In this document: positions 1-64,000 of the stretch, piece after piece
Numbering within the stretch: position 1 is the first letter of the stretch
Layout of the letters: each line of letters opens with the position of its first letter
Origin: Scolanthus callimorphus
Taxonomy: Eukaryota; Cnidaria; Anthozoa; Actiniaria; Edwardsiidae
DNA length: 64,000 nucleotides
Assembly: GCA_033964015.1 (NCBI GenBank)
Contig: CM066913.1
Coordinates: 12,456,953-12,520,952 of the forward strand
Direction of reading: 5' to 3'
The notes under the pieces: generated by a model
What the model was told of the DNA's origin: nothing
The model's database searches: none
Seen by the model: only the letters and a program-made list of their open reading frames with translations
Translations under genes and position numbers: made by a program

Positions 1-422
1 ACACAGGCCCCGAGGTTCAGGTTATCGTTGTCGCCGTTCTTTCTCGCGAACTCGACAGAAGCACTAGGTATTGCGACTCCACTAACCACCCTGCCAATGA
101 ACTCCACATCTAGAACATCACACGTCTTGAAATTTAGATTCCAGCCCATGTTCTTGAAAGTATAAACCTTCTTATCAATGCTCACGTTAATCTGTCTTCC
201 TCGCCATATCTGCATGCTCGTCACGGGTTCTGAGAACTTTATCTTGATGGTCCAACCTCCTTGCACGGCTTTTAACATCGTAATGTGGAAGTTCATCTTG
301 AAATCGCGAGCAGCGCCAGCCGGCCAAGGCGAGCCCTTGAGCTGAGGTACAGCGGTTTCACTGGATACCCCCGCCACCAGCATTACCAGACCCAATATGG
401 TGGGTAACATGGTGTACTGCAT
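1..422 (-). CDS. First exon of a secreted CBM2-like protein, probably a GH9-type endoglucanase (partial)
   Basis: An open frame runs leftward from an ATG at 422-420 to the window edge (140 codons). Residues 1-21 form a hydrophobic signal peptide ending near VAGVSS. The rest matches the beta-sandwich pattern of a family 2 cellulose-binding module: an aromatic-rich strand (GGWTIKIKFSEPVTSMQIW), then a GWN motif and alternating hydrophobic strands. From established knowledge, animal glycosyl hydrolase family 9 cellulases of cnidarians, molluscs and chordates often carry such a module before the catalytic domain. The catalytic part would lie outside the window to the left, so the GH9 assignment is inference. 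The start is chosen because the signal peptide follows at once; no upstream in-frame coding is seen. It could instead be a stand-alone CBM protein. Confidence 0.72.
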   Translation of the reverse strand, partial: MQYTMLPTILGLVMLVAGVSSETAVPQLKGSPWPAGAARDFKMNFHITMLKAVQGGWTIKIKFSEPVTSMQIWRGRQINVSIDKKVYTFKNMGWNLNFKTCDVLDVEFIGRVVSGVAIPSASVEFARKNGDNDNLNLGAC

Positions 423-1333
423 TGATCTGAAGACCAGTAAACAGAGAGAATATTATATCATTCAATCTGGCACGGATGCCTTTTTCAAAGGAGTAGAATG
501 GCGATGAGTGTTTGCCAAGTTCGCGAAAATAGGGAGATGGCCTTACTCAGCCAAGGATATTTGACTAAATTTACTCAAAAAGGAAGGTAATTCTTTCCCC
601 CAGCATGGACCATGGGTTCTTCCATGAGACTTCCATTGGTAAGCCTAGGGCCAAACCCGCTTGCGATGAGTGTCTTGTGGCAAGACAAACACGTTGTGTT
701 TCCCTCCCTCATTGGCAGGGCATTAGTAGCATGCTCGAGATTTTTCACGTATAATCCGTTTGCGAGTGAAGCTGGACTAAAAACAGAATAATGCTTGGAA
801 TACAGCTTTGCGCGCCCACTTAATCGCAATGGTGTCTGGGTATAAGGTCTTGATCGACTGCACTGTTTGTCCTGTTTGAGTACGCGAGCTACTATTATAA
901 TGAACTACTGGAAATTGCTAGCTTTCCTAGCTTAAAACAAAGCCCTGTTTGTAGAATGTAGCAGTCAGACCAGTGATCGGTATCATCAAAATAGGATCGT
1001 TTGTTTTCTACCCATACTGCCTTTCTGTCTGGGTGCATATAGGCTTGAGCCCGGCTGACAACGTTGATTGAAATAGCTGTACAATTGCAGAGTCTGCTGG
1101 TCGCCTGCTATTCGGCTTGGTGTGTCTCATAGTAAGTATAAAGTAGTTATTTCTTCTAAGATCTAAATTTAGATCTCGCCAATATAGAACTTGTTGACTT
1201 CGTTCGTCAAAATGAAAGGAGTCAGTTTATTTGATCTGCTTAGGCTCGTAAACGTCGATCGTTTGCCGCGTCGACTGTGGTATTTTGTTATCTTGAAACT
1301 ATAATAGGAAGTCAGCCCTATCAAAAGAGAAAC

Positions 1334-1441
1334 GCTCCGGTATTGTACTTATAGTACACAGTGCGTACTATATTCATTCTAGTTTTTGCTCCGGTATTGT
1401 ACTTCTAGTACACAGTGCACATTCATTCTAGTTTTAGTTCC
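1334..1441. repeat. Tandem duplication of a ~54-bp unit
   Basis: Two adjacent copies begin gctccggtattgtactt and end cattctagttt (1334-1387 and 1388-1441). The second copy has a short internal deletion. Each unit holds the small palindrome GTACTNNTAGTAC. No function is evident. Confidence 0.75.
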
Positions 1442-3312
1442 GGTGGCTTACAATAACACAAAGGCCTGGATACACCCATGGGGTGCCTTGCGCTTTCTTT
1501 ACAACGCCGGACGGAAATCTCAAGTTAAGGTCTCGGTCAGGGAAAACGACATGAATGCGGAAAAAAAATCTCGTCGCGTCACAATTTATGCTATGATAAT
1601 CAGTTATTTATCGTTTTAAAGCTAAAAGATTGTTCCATCTAATGAAGTTGTTCATTTTAGCGAAGTTTGAATTTTTCCTATATCTTAACGTCCCCGAATT
1701 AAAAACTACCTTGTTTACTTGAGACGCTCCAGACCATTAGCGATTTGTTGCACACTTTCACACTTTGTCGGATTTTAATCTTGGAGAAATGAACTGCAAA
1801 ACGGTGTGAGCGATTTTTGATATTTTGCATATTTACGAAAATATTAGGTCGCAAAGTTGAAAGTCGCATTTTTGTCAATTTGCTGCCGCAAAATTAATCA
1901 TAATTTTTTTTTCAAGTAAAAAATAAACATTTCCTTAAACTGTTTTTTAGGTGTTGTCATCTTCTAACGACATAGAAAATTTGACGCCGATATCTTAAAT
2001 TGTGCGAGGTCAGGAGCTTCGCGAAGGTAAAAATTGGGTGTAAAGTTAATTAAATACAGAAAATGAGTGGCGGGCAATACAAAAGAATGGTCTATTGAAG
2101 CCTAGGAAAACAGTTGACGCGTCATTTGAGGTTTTAGAAATATACTTTAGGATTATTTACCCTGATTGAGACCTTTTTTTCCTATAATGAATGTTAATTT
2201 CAAACGTTTTTTTAATCCGCCTCTCGTAACTTTTATCGTTATCATTTGTGCCTTTCAAGTCGTTATGGCCTTATTAGACAGGTTCGGTTCGTTGTATAAT
2301 AATGGTCCGACTTCAAAGACAATTAGACATCATGAAGCTATTTGGATAACAAAAAGAGTGTTTATCTTGCGGAGAATAAAAAGCAATTTAACTGGCATTG
2401 GCAAGCGAGCCCAGACGCGAACATCAGCTCACTGAACAAACAATTGGTCGAAATTGGCGTCCAATACGAGAATCTTGCATGAGTAATCTAGACTGTATTG
2501 ACTTATCTCAAACAAACCTGGACAGGAACTTTTCTGAAATAACTCAAATTTATTCTTTATAATACTGCAAACGTCAACCATGGTTATGAAAAGACGAAAA
2601 CTACTATATAATTCCCCCTAAGGGCTAAACTCGAAACGTCAGACAAAAAAAACGCTTTTCTCTTATGGATCCAGAGAGCCTTTCAATAATTTTTTGTTTG
2701 GTTGTTATTGTGATTTTTCTTATGTAATGTTCCGTTATACAAGGTCTGATTCGATAGGATTTTCCGCAAACTTATAGAAAGATGATACACAAAGAACATC
2801 TTGACCCAGACTCACCCAGGTTAAAGGTGTGTTCGCCTATCCTCGGAAGACAGGTTTTTCCTGTATAAGAGTTTCGCGAAACGTAGTAATAAGAAGTAAC
2901 CTGGGTACAGAGAATGATTGTAGGCAAAATTGGCTATTCCCAAAAAGATTCAGTACTAAAATGTTCAGGAGCACACTGCACTAAATAACTTGCGAAATAA
3001 AATCTGTGTTTCCGATAAAACGAATTAAAAACAAGAAACCGAGAAATGGTCGCCAACACCACCCAACTTAGCCAAGTTTAATTATGTGATGTAGATTAAT
3101 ACTTTATACATTTTATCCCACTTACCACTTATACATAACAAATATAGCTGATTATTTCAATTTAAAGTTTAGTAATGGATGCTCTCTTTTACCTTTCTTC
3201 GTTGGAAATTGCTCTGTTCTCTTCGACTCTCTCGTGGCTTGTTCTGGTGTGGTTGGTGGTTGAGTGTGAGTGGCGTCCCGACCTTAATATACATCCCGTC
3301 CTGACGTACTCA

Positions 3313-3341
3313 TGACGTCACAAGGACAATACGTGACGTCA
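3313..3341. promoter_or_regulatory. Pair of perfect CRE palindromes (TGACGTCA)
   Basis: TGACGTCA occurs at 3313-3320 and again at 3334-3341, 21 bp apart, which is two helical turns. This is the consensus for CREB/ATF-family bZIP factors. A third related TGACGTAC lies just upstream. No transcript start can be tied to it, so regulatory use is inference. Confidence 0.35.
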
Positions 3342-4745
3342 CGAATAACACCATTTTCATTAAAGCTTGAATTGGAGCTTGTTGCTCATAAAAGGACCTG
3401 TAGAGTTCCAAAATCCGGAAAATGACCTGTTATTGTCAAACACACGTCATTCGGGGAATAGGGTACAGCATGCTGAGGCGGTGGCATTTACCTTTTTGGT
3501 TTTGCATTTATTACAATCCTGGACTGTTATTTTTACTACATAATTATAATGATTGCATAATCTCAGCTCAATATTCAACAACAAAACAACAACAACAATC
3601 TTTGTTCGTACTTTTCAATTTACATTTGATAATGTTCTCATAATTCCAGTCTAAGCACAGTTTGTAGGGAGGGAGTCCCACGTCCCATGGGCGAACCGTT
3701 TTGCACTCCAAAATCGAGCCTTTTCGGATTTTTTTCTTTTCAGACCCTTCATTTTATGTTTCTCGTAAAGGACGTGCAAAATATATTGTCTCACGTGTGT
3801 TTGAAATCATTTTAGATCGCTTCACAGACAAAGGAAATTCAACTACGAAAACAGAGAAAAGAACGAAGAGATACTGCGCACTGCCATGCCAGCCAGTAAC
3901 CGTTATACGGTGCAGGAGATTGAAAATAAATGGGTAGACAAGGACGAAACTGAAGAGAACGAAGTAATCTACAAGCAGATTATGAGACGAACAAGATAAA
4001 CAAAGAACATCTCTGGCAATAGAAGAATTAGTTTGGTTTTTGCAATTTATCAAAAGCAAAACAGAGCAGTACGATTACACTTTTATCCTTCGGTGCGTAG
4101 CAGAAAAAAACAAAGAAAGAATACTCATGGGATCGATGCCACGAGATCAGAAATGGACAACATTACACCGTCTATTTAGCTGGATTCAAAATTCGCGATC
4201 ATGCATTTTACAAGGATGTGCCCCAGGGCAATTTAAGGTGAGGGCAAAGATATCGCCACATTCTCGACCGGAAGAGGACGCCCCACAAATTGAGAACTAA
4301 GAAAGACTACAAGCAGATTAGATAAACCGATTTACGTATATACATGGTATATATGAACAAGATATAAACAAAGACATCTGACAATAGAAGAATTAGTTTG
4401 GTCTTTGTGCCTTTAGCAGAGTTGGATAACAATTGTTTTATGTTTGCCGCGGGGTCAAACCATATGAAGCATATTGAAGCATTCGATCTTAGGTATATAG
4501 ATATACGTATACTCTTCATTTTATATGCGTAGTAGAAATTGCTACAGATTCACACATATGAAATATGAAATATTTAATCTTGTAATCCTCTCTACGGTTT
4601 CCTCGCTACCAAAAACTGCTCGATTATGAGGTTTCCGTTTTTGGTCTGTTGATCATGACATGGGCCCGGTATCAGCTAGCTATTTACCCCGCCTAGAAGC
4701 TCAGGTAAATCTTTTTTAAGCACACGGTTAAAATTCATCAGCTAT

Positions 4746-4855
4746 ATGAGCGCTGGCAACTGAAAAGGGAGACATCACTTCGAGGTCAAATAACCCCCAT
4801 TTCGCTATTCTTCCCAGTCGCCTGTGAAACGCCCTTTTCAGTTGCGCGCGCTCAT
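4746..4855. mobile_element. 110-bp hairpin MITE, copy 1
   Basis: The ends are inverted repeats: ATGAGCGCTGGCAACTGAAA at the left and TTTCAGTTGCGCGCGCTCAT at the right. A near-identical second copy lies at 5217-5327, showing it is a dispersed element and not a chance palindrome. Confidence 0.8.
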
Positions 4856-5216
4856 TCTCATCAATCGCATCTCCTTTCTGTCCTTTCCCAAAGCTGTTCT
4901 GCTTGCAATAGTGGCACGCAAGCCCGTACTGAGGCTTATATGTCGTCATTCAATGCTTTGAGTGGAGTTGCGCGAAATGAGAAGAGTCGTATTTCTAGCC
5001 CTTATTTCCCGCTTCTTATTCTAGTCAATTTCAGGGTACGAAGTCGCTCTGGAATAGCATCGCATGGACTGACTGGGGAGCCTTAGTTCGTTCGGCGCGC
5101 TCTTTGCCAAGAATCAGGCGTGGTACGGTTTACCAAGGCCTCTTATACCAAGCCTCTTAAGCGCAGAGTCATGACATCGCGTAAGTAGGCTGTCAGAGGG
5201 AAGACGAGAATGCAAC

Positions 5217-5327
5217 ATGAGCGCTGGCAACTGAAAAGGGAGACATCACTTCGAGGTCAAAATAACCCCCATTTCGCTATTCTTCCCAGTCGCCTGTGAA
5301 ACGCCCTTTTCAGTTGCGCGCACTCAT
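5217..5327. mobile_element. 111-bp hairpin MITE, copy 2
   Basis: Nearly identical to 4746-4855 in the same orientation, with the same inverted ends and a one-base insertion in the centre (GGTCAAAATAACC versus GGTCAAATAACC). The two copies are about 360 bp apart with unrelated flanks, so this is two insertions, not a segmental duplication. Confidence 0.8.
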
Positions 5328-5718
5328 ATATATAATTTACAATGTTAATATAGATATAAATAACTAGCTCCTATTTTACCTAAATAATAATTAATATGAG
5401 AAATAAAAGCTGCTTTCCATGAATGCCGTGCCTTACATCAAATCCTTAGTTAGATTTTTGAATTGTACAAGGGCCTGTGCCTGCCACATATGAGCAGGGA
5501 GACTGCCACATATGAGCAGGGAGACTGTTCCATGTAACAGCCCCACTGTAACTGAAGCTTTTTTTTGTAAAATGCAGTCCTTGGTAGGGGGACATTTAGT
5601 TTTTCTGAAACGTCCTTTAGATCATACCTACACACATGGTTTTGAAAACAGCGCACCCGGACAGCGCACTAAATAGTCAGGGCAAGACTCGCCCCATGTA
5701 AGGGCACCCAGAGCACTA

Positions 5719-5798
5719 CTGGATGCCGGATGCCTAACCCCTGGATGCCGGATGCCTAACCCCTGGATGCCGGATGCTAGGTCCCCTGGATGCCGGAT
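5719..5798. repeat. Degenerate satellite of paired GGATGCC heptamers, left part
   Basis: CTGGATGCCGGATGCC recurs with short variable linkers (taacccc, taggtcc). The same satellite resumes at 7358-7500. Two transposons (5799-6731 and 6732-7346) sit between the parts, so the array was split by insertion. Confidence 0.75.
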
Positions 5799-6731
5799 TT
5801 AACCCTATTCAGACTGGGGGGGGGGGGGCTTTTCGAGCCCCCCCTCCAGTAAAATCCTGATTACTCTAAAACCACTGCAGCTATGATGGTGAAACTTCGT
5901 GACTTTTCCTAAAATTTATCTGGGGACATTTTGGTGTCAATGACATGTCAGTGTCAACGACCCAGTTTCCATGGCAACCACTTTTTGACATGCAAGTTTT
6001 GCAAAACTCGAAAAAACGTGAATTTTTCATATTTCAAGCTTAATGTTGGACACATTGCCCAATTTATGACTATCGGAGCTTGTACTCCTTAGTAATTTAT
6101 GTACAGGCTAATTAATTTTTGACACAAAATCTTTGGGGGGGAGGGGTAGGGGGATTTTGTTCATTTTAACATATGGTCTAAAACTAGCTCTGGGATTCAC
6201 AAATTTCCTTTTAATTCAACTTTTTCAATGTCAAACACTTCTTTGATGAGTATTTTGTACATTTTGACCATTTTTTTTCTCATTGAGTATTGATCTGAAG
6301 AGTCAAATGGAAATTAAATGAAATCCAAGATGGCGGATCCAAGATGGCGGATCCAAGATGGCGGACAATATTTTCAAAAGTCGTCATTATGACGCAAGTT
6401 TAATAAAATTTATGTGGTAATGTCACAAATTATTACATTTACATTATCTTGATGTTAATTAGTTGGCTTTTAGAGTATTATCTACCAAGTTTTTGGAAGT
6501 TAATTAAAATTACTTAAAAATTGATAAAACATTGAGAATGACGTCATTGTGACGTCACATTTTGCTCCCACGTGACAAAAATAGGTGTGGTGATTTGTCT
6601 AAGGCTCATGGTCATTGTGTGAAAGTTTGATGATCATAGCCCCAGTGGTTCCAGAGATATAGAGGGGGGGCCGAATTAGCCCCCCCCCCAGTCACAGATG
6701 GTAAAAAAAAGCCCAGTCTGGATAGGGTTAA
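5799..6731. mobile_element. TTAA-flanked non-autonomous DNA transposon, copy 1 (piggyBac-like ends)
   Basis: The element is bounded by TTAA at 5799-5802 and 6728-6731. Its ends are inverted repeats: CCCTATTCAGACTGGG at the left and CCCAGTCTGGATAGGG at the right. TTAA duplication with CCC/GGG ends is typical of piggyBac elements; Kolobok elements also duplicate TTAA. No ORF of transposase size is present, so it depends on another copy. A ~98% similar copy lies at 8000-8929. Inside are three consecutive CAAGATGGCGG motifs. Confidence 0.85.
6326..6364 (+). promoter_or_regulatory. Three tandem YY1-like motifs (CAAGATGGCGG)
   Basis: CAAGATGGCGG is repeated three times with GAT linkers. It matches the well-known YY1 consensus core AANATGGCGGC. 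The same triple is conserved in the second transposon copy at 8524-8562. Binding is inference. Confidence 0.4.
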
Positions 6732-7346
6732 GGGAGTGTCATTATTTAGCGGGGGGGAGGGCTACTATTTTTTTAAGCAAGGCTCCCAAAAAAATTGAAC
6801 CCTCCCCGGCCTTGAACATAACAAAAAATGTGACCCTCCCCCAGTTGTAGGTAAAAACAATTAGGACCCTTCCCCGTCCCCTATTTGACCTAGTAGAAGA
6901 CATTTTACATAAAGATGGGGCATAATTTACTTTCGTTGCGCGCGAAGCGCGCCCAAATTTTCATAAATGCATTTTATCAAGCCTAACGGGTAAATGAACA
7001 TTATGTTATTCGTGTATAGTCAAACAAAGCCTTTCAGCAGCCCAGGAAATACGCTACCTCAACTACATCGGTTAGATGAAAGCGTCTATTGATGAGCCTG
7101 TAGGTTCTTCATGCGCGCACTGCGCGCCTCAAATGACGAAAAATTGTGACTGCATAGTGAACTGCGCGGCAGGCCATCACTGCAAGGTATTTTTGGGAGA
7201 ATTTATGTTTTACTCGTCAAGATACACTTGTTCTTATAAACGGCGCGAGGGTTTTGAAATTTTTATTATGCATTGAAGTTGAGTAGAAAAATGCAAATGA
7301 TAGAGGAGTTGCTGGACCCTCCCCCCGCTAAATAATGACACGTCCC
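6732..7346. mobile_element. 615-bp PIF/Harbinger-like non-autonomous element
   Basis: Ends are GGGAGTGTCATTATTTAGC (left) and GCTAAATAATGACACGTCCC (right), inverted with one indel. TAA lies on both sides (6729-6731 and 7347-7349), a 3-bp duplication of the TWA type used by PIF/Harbinger elements. It sits exactly in the right TTAA of the neighbouring element. No transposase is visible; the short ORF at 7076-7276 is not convincing. Confidence 0.72.
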
Positions 7347-7357
7347 TAACGCATTCG

Positions 7358-7500
7358 GTGGATGCCGGATGCCGCTTGAGGCTGAATGCCGGATGCCGCT
7401 TGGTCTGGATGCTGGATGCCTTATCGTTTAATGCAGCTGGATGCCCAGTCGATGGATGCCGGATGCCAAGCCAAAAAAATCGCGGATGCCGGATGCCGGG
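7358..7500. repeat. Degenerate satellite of paired GGATGCC heptamers, right part
   Basis: Continuation of the 5719-5798 satellite: repeated GGATGCCGGATGCC with variable linkers (gcttgaggctga, gcttggtct). No coding sense is seen across it. Confidence 0.75.
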
Positions 7501-7999
7501 GCGACAAGACCCTGGCGACTAAATGCCATTATGGCACGTTCTTTTCTCTGTTGGATTCGAGATTTGCCCTCCCAAGCTTCTCAAAAATGATATTTTGGCG
7601 TCAAACGCTATCGTGGCGCGAGGTATAGATTTTAGCAACAATTAGAGGGTAATATGCCCTAGTGGTTTTTTCTCCTTCTCGTTTCTATGTGTCAAATAGT
7701 CGACTCGGCGATTGTGTAAGCCTTGTTAACTATATCTAACTCTAGAAAACTCGAACTCGTACAAAAGGCCTGGAAAAGTGCTTGAAAGTATACTGGACAT
7801 TTTATGTCGAAAAACTGTGAGAACCCCGTAATACTAGAGCACCAATAAGAAAAATAAAGTATAGTGTATTGTAATGTAATGTATTGAGCCTTATTTCCTT
7901 TGTAGCTTGGACACTTGAACAGATTTTGAAAAAGTGGTCAAACTTTGGAAGCGCCTTCCCAGACACTACAGTGCAAAAACCCAGAAAACCACCACTCCC

Positions 8000-8929
8000 T
8001 TAACCCTATCCAGACTGGGGGGGGGGCTTTTCGAGCCCCCCCTCCAGTAAAATCCTGATTACTCTAAAACCACTGCAGCTATGATGGTGAAACTTCGTGA
8101 CTTTTCCTAAAATTTATCTGGGGACATTTTGGTGTCAATGACATGTCAGTGTCAACGACCCAGTTTCCATGGCAACCACATTTTGACATGCATGTTTTGC
8201 AAAACTCGAAAAAACGTGAATTTTTCATATTTCAAGCTTAATGTTGGACAGATTGCCCAATTTATGACTATCGGAGCTTGTACTCCTTAGTAATTTATGT
8301 ACAGGCTAATTAATTTTTGTCACAAAATCTTTGGGGGGGGAGGGGTAGGGGGATTTTGTTCATTTTAACATATGGTCTAAAACTAGCTCTGGGATTCACA
8401 AGTTTCCTTTTAATTCAACTTTTTGAATGTCAAACACTTCTTTGATGAGTATTTTGTACATTTTGACCATTTTTTTCTCATTGAGTATTTATCTGAAGAG
8501 TCAAATGGAAATTAAATGAAATCCAAGATGGCGGATCCAAGATGGCGGATCCAAGATGGCGGACAATATTTTCAAAAGTCGTCATTATGACACAAGTTTA
8601 ATAAAATTTATGTGTTAATGTCACAAATTATTACATTTACATTATCTTGATGTTAATTAGTTGGCTTTTAGAGTATTATCTACCAAGTTTTTGGAAGTTA
8701 ATTAAAATTACTTAAAAATTGATAAAACATTGAGAATGACGTCATTGTGACGTCACATTTTGCTCCCACGTGACAAAAATAGGTGTGGTGATTTGTCTAA
8801 GGCTCATGGTCATTGTGTGAAAGTTTGATGATCATAGCCCCAGTGGTTCCAGAGATATAGAGGGGGGGCCGAATTAGCCCCCCCCCCAGTCACAGATGGT
8901 CAAAAAAAGCCCAGTCTGGATAGGGTTAA
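8000..8929. mobile_element. TTAA-flanked non-autonomous DNA transposon, copy 2
   Basis: Direct-orientation copy of 5799-6731 with TTAA at 8000-8003 and 8926-8929. The left end here is CCCTATCCAGACTGGG, a perfect match to the inverted right end. It differs from copy 1 by scattered point changes and homopolymer lengths. High identity suggests recent activity of the family. Confidence 0.87.
8524..8562 (+). promoter_or_regulatory. Three tandem YY1-like motifs, second copy
   Basis: Same CAAGATGGCGG triple as at 6326-6364, inside the second TTAA element. Confidence 0.4.
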
Positions 8930-9081
8930 TTCACATCGAAAGCCCCTCAGACGACTGGGATGGGATGGCTTCAGCAGCGGGACGTCTGGTGTTGAGCGAG
9001 CGCCAGATTGAAGCTGTGTGTATAAGTAACCAAAAGTCGTGAACACCTCTGTAGCCTGTAGTTTTGTATATTCTGTATTAA

Positions 9082-9916
9082 TGTATCAGTCAATTCCAGC
9101 GACGACCATGCCCCCCCCGGGCAACCCCTGGGATTTTGGTCATTTCTAAAATTAAAAGTAAAAATTCCCCACCCCGGGGGCTGGAAAAGTGCAAAATACC
9201 CCACGGCGGGGAAGACAAAATTGGACAAATGCCCCTCCCCCGGGACCAGAAAAAGACAAAGATTCCATCGACACTGCGTAAAGCTTCACTACAAAATATT
9301 CCCGCTCAGAACTTCAACTCCATTTAATTCTGTCCGAGCAGTTATAATTCGTTTTTAAACTATACTTTTAGATTTCTCCTCTCTGAAAACGAGACAAAAT
9401 ATAAGTAAACAGTGAAACAAATCCGTCAGTCTCAAGTCGTAATTAATATTCTTCTTCTACTGCAATATTGCAATATAGTAGTGACACACAACAAACGTCT
9501 CCACTAATTTCTCTCGGCCATTCGCAGTTGTAGCCATTTGGCTACAAACTCCATTCATTTGTCGTCCCCGGCATCGCTCAATCTCAAAACTAGAGTGGTG
9601 TATACGGGCCATGCTCGGCATTTTATTTTGTGTGATGTTATTTTCTGTAACTTGGACATTGTAACGCCAATTGTTAGTTATAACTGGTCAGGGAAGTGAA
9701 CTGGTCTACTGGTGTTGTAGTTCCGCAAAACTCAACGCACTAAAAGATTGTGAAAGAGAACCAAAATTCCCCACCTCCCCTCCCCTGGAGAAAAACAATT
9801 CCCGACCCCGGGGCCAGCAAAATTTTCCAAATTCCCCACCCTAGGGAACCCAGTGGTGTGCAAATGCCCCACGGTGTCCCGGGGGGGCATGGTCGTCGCT
9901 GGAATTGACTGATACA
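9082..9916. mobile_element. 835-bp inverted-repeat element with TAA duplication
   Basis: The ends are TGTATCAGTCAATTCCAGCG (left) and its exact inverse complement at the right; the inverted match continues for about 35 bp through a C-rich block. TAA is present on both sides (9079-9081, 9917-9919). Subterminal regions repeat phrases such as ttccccaccc in opposite orientation, making a loose palindrome. No transposase is seen. Confidence 0.72.
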
Positions 9917-10194
9917 TAAACCTGATACTTTTAACAAAACAGTAAGGTTTTTATTCTAATTATTAGCCAAATTTTCAAGCAAGCAACTTTTGAGAACTTT
10001 TCCCGGCCGACCCTTTCTTCTGATTTACTCGAGCAACTTCTTTTTTTTTTTTAAGCAATTTATTTTTCGGAATTGTGCAATTTTTTGAGTACGTAACTTT
10101 TTGCAAAATTATGAGCAACTTCGGGACAGCCCTACTGGCTCGCATTCGAGTCATTTTAAGTCACCGTTTATTATTATTATCTTTTTTTAAAATT

Positions 10195-10196
<2 letters not shown>

Positions 10197-10225
<29 letters not shown>
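10197..10225. repeat. C29 homopolymer
   Basis: An uninterrupted run of 29 cytosines. It lies 318 bp upstream of the ARF start codon. Length is likely to be unstable and assembly-dependent. Confidence 0.9.
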
Positions 10226-10230
<5 letters not shown>

Positions 10231-10542
10231 AGCCGTTCAACCGCGATTTTCCGTAACTCTCACGGGGTTCCTGTTGTTAAAAACGCGAGCGGTCCCAGTG
10301 CTAGAATTTCCTGTTGCGCATGTGCAAAGGAACTCTTGACGTGGCTTACGAGTCTTTGGAATTCCACGTCCCTAAAATTGTGTCAAACTTCGCTAAAAAA
10401 AACCTAAAAACTAACCTTAATTAACCCAGTCAGCCCAAAATAGTTGCTGGGCCATTTGATTTTGCTATTAACAATCCTTTTCTTACAATATTGTACGAAA
10501 CTTTGGCGGTGTGCGGCGAATTATCTAAACCAGTAATTCAAC

Positions 10543-15523
<4,981 letters not shown>

Positions 15524-16364
15524 CAATGTAAAAAAAATGTGTTTAACACCAGACTTCTGGTAAACAGACTTTTAAAGAGATGTAAGTCTCCAAGCAAGAC
15601 TTGCTAAGAACTTATGGAGCCCGGGTGTGGTAAATAGAAGCACCTTATATTCCTGGAAAGTCTTGTAATGCTCATGTAATATACTTAGTTGGATACAGAG
15701 GGTCTGTACTTAAAAGCAGGTAGTCATCTCTCCATAATCATGTGTTTCTTGTGCTTGTTCTTTTTGTACATTGTAGTTGTGTGTGCAGTACCTACTGACA
15801 GCCAAGTCACAGGCTGGATCTAAGGCTTAGTCCCCTTCTTTTCTGGGCAAAATATTTTTGGCTTTGCTGTTCTCAATCAGATTATTGCCTATTGTTTCAC
15901 TTAATGCAGTCGCCTCCTGTTGCAACATTTGTCTGGTTTTTGTTGAGAGGGAAGTGGGAGGAAAATAAATTGATGTTTTGAAAAACGATTTAGCTGTATC
16001 GTCACCCCATTTTTGTTGCATGTCAGGCACCATTTGTACTAGTCAATCCCCTTATCAAAGACTGTTGTTATCACCAGATGTCATGTGATTTGCAGCCCAT
16101 TAGGATATCAAAAACAATTCTCTAAAAGAAGTCAGTAAGATTAGGAAAAGGTAGAAAAATATTTTTTACAATGTGTTAATCACATTTTAGTATTTGCATT
16201 TCAGTATAAAAGCTTAAATAAGATTTTTATCCCTTATGGAATGAATGTCAAATGTGGTGAAATAAAGCGCGGCTATGATATACTTGTTTGTGGTTGTGTA
16301 CTACTGAGAAGCACTAGCCTCGTCCCAAGACGTCTTCTTACCCTGTTATAATATACCTTTAAGC

Positions 16365-16480
16365 CTGGTTTCCATATAGTCTTATCTGTCGCATCAGTCG
16401 ACCGTGAAACAATGGAATTTGAACTTATTCTTTTGTTTCACGGTCGACTGATGAGACAGATAAGACTATATGGAAACCAG
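16365..16480. mobile_element. 116-bp hairpin MITE, copy 1
   Basis: CTGGTTTCCATATAGTCTTA at the left is answered by its inverted complement at the right; nearly the whole element folds on itself around a short loop. An equal-length copy is at 30427-30542. Confidence 0.85.
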
Positions 16481-17279
16481 CATTTAGGGTCGGTCTACGT
16501 TGGAGAGGTGTCCACGGAAAAAAGTCATGTCGGGTCGCAATTGCAGCTAAAAAGCTAACATTGGTTTTGGATGTACAAAAGTGAAATTTGTTGCCGAACT
16601 CAAGATTTGGGGCCGCAAACAAGAGAGCAGTGTGTTTGCTATAAGAGCTCTAGGAGTTTTGTAAGAGTTCTAGTACTAACACGACCGCTCTAAACTGAAC
16701 TATAAGTGATAGTTAATAAGATATGGCAAATATGAGCGGTCGGACGCGAATATTTTAACTGACTTATCATATTCTATCTTCTGTACTTATATTAAATTGC
16801 AATGCAAATGAAAGAATTTCCGGATGCACAAAAAACGCCAATCATTTTGTAGCAAGCATGCGGACATGGGATTCCCACATGGAACTAGCCGGACTAAAAC
16901 AACAAATAGTCTCTCAGGCAGGTGAAGACTTTTTCAGGAATTGCTCTAGAGAGAAGACCATACTTCACTAAAATGGTCCCCTACAGCCAAAAAATGTAAA
17001 ATGTATGCACTGGCATTATCATTCATTATCAGTCCTCTGAGTCATGTGACTGGCAATAATTAATGGGACTACTTACAACATCCCCCTTTATAGTTACACT
17101 ATGAATTAAACAATAAAATAACAGGTTAACTGAAACAAGTATTAAAAAATAAACTATCTGGTAAACTAAAATGAATGTGGCATAATTGTATATCGCAAAT
17201 ATCCATATGCGGTTTACAGATGTGGATGTCTGATCCCTAAGATGCGGACTGCAATTTTTTTATGCATGCAGTTTACAAT

Positions 17280-17500
17280 CATAAGTGGTTGTTAGATATA
17301 TCATTCTGTGGTGCGTACTGTGGTTGTTTATCATCCCTCGCATAGTGGTTAAGTGTAGTGGGCTGAAAGACGGGACCTCGGTTATTGTCTTATCCGAAAG
17401 ACGTGAAACACAGGAGAAATGACGAATCACTTCAACCCACGATCGAGACCGGTGCACAGAGGTGAGAGGCAAGCGCTTTACACACTACGCCACCCGTGCT
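17280..17500 (-). mobile_element. tRNA-derived SINE
   Basis: Read on the minus strand it starts with a tRNA-like head (GGTGGCGTAGTGTGTAAAGC as A box, a degenerate B box near GTGGGTTGA), followed by a body with GTCTTTCGGATAAGAC and GAGGTCCCGTC. The same body phrase (CTCGGATAAGGAC, GTAGGTCCCGTC) occurs in the SINE at 57569-57926, so the two belong to one family. Limits are approximate. Confidence 0.65.
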
Positions 17501-17689
17501 TCAGCCTAAAGCCTTTGGACAAAATATCTCCAACTGTTAAAAGACTGAGGGGCTGCACTGAAAAGTGTCTGACACAGCAGAATATTAATTAGATCAATTA
17601 GTATTATGTAATGTTGTATCGGGGGATACAAGTAGTGTCACCTGATCCGAATCCAGTGCAGAGATTGGATAGGCATCGCCTTTCCATAG

Positions 17690-18257
17690 CATTGCTAAAC
17701 TAAAGGGCCTGAAATTCGCGTGCATTAATGTTAATAGCCTACTAGGCCACATTGATGAAATTAGATACATAATGAGCATATCCAATCTGGAAGTGCTAGC
17801 AATAAATGAATCGAAATTAGATAACTCAATCCCTGACTCGGAGGTTTTAATTAATGGATACAATATAATTCGGAAAGATAGAAATAGATCTGGCGGCGGG
17901 GTAGCGATATATGTTAAAGAAAACTTATCATTTACTTTAAGGGATGATATAGCCCCTCAAAATTTAGAATTGATTTGTTTAGAAATATGTCGCCCTCATT
18001 CCCGGTCATTTTGTTTAGTACGTGGTATAGGCCACCAAAAAGCGATTTATCACTCTTAAATGATTTAGAATTATTTCTCAAAAGATGCGAGCCCAGGGAA
18101 TTAATCTTAGTTAGTAGGCGACGTGAACGCAGATTACCAAAAATCGCCACTGGAATCACATACACGGCAAGTTCAGTTCCTCTGTTCCCTGTACCAACTG
18201 GAACAGTTAATTAAGGAACCAACGCGAGTGACAAAAACATCTGCCACGCTAATTACT
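17690..18257 (+). pseudogene. Non-LTR retrotransposon, endonuclease-domain fragment (5' part)
   Basis: The translation from about 17705 gives an AP-endonuclease (exonuclease/phosphatase) domain: CINVNSLLGHIDEI, LAINESKLDNSIPD and the GGGVAIYVKENL motif. The frame is broken: after 18057 the reading continues in another frame (FSTWYRPPKSD) and in a third near 18120 (DVNADYQKS). These motifs are those of the APE nuclease that nicks target DNA in CR1/L2/Jockey-type elements. The homologous sequence stops at 18257, and the logical next codon appears at 36637. The element is dead. Confidence 0.82.
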
Positions 18258-18333
18258 CGGGCTTCCTGCGTTAGCAGGGCGGCCGAGTTATAAAATGCCC
18301 CCGTGTTTTCCAGACGCAAAAAGCAGATTCAAA

Positions 18334-18475
18334 ATGGCGGAGCCAATCAATGTGCAGAAAACCATGTGATCAATCCCATGAGCATTGCGCGCCCAGATTC
18401 AAAATGGCGCAGCCAATCAGTGTGCAGTTCTTAACATGCTCTTTAGGGCGCATCAAAATTTAGCCAATCAGCGCG
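18334..18475. promoter_or_regulatory. Three repeated CCAAT-box modules
   Basis: AGCCAATCA followed by a short spacer and GTGCAG or GCGCAG recurs near 18342, 18411 and 18459. Two copies are preceded by CAGATTCAAAATGGCG. Clustered CCAAT boxes (NF-Y sites) suggest an old promoter. It lies just outside the left end of the 12.7-kb transposon, so it belongs to the target locus. Confidence 0.35.
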
Positions 18476-18904
18476 CAGAATCTATTTAATATAAGTTCTT
18501 GCCTTAAGTCCAGTTCGTGGAAAGAAAACCTTCGATCCTAGCCGATTTCAATCTCGTTCCCAGACTGCCTCCTCCGCTTGTTTGTTGTCGTAGGCTCTGG
18601 AGGCAGACGATTTGGGCCGAATTTGATTGGTTCTCAGAATTGCCTGCGTAATGAGTTAAAATTTTGCATGGGCGTTGCGCAGCGAGTTGGTTTCCGGTTA
18701 GATCTCATTTCTTCCGGTGTAAACAAACCCTACACGTGGACGAAAACTTTATTCCGAGAACAATTATCACCAAAACTAATAGACTGAGTAACGAATTTGG
18801 GCTTTTGACTCCTTTATAAACCTAAGCGAGGGATAAATGAAATCAAAGCAATGTGACCGAAGAGAAACGGTACAAAACGTGGCTATAAATATCGTCGAGT
18901 AAAA

Positions 18905-21900
18905 ATGCAGTGGACGAACAGATTGATTAAAATGGGAATGAAATTTGTCGAGACGTATTGTTCTTTCTGTCTATTATGGAAGGCTATGATGGCGGATAAT
19001 ATCACTCCAAAAAAGCTAGTCGAGGAAGTGTTCAACAATGACACTTGTATCGCTTGCAATGCAGTAATACCGGCAAAAAACCACCCTATTCCGCTAAACA
19101 AGGCTCTACGTTCTAAACTTGGATCTTATGTCGGTAAATCTCTTAAAAATAGTGCAGAAGAAGGTTATCCAACAAAGATATGTTGCCCTTGTAATCGCAC
19201 CTTGAACAACTGTGAAACTTTTCGCAAAAAGGTTCAGAAAGCGCATGAGTTTCAGACCACCCTGATCAAAACATCGCGGTACAAGAGAGGGCGCACTGTA
19301 ACAAACATTACACCTCCAACAAAGCGTCCCAACAAAGAGAGTGTTAATTCACGCGCAAAAAGTGCTAGCGCTATAGCTCTTGCTGCTCTACACGGCACCT
19401 CCAACGAACCTGTATGTGAACGGTTATCTAATGAAATGGCTACGTATCAGAAACGTATAGAGACTTCCAGTGTTCCTGTTCCTCAATTCGAAGAGTATAG
19501 TGTTCGTGCCCCTCCCCACAGTCTGCCTGTAACTCAGTTGCCAACACCCTCCCAAGAAGCTACTGTGCTGAGATGCACACACAGTCCACCTGAACCTCAA
19601 GTGCAAAATCCATCTCTACAGTCTACTGTTCGGGCAGCTTCCTGCCCACATTTATCTGTTCTTCCTGGAAACATGCCCCTGAAAGATGCATCAGCTTCCT
19701 ACAGTCTACCTCAAGGGCCCACACCCTCCCAGGAAAGGCCTGCTGTTCATGCACCTCCAAAAAGCCTACTATACACCTCCACACCCTCCAAAGAAAGGGC
19801 TACAGTTCGGTCATGCTCACAGAGTCTACCTATTCCTATACTCCCTAAGCCAGCCCCTACAAGTGCACCTGCTGAGCTTCAAACAACGCCCACCCAAGGA
19901 GTGGCAGTTGCAAAGCATGTTTTTTGTACATCTGGAGTTAGAGGCAAGGAGGTAAACATATCAACAGGGTTTCCAATCCCTATTTGCAATTAAAAATATG
20001 CCCACTTTTCTTTACAATAATAGATAAAAATAATATTGAAAATAATTAATATAATATAATGTTATCTCTAACCACAAGGCTGTATGCAGGGGGAGGGTAA
20101 GGGGGCAGAATAGACCTCCTCAAATACAATATTTGCACATGAAAATTTCAAATTTCAAATCATGCTGTTTACAAGATGAAAAATCACTTGTCTTATTGAC
20201 ATCATTTTTCACATGATAAAAAAATCACGATTTGAAATGGACATTGTATGTAAACAGCCTTAGAAGAAGCTAGTATTCCCTCCCATGCAATAAGGATAAC
20301 TGGAGGCATACCCAGAGAAAAAATATATATTTTGCAGCCCTGAATTAATAAAAAAATATCCTGTCAATTCCTCAACTTTGACCATCATTCTGATTTGCCT
20401 GGCTGTTCAAGGGAAGCAGGGGTAATAACCAAACTAGATAATAATGTGTGGTTCCAGATACATATGGATTGGAAATTCCAGAGCGGTGGGGTGGGCATCA
20501 ATTTGCATGCTTTTTATATAAATGCTGCAATTTTCCTTTGGAAATTCTGAAGGGTTTGGAGGGGGGTAAGGGGGTTGGGGGCACTTTTCAATACCTTTCC
20601 TTGAGGGGGATGGATATTTTTTCTGGAACCACACAATATAAGCAACGTACCTATAATGCGCAATCAATCTGTCTACATTCACAGTTTCAAGAAATTGACA
20701 ACAAACCTGTAGATTCAACAGCACTTAAGAAGATCTGTGAGACATGCAAGACAAATCCAAAGCCAACAAAGCTAGCAGACACAATTGTTGCCATACCACA
20801 ACTGAATGCAGCAATAAAAAAGAACTACCTGTGTCAAATTGATAGCCAATGCAAGGAACTTTGCAAAAGGTCTCAAGACAAAGTATCTATCCTTAGGGCT
20901 GGTGGTGCTTCTTTTAATAGCTTGGTAAAATTCAGGTGGGCAAGTATCCTAGAAGAGCTTAAAGAGAAGGCACCATTTGCCTACCATGTTCTTGTTGCTA
21001 TTGATATTCCAAACGCACCAAAGAGTTTCACAGCAGGTGAAAGGATGAGTGTACCCCTATGCACAGCATGGGCGGTTCTAATGAACTTGAGAAATGAGCA
21101 GCTGAGTCTGGTCCAGAAACTGATAGCTGTTGCAATTGGCATTGGAGGATGTACCACCAAGGTATGACTTTTACACATGACTAAGCAATTTCCAAGTGTA
21201 CTTTTGCATTCTATATCTTCTGGTTGCAGCTAAAAAAAAAAAAAACAGGAAAAAATGCGTAAAAACATTAATGGTTTTGGTAGCGTTTTTCCATTAATGT
21301 ACATAAAACATTAATGGAAAAGTGTGGTCTTCCCATTAACATTTTTCACACATTAATGGAAACACGCTACTTAATGTTTTTACACAATTTTTTTTTCCTG
21401 TGAAAACCTAGCACCATCAAGCTAAGAGTATGGGCTAACTTGCATTTTGTTACATTTTGTTAGTTCAGACCATCAACCACACCCAGTACAATATGAGACC
21501 CCTCCCCCATAAACCACCAGCTGAAATGCTTACTAATCTCTGCCACCACTTGAAAGAAATACTCATTTACCCTTTTGTATATGCATTTTGATTTACAGAC
21601 TTTTCAGAGGCTTAACAGCCTAAAGATCTCACAATCCCATGACTCATGGTTACGGATACTTACCGACATGGGTGACAACCTTGTTGGGACAATTAAGGGT
21701 CACATCACCAAGACAGTTCAACCTAGAATCACCTGGGACAACTTTGACTTCAGGTAAGACCAGGGGTGTACCCAGGGGTTACAGAAACCCCTATTCTTAG
21801 CTGACACAATATTTTAAAATCAATCATTCATTTCAATCTCTGGTCTGTTGAATACATTTCAAAAGAATATGTTTGTCATTTGCCAAAAAATATATGTATG

Positions 21901-23057
21901 ACCAGACTTATTTAGTGTTCCTCCTGAAATTTATGGGTATGGGTAGGGACAGGGAAAAAGCAAAGTGGAACCTCCCTTCAAAAAATCCTGGTTATGCCCC
22001 TGAAAACCAAGTAAAACTATCTAATACTCAGACGGGATATACCAATACTAGAGGGTTTGTCCTTTTTTGTTTTGTCATAATATTAGCCATAGGCCATATT
22101 AGCCACACCCAAGCTAGCCTCCCCCAAAGTGTGCAATAATTCATTTCATTTATTTTCTCTAGGATCTCTGTGACCCTGCAACAGAAAGGTGTCAGAAATC
22201 TTGACCACCACTGGATATGCCAGTTTCTCACCTTTGATCGAGTGCAGAGCAGTCATTTAGATAACACCAAGGCTATTGGTAACCTGAAGGACTTTGAGTT
22301 GATAAATTATCTATTAACTCTAGACGAACAAAAGAAAATGAGGTCTGAGGTCATGGTGCTAGTTGCAAGGATACTTCTTGCTCATTTCCCCTGGCTACAG
22401 GTGATTTCCTGCTGTGTCCCAAAGCATATAAAGCACCAATACTCTGAGGAAATGAGCAAGAAATCTTCTATTATTGGTTTACCTATAGTACCACATAGCC
22501 AGGTGAAACACGCTGAGGTCATTAAATATCTCGATGGGCTGCAGGATCTCATTGCCAAGATCTATGACAAGGATCAGAGTGCAACCTCCCTTCCTACCAT
22601 GACACTAGGTGGTGATCTGCTTGGAAGAGAGAGGGCTACAGGAGCTAAACGGTTGAGAAGAGGATGTGATGAGGAGAGAGAAAAATACTCTAACATCAAG
22701 GAAGTAGCAGAGTATTGGCATGGAAAGCAGGCATTCTTAGGGGTATGTTAATCAATTTGTAATTGTTTTGAACAAAAAGCTTTCTATCATAAAACACATG
22801 GCCCTAACTTTGCTTGTTGTGTGTGTGGAGGTGGGGGTCAATTTACCTGATTTTTCCATAAAAATGTTTGAAATTCCAATGTATGGTTCCAAAAAATATC
22901 AATACCCCCTCCACGGAAGGGTGTTGAGAAATGACCCCTCCACCCCTCTGGAATTTCCAAAAAAATACAGTATTTGTATGGAAAAGATCAGGTAAATTGA
23001 ACCCCCACCCCTCCGGAGGGGTATGGATACTTTCTGGAACCACACAATGGAGTGTGT

Positions 23058-23088
<31 letters not shown>

Positions 23089-26000
23089 GGGTCTTAAGTG
23101 CATTCGCTCCATGGTGGGGGTGTGGACTGGAATTGCACATTACAACAAAATGGTTATTTGTGTCCATGATACTTAGTTGATGTTCTTCTCTTACTTTGCT
23201 TCATACTTTCAGCTGACATGGGAAAAGCTCTACTCCCCTTCCTCAGGAAGAGACATTGGAACCCTGTTCTACTTCCGTAATTCACTAGGGAGGAGGAACG
23301 TTAAAACAACTGTGAAAAACTGTTATGCACCTGCAGAAAACCTTTTTCTGCAGGTAGTGACAGGCTACATTGTTGTAGCATTCATGGAGTATGCAGGAAT
23401 AGAAGAGATGAAGCAAGAGCCTAAAGATCTACTACCATTACCTCATGCGAATGCCAGCAAGAAAGTTAAGCAAGTATACTTTGACAAGGTTATTGGGCGG
23501 TTTGTAGACCAATTCTGTTTACTTGAGGCTGACATTGAGCGTGCCATCAGAGAGCAGCATCTACAAGCCCGTGCTCAAGCTAAAGAAGCCACTGTAGCTC
23601 CACAAAACAGGGATAATATGATGCAGCAAAACTCTGAGGCAAGCCCAAGTGCAAACGCACAGGTAATGATTAGGCTTTACTTTGATTAGAGCTATATCTT
23701 ATTTCAACAGACTGTTTTGGCAATAAGTAATGAAAACATGAATGGGCAATTTCCATACACACATGAAGAGATTTACTGTACTCAATAGGTAATTATTGGC
23801 ACTGACTGGTACCACATACACCCCTAACGATGTGACAGCACCTCTAAGGTAACCCCTCTCCCCCCTTGATTTATATCAATAACACCACCTAAAGACTCAA
23901 TCCAGAAACCCTGATAAGAGCTCATAATGGGCTGTTACAAAAACCCTTGGAGGAACTCCAAATTTTCAATAATTGCTCTACCCCTGTGGAAATTCCAGAC
24001 TCCTGTACAACCCCTGTGAAAATTTGAAGCAACCCCTGTGGAAATTTCTTATTCTCTTCTGGGTCTGTGGAAATTCCACAGTTTGCAAAGGAATACGCTG
24101 TGGAAATTCCAGGGTCAAAATCAACAAACCCTGTGGAATTTCCAGGTTTCTCAAAAGGGGGTACATTTTTTTTTGGAACAGCCCAAATCACCCATCACCC
24201 CTCATTTGTGGGTGCAACACTTGGAAATTCGATATGATATCATATAAAGAAAAGCATATACTGTATAGTCAAGCTGAAAACACTTCCAAACCAATATTAG
24301 TTTAATTAGCTGGGGAATCATTGTTATATGAAAGTCTTCATTATTGAATTATTATAAAATATGTATTTTTACACATCTTATTGTGTATCTTTTTTCTGGG
24401 GGTGTTTTTAAAAATTGCAGCCTGTCCTATTGCAGCCACAGCCTACTGCACAGCAATCAACAACTGCAGCAAATAAGCCAGTAGCACCACTACAAACTCA
24501 GGTATTGAAAGCTAACAAATGGTGTCTTGAGCACGTTTGGTAATAACAACGACTAATAATGGTGCTGATTTTGTTATTATAGCCAGTCCTATTGCAGCCA
24601 CAGCCTTCTGCATCACACTCAACAACTGCAGCAAATAAGCCAGCAGCACCAATGCAAATAACTCAGGTATTGAAAGCTACCACAGTCTTTAGCATACCTT
24701 AAAATACAAGTCTTAGCAATGATAATAATACTGATACACTGTAATGGTGCTCATGTTATAATCATATAGCCAAACACTTGTTGTTGGTAATATTATTGAT
24801 AAAAATCTTCTTTTGCAGCCATTGATATTGTTTCAACATCCTTCTACCCCAATGCCACAGCATACTTCTGCAGCACAGCCAACTGCAGCAGGAAGCCAGG
24901 TTTGTAATAATTGGTGTGTTGTTATCACACAAATAGGTTTGAGTGGCAGTAATTACTGTATGACGTTACAACATTTTCACTTCCCTAGAATCAGCCTGTT
25001 GTCTTAGTGATGCGACAGCCTGCCCATCAGAACTTAGCTCAGCCTGGAGGCTATAATGCAAGCTGTCAGCAGCCACCAGGAGCAGTACTGTTCAAACAAC
25101 TGGTAAATTTGTAATGCAGTCTTGCATATAAATACTGTGATTTTAGTAGAACAAACAGCATAATCAAACCAATGGTGACACCATAAAATAACAATTTAAT
25201 TATTTGTAACTGAGTGTGTGATTTTGTACATGTATTTTATAAAATGCATGAAGTATGAACGTCCTCAGTCAAGTTATGCAGTAAAGCATTCTCATGTTTA
25301 CCAAACTCAGGTAAATTTGTGAAATATTTTCTTATCAATAAACCCATAACATGGGGTGAAGAGCTTTGGGGTTCTGTTCTGTTCTGGGACACCACACACA
25401 TGTATTATTTTCTAAAGTTATGAACCCCTTTCAAAAAATCCTGGTTACACCCTTGATAACTAAAATTTATTGGGGAGCCTATTTGTGCTTGTGGCGCTTA
25501 TTCTATATTATTATAATTATATAGTGACTTTGTTTCTGGTGTTTTTAGCAATTGCAGCCTGTCCTATTTCAGCCACAGCCTACTGCACAGCAATCAACAA
25601 CTGCAGCAAATAAGCCAGTAGCATCACTACAAACTCAGGTATTGAAAGCTAACCTCCATGTTTTGAGCAAACAAGTTGCTAATTGTAGTGCTGATTATAT
25701 TTATAGCCAATCCTACTGCGGCCACAGCCAACTGCACAACAATCAACAACTGCAGGAAATAGGCCAGTCGCACCACTACAAACTCAGGTATTGAAAGCTA
25801 ACAAGCTCTGTCTTGAGCTAGTTTGGTAAAACTACTAAAAATAGTAATAACTTTATATTATAGCCAATCCTATTGCGGCTACAGCCAACTGCACAACAAT
25901 CAACAACTGCAGGAAATAGGCCAGTCGCACCACTACAAACTCAGGTATTGAAAGCTAACAAGCTCTGTCTTGAGCTAGTTTGGTAAAACTACTAAAAATA

Positions 26001-27266
26001 GTAATAACTTTATATTATAGCCAATCCTATTGCGGCTACAGCCAACTGCACAACAATCAACAACTGCAGGAAATGGGCCAGTAGCACTGGCAACTCCAAC
26101 TCACTACCAACTACCAACTCAGGTAATGAAAGCTGAAGCTACTGTAATAGCCTCTGTTTTGAGCAAGTTTACTAATAACTTACTATTGAAATAATAATGG
26201 TGATGATTTTTATTATAGCAAATCCTTTTGAGGTCACAGCCTACTGCACAACAACCAACAACTGCAGTAAATAGGCCAGTAGCACAACTACCAACTCAGG
26301 TATTGAATGTTAACCTGTTTTTGCCCATCAAAAGGGAGTTTGAAATAATATCACTGATAGATTACATGATGTGATCCATTGCAACCAATAATCCTCTTTC
26401 AGGGGCCCATTCAGCAGCCATTGTCAAACAGCCATGCTAGTGGTGTAACCCCTAATCAGACTGGAAATTCAACAATTCTCCCAAGCAGCAAAGAAAATGG
26501 AGGATCATCTGAGGGATCAGGATCATCAGAGGAGGATCATCTGAGGAATTATGGGCTTTGGGTGATACGCCTTGGACTAGTTCTGCTACAACTGAATGAT
26601 ACAGAAAAGGAAGGAGATGGAGAGAGGGCAATACGCAATGCCAAACTGCTAATGCTACTATTCAGGTCCTGTATCCACAGCAAGAAGTATGCTTTTGAGT
26701 TTTTCAGATTAATCACTAATGTACGTTGTTTGTACACCCCTCAACTTGCTCACAGAGTAATTCATGGCAGGTTTGTCAACTGGAAAGGAGGAGAGGGCAA
26801 CAACTGTGCCAATGACCTTAAACAGGAGCATCTAGTGAAATTCAACAAGAAATTGTTGCGAGGGATGGGTGCTCAGAAAACTGAAAAAGCCGTCCATAGA
26901 GCAACTGCTGCTGCCTGTGGTCTCAAAAAGGTGGTAGAAAATATGGATAAAGTGACTCTGATACCACCTGACTCTACATCACACACATACAGGAGAGCTG
27001 ATGAAGACCAGTTGGAAATCATCAATGAACTTATACAACTAAAACCTTTTCAGCGGGTACCTGGCAGGCGCCACAATCACTTTCCTAATATTCCAAATAG
27101 CCCACTAGACCTTGTTGATATTATGCTGTTGGAAAGATGGATGAAAAAGCATAGGAGGAAGTTTGCACAAGACCCTGACTTGGTACGAGAAGAAGAGGAT
27201 GAAGACAACACAGAAGATGAAAGTGATGACGAATGGGAAACTATTGAATCAGATAGTGAAGTCTAG
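18905..27266 (+). CDS. DUF6589-like protein, candidate transposase (15 exons, 1455 aa)
   Basis: Coding exons: 18905-19951, 20685-21161, 21599-21753, 22163-22742, 23213-23662, 24421-24501, 24583-24666, 24819-24899, 24989-25102, 25549-25638, 25707-25787, 25864-25944, 26021-26122, 26219-26299, 26403-27266. All junctions are GT-AG and phases agree. Residues 15-110 hold a cysteine-rich, ZAD-like zinc module (CSFC, CIAC, CCPC). Residues 130-349 are Pro/Ser-rich. Residues ~509-900 include WDNFDF (554-559). Residues 904-1168 are Gln/Pro/Thr repeats from duplicated exons. The C-terminus (1215-1400) has GDGER (1239-1243), VNWKGGEGNN and NDLKQEH, resembling DUF6589, and ends in an acidic tail. Because it fills a transposon with clean ends, I infer it is the transposase; D555, D1240 and E1310 are candidate catalytic acids. 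A TATA-like tataaat lies ~20 bp before the ATG. Confidence 0.85.
20445..20635. mobile_element. 191-bp MITE with TGTGTGGTTCC ends, in intron 1
   Basis: Ends TGTGTGGTTCCAGATA and TTTTCTGGAACCACACA are inverted repeats. Internal phrases ggaaattcc recur. Related copies are at 22880-23046, 33664-33855 and, truncated by the window edge, from ~63950. Confidence 0.75.
21246..21400. mobile_element. 155-bp AT-rich hairpin element in intron 2
   Basis: CAGGAAAAAATGCGTAAAAA at the left is matched inverted by TTTTTACACAATTTTTTTTT plus CCTG at the right. CATTAATGG is repeated several times inside. Non-coding MITE. Confidence 0.65.
21761..22002. mobile_element. 242-bp hAT-like MITE in intron 3
   Basis: Starts CAGGGGTGTACCCAGGGG and ends CCTGGTTATGCCCCTG. 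Flanks are aagac (left) and aaaac (right), a 4/5 match to a 5-bp duplication. Same family as 15004-15152 and 53962-54262. A right-end remnant of the family is at ~25425-25460 in intron 9. Confidence 0.65.
22880..23046. mobile_element. 167-bp MITE with TGTGTGGTTCC ends, in intron 4
   Basis: Begins TGTATGGTTCC and ends GGAACCACACA; carries the same internal ggaatttcc and cccctcc phrases as 20445-20635. A (TG)n plus G-run microsatellite follows at 23053-23091. Confidence 0.7.
23928..24185. mobile_element. 258-bp MITE made of CTGTGGAAATTCC repeats, in intron 5
   Basis: TGGGCTGTTACAAAAA at the left and TTTTTTTTGGAACAGCCCA at the right are inverted. Between them about eight degenerate copies of CCCTGTGGAAATTCCA stand in tandem. 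Non-coding. Confidence 0.65.
24421..26299 (+). repeat. Tandemly duplicated exon array within the DUF6589-like gene
   Basis: Exons 6-14 include six units of 81 nt, one of 84, one of 90 and one of 102 plus a divergent 114-nt exon, all phase 0. Most start CCNGTCCTATTGCAGCC or CCAATCCTATTGCGG and end CTACAAACTCAG before GTATTGAAAGC. Introns between exons 11, 12 and 13 are almost identical (spacing 157 bp), showing the newest duplications. Each unit adds ~27 Gln/Pro/Thr-rich residues. Confidence 0.9.
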
Positions 27267-27530
27267 GATCAAGAGAGCACTTAATTGTCCTTAAAATAAT
27301 GATTTCACTGTATCTATCAACAAATTTGTTTAGCTCATGGTCCATTTTCCACATGTTGCAGCTGTTGCCTCAAAGGTTTAGTCCCTATGACCAAATTGTT
27401 GGTCACATTGGCAACCAGATGGCTATAATTTCAAGCTCTCCCTTAAAAATAATGATCTATTATCTAAACAGATTTTGAGCTCATTTGAAATCATCAACAT
27501 AAGAATAGGGTTTGATGCTCTTGCTCCAAT

Positions 27531-27960
27531 AGGCCTTTATCACACAATATTGATTAATACTACATGAACGGAAAATTTTAGTTTCAATTCTACACATCCA
27601 TAGTAGTAAAACAGCAAAGTTTTAAAATAACTAGTTGAAAACTGGCTGAGATATGAATTTTTAAAAATTTGTATTCTGACTCATTTTTTTACAAAGAAAT
27701 GTATGGGAAAATATGTTAAGTCGAGACTGGATGGGCCATCAATGCCCGTCCAGCCTCGTTTCAATTTATTTTCCCATACATTTCTTTGTAAAAAAAAAAG
27801 CCAGAATACAAAGGTTTGGAAATCCATACCTCAGCCAGTATTAAAGCAATCTTCACTAAACTTTGCAATTTTTACTAATATGGATGTGTAGAATTGAAAA
27901 CTGGATTCCATTTTATGATAGCTATTATATATTATTATCAGTATTGCATTATAAAGGCCT
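27531..27960. repeat. 430-bp long palindrome between the two convergent genes
   Basis: AGGCCTTTAT at the left end is mirrored by ATAAAGGCCT at the right. Nested inverted matches include the tacacatccat/atggatgtgta pair and a stem at about 27690-27790 built on ACAAAGAAATGTATGGGAAA and its complement. It fills most of the space between the stop of the DUF6589-like gene (27266) and the stop of the helicase (28051). It is either a MITE or a shared 3'-end structure. Confidence 0.7.
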
Positions 27961-28050
27961 ATATTCTATTGCTACAGTCTACAAGGAACTAAAAATAAAT
28001 GTTATCCATGGCATAAAGTGGCAGTGACTGCCACTTTATCTTTATCCACT

Positions 28051-31000
28051 TTATAACTGTTTCTCTGTATTTGCCAGATAGAGAGACTTGCATCTTTGTA
28101 TAAGTGCCCAGATATTGTTCAGATTGGCTGTACAAAATACTGGTATTCTCTGTTCAAGGTCATGCAGACTATGAATGCTGTCTAGATGACAGACAATGTT
28201 ACTGATTACTTCCTCACTGAGGCCTGTGGTGAGGGTGATGCCCACAAAACTTTGCCTGTCAGCCACTTGTAATCTGTAACCCTGAAGGGCCTCTCTTACA
28301 GTATCCCTCACTGATTCAGGTATAGCAACTGGTTCATTCTCAACACGTTCATGAGGATTACCTAAGTCGATTTTGGCAATTGCAGCATCAAGTTCTTTCT
28401 CATCACTGCACACAACACAACAGCAGTTCCTAGAACAATTGTCACAACAATTGTGTCTGTCCTGGGAATCAGGGACAGAAGCATCAAAATGCCTAAGAAG
28501 GGCTTCTCTTCGACATTTGTCAGTAGTGACATATGACCGCATACTATCTTGTAGAGAAGGTCTGCCTTTGCTAATATCATAGGAGTTGTAGTATACAATG
28601 GACTGAGCCTGCTGTCCATCCCTACCTGCCCTACCAGTTTCTTGGAAAAACTCTTCTAGAGAACAAGGGACACCAACATGAATTATTCTGTCAACGTTTG
28701 GGCAGTCCACTCCAACACCAAAAGCAATTGTAACAAGCAATACTCTAGCTTTGCAGGTGCCATCAATTAAGGCTGACATCAATTGGGTCTTATACTTTTT
28801 AGGATATTCTGCATGGTATTGTGCAAATAGTCTGTTCTTGAAAAGAGGTTCTGATCCACATGGATAATACTGCTTAGAGCCTAAAGCTTGTTCAAATAAA
28901 CAGAAACATTCCCCACAGGTCTTTAAATCACTGAACACTATTGTTAAAGGCATGTTTATAAGTTTTTCTTTCAGTTCTTCTGCAAGTGGGTTGATCACAG
29001 CAGACACCCGGTCATCTGTGTTGGGTCGCCTTTCGGCTGAGTAGTAAATATTTGCCCGGTTTGGATTTTCCTTTAAAACTACAGGATCATTCAGCCCAAC
29101 TGACTCAATTATCTGCCTCTGGTATGTCTTGTTAGCAGTTGCAGTAAGAGCAACAAATGTTTTTCCAGGAAGCAAGGTTCCCAATACATTAAGGTTGGCA
29201 TAAGCTGGCCTGAAATGCTTCCTAAAACAATGCAAAATAATGCATGAAAGTCAGTTAAGTAAGTAATACTATTGTGTAAGTTTATGAGTATTAATTTATT
29301 AAGCATTGTTATGAGTTTTGATACTACAAAATACTGCCATCTGTGACAAAGCATGCAGTTTGTAACTTGAAGTTTTGTTGTTTTAGTATTGGTTTCTGGC
29401 ATGCTTATTAAATGCTTGACTGTTACTCTACTGTAGCCATCAGCATACAAAGAAAGAGTAGTCATCATAAAGTACAATGTTGAACACTTCATCACAATTA
29501 GTATCTATACGTAATGTTGAGCCCTGATATGGAATATTTCAATTAACTTTGCAAAAATAAATGTTTAAATTGTTTTGCAAATTGGATGTGGCAACGTGCT
29601 ACATAACTTTTCTCAATTTTCATTTCAGTGAACAGGTCCCATTTCTGGGAAAAGCATGAAATTTCTACAGTTAAAAGTAGGAAAATTATAGCACCTCCCA
29701 GGAATGGCCAGTGGCATCTTTTTCTGGCAATGGGAACTGTTCAAAATTTCCAAAGTGGAACAATGTTAGTTTTACCCATGCCTACAATGGGAAATGTAGT
29801 TTTTTCATGTCTTGAATGACGCATAGCTTATGTTTTTTTTTTTCCTGTGCTACAGTAGCTCTGCCACCAGATAACTGTTTATCCATTCTCTATTAACAAA
29901 GATACACGATAAGACAGATAAAACCTGCTAAAAGCATTTGAACACATCTTCTGAAGACTTTATTGGCAAAATAGAGCACTTGTGATGTTCGGAGTGACAC
30001 TAGAAACATGTTAAGAAGTAATCAATCAGCAGTTTGAGTATGCAGTTGACAAAAATCTTGTACGAAGATAAGCTGCATTGCATTGCAAATGTCTGTGGGA
30101 CTGTTTTCAATATGTTGCAAAAAGAAATCATTTCTAATAACAGGAAACACTGACAACAAATTTTGCTGTTCTTACAAAAACACAGGACTGACACTGACAA
30201 CAAAAATAATTTCCTGTGCATGCACTATTTGTTTCAACTTTGAAATTTATATTTACAGGCTCAAATGGGTTGTTATTTGTGGGGGTACATGTACTTTATA
30301 ATGAGTAACACTTATAGCTACTAGAAATTTATGTAAACAGAATTTTTAATATCCCTAATGTTAATCTGGTATAAAAATTTTGTCCACCAAAGCCTGAAAT
30401 TTTCTCGATCTCCAAATCCATTAAGCCTGGTTTCCATATAGTCTTATCTGTCGCATCAGTCAACCGTGAAACAAAATAATAATTCCGATTTCCATTGTTT
30501 CACGGTCGACTGATGAGACAGATCAGACTATATGGAAACCAGCCTTTATGCACATGGATGTGATTTTACAACGTTCGTGTGACTGATGGGTCCCAACATC
30601 ACGCCTGCTCTTTTTGCCGACTAAGTCATATAAAATTGTGCGCTAATAAAGGAATCAGTTTCTTACCATTCCACAACAAAATGAGCCTCATCAATTACCA
30701 CAGCCATAACTCTTCGTTGATATATTTTACTTTTCAATAATCTACGAACGTCTGTGTTTTCCACAAGTACTTCAGGATGGGCAAACAATAATGAAAATCC
30801 TGGATTACGCAGTTCGTTATCTCTCAAGTCCTCTGTATTTTTAAGCACTGTGCATTTGATTCCCTTGGAATTAAGCTTACTTATCTGGTCTTCGATCAAT
30901 GCATTCAATGGAGAGACAACAATTACAATAGGGTTTGGACACTGACCTAAAGACGCGAACACGAAAGGCAGAATTTGGTAGATTACTGACTTCCCATATC

Positions 31001-31139
31001 CAGTCGGCAAAATACAAAAGCAATCTCTGTTATCAACGGCTACAGCACGTATCGCTTCTTTTTGTTTTGGTTTTAAATCGAACTTTAAACCCAGTTGTGT
31101 AGCTCCAAATTTCAGCGCTTCTTGAAATCGATCCGCCAT
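28051..31139 (-). CDS. RecQ-type DNA helicase encoded by the transposon (two exons, 547 aa)
   Basis: Exons on the minus strand are 31139-30667 and 29221-28051, joined across a GT-AG intron within a Trp codon. Visible motifs: a Q-motif-like KPKQKEAI (~23-30), Walker A LPTGYGKS (44-51), DEAH box (150-153) followed by the RecQ-typical EWGKHFRPAY, then FVALTATA, the motif VI QETGRAGRDG (~351-360) and a RecQ-type zinc cluster with Cys at about 394, 416, 417 and 420. No HRDC domain is present, so it is short relative to host RecQ proteins. Such helicases unwind 3'-5' and could process transposition intermediates. It converges on the DUF6589-like gene and lies wholly inside the terminal repeats, so I read it as transposon cargo or machinery rather than a host gene. 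The intron carries the 30427 MITE. Confidence 0.92.
30427..30542. mobile_element. 116-bp hairpin MITE, copy 2, in the helicase intron
   Basis: Same length and stem as 16365-16480 (CTGGTTTCCATATAGTCTTA ... inverted), with a different loop. Confidence 0.85.
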
Positions 31140-31300
31140 CTTGAACAGAAAATTACAAGCATGCGCAGTACTTCGAAATCCTAGATTCTAGGACATCACA
31201 GTAATGCGCATGCTCCAATTTCGTCTGCGTCCAGAGCCTCCGAGGCAGCATGACCGAGAGGCTCTGGGAACGAGATTGAGCCGATTTAAAACCTTGAAAC

Positions 31301-31708
31301 CCCGGGGGGGGGTTCTCCCATGTAAGAGAGATAGGGGTGCTCGTCGGGACATCGGAAAATATACCCTAAAAAATACCAGGACATAAAAAATCCAACCCCT
31401 AAAAATACCTTATAAAACATAATGACCCCTAAAAAATACCAACAATAAACCTTTTTTGTTATTGTTTATTGTTTCTCATCTCAAAACAAGCTTAGTTTAG
31501 AGCTATAAATGAACAAAGAAAGAAAGAAAACGTTTTACTGGGTTTGTGACCCTTTCATTCATTTGTGTACCCCTAAAAAATACCATTAATTAGTGAAAGC
31601 CACAATTTTCTCCGATACCCCCTAAAAAATACCTGAAACTCGATTTTGACCCCTAAAAAATACGACGAGCACCCCTATCAGGTCGACATGTGAAGAACCC
31701 CCCCCGGG
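31301..31708. mobile_element. 408-bp hAT-type MITE with perfect 8-bp duplication
   Basis: Ends are CCCGGGGGGGGTTCTCCCATGT and, inverted, ACATGTGAAGAACCCCCCCCGGG. CTTGAAAC flanks both sides (31293-31300 and 31709-31716), the 8-bp duplication typical of hAT elements. The inside repeats CCCCTAAAAAATACC about eight times. It lies only 22 bp outside the right end of the 12.7-kb transposon. Confidence 0.85.
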
Positions 31709-32713
31709 CTTGAAACACGGCTACATTCAATAGATATGGACTCCTGATAGAATAAATTCAGGTCTGACTTGACCAATGCCATTTATTTACGAATGATCTA
31801 AGAGATTTTCAGGAAAATATGTGTCTGGTCATCTGGGCTAAACTGCAGAAGAACCTTGTTCTGTGTCAAAGGAGTTCGTATCTCTCTACTTCATCTTCGA
31901 CACAGGGCCGCATAAAGAACTGCACCAAACTATGGATTCATCATTTGAAAGACAGGGAAAATTCAACTCACAATGGACTTCCAAATTGGGAATTGCAATT
32001 GGATTTATCAGTATAAAACTTTCGAGGGAAAACACCAGAAGTCTATCTCTTCGAGAAACACACAATGGAAGGACGAAAGTTAGGTAATCGCAGTTTGTAA
32101 TAACAGGCGAATTATTTTTAAATAAACTTGACAAGATACTATGGTATGGAAGGAGGAGCGAGTGAAATGTTTTACGAACTGTGGGAAGGCTGGAACCAGC
32201 TCGGAAATCCCCAAGACACAACTCAGGAGTCATAAAAGGTAATAATGCAACTGTAAACAGACCCAAAAGGCAACACTACAATGCAGATGGAATTTATTTG
32301 GTAAAAACTGAATGGACGTTAATAATAATTGTGACAATTGAATGAAAATTTTGCTAATGTTGAATGTGACATTTTTATGGAAATTCAGTAAACTGAAATT
32401 CAGTAAATACTGAATTTTTAAAAAAGTTGATTTTCTTAACAATGTTGTACTTTCAAAATTGCAATAAGCTAGAAAACGTATTTTACTGAATGCATGTTCT
32501 AATTCAAACCATCCAATTACAGTTTGTTTATGTGCAACCATTTGTTTCTCGTTGAAAAGTTAGTTTAGGAAGGGGTTGTGGGGCAACTGTTAGAGAAGGC
32601 ATTTTACCCAGGGGGTGCTTATCAGATGGGATTTGCAGTATTGATAGGGGATATTACATGGGTGTGCGAAGATACAAGTTTTATCTTCAAATGTTGAAGT
32701 CAATCTCTCATGA

Positions 32714-33571
32714 GCCCGGCGTAATCAATCGAACAAATCAAAACAAAAAATAAATCGAACTCAATGGAACACCAATCGTTCGATTTGTTTGGCAATCGAA
32801 CAAAATCAAATGCGAGCTTAGCTGTGAGTTTGATTTTAGAACAATCGAACACAAACCAATCGAACAGATTTGATTGTTCGATTTTGTTCGGTAATTATGA
32901 ATGTGTGACAGGATTTCTACCTCTATATCTACCTCTAAATTTCATACATGTAAAGGTTGCACTTCCATGAACATATGAACAAGCTAAATCATTATGATAT
33001 CTAGCAATGATTGTGTCAGGAGAAAGACAGGGACTCTTAAACCTTTTGGGTGGGGATGCTTTTGGTTCATATAATTTTTAGGGGATCGATAAAATCGGCC
33101 CTCTGGTACCTTTTGGGGGGTAAAAAAGAAACATGTTTTACCACTTGTAACCTGCGAGCAGTGCTTTCTTCTGTCAGTCTTTTAAAATTTTACGAAGTTA
33201 GTCACGTGTCATACATTCGTGTAATTGGGGCGAGATGACCAATTAACAAACGACAGCAAAACCGCGTGGGCTAGCAACAAAACGAGAGATCGAATTACTG
33301 AGGAAAAGCCTCTGCTAGGGTGGCATATTTTCGAGTGAAACATTTGGTTTATTGTCTCAGCCCAGAATCTTTTACAAGCTATTGTACCTTAAAACTTCTA
33401 GTAGCTCAGGTCTGTTAAAAAATTCCGATTTCCTAACGTTCGATTTTGTTCGATTGTGAAGATTTTGCTGTGGGTTCGATTGTGTTTGATTGCCGAACAA
33501 GTCGAAAATCGATCGAACGATTGGTATTCGATTGAGTTTGATTACCAAACGTTCGATTGATTACGCCGGGC
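32714..33571. mobile_element. Inverted-repeat element with GCCCGGCGTAATCAATCG ends
   Basis: GCCCGGCGTAATCAATCGAAC-type sequence at the left is matched inverted at the right (GTTCGATTGATTACGCCGGGC). Subterminal blocks repeat TCGAACAAAATC-like phrases in both directions. No clear duplication of the target and no ORF of note. Confidence 0.6.
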
Positions 33572-33663
33572 ACGAGTGAGTGCAGGGAATGACTGAGAGA
33601 TTGAGATTGAACACAAGAAGGTAAAATTCGTATCTCCAAGTGCCCATGTAATGTTTTGTTTAT

Positions 33664-33855
33664 TGTGTGGTTCCAGAAATTATCCATACCCCCCTACAGA
33701 AGGGCATTGGAAATTCTGGAGGGGTGGGGATCAATTTACCTGATCATTTCCATACAAATACTGTATTTTTCCTTGGAAATTCCAGAGGGGTGGGCGAATC
33801 ACTTTCCAACACCCTTCTGTGTGGAGGGGGTATGGATATTTTCTGGAACCACACA
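33664..33855. mobile_element. 192-bp MITE with TGTGTGGTTCC ends and TTAT on both sides
   Basis: Begins TGTGTGGTTCCAGAAA and ends TTTTCTGGAACCACACA; TTAT flanks both ends. Fourth member of the family seen at 20445 and 22880. Confidence 0.75.
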
Positions 33856-34345
33856 TTATATAGATATTGATGAGATAAATTTGAAAACAAATGCAAAGCA
33901 TTGGTGTTAAAACCGAATCGACAGACCGGCAAACCACTTTTGGCACTGAAACTCTATAAGCAAAGTTTGATGTAAGCTTAATGAATTTTGTACCCTGGTC
34001 CCAGGGTGAAGTTTCTGTGTGTTTTCAATCCAAGTTTGAAGTCATATTTCACTGTAGTTTGTTTTGCTTCAGTATTTCTTGCTGGGACATCACATACCCT
34101 GGGGACACTCACTAGGATTCTCAGTTCTATCAATCAAAAACGTCAGTCCCAAAGGCAGAGCTTCGGGGCCTCCTATCATTGGATGGTGAATTTAGTGCCT
34201 TCTCATTGGCAGCAGGATTAGTTCCGGATTGAACAAAATCGTGTTACTCACAGGGAAGGGAGATTAAACCAGGGCTCTGTCGTCCAACAAAATTCACCAG
34301 GGCTCTTGAGAGTTCGCAAAATTAACACTTATTGGATAAGGTTGA

Positions 34346-34449
34346 GCATGATAGTGAGATTTTTCAACGCCGAGGTTTTTGTTATCTGCCAAAGCAAAGC
34401 TGAGGCAGATAACACTAACTCAAGGCATTGACAAATCTCACTATCATGC
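34346..34449. repeat. 104-bp hairpin
   Basis: GCATGATAGTGAGATTTTTC and its inverted complement close a stem that also includes TTATCTGCC/GGCAGATAA. Likely a MITE; single copy in this window. Confidence 0.55.
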
Positions 34450-35145
34450 AAAACGGAATTATTTTATTATTCAGCAACAAGGAATTCTTACCTAGCTAAA
34501 CGAAGTCGACGATGAGACCTTGCAAGGTGATTCAGTTTTTCAACTTCAGTTTACGTCCATTAGTAATTTCCTCTTCGTACACAATTCAAATAGCCATTGC
34601 TGATTTCTAGATATCCTGAGCAATGATCTCTCGGCAAAAAGCACAGCAGATTCATCTAGAATATTGGCTAAATTGGCTTTCGCCTTCGAAATGAAAACCA
34701 AGGTGGCCTCCAAACCTATTGGTTTGCGTTATGACGTCATTAGAGTGCATCAATCCTAATGTCTGGAGTTTGACGTCATGAACTGCGTGCCAACATGCTT
34801 TCGCTGTGTACTCTTAGCCAATAAGAATCGATATAGTAGCATGGCTGAATAATAATACTCAGCAGCTGTAACTGAGGGGGGGGGGACACTTATCAGATGC
34901 GATTTACAGTATATGTTTTGAGAAAACTGTGGTGTGAAGATGGTTAGTGCTCATCAGACTGCAGTGTACATGTGGGCATTGTCATGTGGGCCCTGACAAG
35001 ATGCAGGAAAAATGTTGGCCCTCCCAAATGCGGTGACATCATTCACTGGATCTAGATATTACTAAAAAATACATTACATATTACTAAAAAAAAATTCATT
35101 TTTCAATCTATTTTAATGTTATAATAGCAGTTCAACATACTAGTT

Positions 35146-35267
35146 CAATACTCTGACAAATTTATGCATGGTATTGTTCTCCCCCATTGTATTGCCTTGT
35201 TCTATAATACACTCCATTGCACTCCATTGTTTTAGACAATGCCTTGCATAAATTTGTCAGTGTATTG
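35146..35267. repeat. 122-bp hairpin
   Basis: CAATACTCTGACAAATTTAT at the left is matched inverted at the right (ATAAATTTGTCAGTGTATTG) around a loop containing actccattg repeats. No coding content. Confidence 0.55.
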
Positions 35268-36636
35268 GACAACCCTCTAAATCTAGAGATCCTATTACAG
35301 GGCCGTAGCAAGCCTCCAAACACTCAAAACTGGGGGGGGGGAACAACATCTAAAGAACTGAAGTCACCTTTTAAGGAAAATTTGTAAAACTCTCTTGCGT
35401 GCGAAGCGCACAGAAAATAAAGAGCTCTGCATGTGAAATTACCGCATTGGGGGAACTGATTGGGGAAAATTGGGGGCGGGGGGGGGGGGCATGGGCCTCC
35501 CTGACCCTTTGATCGCTATGGCTCTATATTACCCTAGCAACATTTGCGTAAAAACTAATATATATAATGACCCTCCGTTGTATCATTTGCACCAAATTTT
35601 TTTAACCTTTTTCACCTGCATGAAAATTAAAGGCCCTCCCCTCTCTAATTTATGACCAGTCTCTTAGTACTTATCAGACTGTAGTGTACATGTAGGCATT
35701 GTCAAGAATGTACTGGAGGCATTTTCAGGGGAATACTTTCCCTGCTAACAAAGGTTTCAGGAGGTGAGAAAAATGAGGGACCTCTGTTAGTGAAAGGCAT
35801 AAAGCTAAACAAAACATGATGTGAGGATAATAGGGTAGGAGAGAAATGCAAGGGGAGAAATGCAATATTGTGTTTTTGTCACTCAATCACCAATTCACCA
35901 TTTCGGTGCTCTAGCTTCCATGCAGTGTACATTATGTAACAATCACCAAAATCAATCGAATGTTCAGACATTCTGACTGCATGATAAGAAGCCCTAGTTC
36001 ACATTAACCACCATTGTGGCATTCAAAATTGGATTGAGCATCCAAAATGGCCGAAGAGTGGCATTAGTCTGAGAAAATGTGGTGAATGTTAAAATGGCTG
36101 GGCAGGGTGGCTGAGTGGTGCCCTTTCTCCACCTTCCCGACACTGCAGCCATTTACTTTTAAAAAAATTAATTTTACAGACAATTGTAACACAACGATAA
36201 ATTTATTTAAAATATTTTTTTCATCCATGCATACCAACACGTGTAACTGTTTACTTGAAATAGTAGAATGCTACTAGAATCAAAGGGCTCTGCAAGCTAA
36301 ATCTTTCATGAGTTTGAATGAGAAAGTGAAGAGACTTTTTGACTTGTAAATAGCCAAAAGGATAACAGACTGAGTTGCGTTGAAAACTATAGAGGAACTG
36401 GCCATGATGGAACAATATTTAGCCATAGGCATATCAGGACTTTACTTTTCACATTTTTAAATGGAAAGTATTTAAAAGAAGTTGAAATTAATTGTACATA
36501 TCCATTTTTCCAAAAATAATATTTTTGCAAACCAGTGTGAATAGATTAAATCTAATGACGTTCTCCTTCCTTTTGACCTTTTTGCACGCCCTTGTAGACC
36601 TAAAGGGAAGCCCGAGTTCACGCATTTCATGCGTCT

Positions 36637-39600
36637 AGTTGATCTTATTCTAACCAATAAAAGCGAAAATATATCAAAATCGGGCGTTGTTCCGTTAGGA
36701 ATGTCCGATGGACATGGTATGGTTTTTTGGGAGTCGGAAGTTTATACTGCCGAAGCGTCAGCCTGTCGAAAAAGAATTCAGAAACTTTAAAAATTTCGTA
36801 GCAGAGGAATTTATTTCAGACCTCGAAAACGCCCCTTGGGATTCGATACATGGTGACCAAGACCCAGATAGTGCCTGGGATAATTGGAAATCCATATTTA
36901 ATAATATAATTGATAAACATGCACCCATTCAGAACAGAAGGGTGAGAGAAAATTCTCTCCCTTGGCTCTCATCTCAAATAAAACAATTAATGAGAAATAG
37001 GGACTACTATAAAAACGCGCCATTAAATTTAACTCTGACTCACAATGGGAACTATTCAAAAGGTGTCGCAACCAAGTCAACATAGAAATGCGCAAAGCTA
37101 AGGCAAATTATTATCAGGAGAAAATTAAGAACTGCTCCTCGCGCGATCCAAAAAAATCATGGAAGCTAATTAATAATTTACTTGGTAAGCACCTTAAGGT
37201 ACTAGAGGAGGCTCATGATCGAAATTTCAATTCTCCCCAGAATCACCCAACCTGATGCTGGTGATACTATTTATCATATAGGGTAGTTTAAAACTTTGAA
37301 ATTTCACGAATACCTACAAAAATCGAGAGAGAAATGCAACGTTTTTCGCGCCAAATATTGTAATGTTATACCTTGTAGTATCCTGCCCGAGTATTTATCT
37401 GGTATTGTTGCAGTGACCCTTGACCTACTGTTAGTCATTAACTGGACACAGAATTCGGCTTTTATATGCGAGAAAGTACTTTATTTTTGTTCATAGAGGT
37501 TTTAATCATTTGTAGCAACGAAATAATTTCCAGAGGATACTTATTTTCCTCTCCTAATGTTAAAAACAATGAAATATTATCAGTTGTTGTGTTGGTCAAG
37601 CCGGATCGCAATTCATTTCCAGTATTTAATCCCTGGTGGAGTCATACCGTGTGCATTGATCGATGAATCATTCCTGAGACATAAAAACATGTTTTTGGCA
37701 GCTTAAAAAACAGATTCTTACTTATTATAAAAAGCCAATGTTGTAAAATCCAAAATTTCGCAGCTATGCGGTTTGTTCTGAGCTTGTTTACGAGCGCGCG
37801 TGACTTCTGAAACTTGAGTGAAATTTAATCCGATTTACTTTGCTTAGTAGCGTGTACTTATTTTCGCGCGAAAAACATTGCTGTATAAGGGCAAAATATC
37901 CTTATTTGGGGGGAAATATTGAATACAAAAGACCGCTGACTGGTTAAAAATAACATACACAGACGCATCTTGCCAACTGAAGCGAACAAAGCCATAGAAT
38001 CGAAAATTCGTGAAGTAAGGAAGTTATTTCACTGTAATTAAGGCGCTTGAACACCGAAAATGATGAATAAGTGCGTGTAGATTTCAGCTCTGTCTCTGAA
38101 ACTTTCTGAAACGAAAATATAGTGCATTTAGAAGGATTTTGACCATGCCCGTATGGAAACTCATAATATTATTAATTCTGTTGCGTTTTGACTTTACTAA
38201 TCGGTAACCTATTAACTTATTAATTTTTTGCTACGGGCACGGTCAATTTTGTCCCTTTTTTAATGCAAAATAACCTGGTGCACTTAGTTTGGGTCTGTTG
38301 TTAAAAACGTGCGAGTTTTTAGATTTTTAGTGAAAATGTAGTGGTTACTATGGAGACCGATTCTCGCGAAACAGGGCGTGGTATCGGTATGCGCATTACA
38401 TCAAAACAAAGCTAAATGTTTAATAAAAACATGCTGAAATGCTGATTGGGTAAAACGAAATATAAAGCGAGATATAATTTTTCAAATTGTACCCTCGGGA
38501 GCCTCCTGTAGTACCTTAAGCCGAACCAGCATGTGAACGAGTTAAACGTTGGTGGCAGCGTGTTGTCGGAACCTGAAAATATTGCAGAGGCCTTTAATGA
38601 TTATTTTGTTAACATCGGGCCAAATTTAGCAAAAAAGTGCCCCGATCAACTTAACCGAGATAATTCGTATTTGGACTTTTGTGAATACAATACACAACAG
38701 TTCAGTTTCGAAGAAATCCCGGTTGAAAATGTGGTCTTATCTCTAAAATCTCTAAAAGCCTCTAAGGCTACAGGCTTAGACAAAATTCCCGCCAAATTGC
38801 TCAAAGTAGCTGCAGATATTATAGCTCCTTCTCTGACACAAATATTCAACCTCTCACTTTCTTCTCGAACCTTTATCACTGAATTTAAGCATGCAAGGGT
38901 AACGCCCATCTTTAAATCAGATGACCGCAAGCTACCCGAAAACTATCGACCAATCTCGATCCTACCAATAATCAGTAAAGTGTTTGAGAAAGAAGTGTTT
39001 AGACAACTTTATAGCTTTCTGATGGACCAATCATTGCTTTCCAAATTTCAGTCAGGCTTCCGGCCTAAACATTCTACACTTTCGGCACTGATACATATGT
39101 GCGATGATTGGTATCGTAACATGGACCAAGGGCATTTAACAGGCGTTGTGTTCCTTGACATTCGGAAGGCTTTCGATTCGATAAACCATTCAATTTTACT
39201 CGATAAGATGAACCGACTCGGCATTCGTGGCGGACAGTTAGAATGGTTCTCCTCGTACCTATCTGGCAGAACGCAACAATGCCAAGTAAATAATCATCTT
39301 TCCCCGCCTAAGCAAATTATATGCGGGGTGCCTCAAGGCTCAATTTTAGGTCCTTTATTATTCCTCTTATATATCAATGACCTCCCGAATTGTCTCGGAA
39401 CCACAACGCCATGTATATATGCAGATGACACTCAGATATTCGCAACCTCTCCGGACCCTGATGAGCTCACAGATAAGCTTAATCTGGACCTTGCGAACAT
39501 CTCAAAATGGTTATCATTGAATAAGTTACAATATCACACATCGAAAACAAAAGTAATGTTTATTGGTTCATCCTATAACATTAAACATAAGAGTAACGAT

Positions 39601-40441
39601 CTTCAGTCTTCTGTCTGTATTGATGGCAAAACGATTTCAAAAATCAAGGGTAAATTCACAGAAGTGCCTTGGCGTTGAAATTGATGAAAATTTGAAATTC
39701 GATAAGCACATTGAAAATGTGTGTAAAAAAGCCAGTGCAGGGATAGGCGCAATTCGACGTATTAAACCATTTGTCCCGGCCAGCTCGCTTGAGAGCGTCT
39801 ATAGATGTCTTGTTCAGCCTTATCTAGATTATTGCGCGCCAGTTTGGGATACCTGTGGAAAGACCCTCGCAGATAAACTCCAAAAGCTGCAGGCACGTGC
39901 AGCACGTGTAGTAACTGGCGCGAGGTATGAACAGAGGTCTGTAGACGTTCTCCGAGGGCTGGGATGGCAATCTTTGAATAAAAGGCAAATAAATCTAAAA
40001 TCGATTTTGATATATAAAATCTTAAACGATCAAAGTGCACCAACCTTACGAAATTTATTTCTCAAGACTGAAGATCGCCAAGATAGATATAACCTCCGAA
40101 GCAGGGATACAGACCTAGCACTCCCAAAACCTAAGACCAACTTCCTGAAACGCAGTTTCAGCTATAGTGGAGCAATGCTATGGAACAGTCTTAGTAAAGC
40201 GACCAAACAGGCTAATACATTAGCCTCTTTCAAGCGTTTGCTGAAAAGGGATGCCGAATGATGGTGCACTGTGCTTTCGGGGATTCTTAATAGTTCTATG
40301 TTTTAATTGTATTGTCTTTTTTATCTTTGTAACCTATGTACTCTTTTTTTGTCAACGCCCCATTTGGAAATCAGTGTGTGCACAATGCACCATTGAAATG
40401 GCCAGCGTTGTAAAATAAAGCTGTATGTATGTATGTATGTA
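36637..40441 (+). pseudogene. Non-LTR retrotransposon (CR1/L2/Jockey type), RT and C-terminal part, broken
   Basis: The protein runs from VDLILTNKSENIS through the reverse transcriptase at 38533-39678: LPENYRPISILP, QSGFRPKHST, LDIRKAFDSINH, GVPQGSILGPLLFLLYINDL and the catalytic YADDTQIF. A C-terminal domain follows in another frame (39660-40261) with KLQARAARVVTGARYEQRS and a YNLRSR motif. Frameshifts lie near 36725, 37065 and 39650, and a 1.3-kb TTAA element is inserted at 37194-38519. The 3' end is a short (TATG)n tail at about 40421-40441 after AAATAAAG, as in elements of this group. The 5' continuation is at 17690-18257. Confidence 0.9.
37194..38519. mobile_element. 1.3-kb TTAA-bounded element inside the retrotransposon
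   Basis: TTAA at 37194-37197 and 38516-38519. The ends are inverted: TTAAGGTACTAGAGGAGGCTC and GAGCCTCCTGTAGTACCTTAA-type. Reading the flanking retrotransposon across the insertion restores one frame (LLGKH before, NELNVGG after). No transposase is seen. The GGAGGCTCAT phrase also opens the TTAA element at 60383. Confidence 0.82.
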
Positions 40442-41332
40442 ATAGTGGATGAATTTGATAAGTAATGTTCTAAACTAGTAATAGTTCTCACTAGAGCTGC
40501 CCCCGTGCTTTTTAAACTGCAGATGTATTTCAATTAACATTTTTACAGCTGTTCCAGACAACACGCGAACCCACCGTTATCAGCTTGTTGGATTGTCAGT
40601 TGTATTACAAAACCGTTAAAGATACATGTGAAATTCTATAAGCCGAAACTCTATAAACAATTCTAACCAAAAGTACGAAAAGCCGTCAAAACTCTAGCGA
40701 AATACCGAAAACTCTTCTGAAAACTATTGTGTCACAATTCCAAAACGACTATTAATACACATTCTTACTCAGAAACACTTGCGCACAAAAATCTTGTTTG
40801 AAAACTCTATGAATATGAATACTTGAAAGCTTAAAGCCATTTGATCTTTCCGGAAATACTTACAACGGAGAACAGAACACAAGACTTTAGACTCTCGTGT
40901 CTCGTTGGCTGTCTCTGCTTCGCGATTTCTCTGCTTTTGCTCTTTTTCAATCGCTGCTCCCTAATAACCTATATCTGCGTTTTTATACCAGCTATCACCT
41001 GAAGCTGCTAAAGAGCTTATAATAGAACTTAATTTAACAGCACTAAAAAACACGGTCCGCCCTTGCCAGATTTCCGGTCAACAAAGGTAGACTATTTTAA
41101 CCTACTTAGTATACTTTAGAGGCAACCATTACACAGCAGACAGCGCACACGTCGGAAGAAGACAAAAACGCCTACTTCTCCCTTGTACTGATGCAAAAAT
41201 AATAATTCTAAAGTCCTCTTTCTGAGTGTGGTGAACTTATAAAAAGGAAATCTTGTCGGTAATTATCACATTCTTTCGTAGCGGACCTATTGTTAAGCAC
41301 AATAGCAACTATTTTGAATGCTTTACTACTAT
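40442..41332. other. No gene recognised
   Basis: AT-rich sequence with repeated phrases such as aaaactctat and ccgaaaactc at 40600-40820. Nothing coding or structured could be supported. Confidence 0.4.
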
Positions 41333-42004
41333 TAGTCCGTGGGCCAGGAGTCGAAACCCTCCCCCCCCTAGGGGAATTTTGCTAACACATATCATTCGAA
41401 AGCTTAGCCCGAGGGTAGTCCAAAATCGGTTGTTTGCACTTTTGAAGTGGAAGCGTTTAGAAGTTACGGCGCATTTTACATTTGAGCTTCAAAACCACAG
41501 GGTACCCACGTCGTGATGTTGCGAAATATACGAATAAAATACCTGTATTACATCAAAAACACTGTATATCACATATTTTGCATAATAGCAGCCTAAATGC
41601 ACTATTTTGCTAGGAAAGGTATTAATAAAAGCATTCAAAAGTAGGTTTTTCATTGAATATAAAGCACAGGGTACCCACGTCTCATACCTGTCAAAGCAGT
41701 CAGGAAAGTATTTGGCCCTACACGATTATCACGCGTTCCCTCTCCTAGATATACATAAAATAGAGTCTTAGCAGTAGCAAACGTATATTTGCGCCGTGAG
41801 GCATATCATGCCATCCATGTTTGTTCTTAGTTCTTGTTAATAGATGTATCGGAGCATTTTCGGGCTCTGGGGGTCGTTTCTCGAAACGCCCGAAAACTTT
41901 TCGGGCCCGATAAATTACCCGAAAAGCGTGCTGATGACAAACTTTGCGTTTCTCGAAACTCCCGAGTTTTTCGCGCCCGATAAAATTGCGTCATTTTTCG
42001 CCCC

Positions 42005-43283
42005 TTAAGGACGGTGCCCACAAAAACGAAGATTTTTTTCGCACTTAATGACTATGTGGTAATGAAAGGTAATGTGAGAGGCTATCTATTTCCGATAAAA
42101 AAAGATAGGGTACCCACGCAAGTTTTTGAGATAACCCATCCCCAACACCCAAAAAAATGCAGAATTATCGTTTTTTTAGAAATTACGAAAAAAAATACTT
42201 TTACTCGATAGTTTTATTTAAATTCTACTTTCGCTCGTAAAAGCAGCAGCTGTTATTACATTTGTTGGATTTCATAACAAATGTTTGTAAATTTCGGCTT
42301 TTAAAGGTATTTTAGGGGGTAAAATTTCTACAAAAGGTCCAAAATCTACCCTGACACCCGCTACTTTATGCGTTAAAAAACAGCCTCAGCATATTTTTCG
42401 CACGTTAAAAATTTGCAAATACGATGCGGAGGTTTTATATTTTCAAATGATGTAAAAAAATATAGGGGTAGCCACGCAATTTTCAGAAATAATCGTGCCT
42501 TTTAACAGCAGGTAGAATGGTAATGTGACACATCTGCGCACCCCTCCCCTGTGAGTAGAAATTGACATTCAAAATGGCGACTCTTTAAGCAAGAGGGGAA
42601 AAGTGGAAAAATAAAGGTAACTACGAGGTACATTGACTAAAAATCACTTTTATATTGATTTTAGATAAAGGTGTAGTATATTTGATTCCACAATTAATGA
42701 CAAGCAGGTCGAGTTTATTGAAAATAGCAAGGCCAACTTACGAAGTCGGGTTCTCTTTCAAACGATAACGACTTTTTTTTGTCATTTACAAAGCGATTCT
42801 TGGTCAAGCCCCGGGTCAAGCATTATTGAAATGAAACTGCACTTACGGCATATAACTTGAAGTGTAAATAAACATTAAGTTTTCTGATTCATTTGTTGTT
42901 ATTTTGCGTAAAGTCCGTAAAGATATCTAGACTTTTAGGTATCAAACCTACGGCTACTTTTACTCAGAGAACAATTACGATACTTTTAATAAATGTAAAC
43001 TTTTGTAGGTTATTTCCCCAATAAATTTCCAACTGAAGGTAATTTACAGAGAAAAACAAAGAAAAAAAGAAGAAAAAGGAGAAAAAAGAAAAAAATTCTA
43101 CGGCCGCGGGTGAGTTCCGAACCCGGGTACTTGCAGTGTCACTTGCAGTCCGTCTAGCGCCTTAGCCAACTGCGCCATCGACACTTATCTGTAAACATTA
43201 CTGATTAAAATGCTAGATATACAGAAATCCGTATAGAATGCGCGAGCAGGATGCGCAGTAACATTAATAGGCACCGTCCTTAA
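42005..43283. mobile_element. 1.3-kb TTAA-bounded element (innermost of three)
   Basis: TTAAGGACGGTGCC at the left and GGCACCGTCCTTAA at the right, TTAA at 42005-42008 and 43280-43283. No transposase. It contains a tRNA-like sequence near its right end. Confidence 0.72.
43103..43187 (-). pseudogene. tRNA-like sequence
   Basis: On the minus strand an A-box-like TGGCGCAGTTGGCTAAGGCG is followed ~50 bp later by a B-box-like GGTTCGGAACTC, with the spacing of a tRNA. The acceptor ends do not pair well, so this is a tRNA pseudogene or SINE head carried by the 42005 element, not a working tRNA. Confidence 0.5.
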
Positions 43284-45546
43284 TAAGGGGAGAAACCCTT
43301 CTCCCCTAAACGTTTTCGGGTTTCCAAAAATCCTCAGAATAGGGAAGAAAAATAACAAAATTAACTAAGATTTTTCACTCCTTTGCTACTTTATTTATCC
43401 CTCTAGTACATGCGAAGTTGAATTTCCCCGAAAGTGCATGTTTCTTCTCGTAAAACATACATTTATAAAGGTGTCTTGCTTTGTTTCCAAAATTTTCTTT
43501 CTTTGTCGCGAAATGGTTTCCCGGTAACTCTCCCGGGTTGCTTTTACCGCCATCCCGATAAGATACACCAATCAGGTGCAAGCATCTCGCTTATTGACCA
43601 ATCAAATTCATTCTCTTGACAGCTCGCCTGTCAAATTTGACGAGAGGCTGTCAAACTTTTTTTGACATGTTGTAAACAAAGTACGAATGCATCTACAAGA
43701 ATTCGATGCAAAATGCTTGCTTTTTCGCACATTTTATCTAATTTCTTGCCATTTATCGATGGACATACCAACATGGCGATACACTTTGTCCCCTGACAGC
43801 GACGAATCGATAAGTTTCCTATGTTTTCATTGTTTATTTATGCAAATTATTCGCAAAGTTTGGAAATTATAATTTTGATTTCGGGTTCCCGATAATTATG
43901 GGGAGTTTTGGGGAGTTTCGAGAAACACTTTTTGGGACTCCTAATCTCTCCCGAAAAACCACCCGAAAAGTTTATCGGGCCCGAAAATATCGGGCGATTT
44001 CGAGAAACGACCCCCTGGGCTCGCGGCACTTTCCACGTAAGACTTTCCACGCAAGACTTGGTTGCTTCCCCGGAGCCTTTTCGTCTTAGCCCGCTTGTAA
44101 CCGCCAGATCTGGATTTGAGCATTATGCACGCGCATAGCTTGATGTTGAAATCGCTTTGAAAGAGTTATTAATGTCACATATGCCTGTTACTTGACGCAT
44201 TTAGTTCGTGTCATAGCTAGGGTCCTCCCCAGAGGTAAGTTGGTAGCGGTGATCGCTGTTCATGGTATTGAAATACAACAGTTTGGCGTTATGCTTTACT
44301 TCTATGCCGTAGTACGGAAAATAATACTAAAAGTTCTGCCGAGTGTTCTCATGACCTCTCGAATCTTCGAATGTGCTCGATTTCTATCAGTATTGCGACT
44401 TTTAGATTGTGAGAGGAAAGTAATAGCTAGCTGCTTACCAATACGTACTTGCGTAGTCTCTGTTTTTAAAATAATGCAGCTCATATGTACCGCAATAAGT
44501 CAAAAGTTGCGCTACGTTCGGATGTGTGCTTTGCTGACGGGAAATTCTTGCGTGAAAAAAACTGATGAAACTTTATGGAGATGTTAACGTGGTTATCCTG
44601 CTTTTCTTTTGGATTGCTTAGCGTGTTCAGATATCATCCGAGTCTTTGATATGTTTTACTGGTCCCTTATATACAGAGTGAAGTGAGTTCGCTTCGAAAA
44701 GTCCAAAGCACTGCGGTTTACGAGTTCCCTCGGCTGATGGCTACCAGCTCTGGGTCCAAAAGTACATTAGTTTGAAACGCGAGGGCTACGATCCATAGCT
44801 GGGTCTTGCGAGATTTTGCACATAGAGTAACAACAGTGCAGCACAGGTAGTGATTTCGCATAATGTAAAATTTATTTTTCCTTCACAGCAACACGAAACA
44901 ATTATTATGAAATAATAAGATTCCATCTTTGCTGACAAGCGAGAGGCGCACTAGACATGGTTAGCTCCTTTCCTGACATTTCTACGAGAAAATGTTGATT
45001 GAGTTAGCCATTTGTAGTTGTTATAAACAATGTTGTATATAGTTTTCTCACGGTAAAATAAAATTCCGCCTGATTCTCAGGCTATAAAATTCGTATTTCT
45101 ATTTTCTTAAACCGTGCGACGCGGGTATCCTGTGGAATGCAATATTGCCAAATGCACCTATTTCAATGCCCTCGAACACACTTTTTCAACGTAAACAGGA
45201 CTTTAAGGCTATGTCGTGACAAGCGGCACAATATATTTGTGTTTTGAATCGAATGCGAGCATTTTATTTGTGTTTTTCGCAACATCACGACGTGGGTACC
45301 CTGTGGTTTTGAAGCTCAAATGTAAAATGCGCCGTAACTTCTAAACGCTTCCACTTCAAAAGTGCAAACAACCGGTTTTAGACTACCCACGGGCTAAGCT
45401 TTCCAATGATATGTGTTAGCAAAATTCCCCTGGGGGGGGAGGGTTTCGACTCCTGGCCCACGGACTATATTATGAGGTTTAGAGCTCTTAGCTTTGTGAA
45501 CATTCAAGTTTTTCTCTAGACTACACAGCCACAGCAGCTCAACATT

Positions 45547-46010
45547 AGTAGTATAGTAGGTATGGAATTAGCCGTTTTTTTGTGGTGGAATACTAATTTT
45601 GTGGTGGAGGTCAAAGGTCACGTCAGAGCCACGTCAGGAATGTTGTGGTGGAGGTCAAAGGTCACGTCAGGAATGTTGTGGTGGAGGTCAAACGTCACGT
45701 CAGGAATGTTGAGGCGGAGGACAGGAATGTGAAGAATGTAGGGTATCAGGTTTCCTTTAGTTATGTGGTTAACGCCCCACATTCATACGCCAGCAAATGG
45801 CATACTAGGGGTATCAGGTTACCTATAGTATGGGGTACCTTCCCCCTCTTGTTTTTCAAGTAAGGGAGATACCCACCCCCCTCCCCCCTACCTAGAGTTA
45901 TGTGGCGTTTATTTATTCAAGTAAGAGAGATAACCTCCCCCCTGCCTAGAGTTATGTGGCGCTAGGGGTATCAGGTTACCTATAGTTGTGTGGATCTACA
46001 CTAGCACTTT
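45547..46010 (+). repeat. Left terminal inverted repeat of the Polinton-type element
   Basis: Matches the right arm (about 51965-52458) in inverse orientation up to the phrase gatctacactagcactttct. It includes repeated GGTATCAGGTTACCTATAG and CTAGAGTTATGTGGCG units, and three GGAGGTCAAAGGTCACGTC-like units near the outer end. The right arm carries one extra internal unit. Confidence 0.85.
45608..45664 (+). promoter_or_regulatory. Two DR1 nuclear-receptor motifs (AGGTCAAAGGTCA)
   Basis: Perfect DR1 sequences are at 45608-45620 and 45652-45664, with a one-base variant at 45695-45707. DR1 is the consensus for RXR, HNF4 and COUP-TF-type receptors. The mirrored right arm has two more. Binding is inference. 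Confidence 0.5.
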
Positions 46011-46054
46011 CTACGCCAGCAAATGGCATACTGGGGTATCAGGTTACCTATAGC

Positions 46055-46061
46055 TATAAAG
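46055..46061 (+). promoter_or_regulatory. TATA box of the leftmost gene
   Basis: TATAAAG, about 80 bp before the ATG at 46136 and just inside the left terminal repeat. Confidence 0.6.
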
Positions 46062-46135
46062 GCAGGCGTCCCTCCACTCGAGTCATTCCCCACCATCCAG
46101 TCAGTCAGATCAAGGCTCAAGAAAAGGTTGACGAG

Positions 46136-46462
46136 ATGAAGAACGCGGTGCAGAACGAAACAAGCAGTGAAGACAAAATTGCGATCAAAAGTGATGGGAA
46201 CGATCTCGACTCAGCGTTGCGAATGGATCCATCAGAAGACAAGGGAAATAAGCCCCCAACAAAAAAGAGGAAATTGCCTCAGTGGCTCACGTTGCCCTCT
46301 TCTTATTCGTCATGCGAAAATCCCTCCAAGAAGCTACTTCTACCCCCCTCAACGTTTGGTGCTTTACCTGCAAATTTCACACAAGGTTCTTTTGGCATGA
46401 CTAACGACGGTGGACTGTTTGGTCAACGTATAAAAGAAAAAGGGACGAACCAACGGGTTTGA
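46136..46462 (+). CDS. Unknown Polinton-encoded protein 1 (108 aa)
   Basis: I do not recognise the family. The ATG at 46136 is the first in frame after the TATA box at 46055. The protein is hydrophilic, with an acidic start (NETSSEDK, DPSEDKG), a basic cluster PPTKKRKLPQW at ~45-55 that resembles a nuclear localisation signal, and a Ser/Pro-rich C-terminal half. The next ORF starts 30 bp downstream in another frame with no TATA box of its own. The two may be halves of one gene separated by a frameshift near 46400-46490. Confidence 0.5.
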   Translation: MKNAVQNETSSEDKIAIKSDGNDLDSALRMDPSEDKGNKPPTKKRKLPQWLTLPSSYSSCENPSKKLLLPPSTFGALPANFTQGSFGMTNDGGLFGQRIKEKGTNQRV

Positions 46463-46491
46463 ATTTGTGGACTTTTCACTGTGGGGAGGAA

Positions 46492-46809
46492 ATGCCTTCT
46501 GGAGAAGTAGCTCGAATCGTCCAAAAGTATGAAGAGGTTGGAGTGCATCCACCAAGGCTCACAGAGTTTGATTTTCAACGCGTGACACAAACGCTACCTG
46601 TACTTACTGCCCTCAAAGAGTTGGTTGACAGTCTGGCGGATAATTTAAAGGAACTAAACGCAAGCATGAGGTGCTATGACTACACGCATTGGGGTGGTCC
46701 ACAAAATCCTTGCATACAGTATGAGAAAATGTGTGCAAAACTTGACCAGATTAGTTTGTTGAGGAAAAACATGATATCGATGGATGGCTCAAGATGTTTT
46801 ACCGTATGA
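46492..46809 (+). CDS. Unknown Polinton-encoded protein 2 (105 aa)
   Basis: Unrecognised. The start at ATG 46492 gives MPSGEVARIVQKYEEVG, then an amphipathic helical stretch (VLTALKELVDSLADNLKELN) that could form a coiled coil, and a C-terminal part with four cysteines (RCYDY, NPCIQ, KMCAK, SRCF). It lies 150 bp from the 3' end of the convergent zinc-ribbon gene, with an AATAAA-like motif near 46949. It may be the second half of the preceding gene. Confidence 0.45.
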   Translation: MPSGEVARIVQKYEEVGVHPPRLTEFDFQRVTQTLPVLTALKELVDSLADNLKELNASMRCYDYTHWGGPQNPCIQYEKMCAKLDQISLLRKNMISMDGSRCFTV

Positions 46810-46959
46810 AACTGCTGGTTAACAAAGAAAACGCAAGGTGGAGAAATCTCCAAAGAAAAGTAACCCAAATTGGGTTGACACCACGAGCCATTATCAAGTC
46901 AGAAAAAGCAGGGACATGTGTTTATAGTGTAAAACGCTTTATTACGATTAATAAATTGG

Positions 46960-47820
46960 TTACAAGTCTAAAGTTTGTTCACTAGTATTCTTGACTTGGG
47001 GTAGAGTTTTCCACTCATCTTTTTTCTTGTTGTAATACGATCCCGTCATGCAATCATAACACCGCAGAAAAAACCCTTTCCAAGCTTTTCCCATGGGTGA
47101 TTGCTTTTGACAAACTGGGCATTGGTAGAGTTTGCCTTTCTCGTAACGTCCGGACATTGTATCTTGCCACAAGCACTTTCCACACCCAGCAATATCGATG
47201 CGATAAGAATTGTTCCCTTCACAATGACTGCATAAACCATCGACTTTCTTTTCAATGTCAACCGAGACTCCACCTCCCTCTTGACTCTTTTCGTCGTCAC
47301 TGGATTGCTCAGCTTCCTCATCACTGGGTCGCTCTTCTTCGTCATCGTCGCTAGATTGGTCAGTTTCTTCAACACTGTCATTAATACCGTCCGTTTCATC
47401 ATCGCTAGATTGGTCGCTTTGTTCCTCCCTGCTTTCATAGGTAACTACATCGTTCAAAGCTGCTTTATTACGGATCAATCTTTTATCAACTCCTAATTCT
47501 GCCAGTCCCTCGAGAAAAGACTTTAAGCCTCTTGGAGGTGAAATATCTTCGTTGAAAGGTAGTAATACGAACTCTATAAGATTAGCAATAACTGTGTTTG
47601 GCATTCTGCGTTTACGACGAATCATTTCCCCGTTAGGCGACCAAAACAGAATATCTTTAGAGGTGGCTATACTGTGCAGAAGGTCTCGGGCACCTTCATA
47701 GGGAACAGCATTTGAAATCTGACTCAACACGTCTTTGATTCGAGATTCATCTTTTGTCTCCTCGTGCTCATCCTCGTCATCGCTAGACATATCGCTATCT
47801 GAGTCCAGTGAACGTTTCAT
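46960..47820 (-). CDS. Acidic protein with C-terminal zinc-ribbon cysteines (Polinton-encoded, 286 aa)
   Basis: Start at 47820 (MKRSLDSDSDMSSDDEDEH) is preferred over the in-frame ATG at 47838 because a TATA box on the minus strand (47872-47865) puts the transcript start about 30 bp away, near 47838. Residues ~10-30 and ~130-190 are strongly acidic (repeated QSSDDE). The C-terminal ~90 residues hold four CXXC pairs (CSHC, CGKC, CPVC, CYDC), as in zinc ribbons or treble-clef fingers. Role unknown; a nucleic-acid-binding or transcription-related role is inference. It is transcribed toward the left genes. Confidence 0.65.
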   Translation of the reverse strand: MKRSLDSDSDMSSDDEDEHEETKDESRIKDVLSQISNAVPYEGARDLLHSIATSKDILFWSPNGEMIRRKRRMPNTVIANLIEFVLLPFNEDISPPRGLKSFLEGLAELGVDKRLIRNKAALNDVVTYESREEQSDQSSDDETDGINDSVEETDQSSDDDEEERPSDEEAEQSSDDEKSQEGGGVSVDIEKKVDGLCSHCEGNNSYRIDIAGCGKCLWQDTMSGRYEKGKLYQCPVCQKQSPMGKAWKGFFLRCYDCMTGSYYNKKKDEWKTLPQVKNTSEQTLDL

Positions 47821-47864
47821 GGTAAAAGCCAACCACAAATGAATTAATCTTCAAACGTGACTTG

Positions 47865-47872
47865 TATTTATA
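47865..47872 (-). promoter_or_regulatory. TATA box of the zinc-ribbon gene
   Basis: TATAAATA on the minus strand, ~45 bp before the start codon at 47820. It overlaps the stop end of the upstream gene, so the two minus-strand genes are packed end to end. Confidence 0.6.
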
Positions 47873-47875
47873 CCC

Positions 47876-48190
47876 TCAGAGCAGCAATGCTAAAACAGGG
47901 ACGAGTAGGTCTTTGACAAACCCATCCCCTTTTTGTGACAAGATTTGCTTTTTTTCTTTGAAAGGGGTGGAACCACTAGCCAAGGCGCCTAGGTCCTCCC
48001 CATGTCGTCTTACGTTACTAAACTCATTGTCACTTAATGGAATGTAACCCTTTCCGATATTATGGGCAACCTGAGTTAGAGCATGAACTTGTTCTGGGGT
48101 GGCTGTGTCGAGAAGGTATTGACGCTGATGTGGCGGGCAACTACACAAGGCTTGGAGAAAGCCAAGGTTGTTCTTCACTACCCGAGACAT
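47876..48190 (-). CDS. Small basic protein with hydrophobic C-terminus (Polinton-encoded, 104 aa)
   Basis: MSRVVKNNLGFLQALCSCPP starts a helical region, followed by PEQVHALTQVAHNIGKGYIP, a charged KEKKQILSQKGDG block and a terminal hydrophobic VKDLLVPVLALLL. Small proteins with this order (helical part, KKK.L.QKG, hydrophobic tail) accompany packaging ATPases in Polinton/adintovirus-like elements of invertebrates; the assignment rests on my recognition of that pattern. It might be a minor virion or membrane-active protein (inference). A TATA box on the minus strand at 48234-48224 lies ~35 bp upstream. It is divergent from the ATPase gene. Confidence 0.65.
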   Translation of the reverse strand: MSRVVKNNLGFLQALCSCPPHQRQYLLDTATPEQVHALTQVAHNIGKGYIPLSDNEFSNVRRHGEDLGALASGSTPFKEKKQILSQKGDGFVKDLLVPVLALLL

Positions 48191-48223
48191 GATAACAAAT
48201 GAAACGAAGTGTCAATTGAGCTA

Positions 48224-48234
48224 CTATTTATATA
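48224..48234 (-). promoter_or_regulatory. TATA box of the small basic protein gene
   Basis: TATATAAATAG on the minus strand, directly at the left border of the GC-rich minisatellite. Confidence 0.65.
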
Positions 48235-48240
48235 GTTTGT

Positions 48241-48628
48241 AGCGCCCGCAAGACGCCCGCAAGAGACGCCCGTCAACGCCCGCTGCAACGCCCGTCACGC
48301 CCGCTACAACGCCCGTCAACGCCCGCTACAACGCGCGTCACGCCCGCTACAACGCCCGCTACAACGCCCGCTACAACGCCCGCTGCAACGCCCGCTACAA
48401 CGCCCGTCAACGCGCGTCACGCCCGCTACAACGCCCGCTGCAACGCCCGTCAACGCCCGCTAAAACACCAGACACGCCCGTCAACGCCCGCTGCAACGCC
48501 CGCTACAACGCGCGTCAACGCCCGCTACAACGCCCGCTGCAACGCCCGTCAACGCCCGTCACGCCCGCTACAACGCCCGCTGCAACGCCCGTCAACGCCC
48601 GCTAAAACACCATACACGCCCGTCAACG
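48241..48628. repeat. GC-rich minisatellite of ACGCCCGYTRCA units between divergent promoters
   Basis: About 35 near-perfect 8-12-bp units alternate ACGCCCGCTACA, ACGCCCGCTGCA and ACGCCCGTCA. A longer-order repeat (the aaaacacc variant) occurs twice. It contrasts strongly with the AT-rich surroundings and fills the gap between two outward-facing TATA boxes. Confidence 0.85.
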
Positions 48629-48642
48629 GCTGCAATAGAAAG

Positions 48643-48651
48643 TATAAATAG
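48643..48651 (+). promoter_or_regulatory. TATA box of the ATPase gene
   Basis: TATAAATAG, 55-63 bp before the ATG at 48706, at the right border of the minisatellite. Confidence 0.65.
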
Positions 48652-48705
48652 AAGTGTTTCCCGAATCGTTACCATTTACCTGCAAACGCTCGAAGTGTGA
48701 ACATC

Positions 48706-50039
48706 ATGGTAAAGAAAGCTGTTTGTCCAGAGTGTGGAACAGGATTTTCACGTCATTATGATATGGAGAGACACAAAAGAAATATCATCCAAACATTGTT
48801 ACAGGTGAAACAAGCAAGCCAGAGCCTTCCACACCTTTAAGTTTTGGTGTTCACGAAGCATGTGGTCCCTTTCAACTCCAGCATCCTTTTACCTGCATGG
48901 TCGCAGGAATGACCGGAAGTGGAAAAACCGTTTGGGTACAGAAACTACTAGAGCAGGCACAAAAAACAATCTCACCCCCACCCCAACGCATAGTCTGGTG
49001 CTATGCTCAATGGCAACCCGCCTACGCCGCTTTAGCCATGTCTATGCCACAAATAGAATTCGTAAAAGGAATTCCAAATGACATTGAGCAAGACTCGTAC
49101 TTTGACGTGCATATACGAAACCTCATTGTCATTGACGATCAGATGATTGAAACCGGGAATGACAACAGGATTGCAAACTTATTCACAAAGGGATCCCATC
49201 ACAGAAATCTGTCAGTGATTTATATCCTACAAAACCTATTTCACCAAGGTAAAGTCAATCGAAACATATCCTTAAACAGCCACTACTTGGTCCTATTCAA
49301 GAACCCAAGAGACCAGTTGCAAGTGATGACGTTGGCAAAACAAATGTACCCACGCAACACTCATTACTTTCTTGACAAGTATGAAGAGGCCGTCAGTAAA
49401 CCTTTTGGCTACCTGTTTGTTGACTTAAAACCAGCAACCAACGACAGCTGCAGACTACGCACCAATGTCCTTCCTGGGGAAGTGACAGCCATTGAGAAAA
49501 AGGATGACGCCGTTGGGAAAGAGCTCCTAAAATTTCTTAGTTATCAAAATATGGATATTTCTCCAGAGAAGCGGCGAATGAGAGAACTACATGACAAAAT
49601 GGACGATATCCTTCACAGTCAAACTATGGGTGAAGGTAAAAAGGTCATACGATACACGCAGCTTCAAAACGAATTGTTACGAATGAAGCATCAAGCAAGT
49701 CACAACACTCCAGTGGTTGTAGAACCTCCAGTAACAACACCTACCTACACTACTCCCCCAAGTATCCCGTTATCACCACCCGAGCCAGCCACTATACCCT
49801 ATTTGGCAAAGGTGGTAGAATCTCCCAAGACATCGTTTATTCCGCCGACACCGACCGTTCCAGAACCGACATTGACACCACCACCTTCAGTGGCTATAAC
49901 CCCAAAGAAGCCAAAATTACAAAATATCTTAAAGAATTATTTGGATGACGATGCCAATAAAGACGGACCGTATCTAAAATCCACGTTGAGACGCTATCGG
50001 TTGCGTTCTCACCGTTCTTCTCCATATAAAATAAGATAA
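48706..50039 (+). pseudogene. Packaging ATPase (FtsK/HerA, A32-like) with N-terminal C2H2 finger, one frameshift
   Basis: The gene starts at ATG 48706 with a zinc-finger beginning (CPECGTGFSRHYDMERH). The frame breaks by one base near 48780-48785, between the two histidines of the finger, and the long ORF continues in the next frame to 50039 (380 codons from the internal ATG at 48897). That part has Walker A GMTGSGKT (4-11), Walker B LIVIDD (76-81), a conserved YILQNLF and a Pro/Thr-rich linker near 260-340, ending in a basic tail. FtsK/HerA ATPases of Polintons and related viruses pump DNA into capsids. A finger fused in front of the ATPase is a recurring design in metazoan elements. The break is either decay or an assembly error; translation from 48897 would still give a full ATPase core. 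Confidence 0.85.
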
Positions 50040-50164
50040 AATTAGTAGTTAATAGGAAAACTCTACCAGACTTGTAAGCAATGTATAAATCGGAATAAAG
50101 CGTTTATTTAATTACCGCTAGTGGTAGTATGTTATGTAATATTTGACAGCACTTATATCGAAAG

Positions 50165-51345
50165 CACACCAAGGGATCTTATCGGCTTAATATTGCGTGT
50201 TGTTATGAAATAAGCGAGAGGTGTTGACAAATATAAAAAAAAGAATGCTTATTTACAAATACGTCAGGGGCTCGGCCAACGGGGGACACCGGTTTTAACG
50301 GATTGATATTCCGTGTTGTTTTGAAATTAGCGAGAGGTGTTGACAAATATAAAAAAAGAGAATGCTTATTTACAAATACGTCGGGGAATCGGCCACGGAT
50401 ACACTGTTCTTAACGGATTGATATTGCGTGTTTTTATGAAATAAGCGAGAGGCGTTGACAAGTATAAAAAAAGAGAATGCTTATTTACAAATACGTCGGG
50501 GAGTCGGCCACGGGGGTACCCCTGTCTTATCGGATTGATAATGCGGTGAATCGACCACGGGGACACCGGTTTTAACGGATTGATATGGCGTGTTGTTATG
50601 AAATAAGCGAGAGGTGTTGACAAATAATAAAAAAAGAGAATGCTTATTTACAAATACGTCGGGGAATCGGCCACGGATACACTGTTCTTAACGGATTGAT
50701 ATTGCGTGTTTTTATGAAATAAGCGAGAGGCGTTGACAAGTATAAAAAAAGAGAATGCTTATTTACAAATACGTCGGGGAGTCGGCCACGGGGGTACCCC
50801 TGTCTTATCGGATTGATAATGCGGTGAATCGACCACGGGGACACCGGTTTTAACGGATTGATATTGCGTGTTGTTATGAAATAAGCGAGAGGTGTTGACA
50901 AATATAAAAAAGAGAATGCTTATTTACAAATACGTCAGGGGCTCGGCCAACGGGGACACCGATCTTAACGGATTGATATTGCGTGTTGTTATGAAATTAG
51001 CGAGAGGTGTTGACAAATATAAAAAAGAGAATGCTTATTTACAAATACGTCAGGGGCTCGGCCAACGGGGGACACCGGTTTTAACGGATTGATATTCCGT
51101 GTTGTTATGAAATTAGCGAGAGGTGTTGACAAATATAAAAAAAGAGAATGCTTATTTACAAATACGTCAGGGGCTCGGCCAACGGGGACACCGGTTTTAA
51201 CGGAGTGATATTCCGTGTTGTTATGAAATAAGCGAGAGGTGTTGACAAATATAAAAAAAAGAGAATTCTTATTTACAAATACGTCGGGGAATCGGCCACG
51301 GGTACACCGGTTTTAACGGACTGATATTGCGTGTTGTTATGATCT
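50165..51345. repeat. Nine-copy tandem array of a 116-bp unit
   Basis: AAGCGAGAGGYGTTGACAA recurs at about 50212, 50328, 50444, 50607, 50723, 50883, 50999, 51115 and 51231: mostly 116 bp apart, with two ~160-bp units that carry an extra gaatcgaccacggggacacc segment. Each unit has AAATAAGC ... GCTTATTT facing inward. It lies between the ATPase and RING-like genes. ORFs across it are repeat artefacts. Confidence 0.9.
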
Positions 51346-51385
51346 TTAACCTGAATGCACATTCATGTGTGGTCTGCTTGGTTAG

Positions 51386-51394
51386 TATATAAAA
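51386..51394 (+). promoter_or_regulatory. TATA box of the RING-like gene
   Basis: TATATAAAA, ~80 bp before the ATG at 51474 and just after the 116-bp array. Confidence 0.55.
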
Positions 51395-51473
51395 AAGCGC
51401 CCAACTAACGGTTATCACTTTGGGAAATATTACACAAACTAGAAGTCAACTTAGTAGAAGAATTGTAGACGAA

Positions 51474-51757
51474 ATGAACTGCCTAATTTGTCTTGAAGAG
51501 AGTGACATTCTGGAAGTGATGGACTGCTGTGGGCAACTTATTCACCACAAATGCTTAGCCCGGTGGCATGTGCGAAGTGAAACTTGCATTAGAACTACTG
51601 AGGAGTAATTCCCCAATGTCAAGTGAAACTCAATCTGGAACTTGACAGTAACAGTGAAACCGAAAATGAAGAAAGGGAAAGGAGAAGAGATGAGGATTAT
51701 TATCCTGACATATTTCGAAGGGATGACGATTATTATCCGGACATATTTCAAGATTAG
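51474..51757 (+). pseudogene. RING-like zinc-finger gene, frameshifted
   Basis: From ATG 51474 the frame gives CLICLEESD, then a CC pair, HHKCLARWH and a further Cys, in the order of a RING finger (C-X2-C ... C ... H-X2-C ... C). It stops at 51606-51608. The expected last metal pair and an acidic tail with a tandem DYYPDIF motif follow in another frame, ending at a stop at 51755-51757. RING proteins are usually ubiquitin ligases; a role for this one is inference. The break lies within about 51595-51612. Confidence 0.6.
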
Positions 51758-51964
51758 AATATGAATTCCATAACTTTGAATTTAACGCTTTTCAAATAAT
51801 AACAGACTCTTTCGTGGCGGAACGCTACCTTTTGTAAAATGAAATATAATTGGTTTAAATTGCTGATTTGAATTCTAGTTTATGTAATATTTCCGAAAGG
51901 GTATATTAAAATACCTTCACACTATTCGCACTTGTACATTTTAATGTCTCACCCCCCCCCCCCC

Positions 51965-52458
51965 CAGAAAGTGCTAGTGTAGATCCACATAACTATAGGT
52001 AACCTGATACCCCTAGCGCCACATAACTCTAGGTAGGGAAGAGGGGGTGGGTATCTCCCTTACTTGAAAAAAAAAGAGGGGGAGGGTACCCATACAACAG
52101 GTAACCTGATACCCCCAGTGGCATATATCCACATAGCAATAGGTAACCTGATACCCCTAGCGCCACATAACTCTAGGTAGGGGGGAGGGGGGTGGGTATC
52201 TCCCTTACTTGAAAAAAAGAGGGGGAGGAGGGTACCCCTTGTTTGAAAAAAAGGAAGGCAGGGGAAGGTACCCCATACTATAGGTAACCCGATACCCTAC
52301 ATTCTTCAGATTCCTGACTTCCGCCTCAACATTCCTGACGTGACCTTTGACCTCCACCACAACATTCCTGACGTGACTCCGACGTGACCTTTGACCTCCA
52401 CCACAAAATTAGTATTCCACCACAAAAAAACGGCTAATTCCATACCTACTATACTACT
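51965..52458 (-). repeat. Right terminal inverted repeat of the Polinton-type element
   Basis: Inverse of 45547-46010 with one added internal unit (an extra AGGTAACCTGATACCCC block). DR1 motifs in inverse form (TGACCTTTGACCT) lie at 52341-52353 and 52385-52397. A C-run of about 15 adjoins its inner edge at ~51951. Confidence 0.85.
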
Positions 52459-53094
52459 AACATTTGCTAATTCTGAACTATGGATTGCACTGACTGACTT
52501 CGGCTGAGCGTCTCCTTAGAGTTTTTGGTGATTTATTAAATGTCACGACCAGATTTTTATTATCCGCCAGTGACGTGACAACAGTAGAGGTCTCAAACCC
52601 ACGCTTACGAACAACAGCTCTTTGTTAGGCTCTGCCAATCATTTGCGTTCCTTTGCTAATCACATGATCCCGTCATCCAATCATAAACGTTACCTAAGAC
52701 CTTTTGCGGTCCCTGCTCCGACGGATCGAGACTTTTTCTGGCATATGTACCATATACCCTTATGTTTTCTCTTTACGCGGGGGGTTCTATAATGCCTCCT
52801 CGGGTTTTGGCCTCTGGGCCAAAACCCTGCGGGGGCAAAAACCGTGTGCAAACTATTTTCTCAAATATCACGATCTAAAGTTAAACTTCCTATTTTTACG
52901 TTTTTTTGTACTGGAAAATTACTATAAAATCAATGCGGAAAAGAAAATAAAAAATCCCGAACACTCCGTAAATTTGAGGCCAATATCTTTAAACTAGAAA
53001 TCCGAGAGCTCCGAAAAGTAGGAAATTTTGTCATAATTAATCGCTGAAACATTCCCTTCAAAGACTCGGCCCATGTAAAGGGATCACAGAGGTT

Positions 53095-53281
53095 TGGATC
53101 CCGGATCCCGACCCATGCTCCGGATCCCGGATCCCTCACTCTGGATCCCGGATCCCACACTCTGGATCCCGGATCCCACACCTCTCAGGATCCCGGATCC
53201 CACACTCTGGATCCCGGATCCCACACTCTGGATCCCGGATCCCACACCTCTGGATCCCGGATCCCACACCTCTGGATCCCG
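53095..53281. repeat. Tandem array of GGATCCCGGATCCC units
   Basis: About eight units of roughly 20-24 bp, mostly CTCTGGATCCCGGATCCCACA. ORFs running through it on both strands are translations of the repeat. Confidence 0.9.
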
Positions 53282-53703
53282 AGGATATAGAAACAAAAAA
53301 CGTCTTTGTAGATGGAAGATATACCGAAGTAGAAAAAAGAATTCCGAAGTTTATCTTATTTGAAGTGGGTCAGAGCACTCCAAAAATGACCAGAACAGAC
53401 AGACAGACAGACAATTTCTAGCAAGAGCCCCCCCCCCCCCCCCCCCCCCACCCAAATTCCTGGCCGCGCCCCTGTCGTCGATAGTCGTCCAGTATCCACC
53501 ATGTTCAGTTGGAATTCCAGTCAATCGATAACTGACTCGCGCGCGTATTTCGAACAATATTTCTACGTTTTTAGAGCATTTTAACGATCAGAGGGCATTT
53601 TAACGGGACAGAATCACACACACACAAACAAAAGTAAAAACAGAGATCTGCGGTCGAGAAGACCCCTGACCACCGCCATTTTGAAAAACGACCGAGAAGA
53701 TCT

Positions 53704-53949
53704 CAACCTCGTCCCCAGGGTCTTCTCGGTCGTTTTTCAAAATGGCGGTTAGCTCAGAGAAGACCCTGGGGAGGCTGACTCACATGACCGTTTCGAAACA
53801 AAGGACAAACCCAGAAGCTCATAAGTAGTTCTGACAAACCTCATTCTCATGTCCTCAAACAATAGTCACGTGACTCAGCCTCCCCAGGGTCTTCTCTGAG
53901 CTAACCGCCATTTTGAAAAACGACCGAGAAGACCCTGGGGACGAGGTTG
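53704..53949. mobile_element. 246-bp MITE with CAACCTCGTCCCCAGG ends, 9-bp duplication
   Basis: CAACCTCGTCCCCAGG at the left, its inverse at the right, and arms continuing through CTTCTCGGTCG and TTTTTCAAAATGGCGG. Flanks are AGAAGATCT and AGAAGATCC (8/9). It is inserted in the arm of an older copy of the same family (53660-53703 and 53950-54280). Confidence 0.85.
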
Positions 53950-53961
53950 AGAAGATCCTGG

Positions 53962-54262
53962 CAGGGGCGTAGCCAGCACTTATGAGAGGGGGGGTTCCAA
54001 AATTCAAAAATAAAAAACTCCACATAGATCGGACGTGTTTTTGCGTTCTCGTCACAGGAAACCCAGCCAAAAATATTGATTTCGGGGAAAAACTAGCGTT
54101 TGAAGAAATTTGCTACATTTTATTGGAGCTTTTATTTGTTGTCTATTAAATATTTACCGAATTTTAGTAATAAGTCGATCCAGAACCGGAGGCGAGGGGG
54201 GGTTCCGCTGCGGGAGAGGGGGGGTTCCGGAACCCCTGGAACCCCCCCTGGCTACGCCCCTG
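53962..54262. mobile_element. 301-bp hAT-like element with CAGGGGCGTAGCCAG ends
   Basis: CAGGGGCGTAGCCAG at the left and CTGGCTACGCCCCTG at the right; CCTGG lies on both sides (53957-53961, 54263-54267), a 5-bp duplication as at 15004-15152. Confidence 0.82.
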
Positions 54263-54290
54263 CCTGGGGACGAGGTTGGACCCCTGAAGC

Positions 54291-54518
54291 CAACCTCGTC
54301 CCCAGGGTCTTCTCGGTCGTTTTTCAAAATGGCGGTTGACTCCAGAGAAGACCCTGGGCGGGGGGGGAGGCTGAGTCACGTGACTATTGTTTGAGGATAT
54401 GAGAACGAGGTTTGCCCTTTGTTTCGAAACGGTCATGTGACTCAGCCTCCCCCAGGGTCTTCTCTGGAGTCAACCGCCATTTTGAAAAACGACCGAGAAG
54501 ACCCTGGGAACGAGGTTG
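54291..54518. mobile_element. 228-bp MITE with CAACCTCG ends and perfect 9-bp duplication
   Basis: Same family as 53704-53949. CCCTGAAGC flanks both sides (54282-54290 and 54519-54527). The terminal ~28 bp closely match the right end of the 18549-31278 transposon, including CTCGGTC further in. Confidence 0.9.
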
Positions 54519-55616
54519 CCCTGAAGCCGCTCCAAAGCCAAAGGGACTGGGACGAGATCGATGTCACGTGACTAACACGCAAACGAGGCACGAATGGAAC
54601 GTGACGAGCAGTTGTTTCGAAGAAGAGGAAGCTGTACTGAGGTGAGCTGAGAACTTTGTCTTCGACACTATAAAGAAGGCTGTTAGGAACTTTTCCAGCA
54701 TGGTATGACTGATAATAAATGGTAAGTGGTATTCATTTAGACGCCTTTTTCCGAAACATTTGCTTTTCAAGAAGAATAATCGTGTGACACCAAATAGTAA
54801 GCTTACTACTCTGACAGTAACAAAAATCTTTCGAATTGTTCTCCATCGTCCTTCGGTTTTGTCGAAAAGCCTTTACTGATTTACTCCTAGGCTAGTAAGT
54901 TTTTGATGGTTTTGATGGAAGTACATGTAAAAGAATGTCGGAGAGCCTTATTAAAATATCCGTCGTGTGGTTAAGTGGTACAAAAACTCTCGTTTAAGGA
55001 TAAATTTGTTTTGCCTTTTTTCTCTCATTGTCAGAAATTTCGAAAAGTAAGCTTATTTGTCGGAAAAACGGTTTTAAACATAAAAGGTTTGTTGTGTCTT
55101 TCATCTAGACGTAGAATTTTCAGTTTAACCTTGGCATTTGCAGTATGATAATTATTGTCTGTGGCTGTAAGTATAATTACGTAAGAATATTGATTCAACT
55201 ATTTTTAAACAATTGTTATGCAATTTTTTTGCAAGATGTAAGGCTAGTTTTAGACGTCGAACTTACTTCTGTCGCACTAAATTGACTGGGTTTATTAGCC
55301 AGTGAAAACAAATTATTTCTATATGAGTGATTTTATGAGGTTAATATAATCTGTCTGGCCAATGGAGAAGATTTCAGTCCTGATTTTAGGAGTGCTGGAA
55401 GGATTCAAATTCTAATTTAGCAGGGCAGTAGCGCGGCGTTGGCACGGCGTTGGCACGGCAGATAGTGCCGTTCCTAATGTAAATGAGCTCAAGACAATAG
55501 CTCTAACTAACTAAACAATGAGAAATTGACATTTAGTGCGACAAGAATTAAGTTCAATGTCTAAAACTGGCGTAAAAGTGATATTGCAGGTAAGGTTTTT
55601 AAAATTTTCTTTTCAG

Positions 55617-55876
55617 CTGGCCGATATGTGGCCAACAAGATATCTAACTTGTTTTCAAGCAAGTCTTCAAAACACAGGGAAGATTATAAACAAGTGGATT
55701 CAGAGCAAACTCATGCACCAACATATGCATGTCCCCTGAGCAAGTCAGCCAACCAGGCTAATGGGTATGCTGATCTAAATACTGGAGACCAGTTTGCAAG
55801 TAATGGAGACACAGCACATCAAAGAAGGCCAAATGGGGGCTATAAACACCTGGGAAATGCTGAACAGATTGGATAA
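55617..55876 (+). CDS. Possible terminal exon of an unrecognised gene
   Basis: A pyrimidine-rich acceptor (attttcttttcag) precedes an 86-codon frame: GRYVANKISNLFSSKSSK, then a polar, Asn/Gln-rich stretch ending HLGNAEQIG and TAA. I do not recognise it and could not find the preceding exon with certainty; a donor after ACTGAG near 54640 does not match this phase. An overlapping frame starting LADMWPT is the alternative. Confidence 0.3.
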
Positions 55877-56723
55877 TGCAAGCATCACTAATGAAATAAT
55901 TATATAATCAAGTACTTTCTGTTTGCATTTACATATGCAGTTCAACCTTACTGACAGATGTCTGATGATGACCTGTGTGTAAATTCTCTATACCCCAGAG
56001 ATGTACTCAGGTTTGATGAAAATATCATATGTCTCAAAGTTATGCTGCCTGTGTTTGTGTATGATGGAAAAGTCAAGTTTTTACTTTATAAAGTATTGAA
56101 AATCTTTTAAATATAGATGTTATGCATGCAAAAAATATGTCACTAGCACTATAATTGGCATGCACATTCCATACAATATCTTTTTTTTTAAGTTAGCAAA
56201 TAGTCTGTATGCAATTGACAACAATCAATAAAACAATGAGTATTTTGCAGAAAATATCTGCACCTCCACATCATTGGTCAGACCTTTACACATCTAAATT
56301 TCCAAAAAATTGCTTTTACCCCTTTCTAGGTAGATTTGAGATTGGCCAGCTTTTCCACAGGAAATACAAGAGCTTTTCCTTGCATTCTGCACTGGAGTTG
56401 CCCAGTTTTATATTTGACATTTTAATCCACAAAGATGACGTTTTTATTCTTTTGTTTCAACTTACAAACTTCATAATAATTTGTGAATAAATGGTTCCCC
56501 TGTTGCTATTTGTTTTATTTTGCTATTGATGATGGTTTATTATTGGTCAAGTACTCTCATCTTTTGTCTTTCTGTCTTTCCATTTCCTAAGATACCTGTT
56601 CTCACTTTTCCAATCCCCCATTTTAATTTACTCTGATGCTTGCTGTGCAGGTGAATATATTAATAATTATAGTGTCATGTTTAAAAAAGTAGACCTCTTC
56701 TGAATAATGGCTAAAAGTGTCAT

Positions 56724-59700
56724 CTAGCTTTGTTCCTCAGAGCCTAGGCCATCACCATGTGTTCTCACTATGACTACATCGTCTCTCTTTATTTCATTTA
56801 AACCCTTGGAAAGAAAGAGAGGAATATATCATGGATTTGTAGCATGGAGAAAGATAGGAAAAGTAGATTGCAAAAAACATTAATTGCAGACATAAGCCTT
56901 TATTTGGACTAATATAACTAGAGGTTCATAGATTAAGATCCAAACAAACAGAAATAGACTAAATTAATGATGAATGGGATTTGAGGGCGAGAAAGATTGT
57001 CTTCTAGACCAGAGCCTCAGATTTTTAGTATGATCGAGAGTCTCTAGGAATGAAAATGTACTACCGTATTTACCCGTGTATCATGCGCACCCGTGTATAA
57101 TACACACGCCAATTTTGAGGGTCAATTTTGAGAAAAAGTAGTGTGACAAAAGAATGCGCCAAAAAACTTCGAACCTCCAACAACTTAACCATATGACTTG
57201 GGGAAATATCATCAACAATCAAATGCAATTCTCTCTTGATTTATTTACAACATTTCATAATATTGATTCAAACTTGAAATCAAAGCTATTTACATGTGTA
57301 TAAATGAAGTGAAATGTACCTAAAGGTATCTTAATGCAATTCAATTTTGGCTGAGTGATATCACCCACTGCGAGCGCTCGCTGTAAACTCGTGATTTCCT
57401 TCAGCCATCCAGTTCATCCACAGCTTTTCCATGCAATCCTTGAATGGTTTGTTCAAACAACCATCCAGTGGCTGTAGAAGCGATATTAATCCACCGGGAA
57501 TAACAGCAAGATCTGTATTTTCTCACTGGAAAGCAGCTTTCTCAGTGTCTGTCATGTGGGCCTTGAACATTGTATTGTATTGTATTATCAATATTTATAC
57601 AGGCTGGTCAAGTTCAGCTAATGCTGGTTTAAATTGAGGCCTGTGGTTAGTATTGTGAGCCCTGCACTGAGGATGGGCAACTTCCGACGTCCCCGTGGTT
57701 CTTTAACATCCCTCTGGTTCCGGTTAGTGTAGTGCATGTGAGAGACGGGACCTACGGTTTTACGTCCTTATCCGAGAAGACGCGAAGGTCTAACCATTTG
57801 CAGATGTTAAGCAAAGGCAAAGGCATTATTATAAAAAGACCCTGAGTTTTGGCCCGGCCGGGGTTTGAACTCCCAACCTCCTGAACATAAGCCCGACGCT
57901 CTACCACTGCACTAACCGGTCGTCGGTAGCAATAAAGAAATCGTCGTAAACGAGCAGGCTTCTCTGTCGCCCAAGTCCCCCGCATCCAACAACAACAGTG
58001 ACCCAGTTTTTCATTGCCGGTCGTTTGAATCTTGACTGTTTTCTCGCCGTTTCCTCTCCTTAGTCATTGGTTATTTGAGCATTAAAACAACCAATAGGTT
58101 GGTTTTTATTGTTTCTGTTGTTATGCAAATTTTTGTTTGCCCATAAACGAAGTTCCGTGTATAATACGCATCACATTTTTGAGGCTCATTTTGGACTGAA
58201 AAAAGTGCGCATTATACACGGGTAAATACGGTATCACCATCTCAATGTTCCACAAGATGAACAACCTATCCCATACCTCTTTGCCGTGAGTGAACTTGTG
58301 TTCTCTCTCCCACTGCACCATAGTTTCTGGTCTGTAGTTGGTTATATAAGCCCTTCTGTGGTTGTCTGTAATGTTACCACGACTGTAGTGCAGAGTCCGC
58401 CCAGAGTGAAATGTGCACGAACCTGGGGGAGTGGCTTGGGAACACCCTCATCCTGAGTGGGAGAACAATGACTTTATTACCCCACGCAATAGACAATAAC
58501 CTATATAGTATAGATTATAATATCACAAATATTTTGGGGTTGCTGGCAGCTGAAAATAACTACAAGTTCAGCTGCCAAGATAAATATTGAATTTGCAGTC
58601 GGAATATTATTGGAGCACATAGATTTTTTAGTGACCATTAGCTCTGACAAGCTGTGAATCCTTTAAACCAATCTCAACTAGTGGTAGGCAAATGTAAACT
58701 AGTCATGTTAAAACAGTTGTTAGTTCAGAGCAGAACATCAACTCAATATATTGTGTGAATTACAAAGCTGCATGGTCAACAAGTGTAGACCATATTGCAT
58801 ACCTTATGCGTCTTTTTATAGTTGCACATTCAAAGAAGTTTTTGGTTTGTTTATACATAATTAATGAATTACCTCTGAGCATTCACATTCCAGAATATGT
58901 GCCCCTTTTGCAGCAGGATGATGCTCTCTCAAAGGAAGCTTGTGTGAACCTGGTACAAACCACATGCACCCATTTTCCACTGTGCTCCTATCCAAGGCAA
59001 CCTGACAATGTGCAAGAAAGTAATTTTTATTCAAAGTCTCATCGAATTTAATTTTCCAAAAGATATCATTCCATTTAATTGAAATTCTCATTTTAATTGG
59101 AAAAGTAATAATCATACAGTTTTAGTAGAAACCCACTTGGTGGGGTGAATAGGGGTGTGCAACTCTGCTGTTCCAAGTCATTTTCTGGCCAAATCCATTG
59201 ATATGCAGGAATTTTGGCAAAAATCCAAATTTGTAAGGCTCAGTAAATTATTTTCTGTAGTCAAAAGGAATCCAAACATCAAATAATTCAGCATCCAAAA
59301 TCCATGCTCAAAACCTTGATCAGCAGATCCATGATCCACTGTGTTTTCAAAATATGTAAATCAATCGAATTTTTGCTGAAAATTCTGCTTCTGTTAGACA
59401 AATAGTGGTGTATACCCAACATGTTGCAGCTCTCTTGTCTGGCATGTCCGGCCAATAAGACTCATCCTGGTGCCATGGTGTGGTGGTCACTGTGTGTGGT
59501 GCCTAGCAACACAACAACCCAAATCAACTGTTGTCCTCAGGTTTCTCAGTAACTCTTATGCTTGTATGTGGAAGTTGCAAATGTAAGGGATGTGAAGAAA
59601 TTTACCATACCTTTGATATGAGCATGTCAAAATCAAACACTGCATCAGGGCCAACAATGACCTTTTGAACTGCTCTCACTCTCTCATGGAGAGGTCCCTT

Positions 59701-62700
59701 TAAACAAACAAGCAAACTATTTTTCAAATGTGTCCCATGCATGCATACCTTTCTTAAGTAGATATAACACACTGCTAGCTGAACAAATCAAGATGTTTGA
59801 AGACATCCTAAAGATTCTCAGAGACCAAAAAAGCATCATCAACTATTTTCAGTTACAAGGAAATTAATACTATTACCTCCATGAGTGATGGTATGAAAAG
59901 ACTTGGCCACATAATTTGACAGATGTTCTCTTGGTTTTTGTTTTGTTTTGGTCCTGAGAAAAAGAAGGGCACATTATGACAAGTCAGGAATCCAATTTAT
60001 GATGATGTTATATTAGCAATGATTTATGCAAAGATGTTTGCCTTACCATACCACCCCAAGTCATGACGATGTGATGTTGTGTCTATCTCTCCATCTAGAA
60101 GTTTCATGTAAATGTCTGAAAACAGAATTGACAAGGCAGTCTGTGAGGAAGTCCTTCCCAAAGTGTGCTTTAAAAAAGCGATGGCCTCCCCCAAATGAGA
60201 TAACACCAAGCAGTTTTAGAAGAAACTATCGTCTTAAGAAAAGAAAATTGTTTACTCATTCTATGGGTTCATTGTCAGGGTCATAGTCTTGTTGTCCAGG
60301 GTTAGGGTCTTCTGACCGCTGTGGGCTCACCCCAAACAAAAATAATCTGACCCCTTAGGTGTATCACATGGCTTAATCAAAATTAAGGAGGCTCATAGCA
60401 GTTTTTCATGTCCTCACCCCCTGAACTTCAATGGTCTGTATCTCATACGGAAATGCACAGAACGGAAAGTCAAGTTACAAGTAAACATGCTATGGATTGT
60501 TCTTTGTGTCGACATATGTTTTGTTTATATTGGTGCTTCCATGGCAACGTAATGGCGACCCTCCAAAAATTTTAAGTTGCAAAATTCACCCAGACAAAGA
60601 GAAATTTGGGCTAAACCCTCTTAATGCCAAAGATGCTAAGCTATAAGCATTACTTGGACAAAGTTTGAAGAAAAAGTAGCATCGCGTTTTCGAAATATAA
60701 CGGTCATTTTTTTCTTCTTCAAAAAATAGAATTTTTTATTAGCCTACTTTCTTGACCCTCAAACTATGCCTAAAAGCTCGTAGTGATTTAGTTTTCAGTT
60801 CCGCATAAAAACCGAGGCATTTTCTTTAAGCACAGAAAATTTCAAAGCCACGCTTATTCCGATCACGAGTAATCTGAAAAGTTTTGAAAGCCTTTTCTTG
60901 CTCATGCCAAACTCAAACAACTAGTCCTGCGTTTCAATGCCTACCCCTACCAAAATGAGGCACATAAAGGTATACCTCAAACATACCCGAGGTATACCTC
61001 AATTGTGCCTTTCCCTTGAAAGGTACATTCTAGGTATACCTCGAATGTACCTTGGCATTTTTGGTCAAACTTTGAGGCACACTGAGGCATGCCTGACAAT
61101 GCCTCAAATGTGCTCCAGTGAAATCAAAGCTGTGAAGCATATCTGGGGTACATTTGCCACAGTGTACCCCAAATGTGCTTCAAAGGTTTCCAGGCTAAAA
61201 GGTACATTCTAGGTATACCTCAAATATACCTTGGCATATTTGGTCAAACTCTGAGGCACATGTGAGGCATGCCTATCATGCCCAAAATGTGCTCCAGTGA
61301 AATCAAAGCTGTGAGGCACATCGACTGGGGTACATTTTGCCACTGTACCCCAAATGTGCTTCAGTCGTGGTTGGTTTGCCTAATGTCCCAGGCATTCCTA
61401 GCAGTCTATTGTGTATTTGCAGGGGTGGTTACATAGTTAAGGCGGTTGAATTACTAGTGAAAAATGCCGTGACACGGCGCGGTACTGTCGCGGTGGCGGT
61501 ACGGAACCTGGCCTGCTGTTTCCTGCTGTAGATACCGAACGAAAGTCGCGGTACGGCCACGGTCGCGGCGCGGTACAACTCTTTAGCGGTACTTTTCACA
61601 GTCATACGAAATCTGCTCTATGAGCCACCAGTACTTATGATTGTAGGGAGTTAAAATATGGTAATTCTTAGCTAAAAAAAAATGGAAAGGTGAATTATAA
61701 GGCAGTGGAAAGCAAAAGACTATAATACTCCTCAAAGTAAGTTATTTGTTTGTGTGATAGTGCTGCAAATCCAATAATACTTGGGTGAGTCTAAAAGCCT
61801 GGTTGGTAGCTTTGGCACTTGTACATGGAACTGTCTGTTGTTGTGGAATAAACTTCACTACTTCAGCCAATTGATTTTAAGTCCTTGATTCTTGTGTTTA
61901 AAGCTGTTAATGGTGAAGCTATATAAGAATGTATGGTAACTCAAGAAATTGATACAGTGGATACTTCATTGGACAATAAACAGGAAAGATATACAGTCAC
62001 TTATACAATTCTTTTTACCAGTTGTCAATGAACTGTACAAAAGTTTAAATGATTTTAGCGTTTAGCTTTTAGCTATGAGTAGAGCCATATGGATTTAACA
62101 GACCTGTTGAATAGCTTTTAACAATATCACCAAGATGTATCTTGTTTAACTGCAGTTTTCTGACTACAGCTAACTGAGCCTTGGGCAATTTGGTACTTCC
62201 ACCACATCATCAGAGCAACTGGAAATTTCAAGGCACATTTGAGGTATACCCCAAATAGGTAAGTTTTGGAACAAAGTTAGGCACATTTGAGGTATACCCT
62301 GAATGTGCCCCGCATTTAGGGGCACATTTGAGGTATACCCGAAATGTGCCTAATTTTGTTCCAAAACTTACCTATTTGGGGTATACCTCAAATGTGCCTC
62401 ACCAGGCACATTTGAGGTATACCTCGGATATATTTGGGGTATACCTCAAATATACCTGATTTTGGTAGGGGTAGTTTAAAAAATCCGATATAAACCTTTG
62501 TCTAAATCTCCCCAAAGAGAGTTCAATTATTCTATACCTTGTTGATGTATTTTTAGAGCCATAATTCTTTAAAAAAGCTGCGAAAAAAATTTAAATCTTG
62601 ATGCGGTGTTTCGCTTGACTTGAAAGCCGGCAGCTTTCCCATTTAGCCAGTAGTGTAGGTGTGTATATTTATTGTACTCATTTCAATATTTGTCAATGCG

Positions 62701-63795
62701 GTGTTGTTACCACGGCTCATTGTCTTTGATACACTAAAGTTGAATATTTTTGTAACGCAATACGGTACAACTTCGAATTTTACAACTTTCTCTTCAAATA
62801 AGACATTTCAAAACACATTATCAAACAAAGGAAGATTTTAAAACTTTATAAAAATTTCTTTACTGTTTCTTTTCCTTCAGAAAGATAGTTTCGAAGAGTT
62901 ACGCTCTTCGAATAATTAGATGAAAAATTGCATAAGAATCAATGAGCCGTGATAACAATACTGCCGGCCATGCTTTGGCATAGTGAAAGAAACATATCCT
63001 AAATGGGAAACAAGATTAAAACTGGCCGCTTTCAAGTCAAGCAAAACACGGCATCAAAATTTAAAAAAAAAATCGCGGCTTTTTTAAAGAATTATGGCTC
63101 TAAAAAATACATCAACAAGGTATAGAATAATTGAACTCTCTTTGAGGAGATTTAGACAAACATTTATCTCTGATTTTTTTTACTAGGAATTGAAACGCGG
63201 GACTAGTTGTTTGAGTTTGGTGTGAACAAGAAAAGGCTTTCAAAACTTTTCAGATTAATCGTGATCGGAATAAGCACTGGCTCTGAAATTTTCTGTGCTT
63301 AAAAAAAATGTCCCAGTCTTTATGCGGAACTAAGAACTAAATCACTACGAGCTTTTAGGCACAGTTTGAGGGTCAAGAAAGTAGGCTAATAAATAATTCT
63401 AATTTTTTGACGAAAAAATTGACCGCGTTATATTTCGAAAACGCGATGCTACTTTTTCTTCAAACTTTGTCCAAGTAATGCTTATAGCCTAGCGTCTTTG
63501 GCATTAAGAGGGTTTAGCCCAAATTTCTCTTTGTCTGGGTGAATTCTGTAACTTAAAATTTTTGGAGGGTCGCCATTACGTTGCCATGAAAGCACCAATG
63601 TAAACAAAACATATGTCGACACAAAGAACAATCCATAGCATGTTTACTTGTAAAGTGACTTTCCGTTCTGTGCATTTCCGTATGAGATACAGACCATTGA
63701 AGTTCAGGGGGTGAGGACATGAAAAACTGCTATGAGCCTCCTTAAGTACCTTGATAAATCTTGATGCAATCCTCATTCAACAAGTTATGAACTAC
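56724..63795 (-). CDS. Phytanoyl-CoA dioxygenase-like protein (at least eight exons, one frameshift)
   Basis: Minus-strand exons: 63795-63750, 60115-60047, 59953-59877, 59697-59611, 59502-59416, 59001-58873, 58452-58277, 56804-56724. All have AG/GT borders and compatible phases, giving 250 residues; earlier exons lie upstream (an AETYQKLEIKPPP frame near 63890 is a candidate). Visible motifs: LLDGEIDTTSHRHDLG, the iron-binding HXD in PWHQDESYW, ENGCMWFVPGSHKLP, the distal His and 2-oxoglutarate Arg region in HSGRTLHYSRGN and NHRRAYITNY. Enzymes of this family are Fe(II)/2-oxoglutarate hydroxylases; the substrate is unknown. The 58452-58277 exon needs one extra base in a G5 run (58425-58429) to stay open, so it is a sequencing error or a broken gene. 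Introns hold a pogo relic and a 3.4-kb TTAA element. Confidence 0.85.
57064..58231 (-). mobile_element. Pogo-like DNA transposon relic with TA duplication, interrupted by a SINE
   Basis: CCGTATTTACCCGTGTAT at the left is inverted at the right, with TA on both sides (57062-57063, 58232-58233). On the minus strand two pieces of a DDE transposase are readable: SLLVYDDF before the SINE and AVIPGGLISLLQPLDGCLNK with FKDCMEKLWMNWM after it, the C-terminal part of pogo/Tigger/Jerky-type transposases. The N-terminal DNA-binding part is missing. It lies in the last intron of the dioxygenase gene. Confidence 0.85.
57569..57926 (-). mobile_element. tRNA-derived SINE inside the pogo relic
   Basis: The minus-strand head has GCAGTGGTAGAGCG (A box) and GGGAGTTCAAACCCC (B box), then a body with TCGGATAAGGAC and GTAGGTCCCGTC shared with 17280-17500, and a (CAATA)n tail at ~57569-57592. 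It splits the transposase between the second catalytic Asp region and the C-terminal motif. Confidence 0.85.
60383..63745. mobile_element. TTAA-bounded element with ~720-bp inverted arms (snap-back)
   Basis: TTAA at 60383-60386 and 63742-63745. The arms start TTAAGGAGGCTCATAGCAG and match inverted over roughly 700 bp each, around a loop of ~350 bp (62650-62990). The left arm is cut by the 60944-62471 element. No ORF. It lies in an intron of the dioxygenase gene, 4 nt after a donor. Confidence 0.85.
60944..62471. mobile_element. 1.5-kb TA-flanked element of GAGGTATACCTC repeats
   Basis: CCCCTACCAAAAT at the left and ATTTTGGTAGGGG at the right, with TA on both sides (60942-60943, 62472-62473). 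The inside repeats AGGTATACCTCAAATGTGCC many times, in clusters near both ends. A CG-rich segment with CGCGGTAC phrases lies at 61460-61590. No transposase; TA duplication suggests a Tc1/mariner-like helper. Confidence 0.82.
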
Positions 63796-63949
63796 CTGTA
63801 GGACATTTTGGCAACAGTTTAGATAAAAATGACTGCAACATCTCTCACAGTAGGATCCTGTGGAGGGGGTTTGATTTCTAGTTTCTGGTAAGTTTCAGCT
63901 GCTTTTTTTACAGGCTAGAGGAGTCTAATCTGTAGCACTTGCTAACCAT

Positions 63950-64000
63950 GGCAGAAAAAAACTGTATACCTCCCCATGGAAGGGATTGGAAATTCCAAAG
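63950..64000. mobile_element. Truncated start of a TGTGTGGTTCC-family MITE at the window edge
   Basis: The last ~40 bp (tacctccccatggaaggg...ggaaattcc) match the interior of the family at 33664-33855, with a decayed end. It continues outside the window. Confidence 0.4.

What the first reader, a model, noticed from the sequence alone, without database searches (positions are those of the whole stretch)
18540..31287. Apparently intact 12.7-kb transposon pairing a DUF6589-like protein with a RecQ helicase
The sequence shows perfect 16-bp inverted ends and a perfect 9-bp duplication of AGCCGATTT around two convergent genes that both read open through all exons. The genes sit 356 bp and 124 bp from the ends, so both belong to the element. 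DUF6589-like proteins and stand-alone RecQ-like genes are common, poorly explained entries in cnidarian gene sets; this locus gives a physical frame for both as one mobile system. The 9-bp duplication excludes TTAA, TA and 8-bp superfamilies. I know of no named superfamily with this gene pair, though I cannot exclude that one has been described.
Basis: partly seen in the sequence, partly recalled or inferred. Interest (0 to 1): 0.92.

Follow-up and report, generated by a model that had tools for sequence, protein, structure and literature searches.

The report
AcademH-type DNA transposon with RecQ helicase
This is an apparently complete jumping gene that fits an already named type (AcademH): it carries its own moving enzyme and a DNA-unwinding enzyme, and its end sequence occurs more than a thousand times in the same genome.

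Summary
A 12,730-bp element (18549-31278) has perfect 16-bp inverted ends, a perfect 9-bp target duplication and two open convergent genes: a 15-exon, 1452-aa DUF6589 protein and a two-exon, 547-aa RecQ-type helicase. That fingerprint was tested in the window's own 597-Mb genome. The 16-bp end occurs 1,222 times, its reversed control 0 times. Of 74 inverted pairs under 3 kb at the first 100 places, 22 have exact 9-bp and 16 exact 10-bp duplications, none 5-8 or 11-14 bp; these are 21 and 8 distinct targets. Two miniatures with related ends lie in this window, and a decayed copy with the same end and helicase DNA lies elsewhere. Homology to published Academ transposases could not be tested, and full copies could not be counted. 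Verdict: new member of a known kind; the smaller novelties are the DUF6589 assignment and a tandem array of repeat exons.

The parts
18540..18548 (+). target site duplication, left copy (AGCCGATTT)
18549..18564 (+). left terminal inverted repeat, 16 bp
18588..18610 (+). left subterminal repeat, 91% complementary to 31221-31243
18905..27266 (+). DUF6589 (putative transposase) gene, 15 exons (18905-19951, 20685-21161, 21599-21753, 22163-22742, 23213-23662, 24421-24501, 24583-24666, 24819-24899, 24989-25102, 25558-25638, 25707-25787, 25864-25944, 26021-26122, 26219-26299, 26403-27266), 1452 aa
24421..26299 (+). tandem array of nine short phase-0 exons coding a P/Q/T-rich insert; seven belong to one repeat family, two 157-nt units 99% alike
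28051..31139 (-). RecQ-type helicase gene, exons 31139-30667 and 29221-28051, 547 aa; motifs PTGYGKS, DEAH, TATA, QETGRAGRDG
31221..31243 (-). right subterminal repeat
31263..31278 (-). right terminal inverted repeat, 16 bp
31279..31287 (+). target site duplication, right copy
53704..53949 (.). miniature element A, 246 bp, related ends CAACCTCGTCCCCAGG; flanks AGAAGATCT/AGAAGATCC (8 of 9)
54291..54518 (.). miniature element C, 228 bp, related ends; exact 9-bp duplication CCCTGAAGC

Best explanation
The locus is an autonomous, apparently intact cut-and-paste DNA transposon of the AcademH lineage of the Academ superfamily. The DUF6589 protein is its transposase. It most likely binds the ends through an N-terminal zinc finger (a zf-AD-like hit below Pfam's cut-off) and cuts and joins with a D-D-E site. 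The candidate triad is D555, D711 and E1264, one choice among several conserved acidic residues. Target strands are joined 9 or 10 bp apart, which leaves 9- or 10-bp duplications. The RecQ-type helicase unwinds DNA at the ends or clears the strand-transfer product. The same proteins, or close relatives of them, move short non-autonomous elements that keep only the ends. Shown: ends, duplication, open genes, the 9/10-bp spectrum of elements with the same ends, the genome-wide recurrence of the end, a decayed helicase-bearing copy. Inferred: catalysis, the triad, the helicase's role, movement of the miniatures by this element, present activity.
For: Perfect ends and duplication. Both genes open. 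DUF6589 at 1.6e-36 and RecQ family TIGR00614 above its cut-off. Published AcademH traits, helicase and 9- or 10-bp duplications (passage), and RecQ helicase in Academ (passage). 1,222 exact ends against 0 control matches. Of 74 pairs: 22 exact 9-bp, 16 exact 10-bp, one 4-bp, none of 5-8 or 11-14 bp; random-pairing control means 0.065 (9 bp), 0.455 (10 bp), 0.185 (4 bp). A 237-bp element with its own 9-bp duplication is 98% identical to the last 60 bp of this element (L048). L013 carries its right end (182 bp, 94%) and helicase DNA (334 bp, 90%). The helicase groups with helicases whose named members are cnidarian, mollusc and sponge, apart from 17 RecQ-type proteins, 13 of which carry the RQC domain PF09382.
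Against: Homology of this transposase to a published Academ transposase was not tested: the AcademH paper is not held and no Academ reference protein is on hand. Two structure predictions failed (mean pLDDT 36 and 39), so an RNase H fold is not shown. No second copy with the DUF6589 gene was seen: tblastn gave no transposase hit in 86 loci nor in three extended loci. Of 62 nearest-neighbour end pairs, 27 have no exact 9- or 10-bp duplication. The element is much longer than the mean of 5,565 bp given for curated bivalve Academ elements (passage of PMC10294476).
Confidence: 0.87

Rival explanations
1. A separate, unnamed superfamily that pairs a DUF6589 transposase with a RecQ helicase and only resembles AcademH in gene content and duplication length.
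For: Sequence kinship to Academ transposases was not testable; the held library has no paper with DUF6589 and one unrelated paper with PF20231 (listings).
Against: RecQ helicase, and duplications of both 9 and 10 bp but of no other length from 5 to 14 bp, agree with AcademH.
Confidence: 0.09
2. A Mutator-like or KolobokH element that acquired a helicase.
For: Mutator-like elements also make 9-bp duplications (recalled); KolobokH carries a RecQ helicase (PMC9587614 passages).
Against: No MULE or other transposase family matched the protein at E up to 1. KolobokH is reported only from fungi and Kolobok uses TTAA (recalled), whereas the 29 distinct 9- and 10-bp targets show no TTAA.
Confidence: 0.02
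3. The ends and duplication mark a real transposon, but one gene is cargo (for example a captured host RecQ).
For: Helicases are common host genes; only one copy with both genes was read.
Against: Four other loci with these ends hold related helicase pieces near an end: L012 (residue 1 at 120 bp inside), L027 and L028 (residue 23 at 157 bp inside an end with one mismatch) and L013. The helicase lies apart from 17 RecQ-type proteins in the tree.
Confidence: 0.04

Closest known systems
AcademH (Academ DNA transposons encoding helicase; Kojima 2020, Mob DNA 11:15; not held, seen only as cited in other papers)
   Same: Helicase in an Academ-type DNA transposon; 9- or 10-bp duplications (passage of PMC10045372)
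   Different: Nothing tested differs; transposase homology, gene orientation and length could not be compared because the paper is not held
Academ elements of bivalves (PMC10294476, passages)
   Same: Same superfamily on the best reading
   Different: Curated bivalve consensus elements average 5,565 bp; this one is 12,730 bp. The word helicase does not occur in that paper's main text
AcademX
   Same: Same superfamily on the best reading
   Different: 3- or 4-bp duplications and a nuclease instead of a helicase (passage); here 9/10 bp and no nuclease domain in the two proteins
KolobokH, and Kolobok-1_CCri with RecQ on the opposite strand
   Same: Transposase paired with RecQ helicase; Kolobok-1_CCri also has the helicase on the complementary strand (passage)
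   Different: TTAA duplications (recalled); KolobokH only in fungi
Mutator-like elements
   Same: Duplications around 9 bp (recalled)
   Different: No MULE transposase match

Membership tests
AcademH | encodes a helicase (RecQ type in Academ) | tested here: met
   Pfam DEAD, Helicase_C, RecQ_Zn_bind; TIGR00614 RecQ family 230.6 bits against a cut-off of 219.8
AcademH | target duplications of 9 or 10 bp | tested here: met
   9 bp at this locus; 22 exact 9-bp and 16 exact 10-bp among 74 pairs, none of 5-8 or 11-14 bp; 21 and 8 distinct targets
AcademH | terminal inverted repeats (general DNA-transposon feature) | tested here: met
   16-bp perfect ends, 1,222 genome matches
AcademH | DDD/E transposase homologous to Academ transposases | not testable with these tools
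   no Academ reference sequence held; AcademH paper not held; structure models failed
AcademX | 3- or 4-bp duplications and a nuclease gene | tested here: not met
   one 4-bp match among 74 pairs (control mean 0.185; 3 bp not counted in that survey); no nuclease match in the two proteins
KolobokH | TTAA duplication (recalled) | tested here: not met
   AGCCGATTT; list of distinct targets
Mutator-like (MuDR) | MULE transposase domain | tested here: not met
   no such Pfam match at E up to 1

The most novel reading that the evidence does not exclude
The DUF6589 transposase founds a separate superfamily that independently recruited a RecQ helicase. Within it the helicase, not the fixed geometry of the transposase alone, sets the stagger, which would explain why one set of ends gives both 9- and 10-bp duplications in one genome.
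Probability: 0.07. Interest if true: 0.6.

Novelty: new member of a known kind. Interest (0 to 1): 0.32.

Why it matters
It ties the Pfam family of unknown function DUF6589 to the likely transposase of a named transposon lineage. It also suggests that some of the RecQ-like genes labelled WRN-, BLM- or Q1-like in coral and mollusc gene sets are transposon genes. An intact-looking element whose 16-bp end occurs 1,222 times in one genome is a practical starting point for an assay of how a helicase takes part in cut-and-paste transposition.

Tried and rejected
Structure of the transposase: two AlphaFold2 jobs on alignments of 7 rows gave mean pLDDT 36 and 39; not used, and no fold search was made. 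Protein search with the whole 1452-aa transposase (region 380-890) scored 7993 candidates and found none; the 841-aa core found three relatives among 7859 candidates. Search of solved structures with the transposase alignment: none at E up to 1. Transposase relatives in viral contigs and genome contigs: none; two end patterns in viral contigs: none. No RNA family and no tRNA in the window. Looking in this window for a second copy of the empty site by joining the flanks: no match across the junction. A shifted-flank control was badly built (a 9-bp match reappears as 6 bp) and is replaced by the random-pairing control. In one search the group label RQC_present was set by rank (hit 77 or later), not by domain: P0079, P0084, P0087, P0089 and P0092 lack PF09382, and P0079 falls inside the other clade. 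The tree used 62 of the 120 listed helicase hits: of 87 with 400-1000 aa, the 44 ranked 74 or better and the first 18 of the rest. The duplication survey used 100 of 1,222 places and dropped pairs with more than 2 mismatches in an end, pairs of 3 kb or more, and pairs too near a locus edge.

Full report
What is in the sequence. The window holds a 12,730-bp element at 18549-31278. Its ends are a perfect 16-bp inverted repeat, and it is flanked by AGCCGATTT on both sides, the only two occurrences of that 9-mer in the window. No duplication length from 2 to 12 other than 9 fits exactly. In a scan of the window for exact inverted repeats of at least 12 bp with exact 8-11 bp flanking duplications, 6 structures appear. 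The five others all have palindromic 8-bp flanks, and 30 simulated windows gave none. A second, subterminal inverted repeat lies at 18588-18610 and 31221-31243.

Genes. On the + strand, 15 exons joined by 14 GT-AG introns read through 1452 codons to a stop at 27266. The product matches DUF6589 (E=1.6e-36) and, below Pfam's cut-off, a zf-AD zinc finger at its N-terminus. Exons 6-14 form an array of nine short phase-0 exons. Seven of them belong to one repeated unit, two successive 157-nt units are 99% alike, and together they code a P/Q/T-rich insert between the parts of DUF6589 in exons 4-5 and exon 15. Because every exon of the array begins and ends in phase 0, exon number can change without loss of frame. 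On the - strand, two exons code a 547-aa helicase with RecQ-type motifs and a RecQ zinc-binding stretch. It passes NCBI's cut-off for the RecQ family. Its best solved structure by sequence is 1oyw (E=3.9e-42), which I recall as E. coli RecQ. No RQC or HRDC domain was matched at E up to 1.

Relatives. The transposase core found three relatives in the large protein database: a sea anemone protein (Actinostola, 50% over 78% of the query) and two unnamed ones. All three carry DUF6589, and one also has the N-terminal zinc finger in weak form (E=0.05). The acidic residues D555 (in WDNFDF), D711 (in GGDLLGRER) and E1264 (in KYAFE) are kept in P0121 and P0122; the short protein P0123 lacks the first, has N at the second and keeps the third. 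Eight other acidic columns are identical in all four sequences, so this triad is a proposal by conservation and spacing alone. For the helicase, 4136 of 7997 scored candidates had E up to 0.001, and the best 120 were listed. The named ones among the best 74 are from corals, sea anemones, soft corals, a hydrozoan, molluscs and sponges, several labelled WRN-, BLM- or Q1-like. Two clusters stand for over a hundred sequences (P0016 125, P0019 186), which would suit a mobile gene. In a tree of 63 rows, 46 such rows are separated from 17 RecQ-type proteins by a branch with SH-aLRT 100 (quick method). None of the 46 carries the RQC domain PF09382, against 13 of the 17 (domains as listed; for the window's own protein).

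The same ends elsewhere in this genome. The window's own assembly (597 Mb, 302 contigs) holds 610 + 612 exact copies of the 16-bp end, against 0 for the reversed pattern. I took all 100 places that the answer listed (of 1,222) as 86 loci. They contain 74 distinct inverted pairs under 3 kb with at most 2 mismatches per end. Exact flanking duplications, sought from 4 to 14 bp, were 9 bp in 22, 10 bp in 16 and 4 bp in 1; there were none of 5-8 or 11-14 bp. Counting only the nearest partner of each left end, 62 pairs gave 20 with 9 bp, 15 with 10 bp and 27 with neither. Pairing flanks of different loci at random gave means of 0.065 (9 bp) and 0.455 (10 bp) per survey. Eight loci share AGGTCGATGC together with homologous outer flanks, so they look like one insertion copied with a larger repeat. 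When equal targets are counted once, 21 distinct 9-bp and 8 distinct 10-bp targets remain. Of the 38 elements with such duplications, 36 are 58-803 bp long and two are 1,690 and 2,044 bp. A group of 10 resembles this element over 50-85 bp of the ends, up to 98% over 60 bp (L030, L048); most of the rest share only about 19 bp with it. In this window two more miniatures, with related ends, sit at 53704-53949 and 54291-54518 with 8-of-9 and 9-of-9 duplications.

Gene-bearing copies. Among the 86 loci, tblastn found helicase pieces in four: L012 (residues 1-158 at 41-50%, residue 1 at 120 bp inside the end), L027 and L028 (residues 23-57, residue 23 at 157 bp inside an end with one mismatch) and L013 (residues 460-535 at 77%). 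L013 also shares 182 bp at its end (94%) and 334 bp inside (90%) with the window's element, so it is a decayed copy of the same family; no left end was found for it. No transposase match was found in the 86 loci nor in the three loci that I extended. The direct protein search of the genome did not complete (18 tries), so the number of full copies is unknown.

Comparison with what is known. I read passages, not whole papers. They say that RecQ helicase is among the accessory proteins of Academ (PMC3627910), and that AcademH makes 9- or 10-bp and AcademX 3- or 4-bp duplications, a difference that seems related to helicase against nuclease (PMC10045372). AcademH was described by Kojima in 2020 from animals and fungi (title as cited in PMC10799480), and Academ is among the DDD/E superfamilies (PMC9587614). 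The 2020 paper itself is not held. A coral genome paper lists Academ-1 among the DNA elements of three Caribbean corals (PMC12005156). A bivalve survey gives Academ elements a mean of 5,565 bp, far shorter than this one (PMC10294476). The element therefore meets every AcademH feature that I could test; the one that I could not test is direct homology of the transposases. The held library has no paper with the word DUF6589 and one, on optics by its title, with PF20231, so the link of this Pfam family to AcademH may be unprinted, at least in open papers.

How it most likely works. The transposase binds the 16-bp ends and perhaps the subterminal repeats, cuts the element out and joins it to target strands 9 or 10 bp apart; gap repair leaves the duplication. 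The helicase most likely opens the ends or dismantles the strand-transfer product. The first part follows from the family and the anatomy; the helicase's role is inference. The short elements probably depend on proteins supplied by full copies such as this one. Open genes and a perfect duplication suggest a fairly recent insertion, but activity was not shown.

Verdict. A well-preserved member of an already named lineage; not a new superfamily on this evidence.

Noticed in passing
window 53661-54287: A further one-ended copy of the miniature family: end at 54263-54278, with GACCCCTGA read by eye at 53661-53669 and 54279-54287, apparently carrying element A and another small repeat inside it.
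   Followed up: partly
window 48762-50039: 425-codon ORF with a P-loop and a weak match to the poxvirus A32 family (E=5e-4, below cut-off), perhaps from a Polinton-like insert; only described.
   Followed up: no
window 38512-40261: Reverse transcriptase ORF (RVT_1, E=2e-33), followed by an overlapping ORF in another frame from 39557, so probably with a frame break.
   Followed up: no
window 41333-45467 (arms 41333-41562 / 45239-45467): Inverted repeat with arms of 230 bp at 93%, spanning about 4.1 kb, with palindromic GGGTACCC within the arms: probably another DNA transposon.
   Followed up: no
window 60383-60943 and 63184-63745: Inverted repeat of about 560 bp at 94%, possibly another element.
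   Followed up: no
window 5799-6731 and 8000-8929: Direct repeat of 934 bp at 98% about 2.2 kb apart.
   Followed up: no
L001, L006, L014, L030, L047, L065, L068, L079: A miniature of this family sits at the same target (AGGTCGATGC) inside what looks like a larger dispersed repeat that has itself multiplied.
   Followed up: partly
window 30427-30546 and 16361-16480; 22878-23048 and 33662-33857: Introns of the element contain small repeats also found outside it in the window.
   Followed up: no
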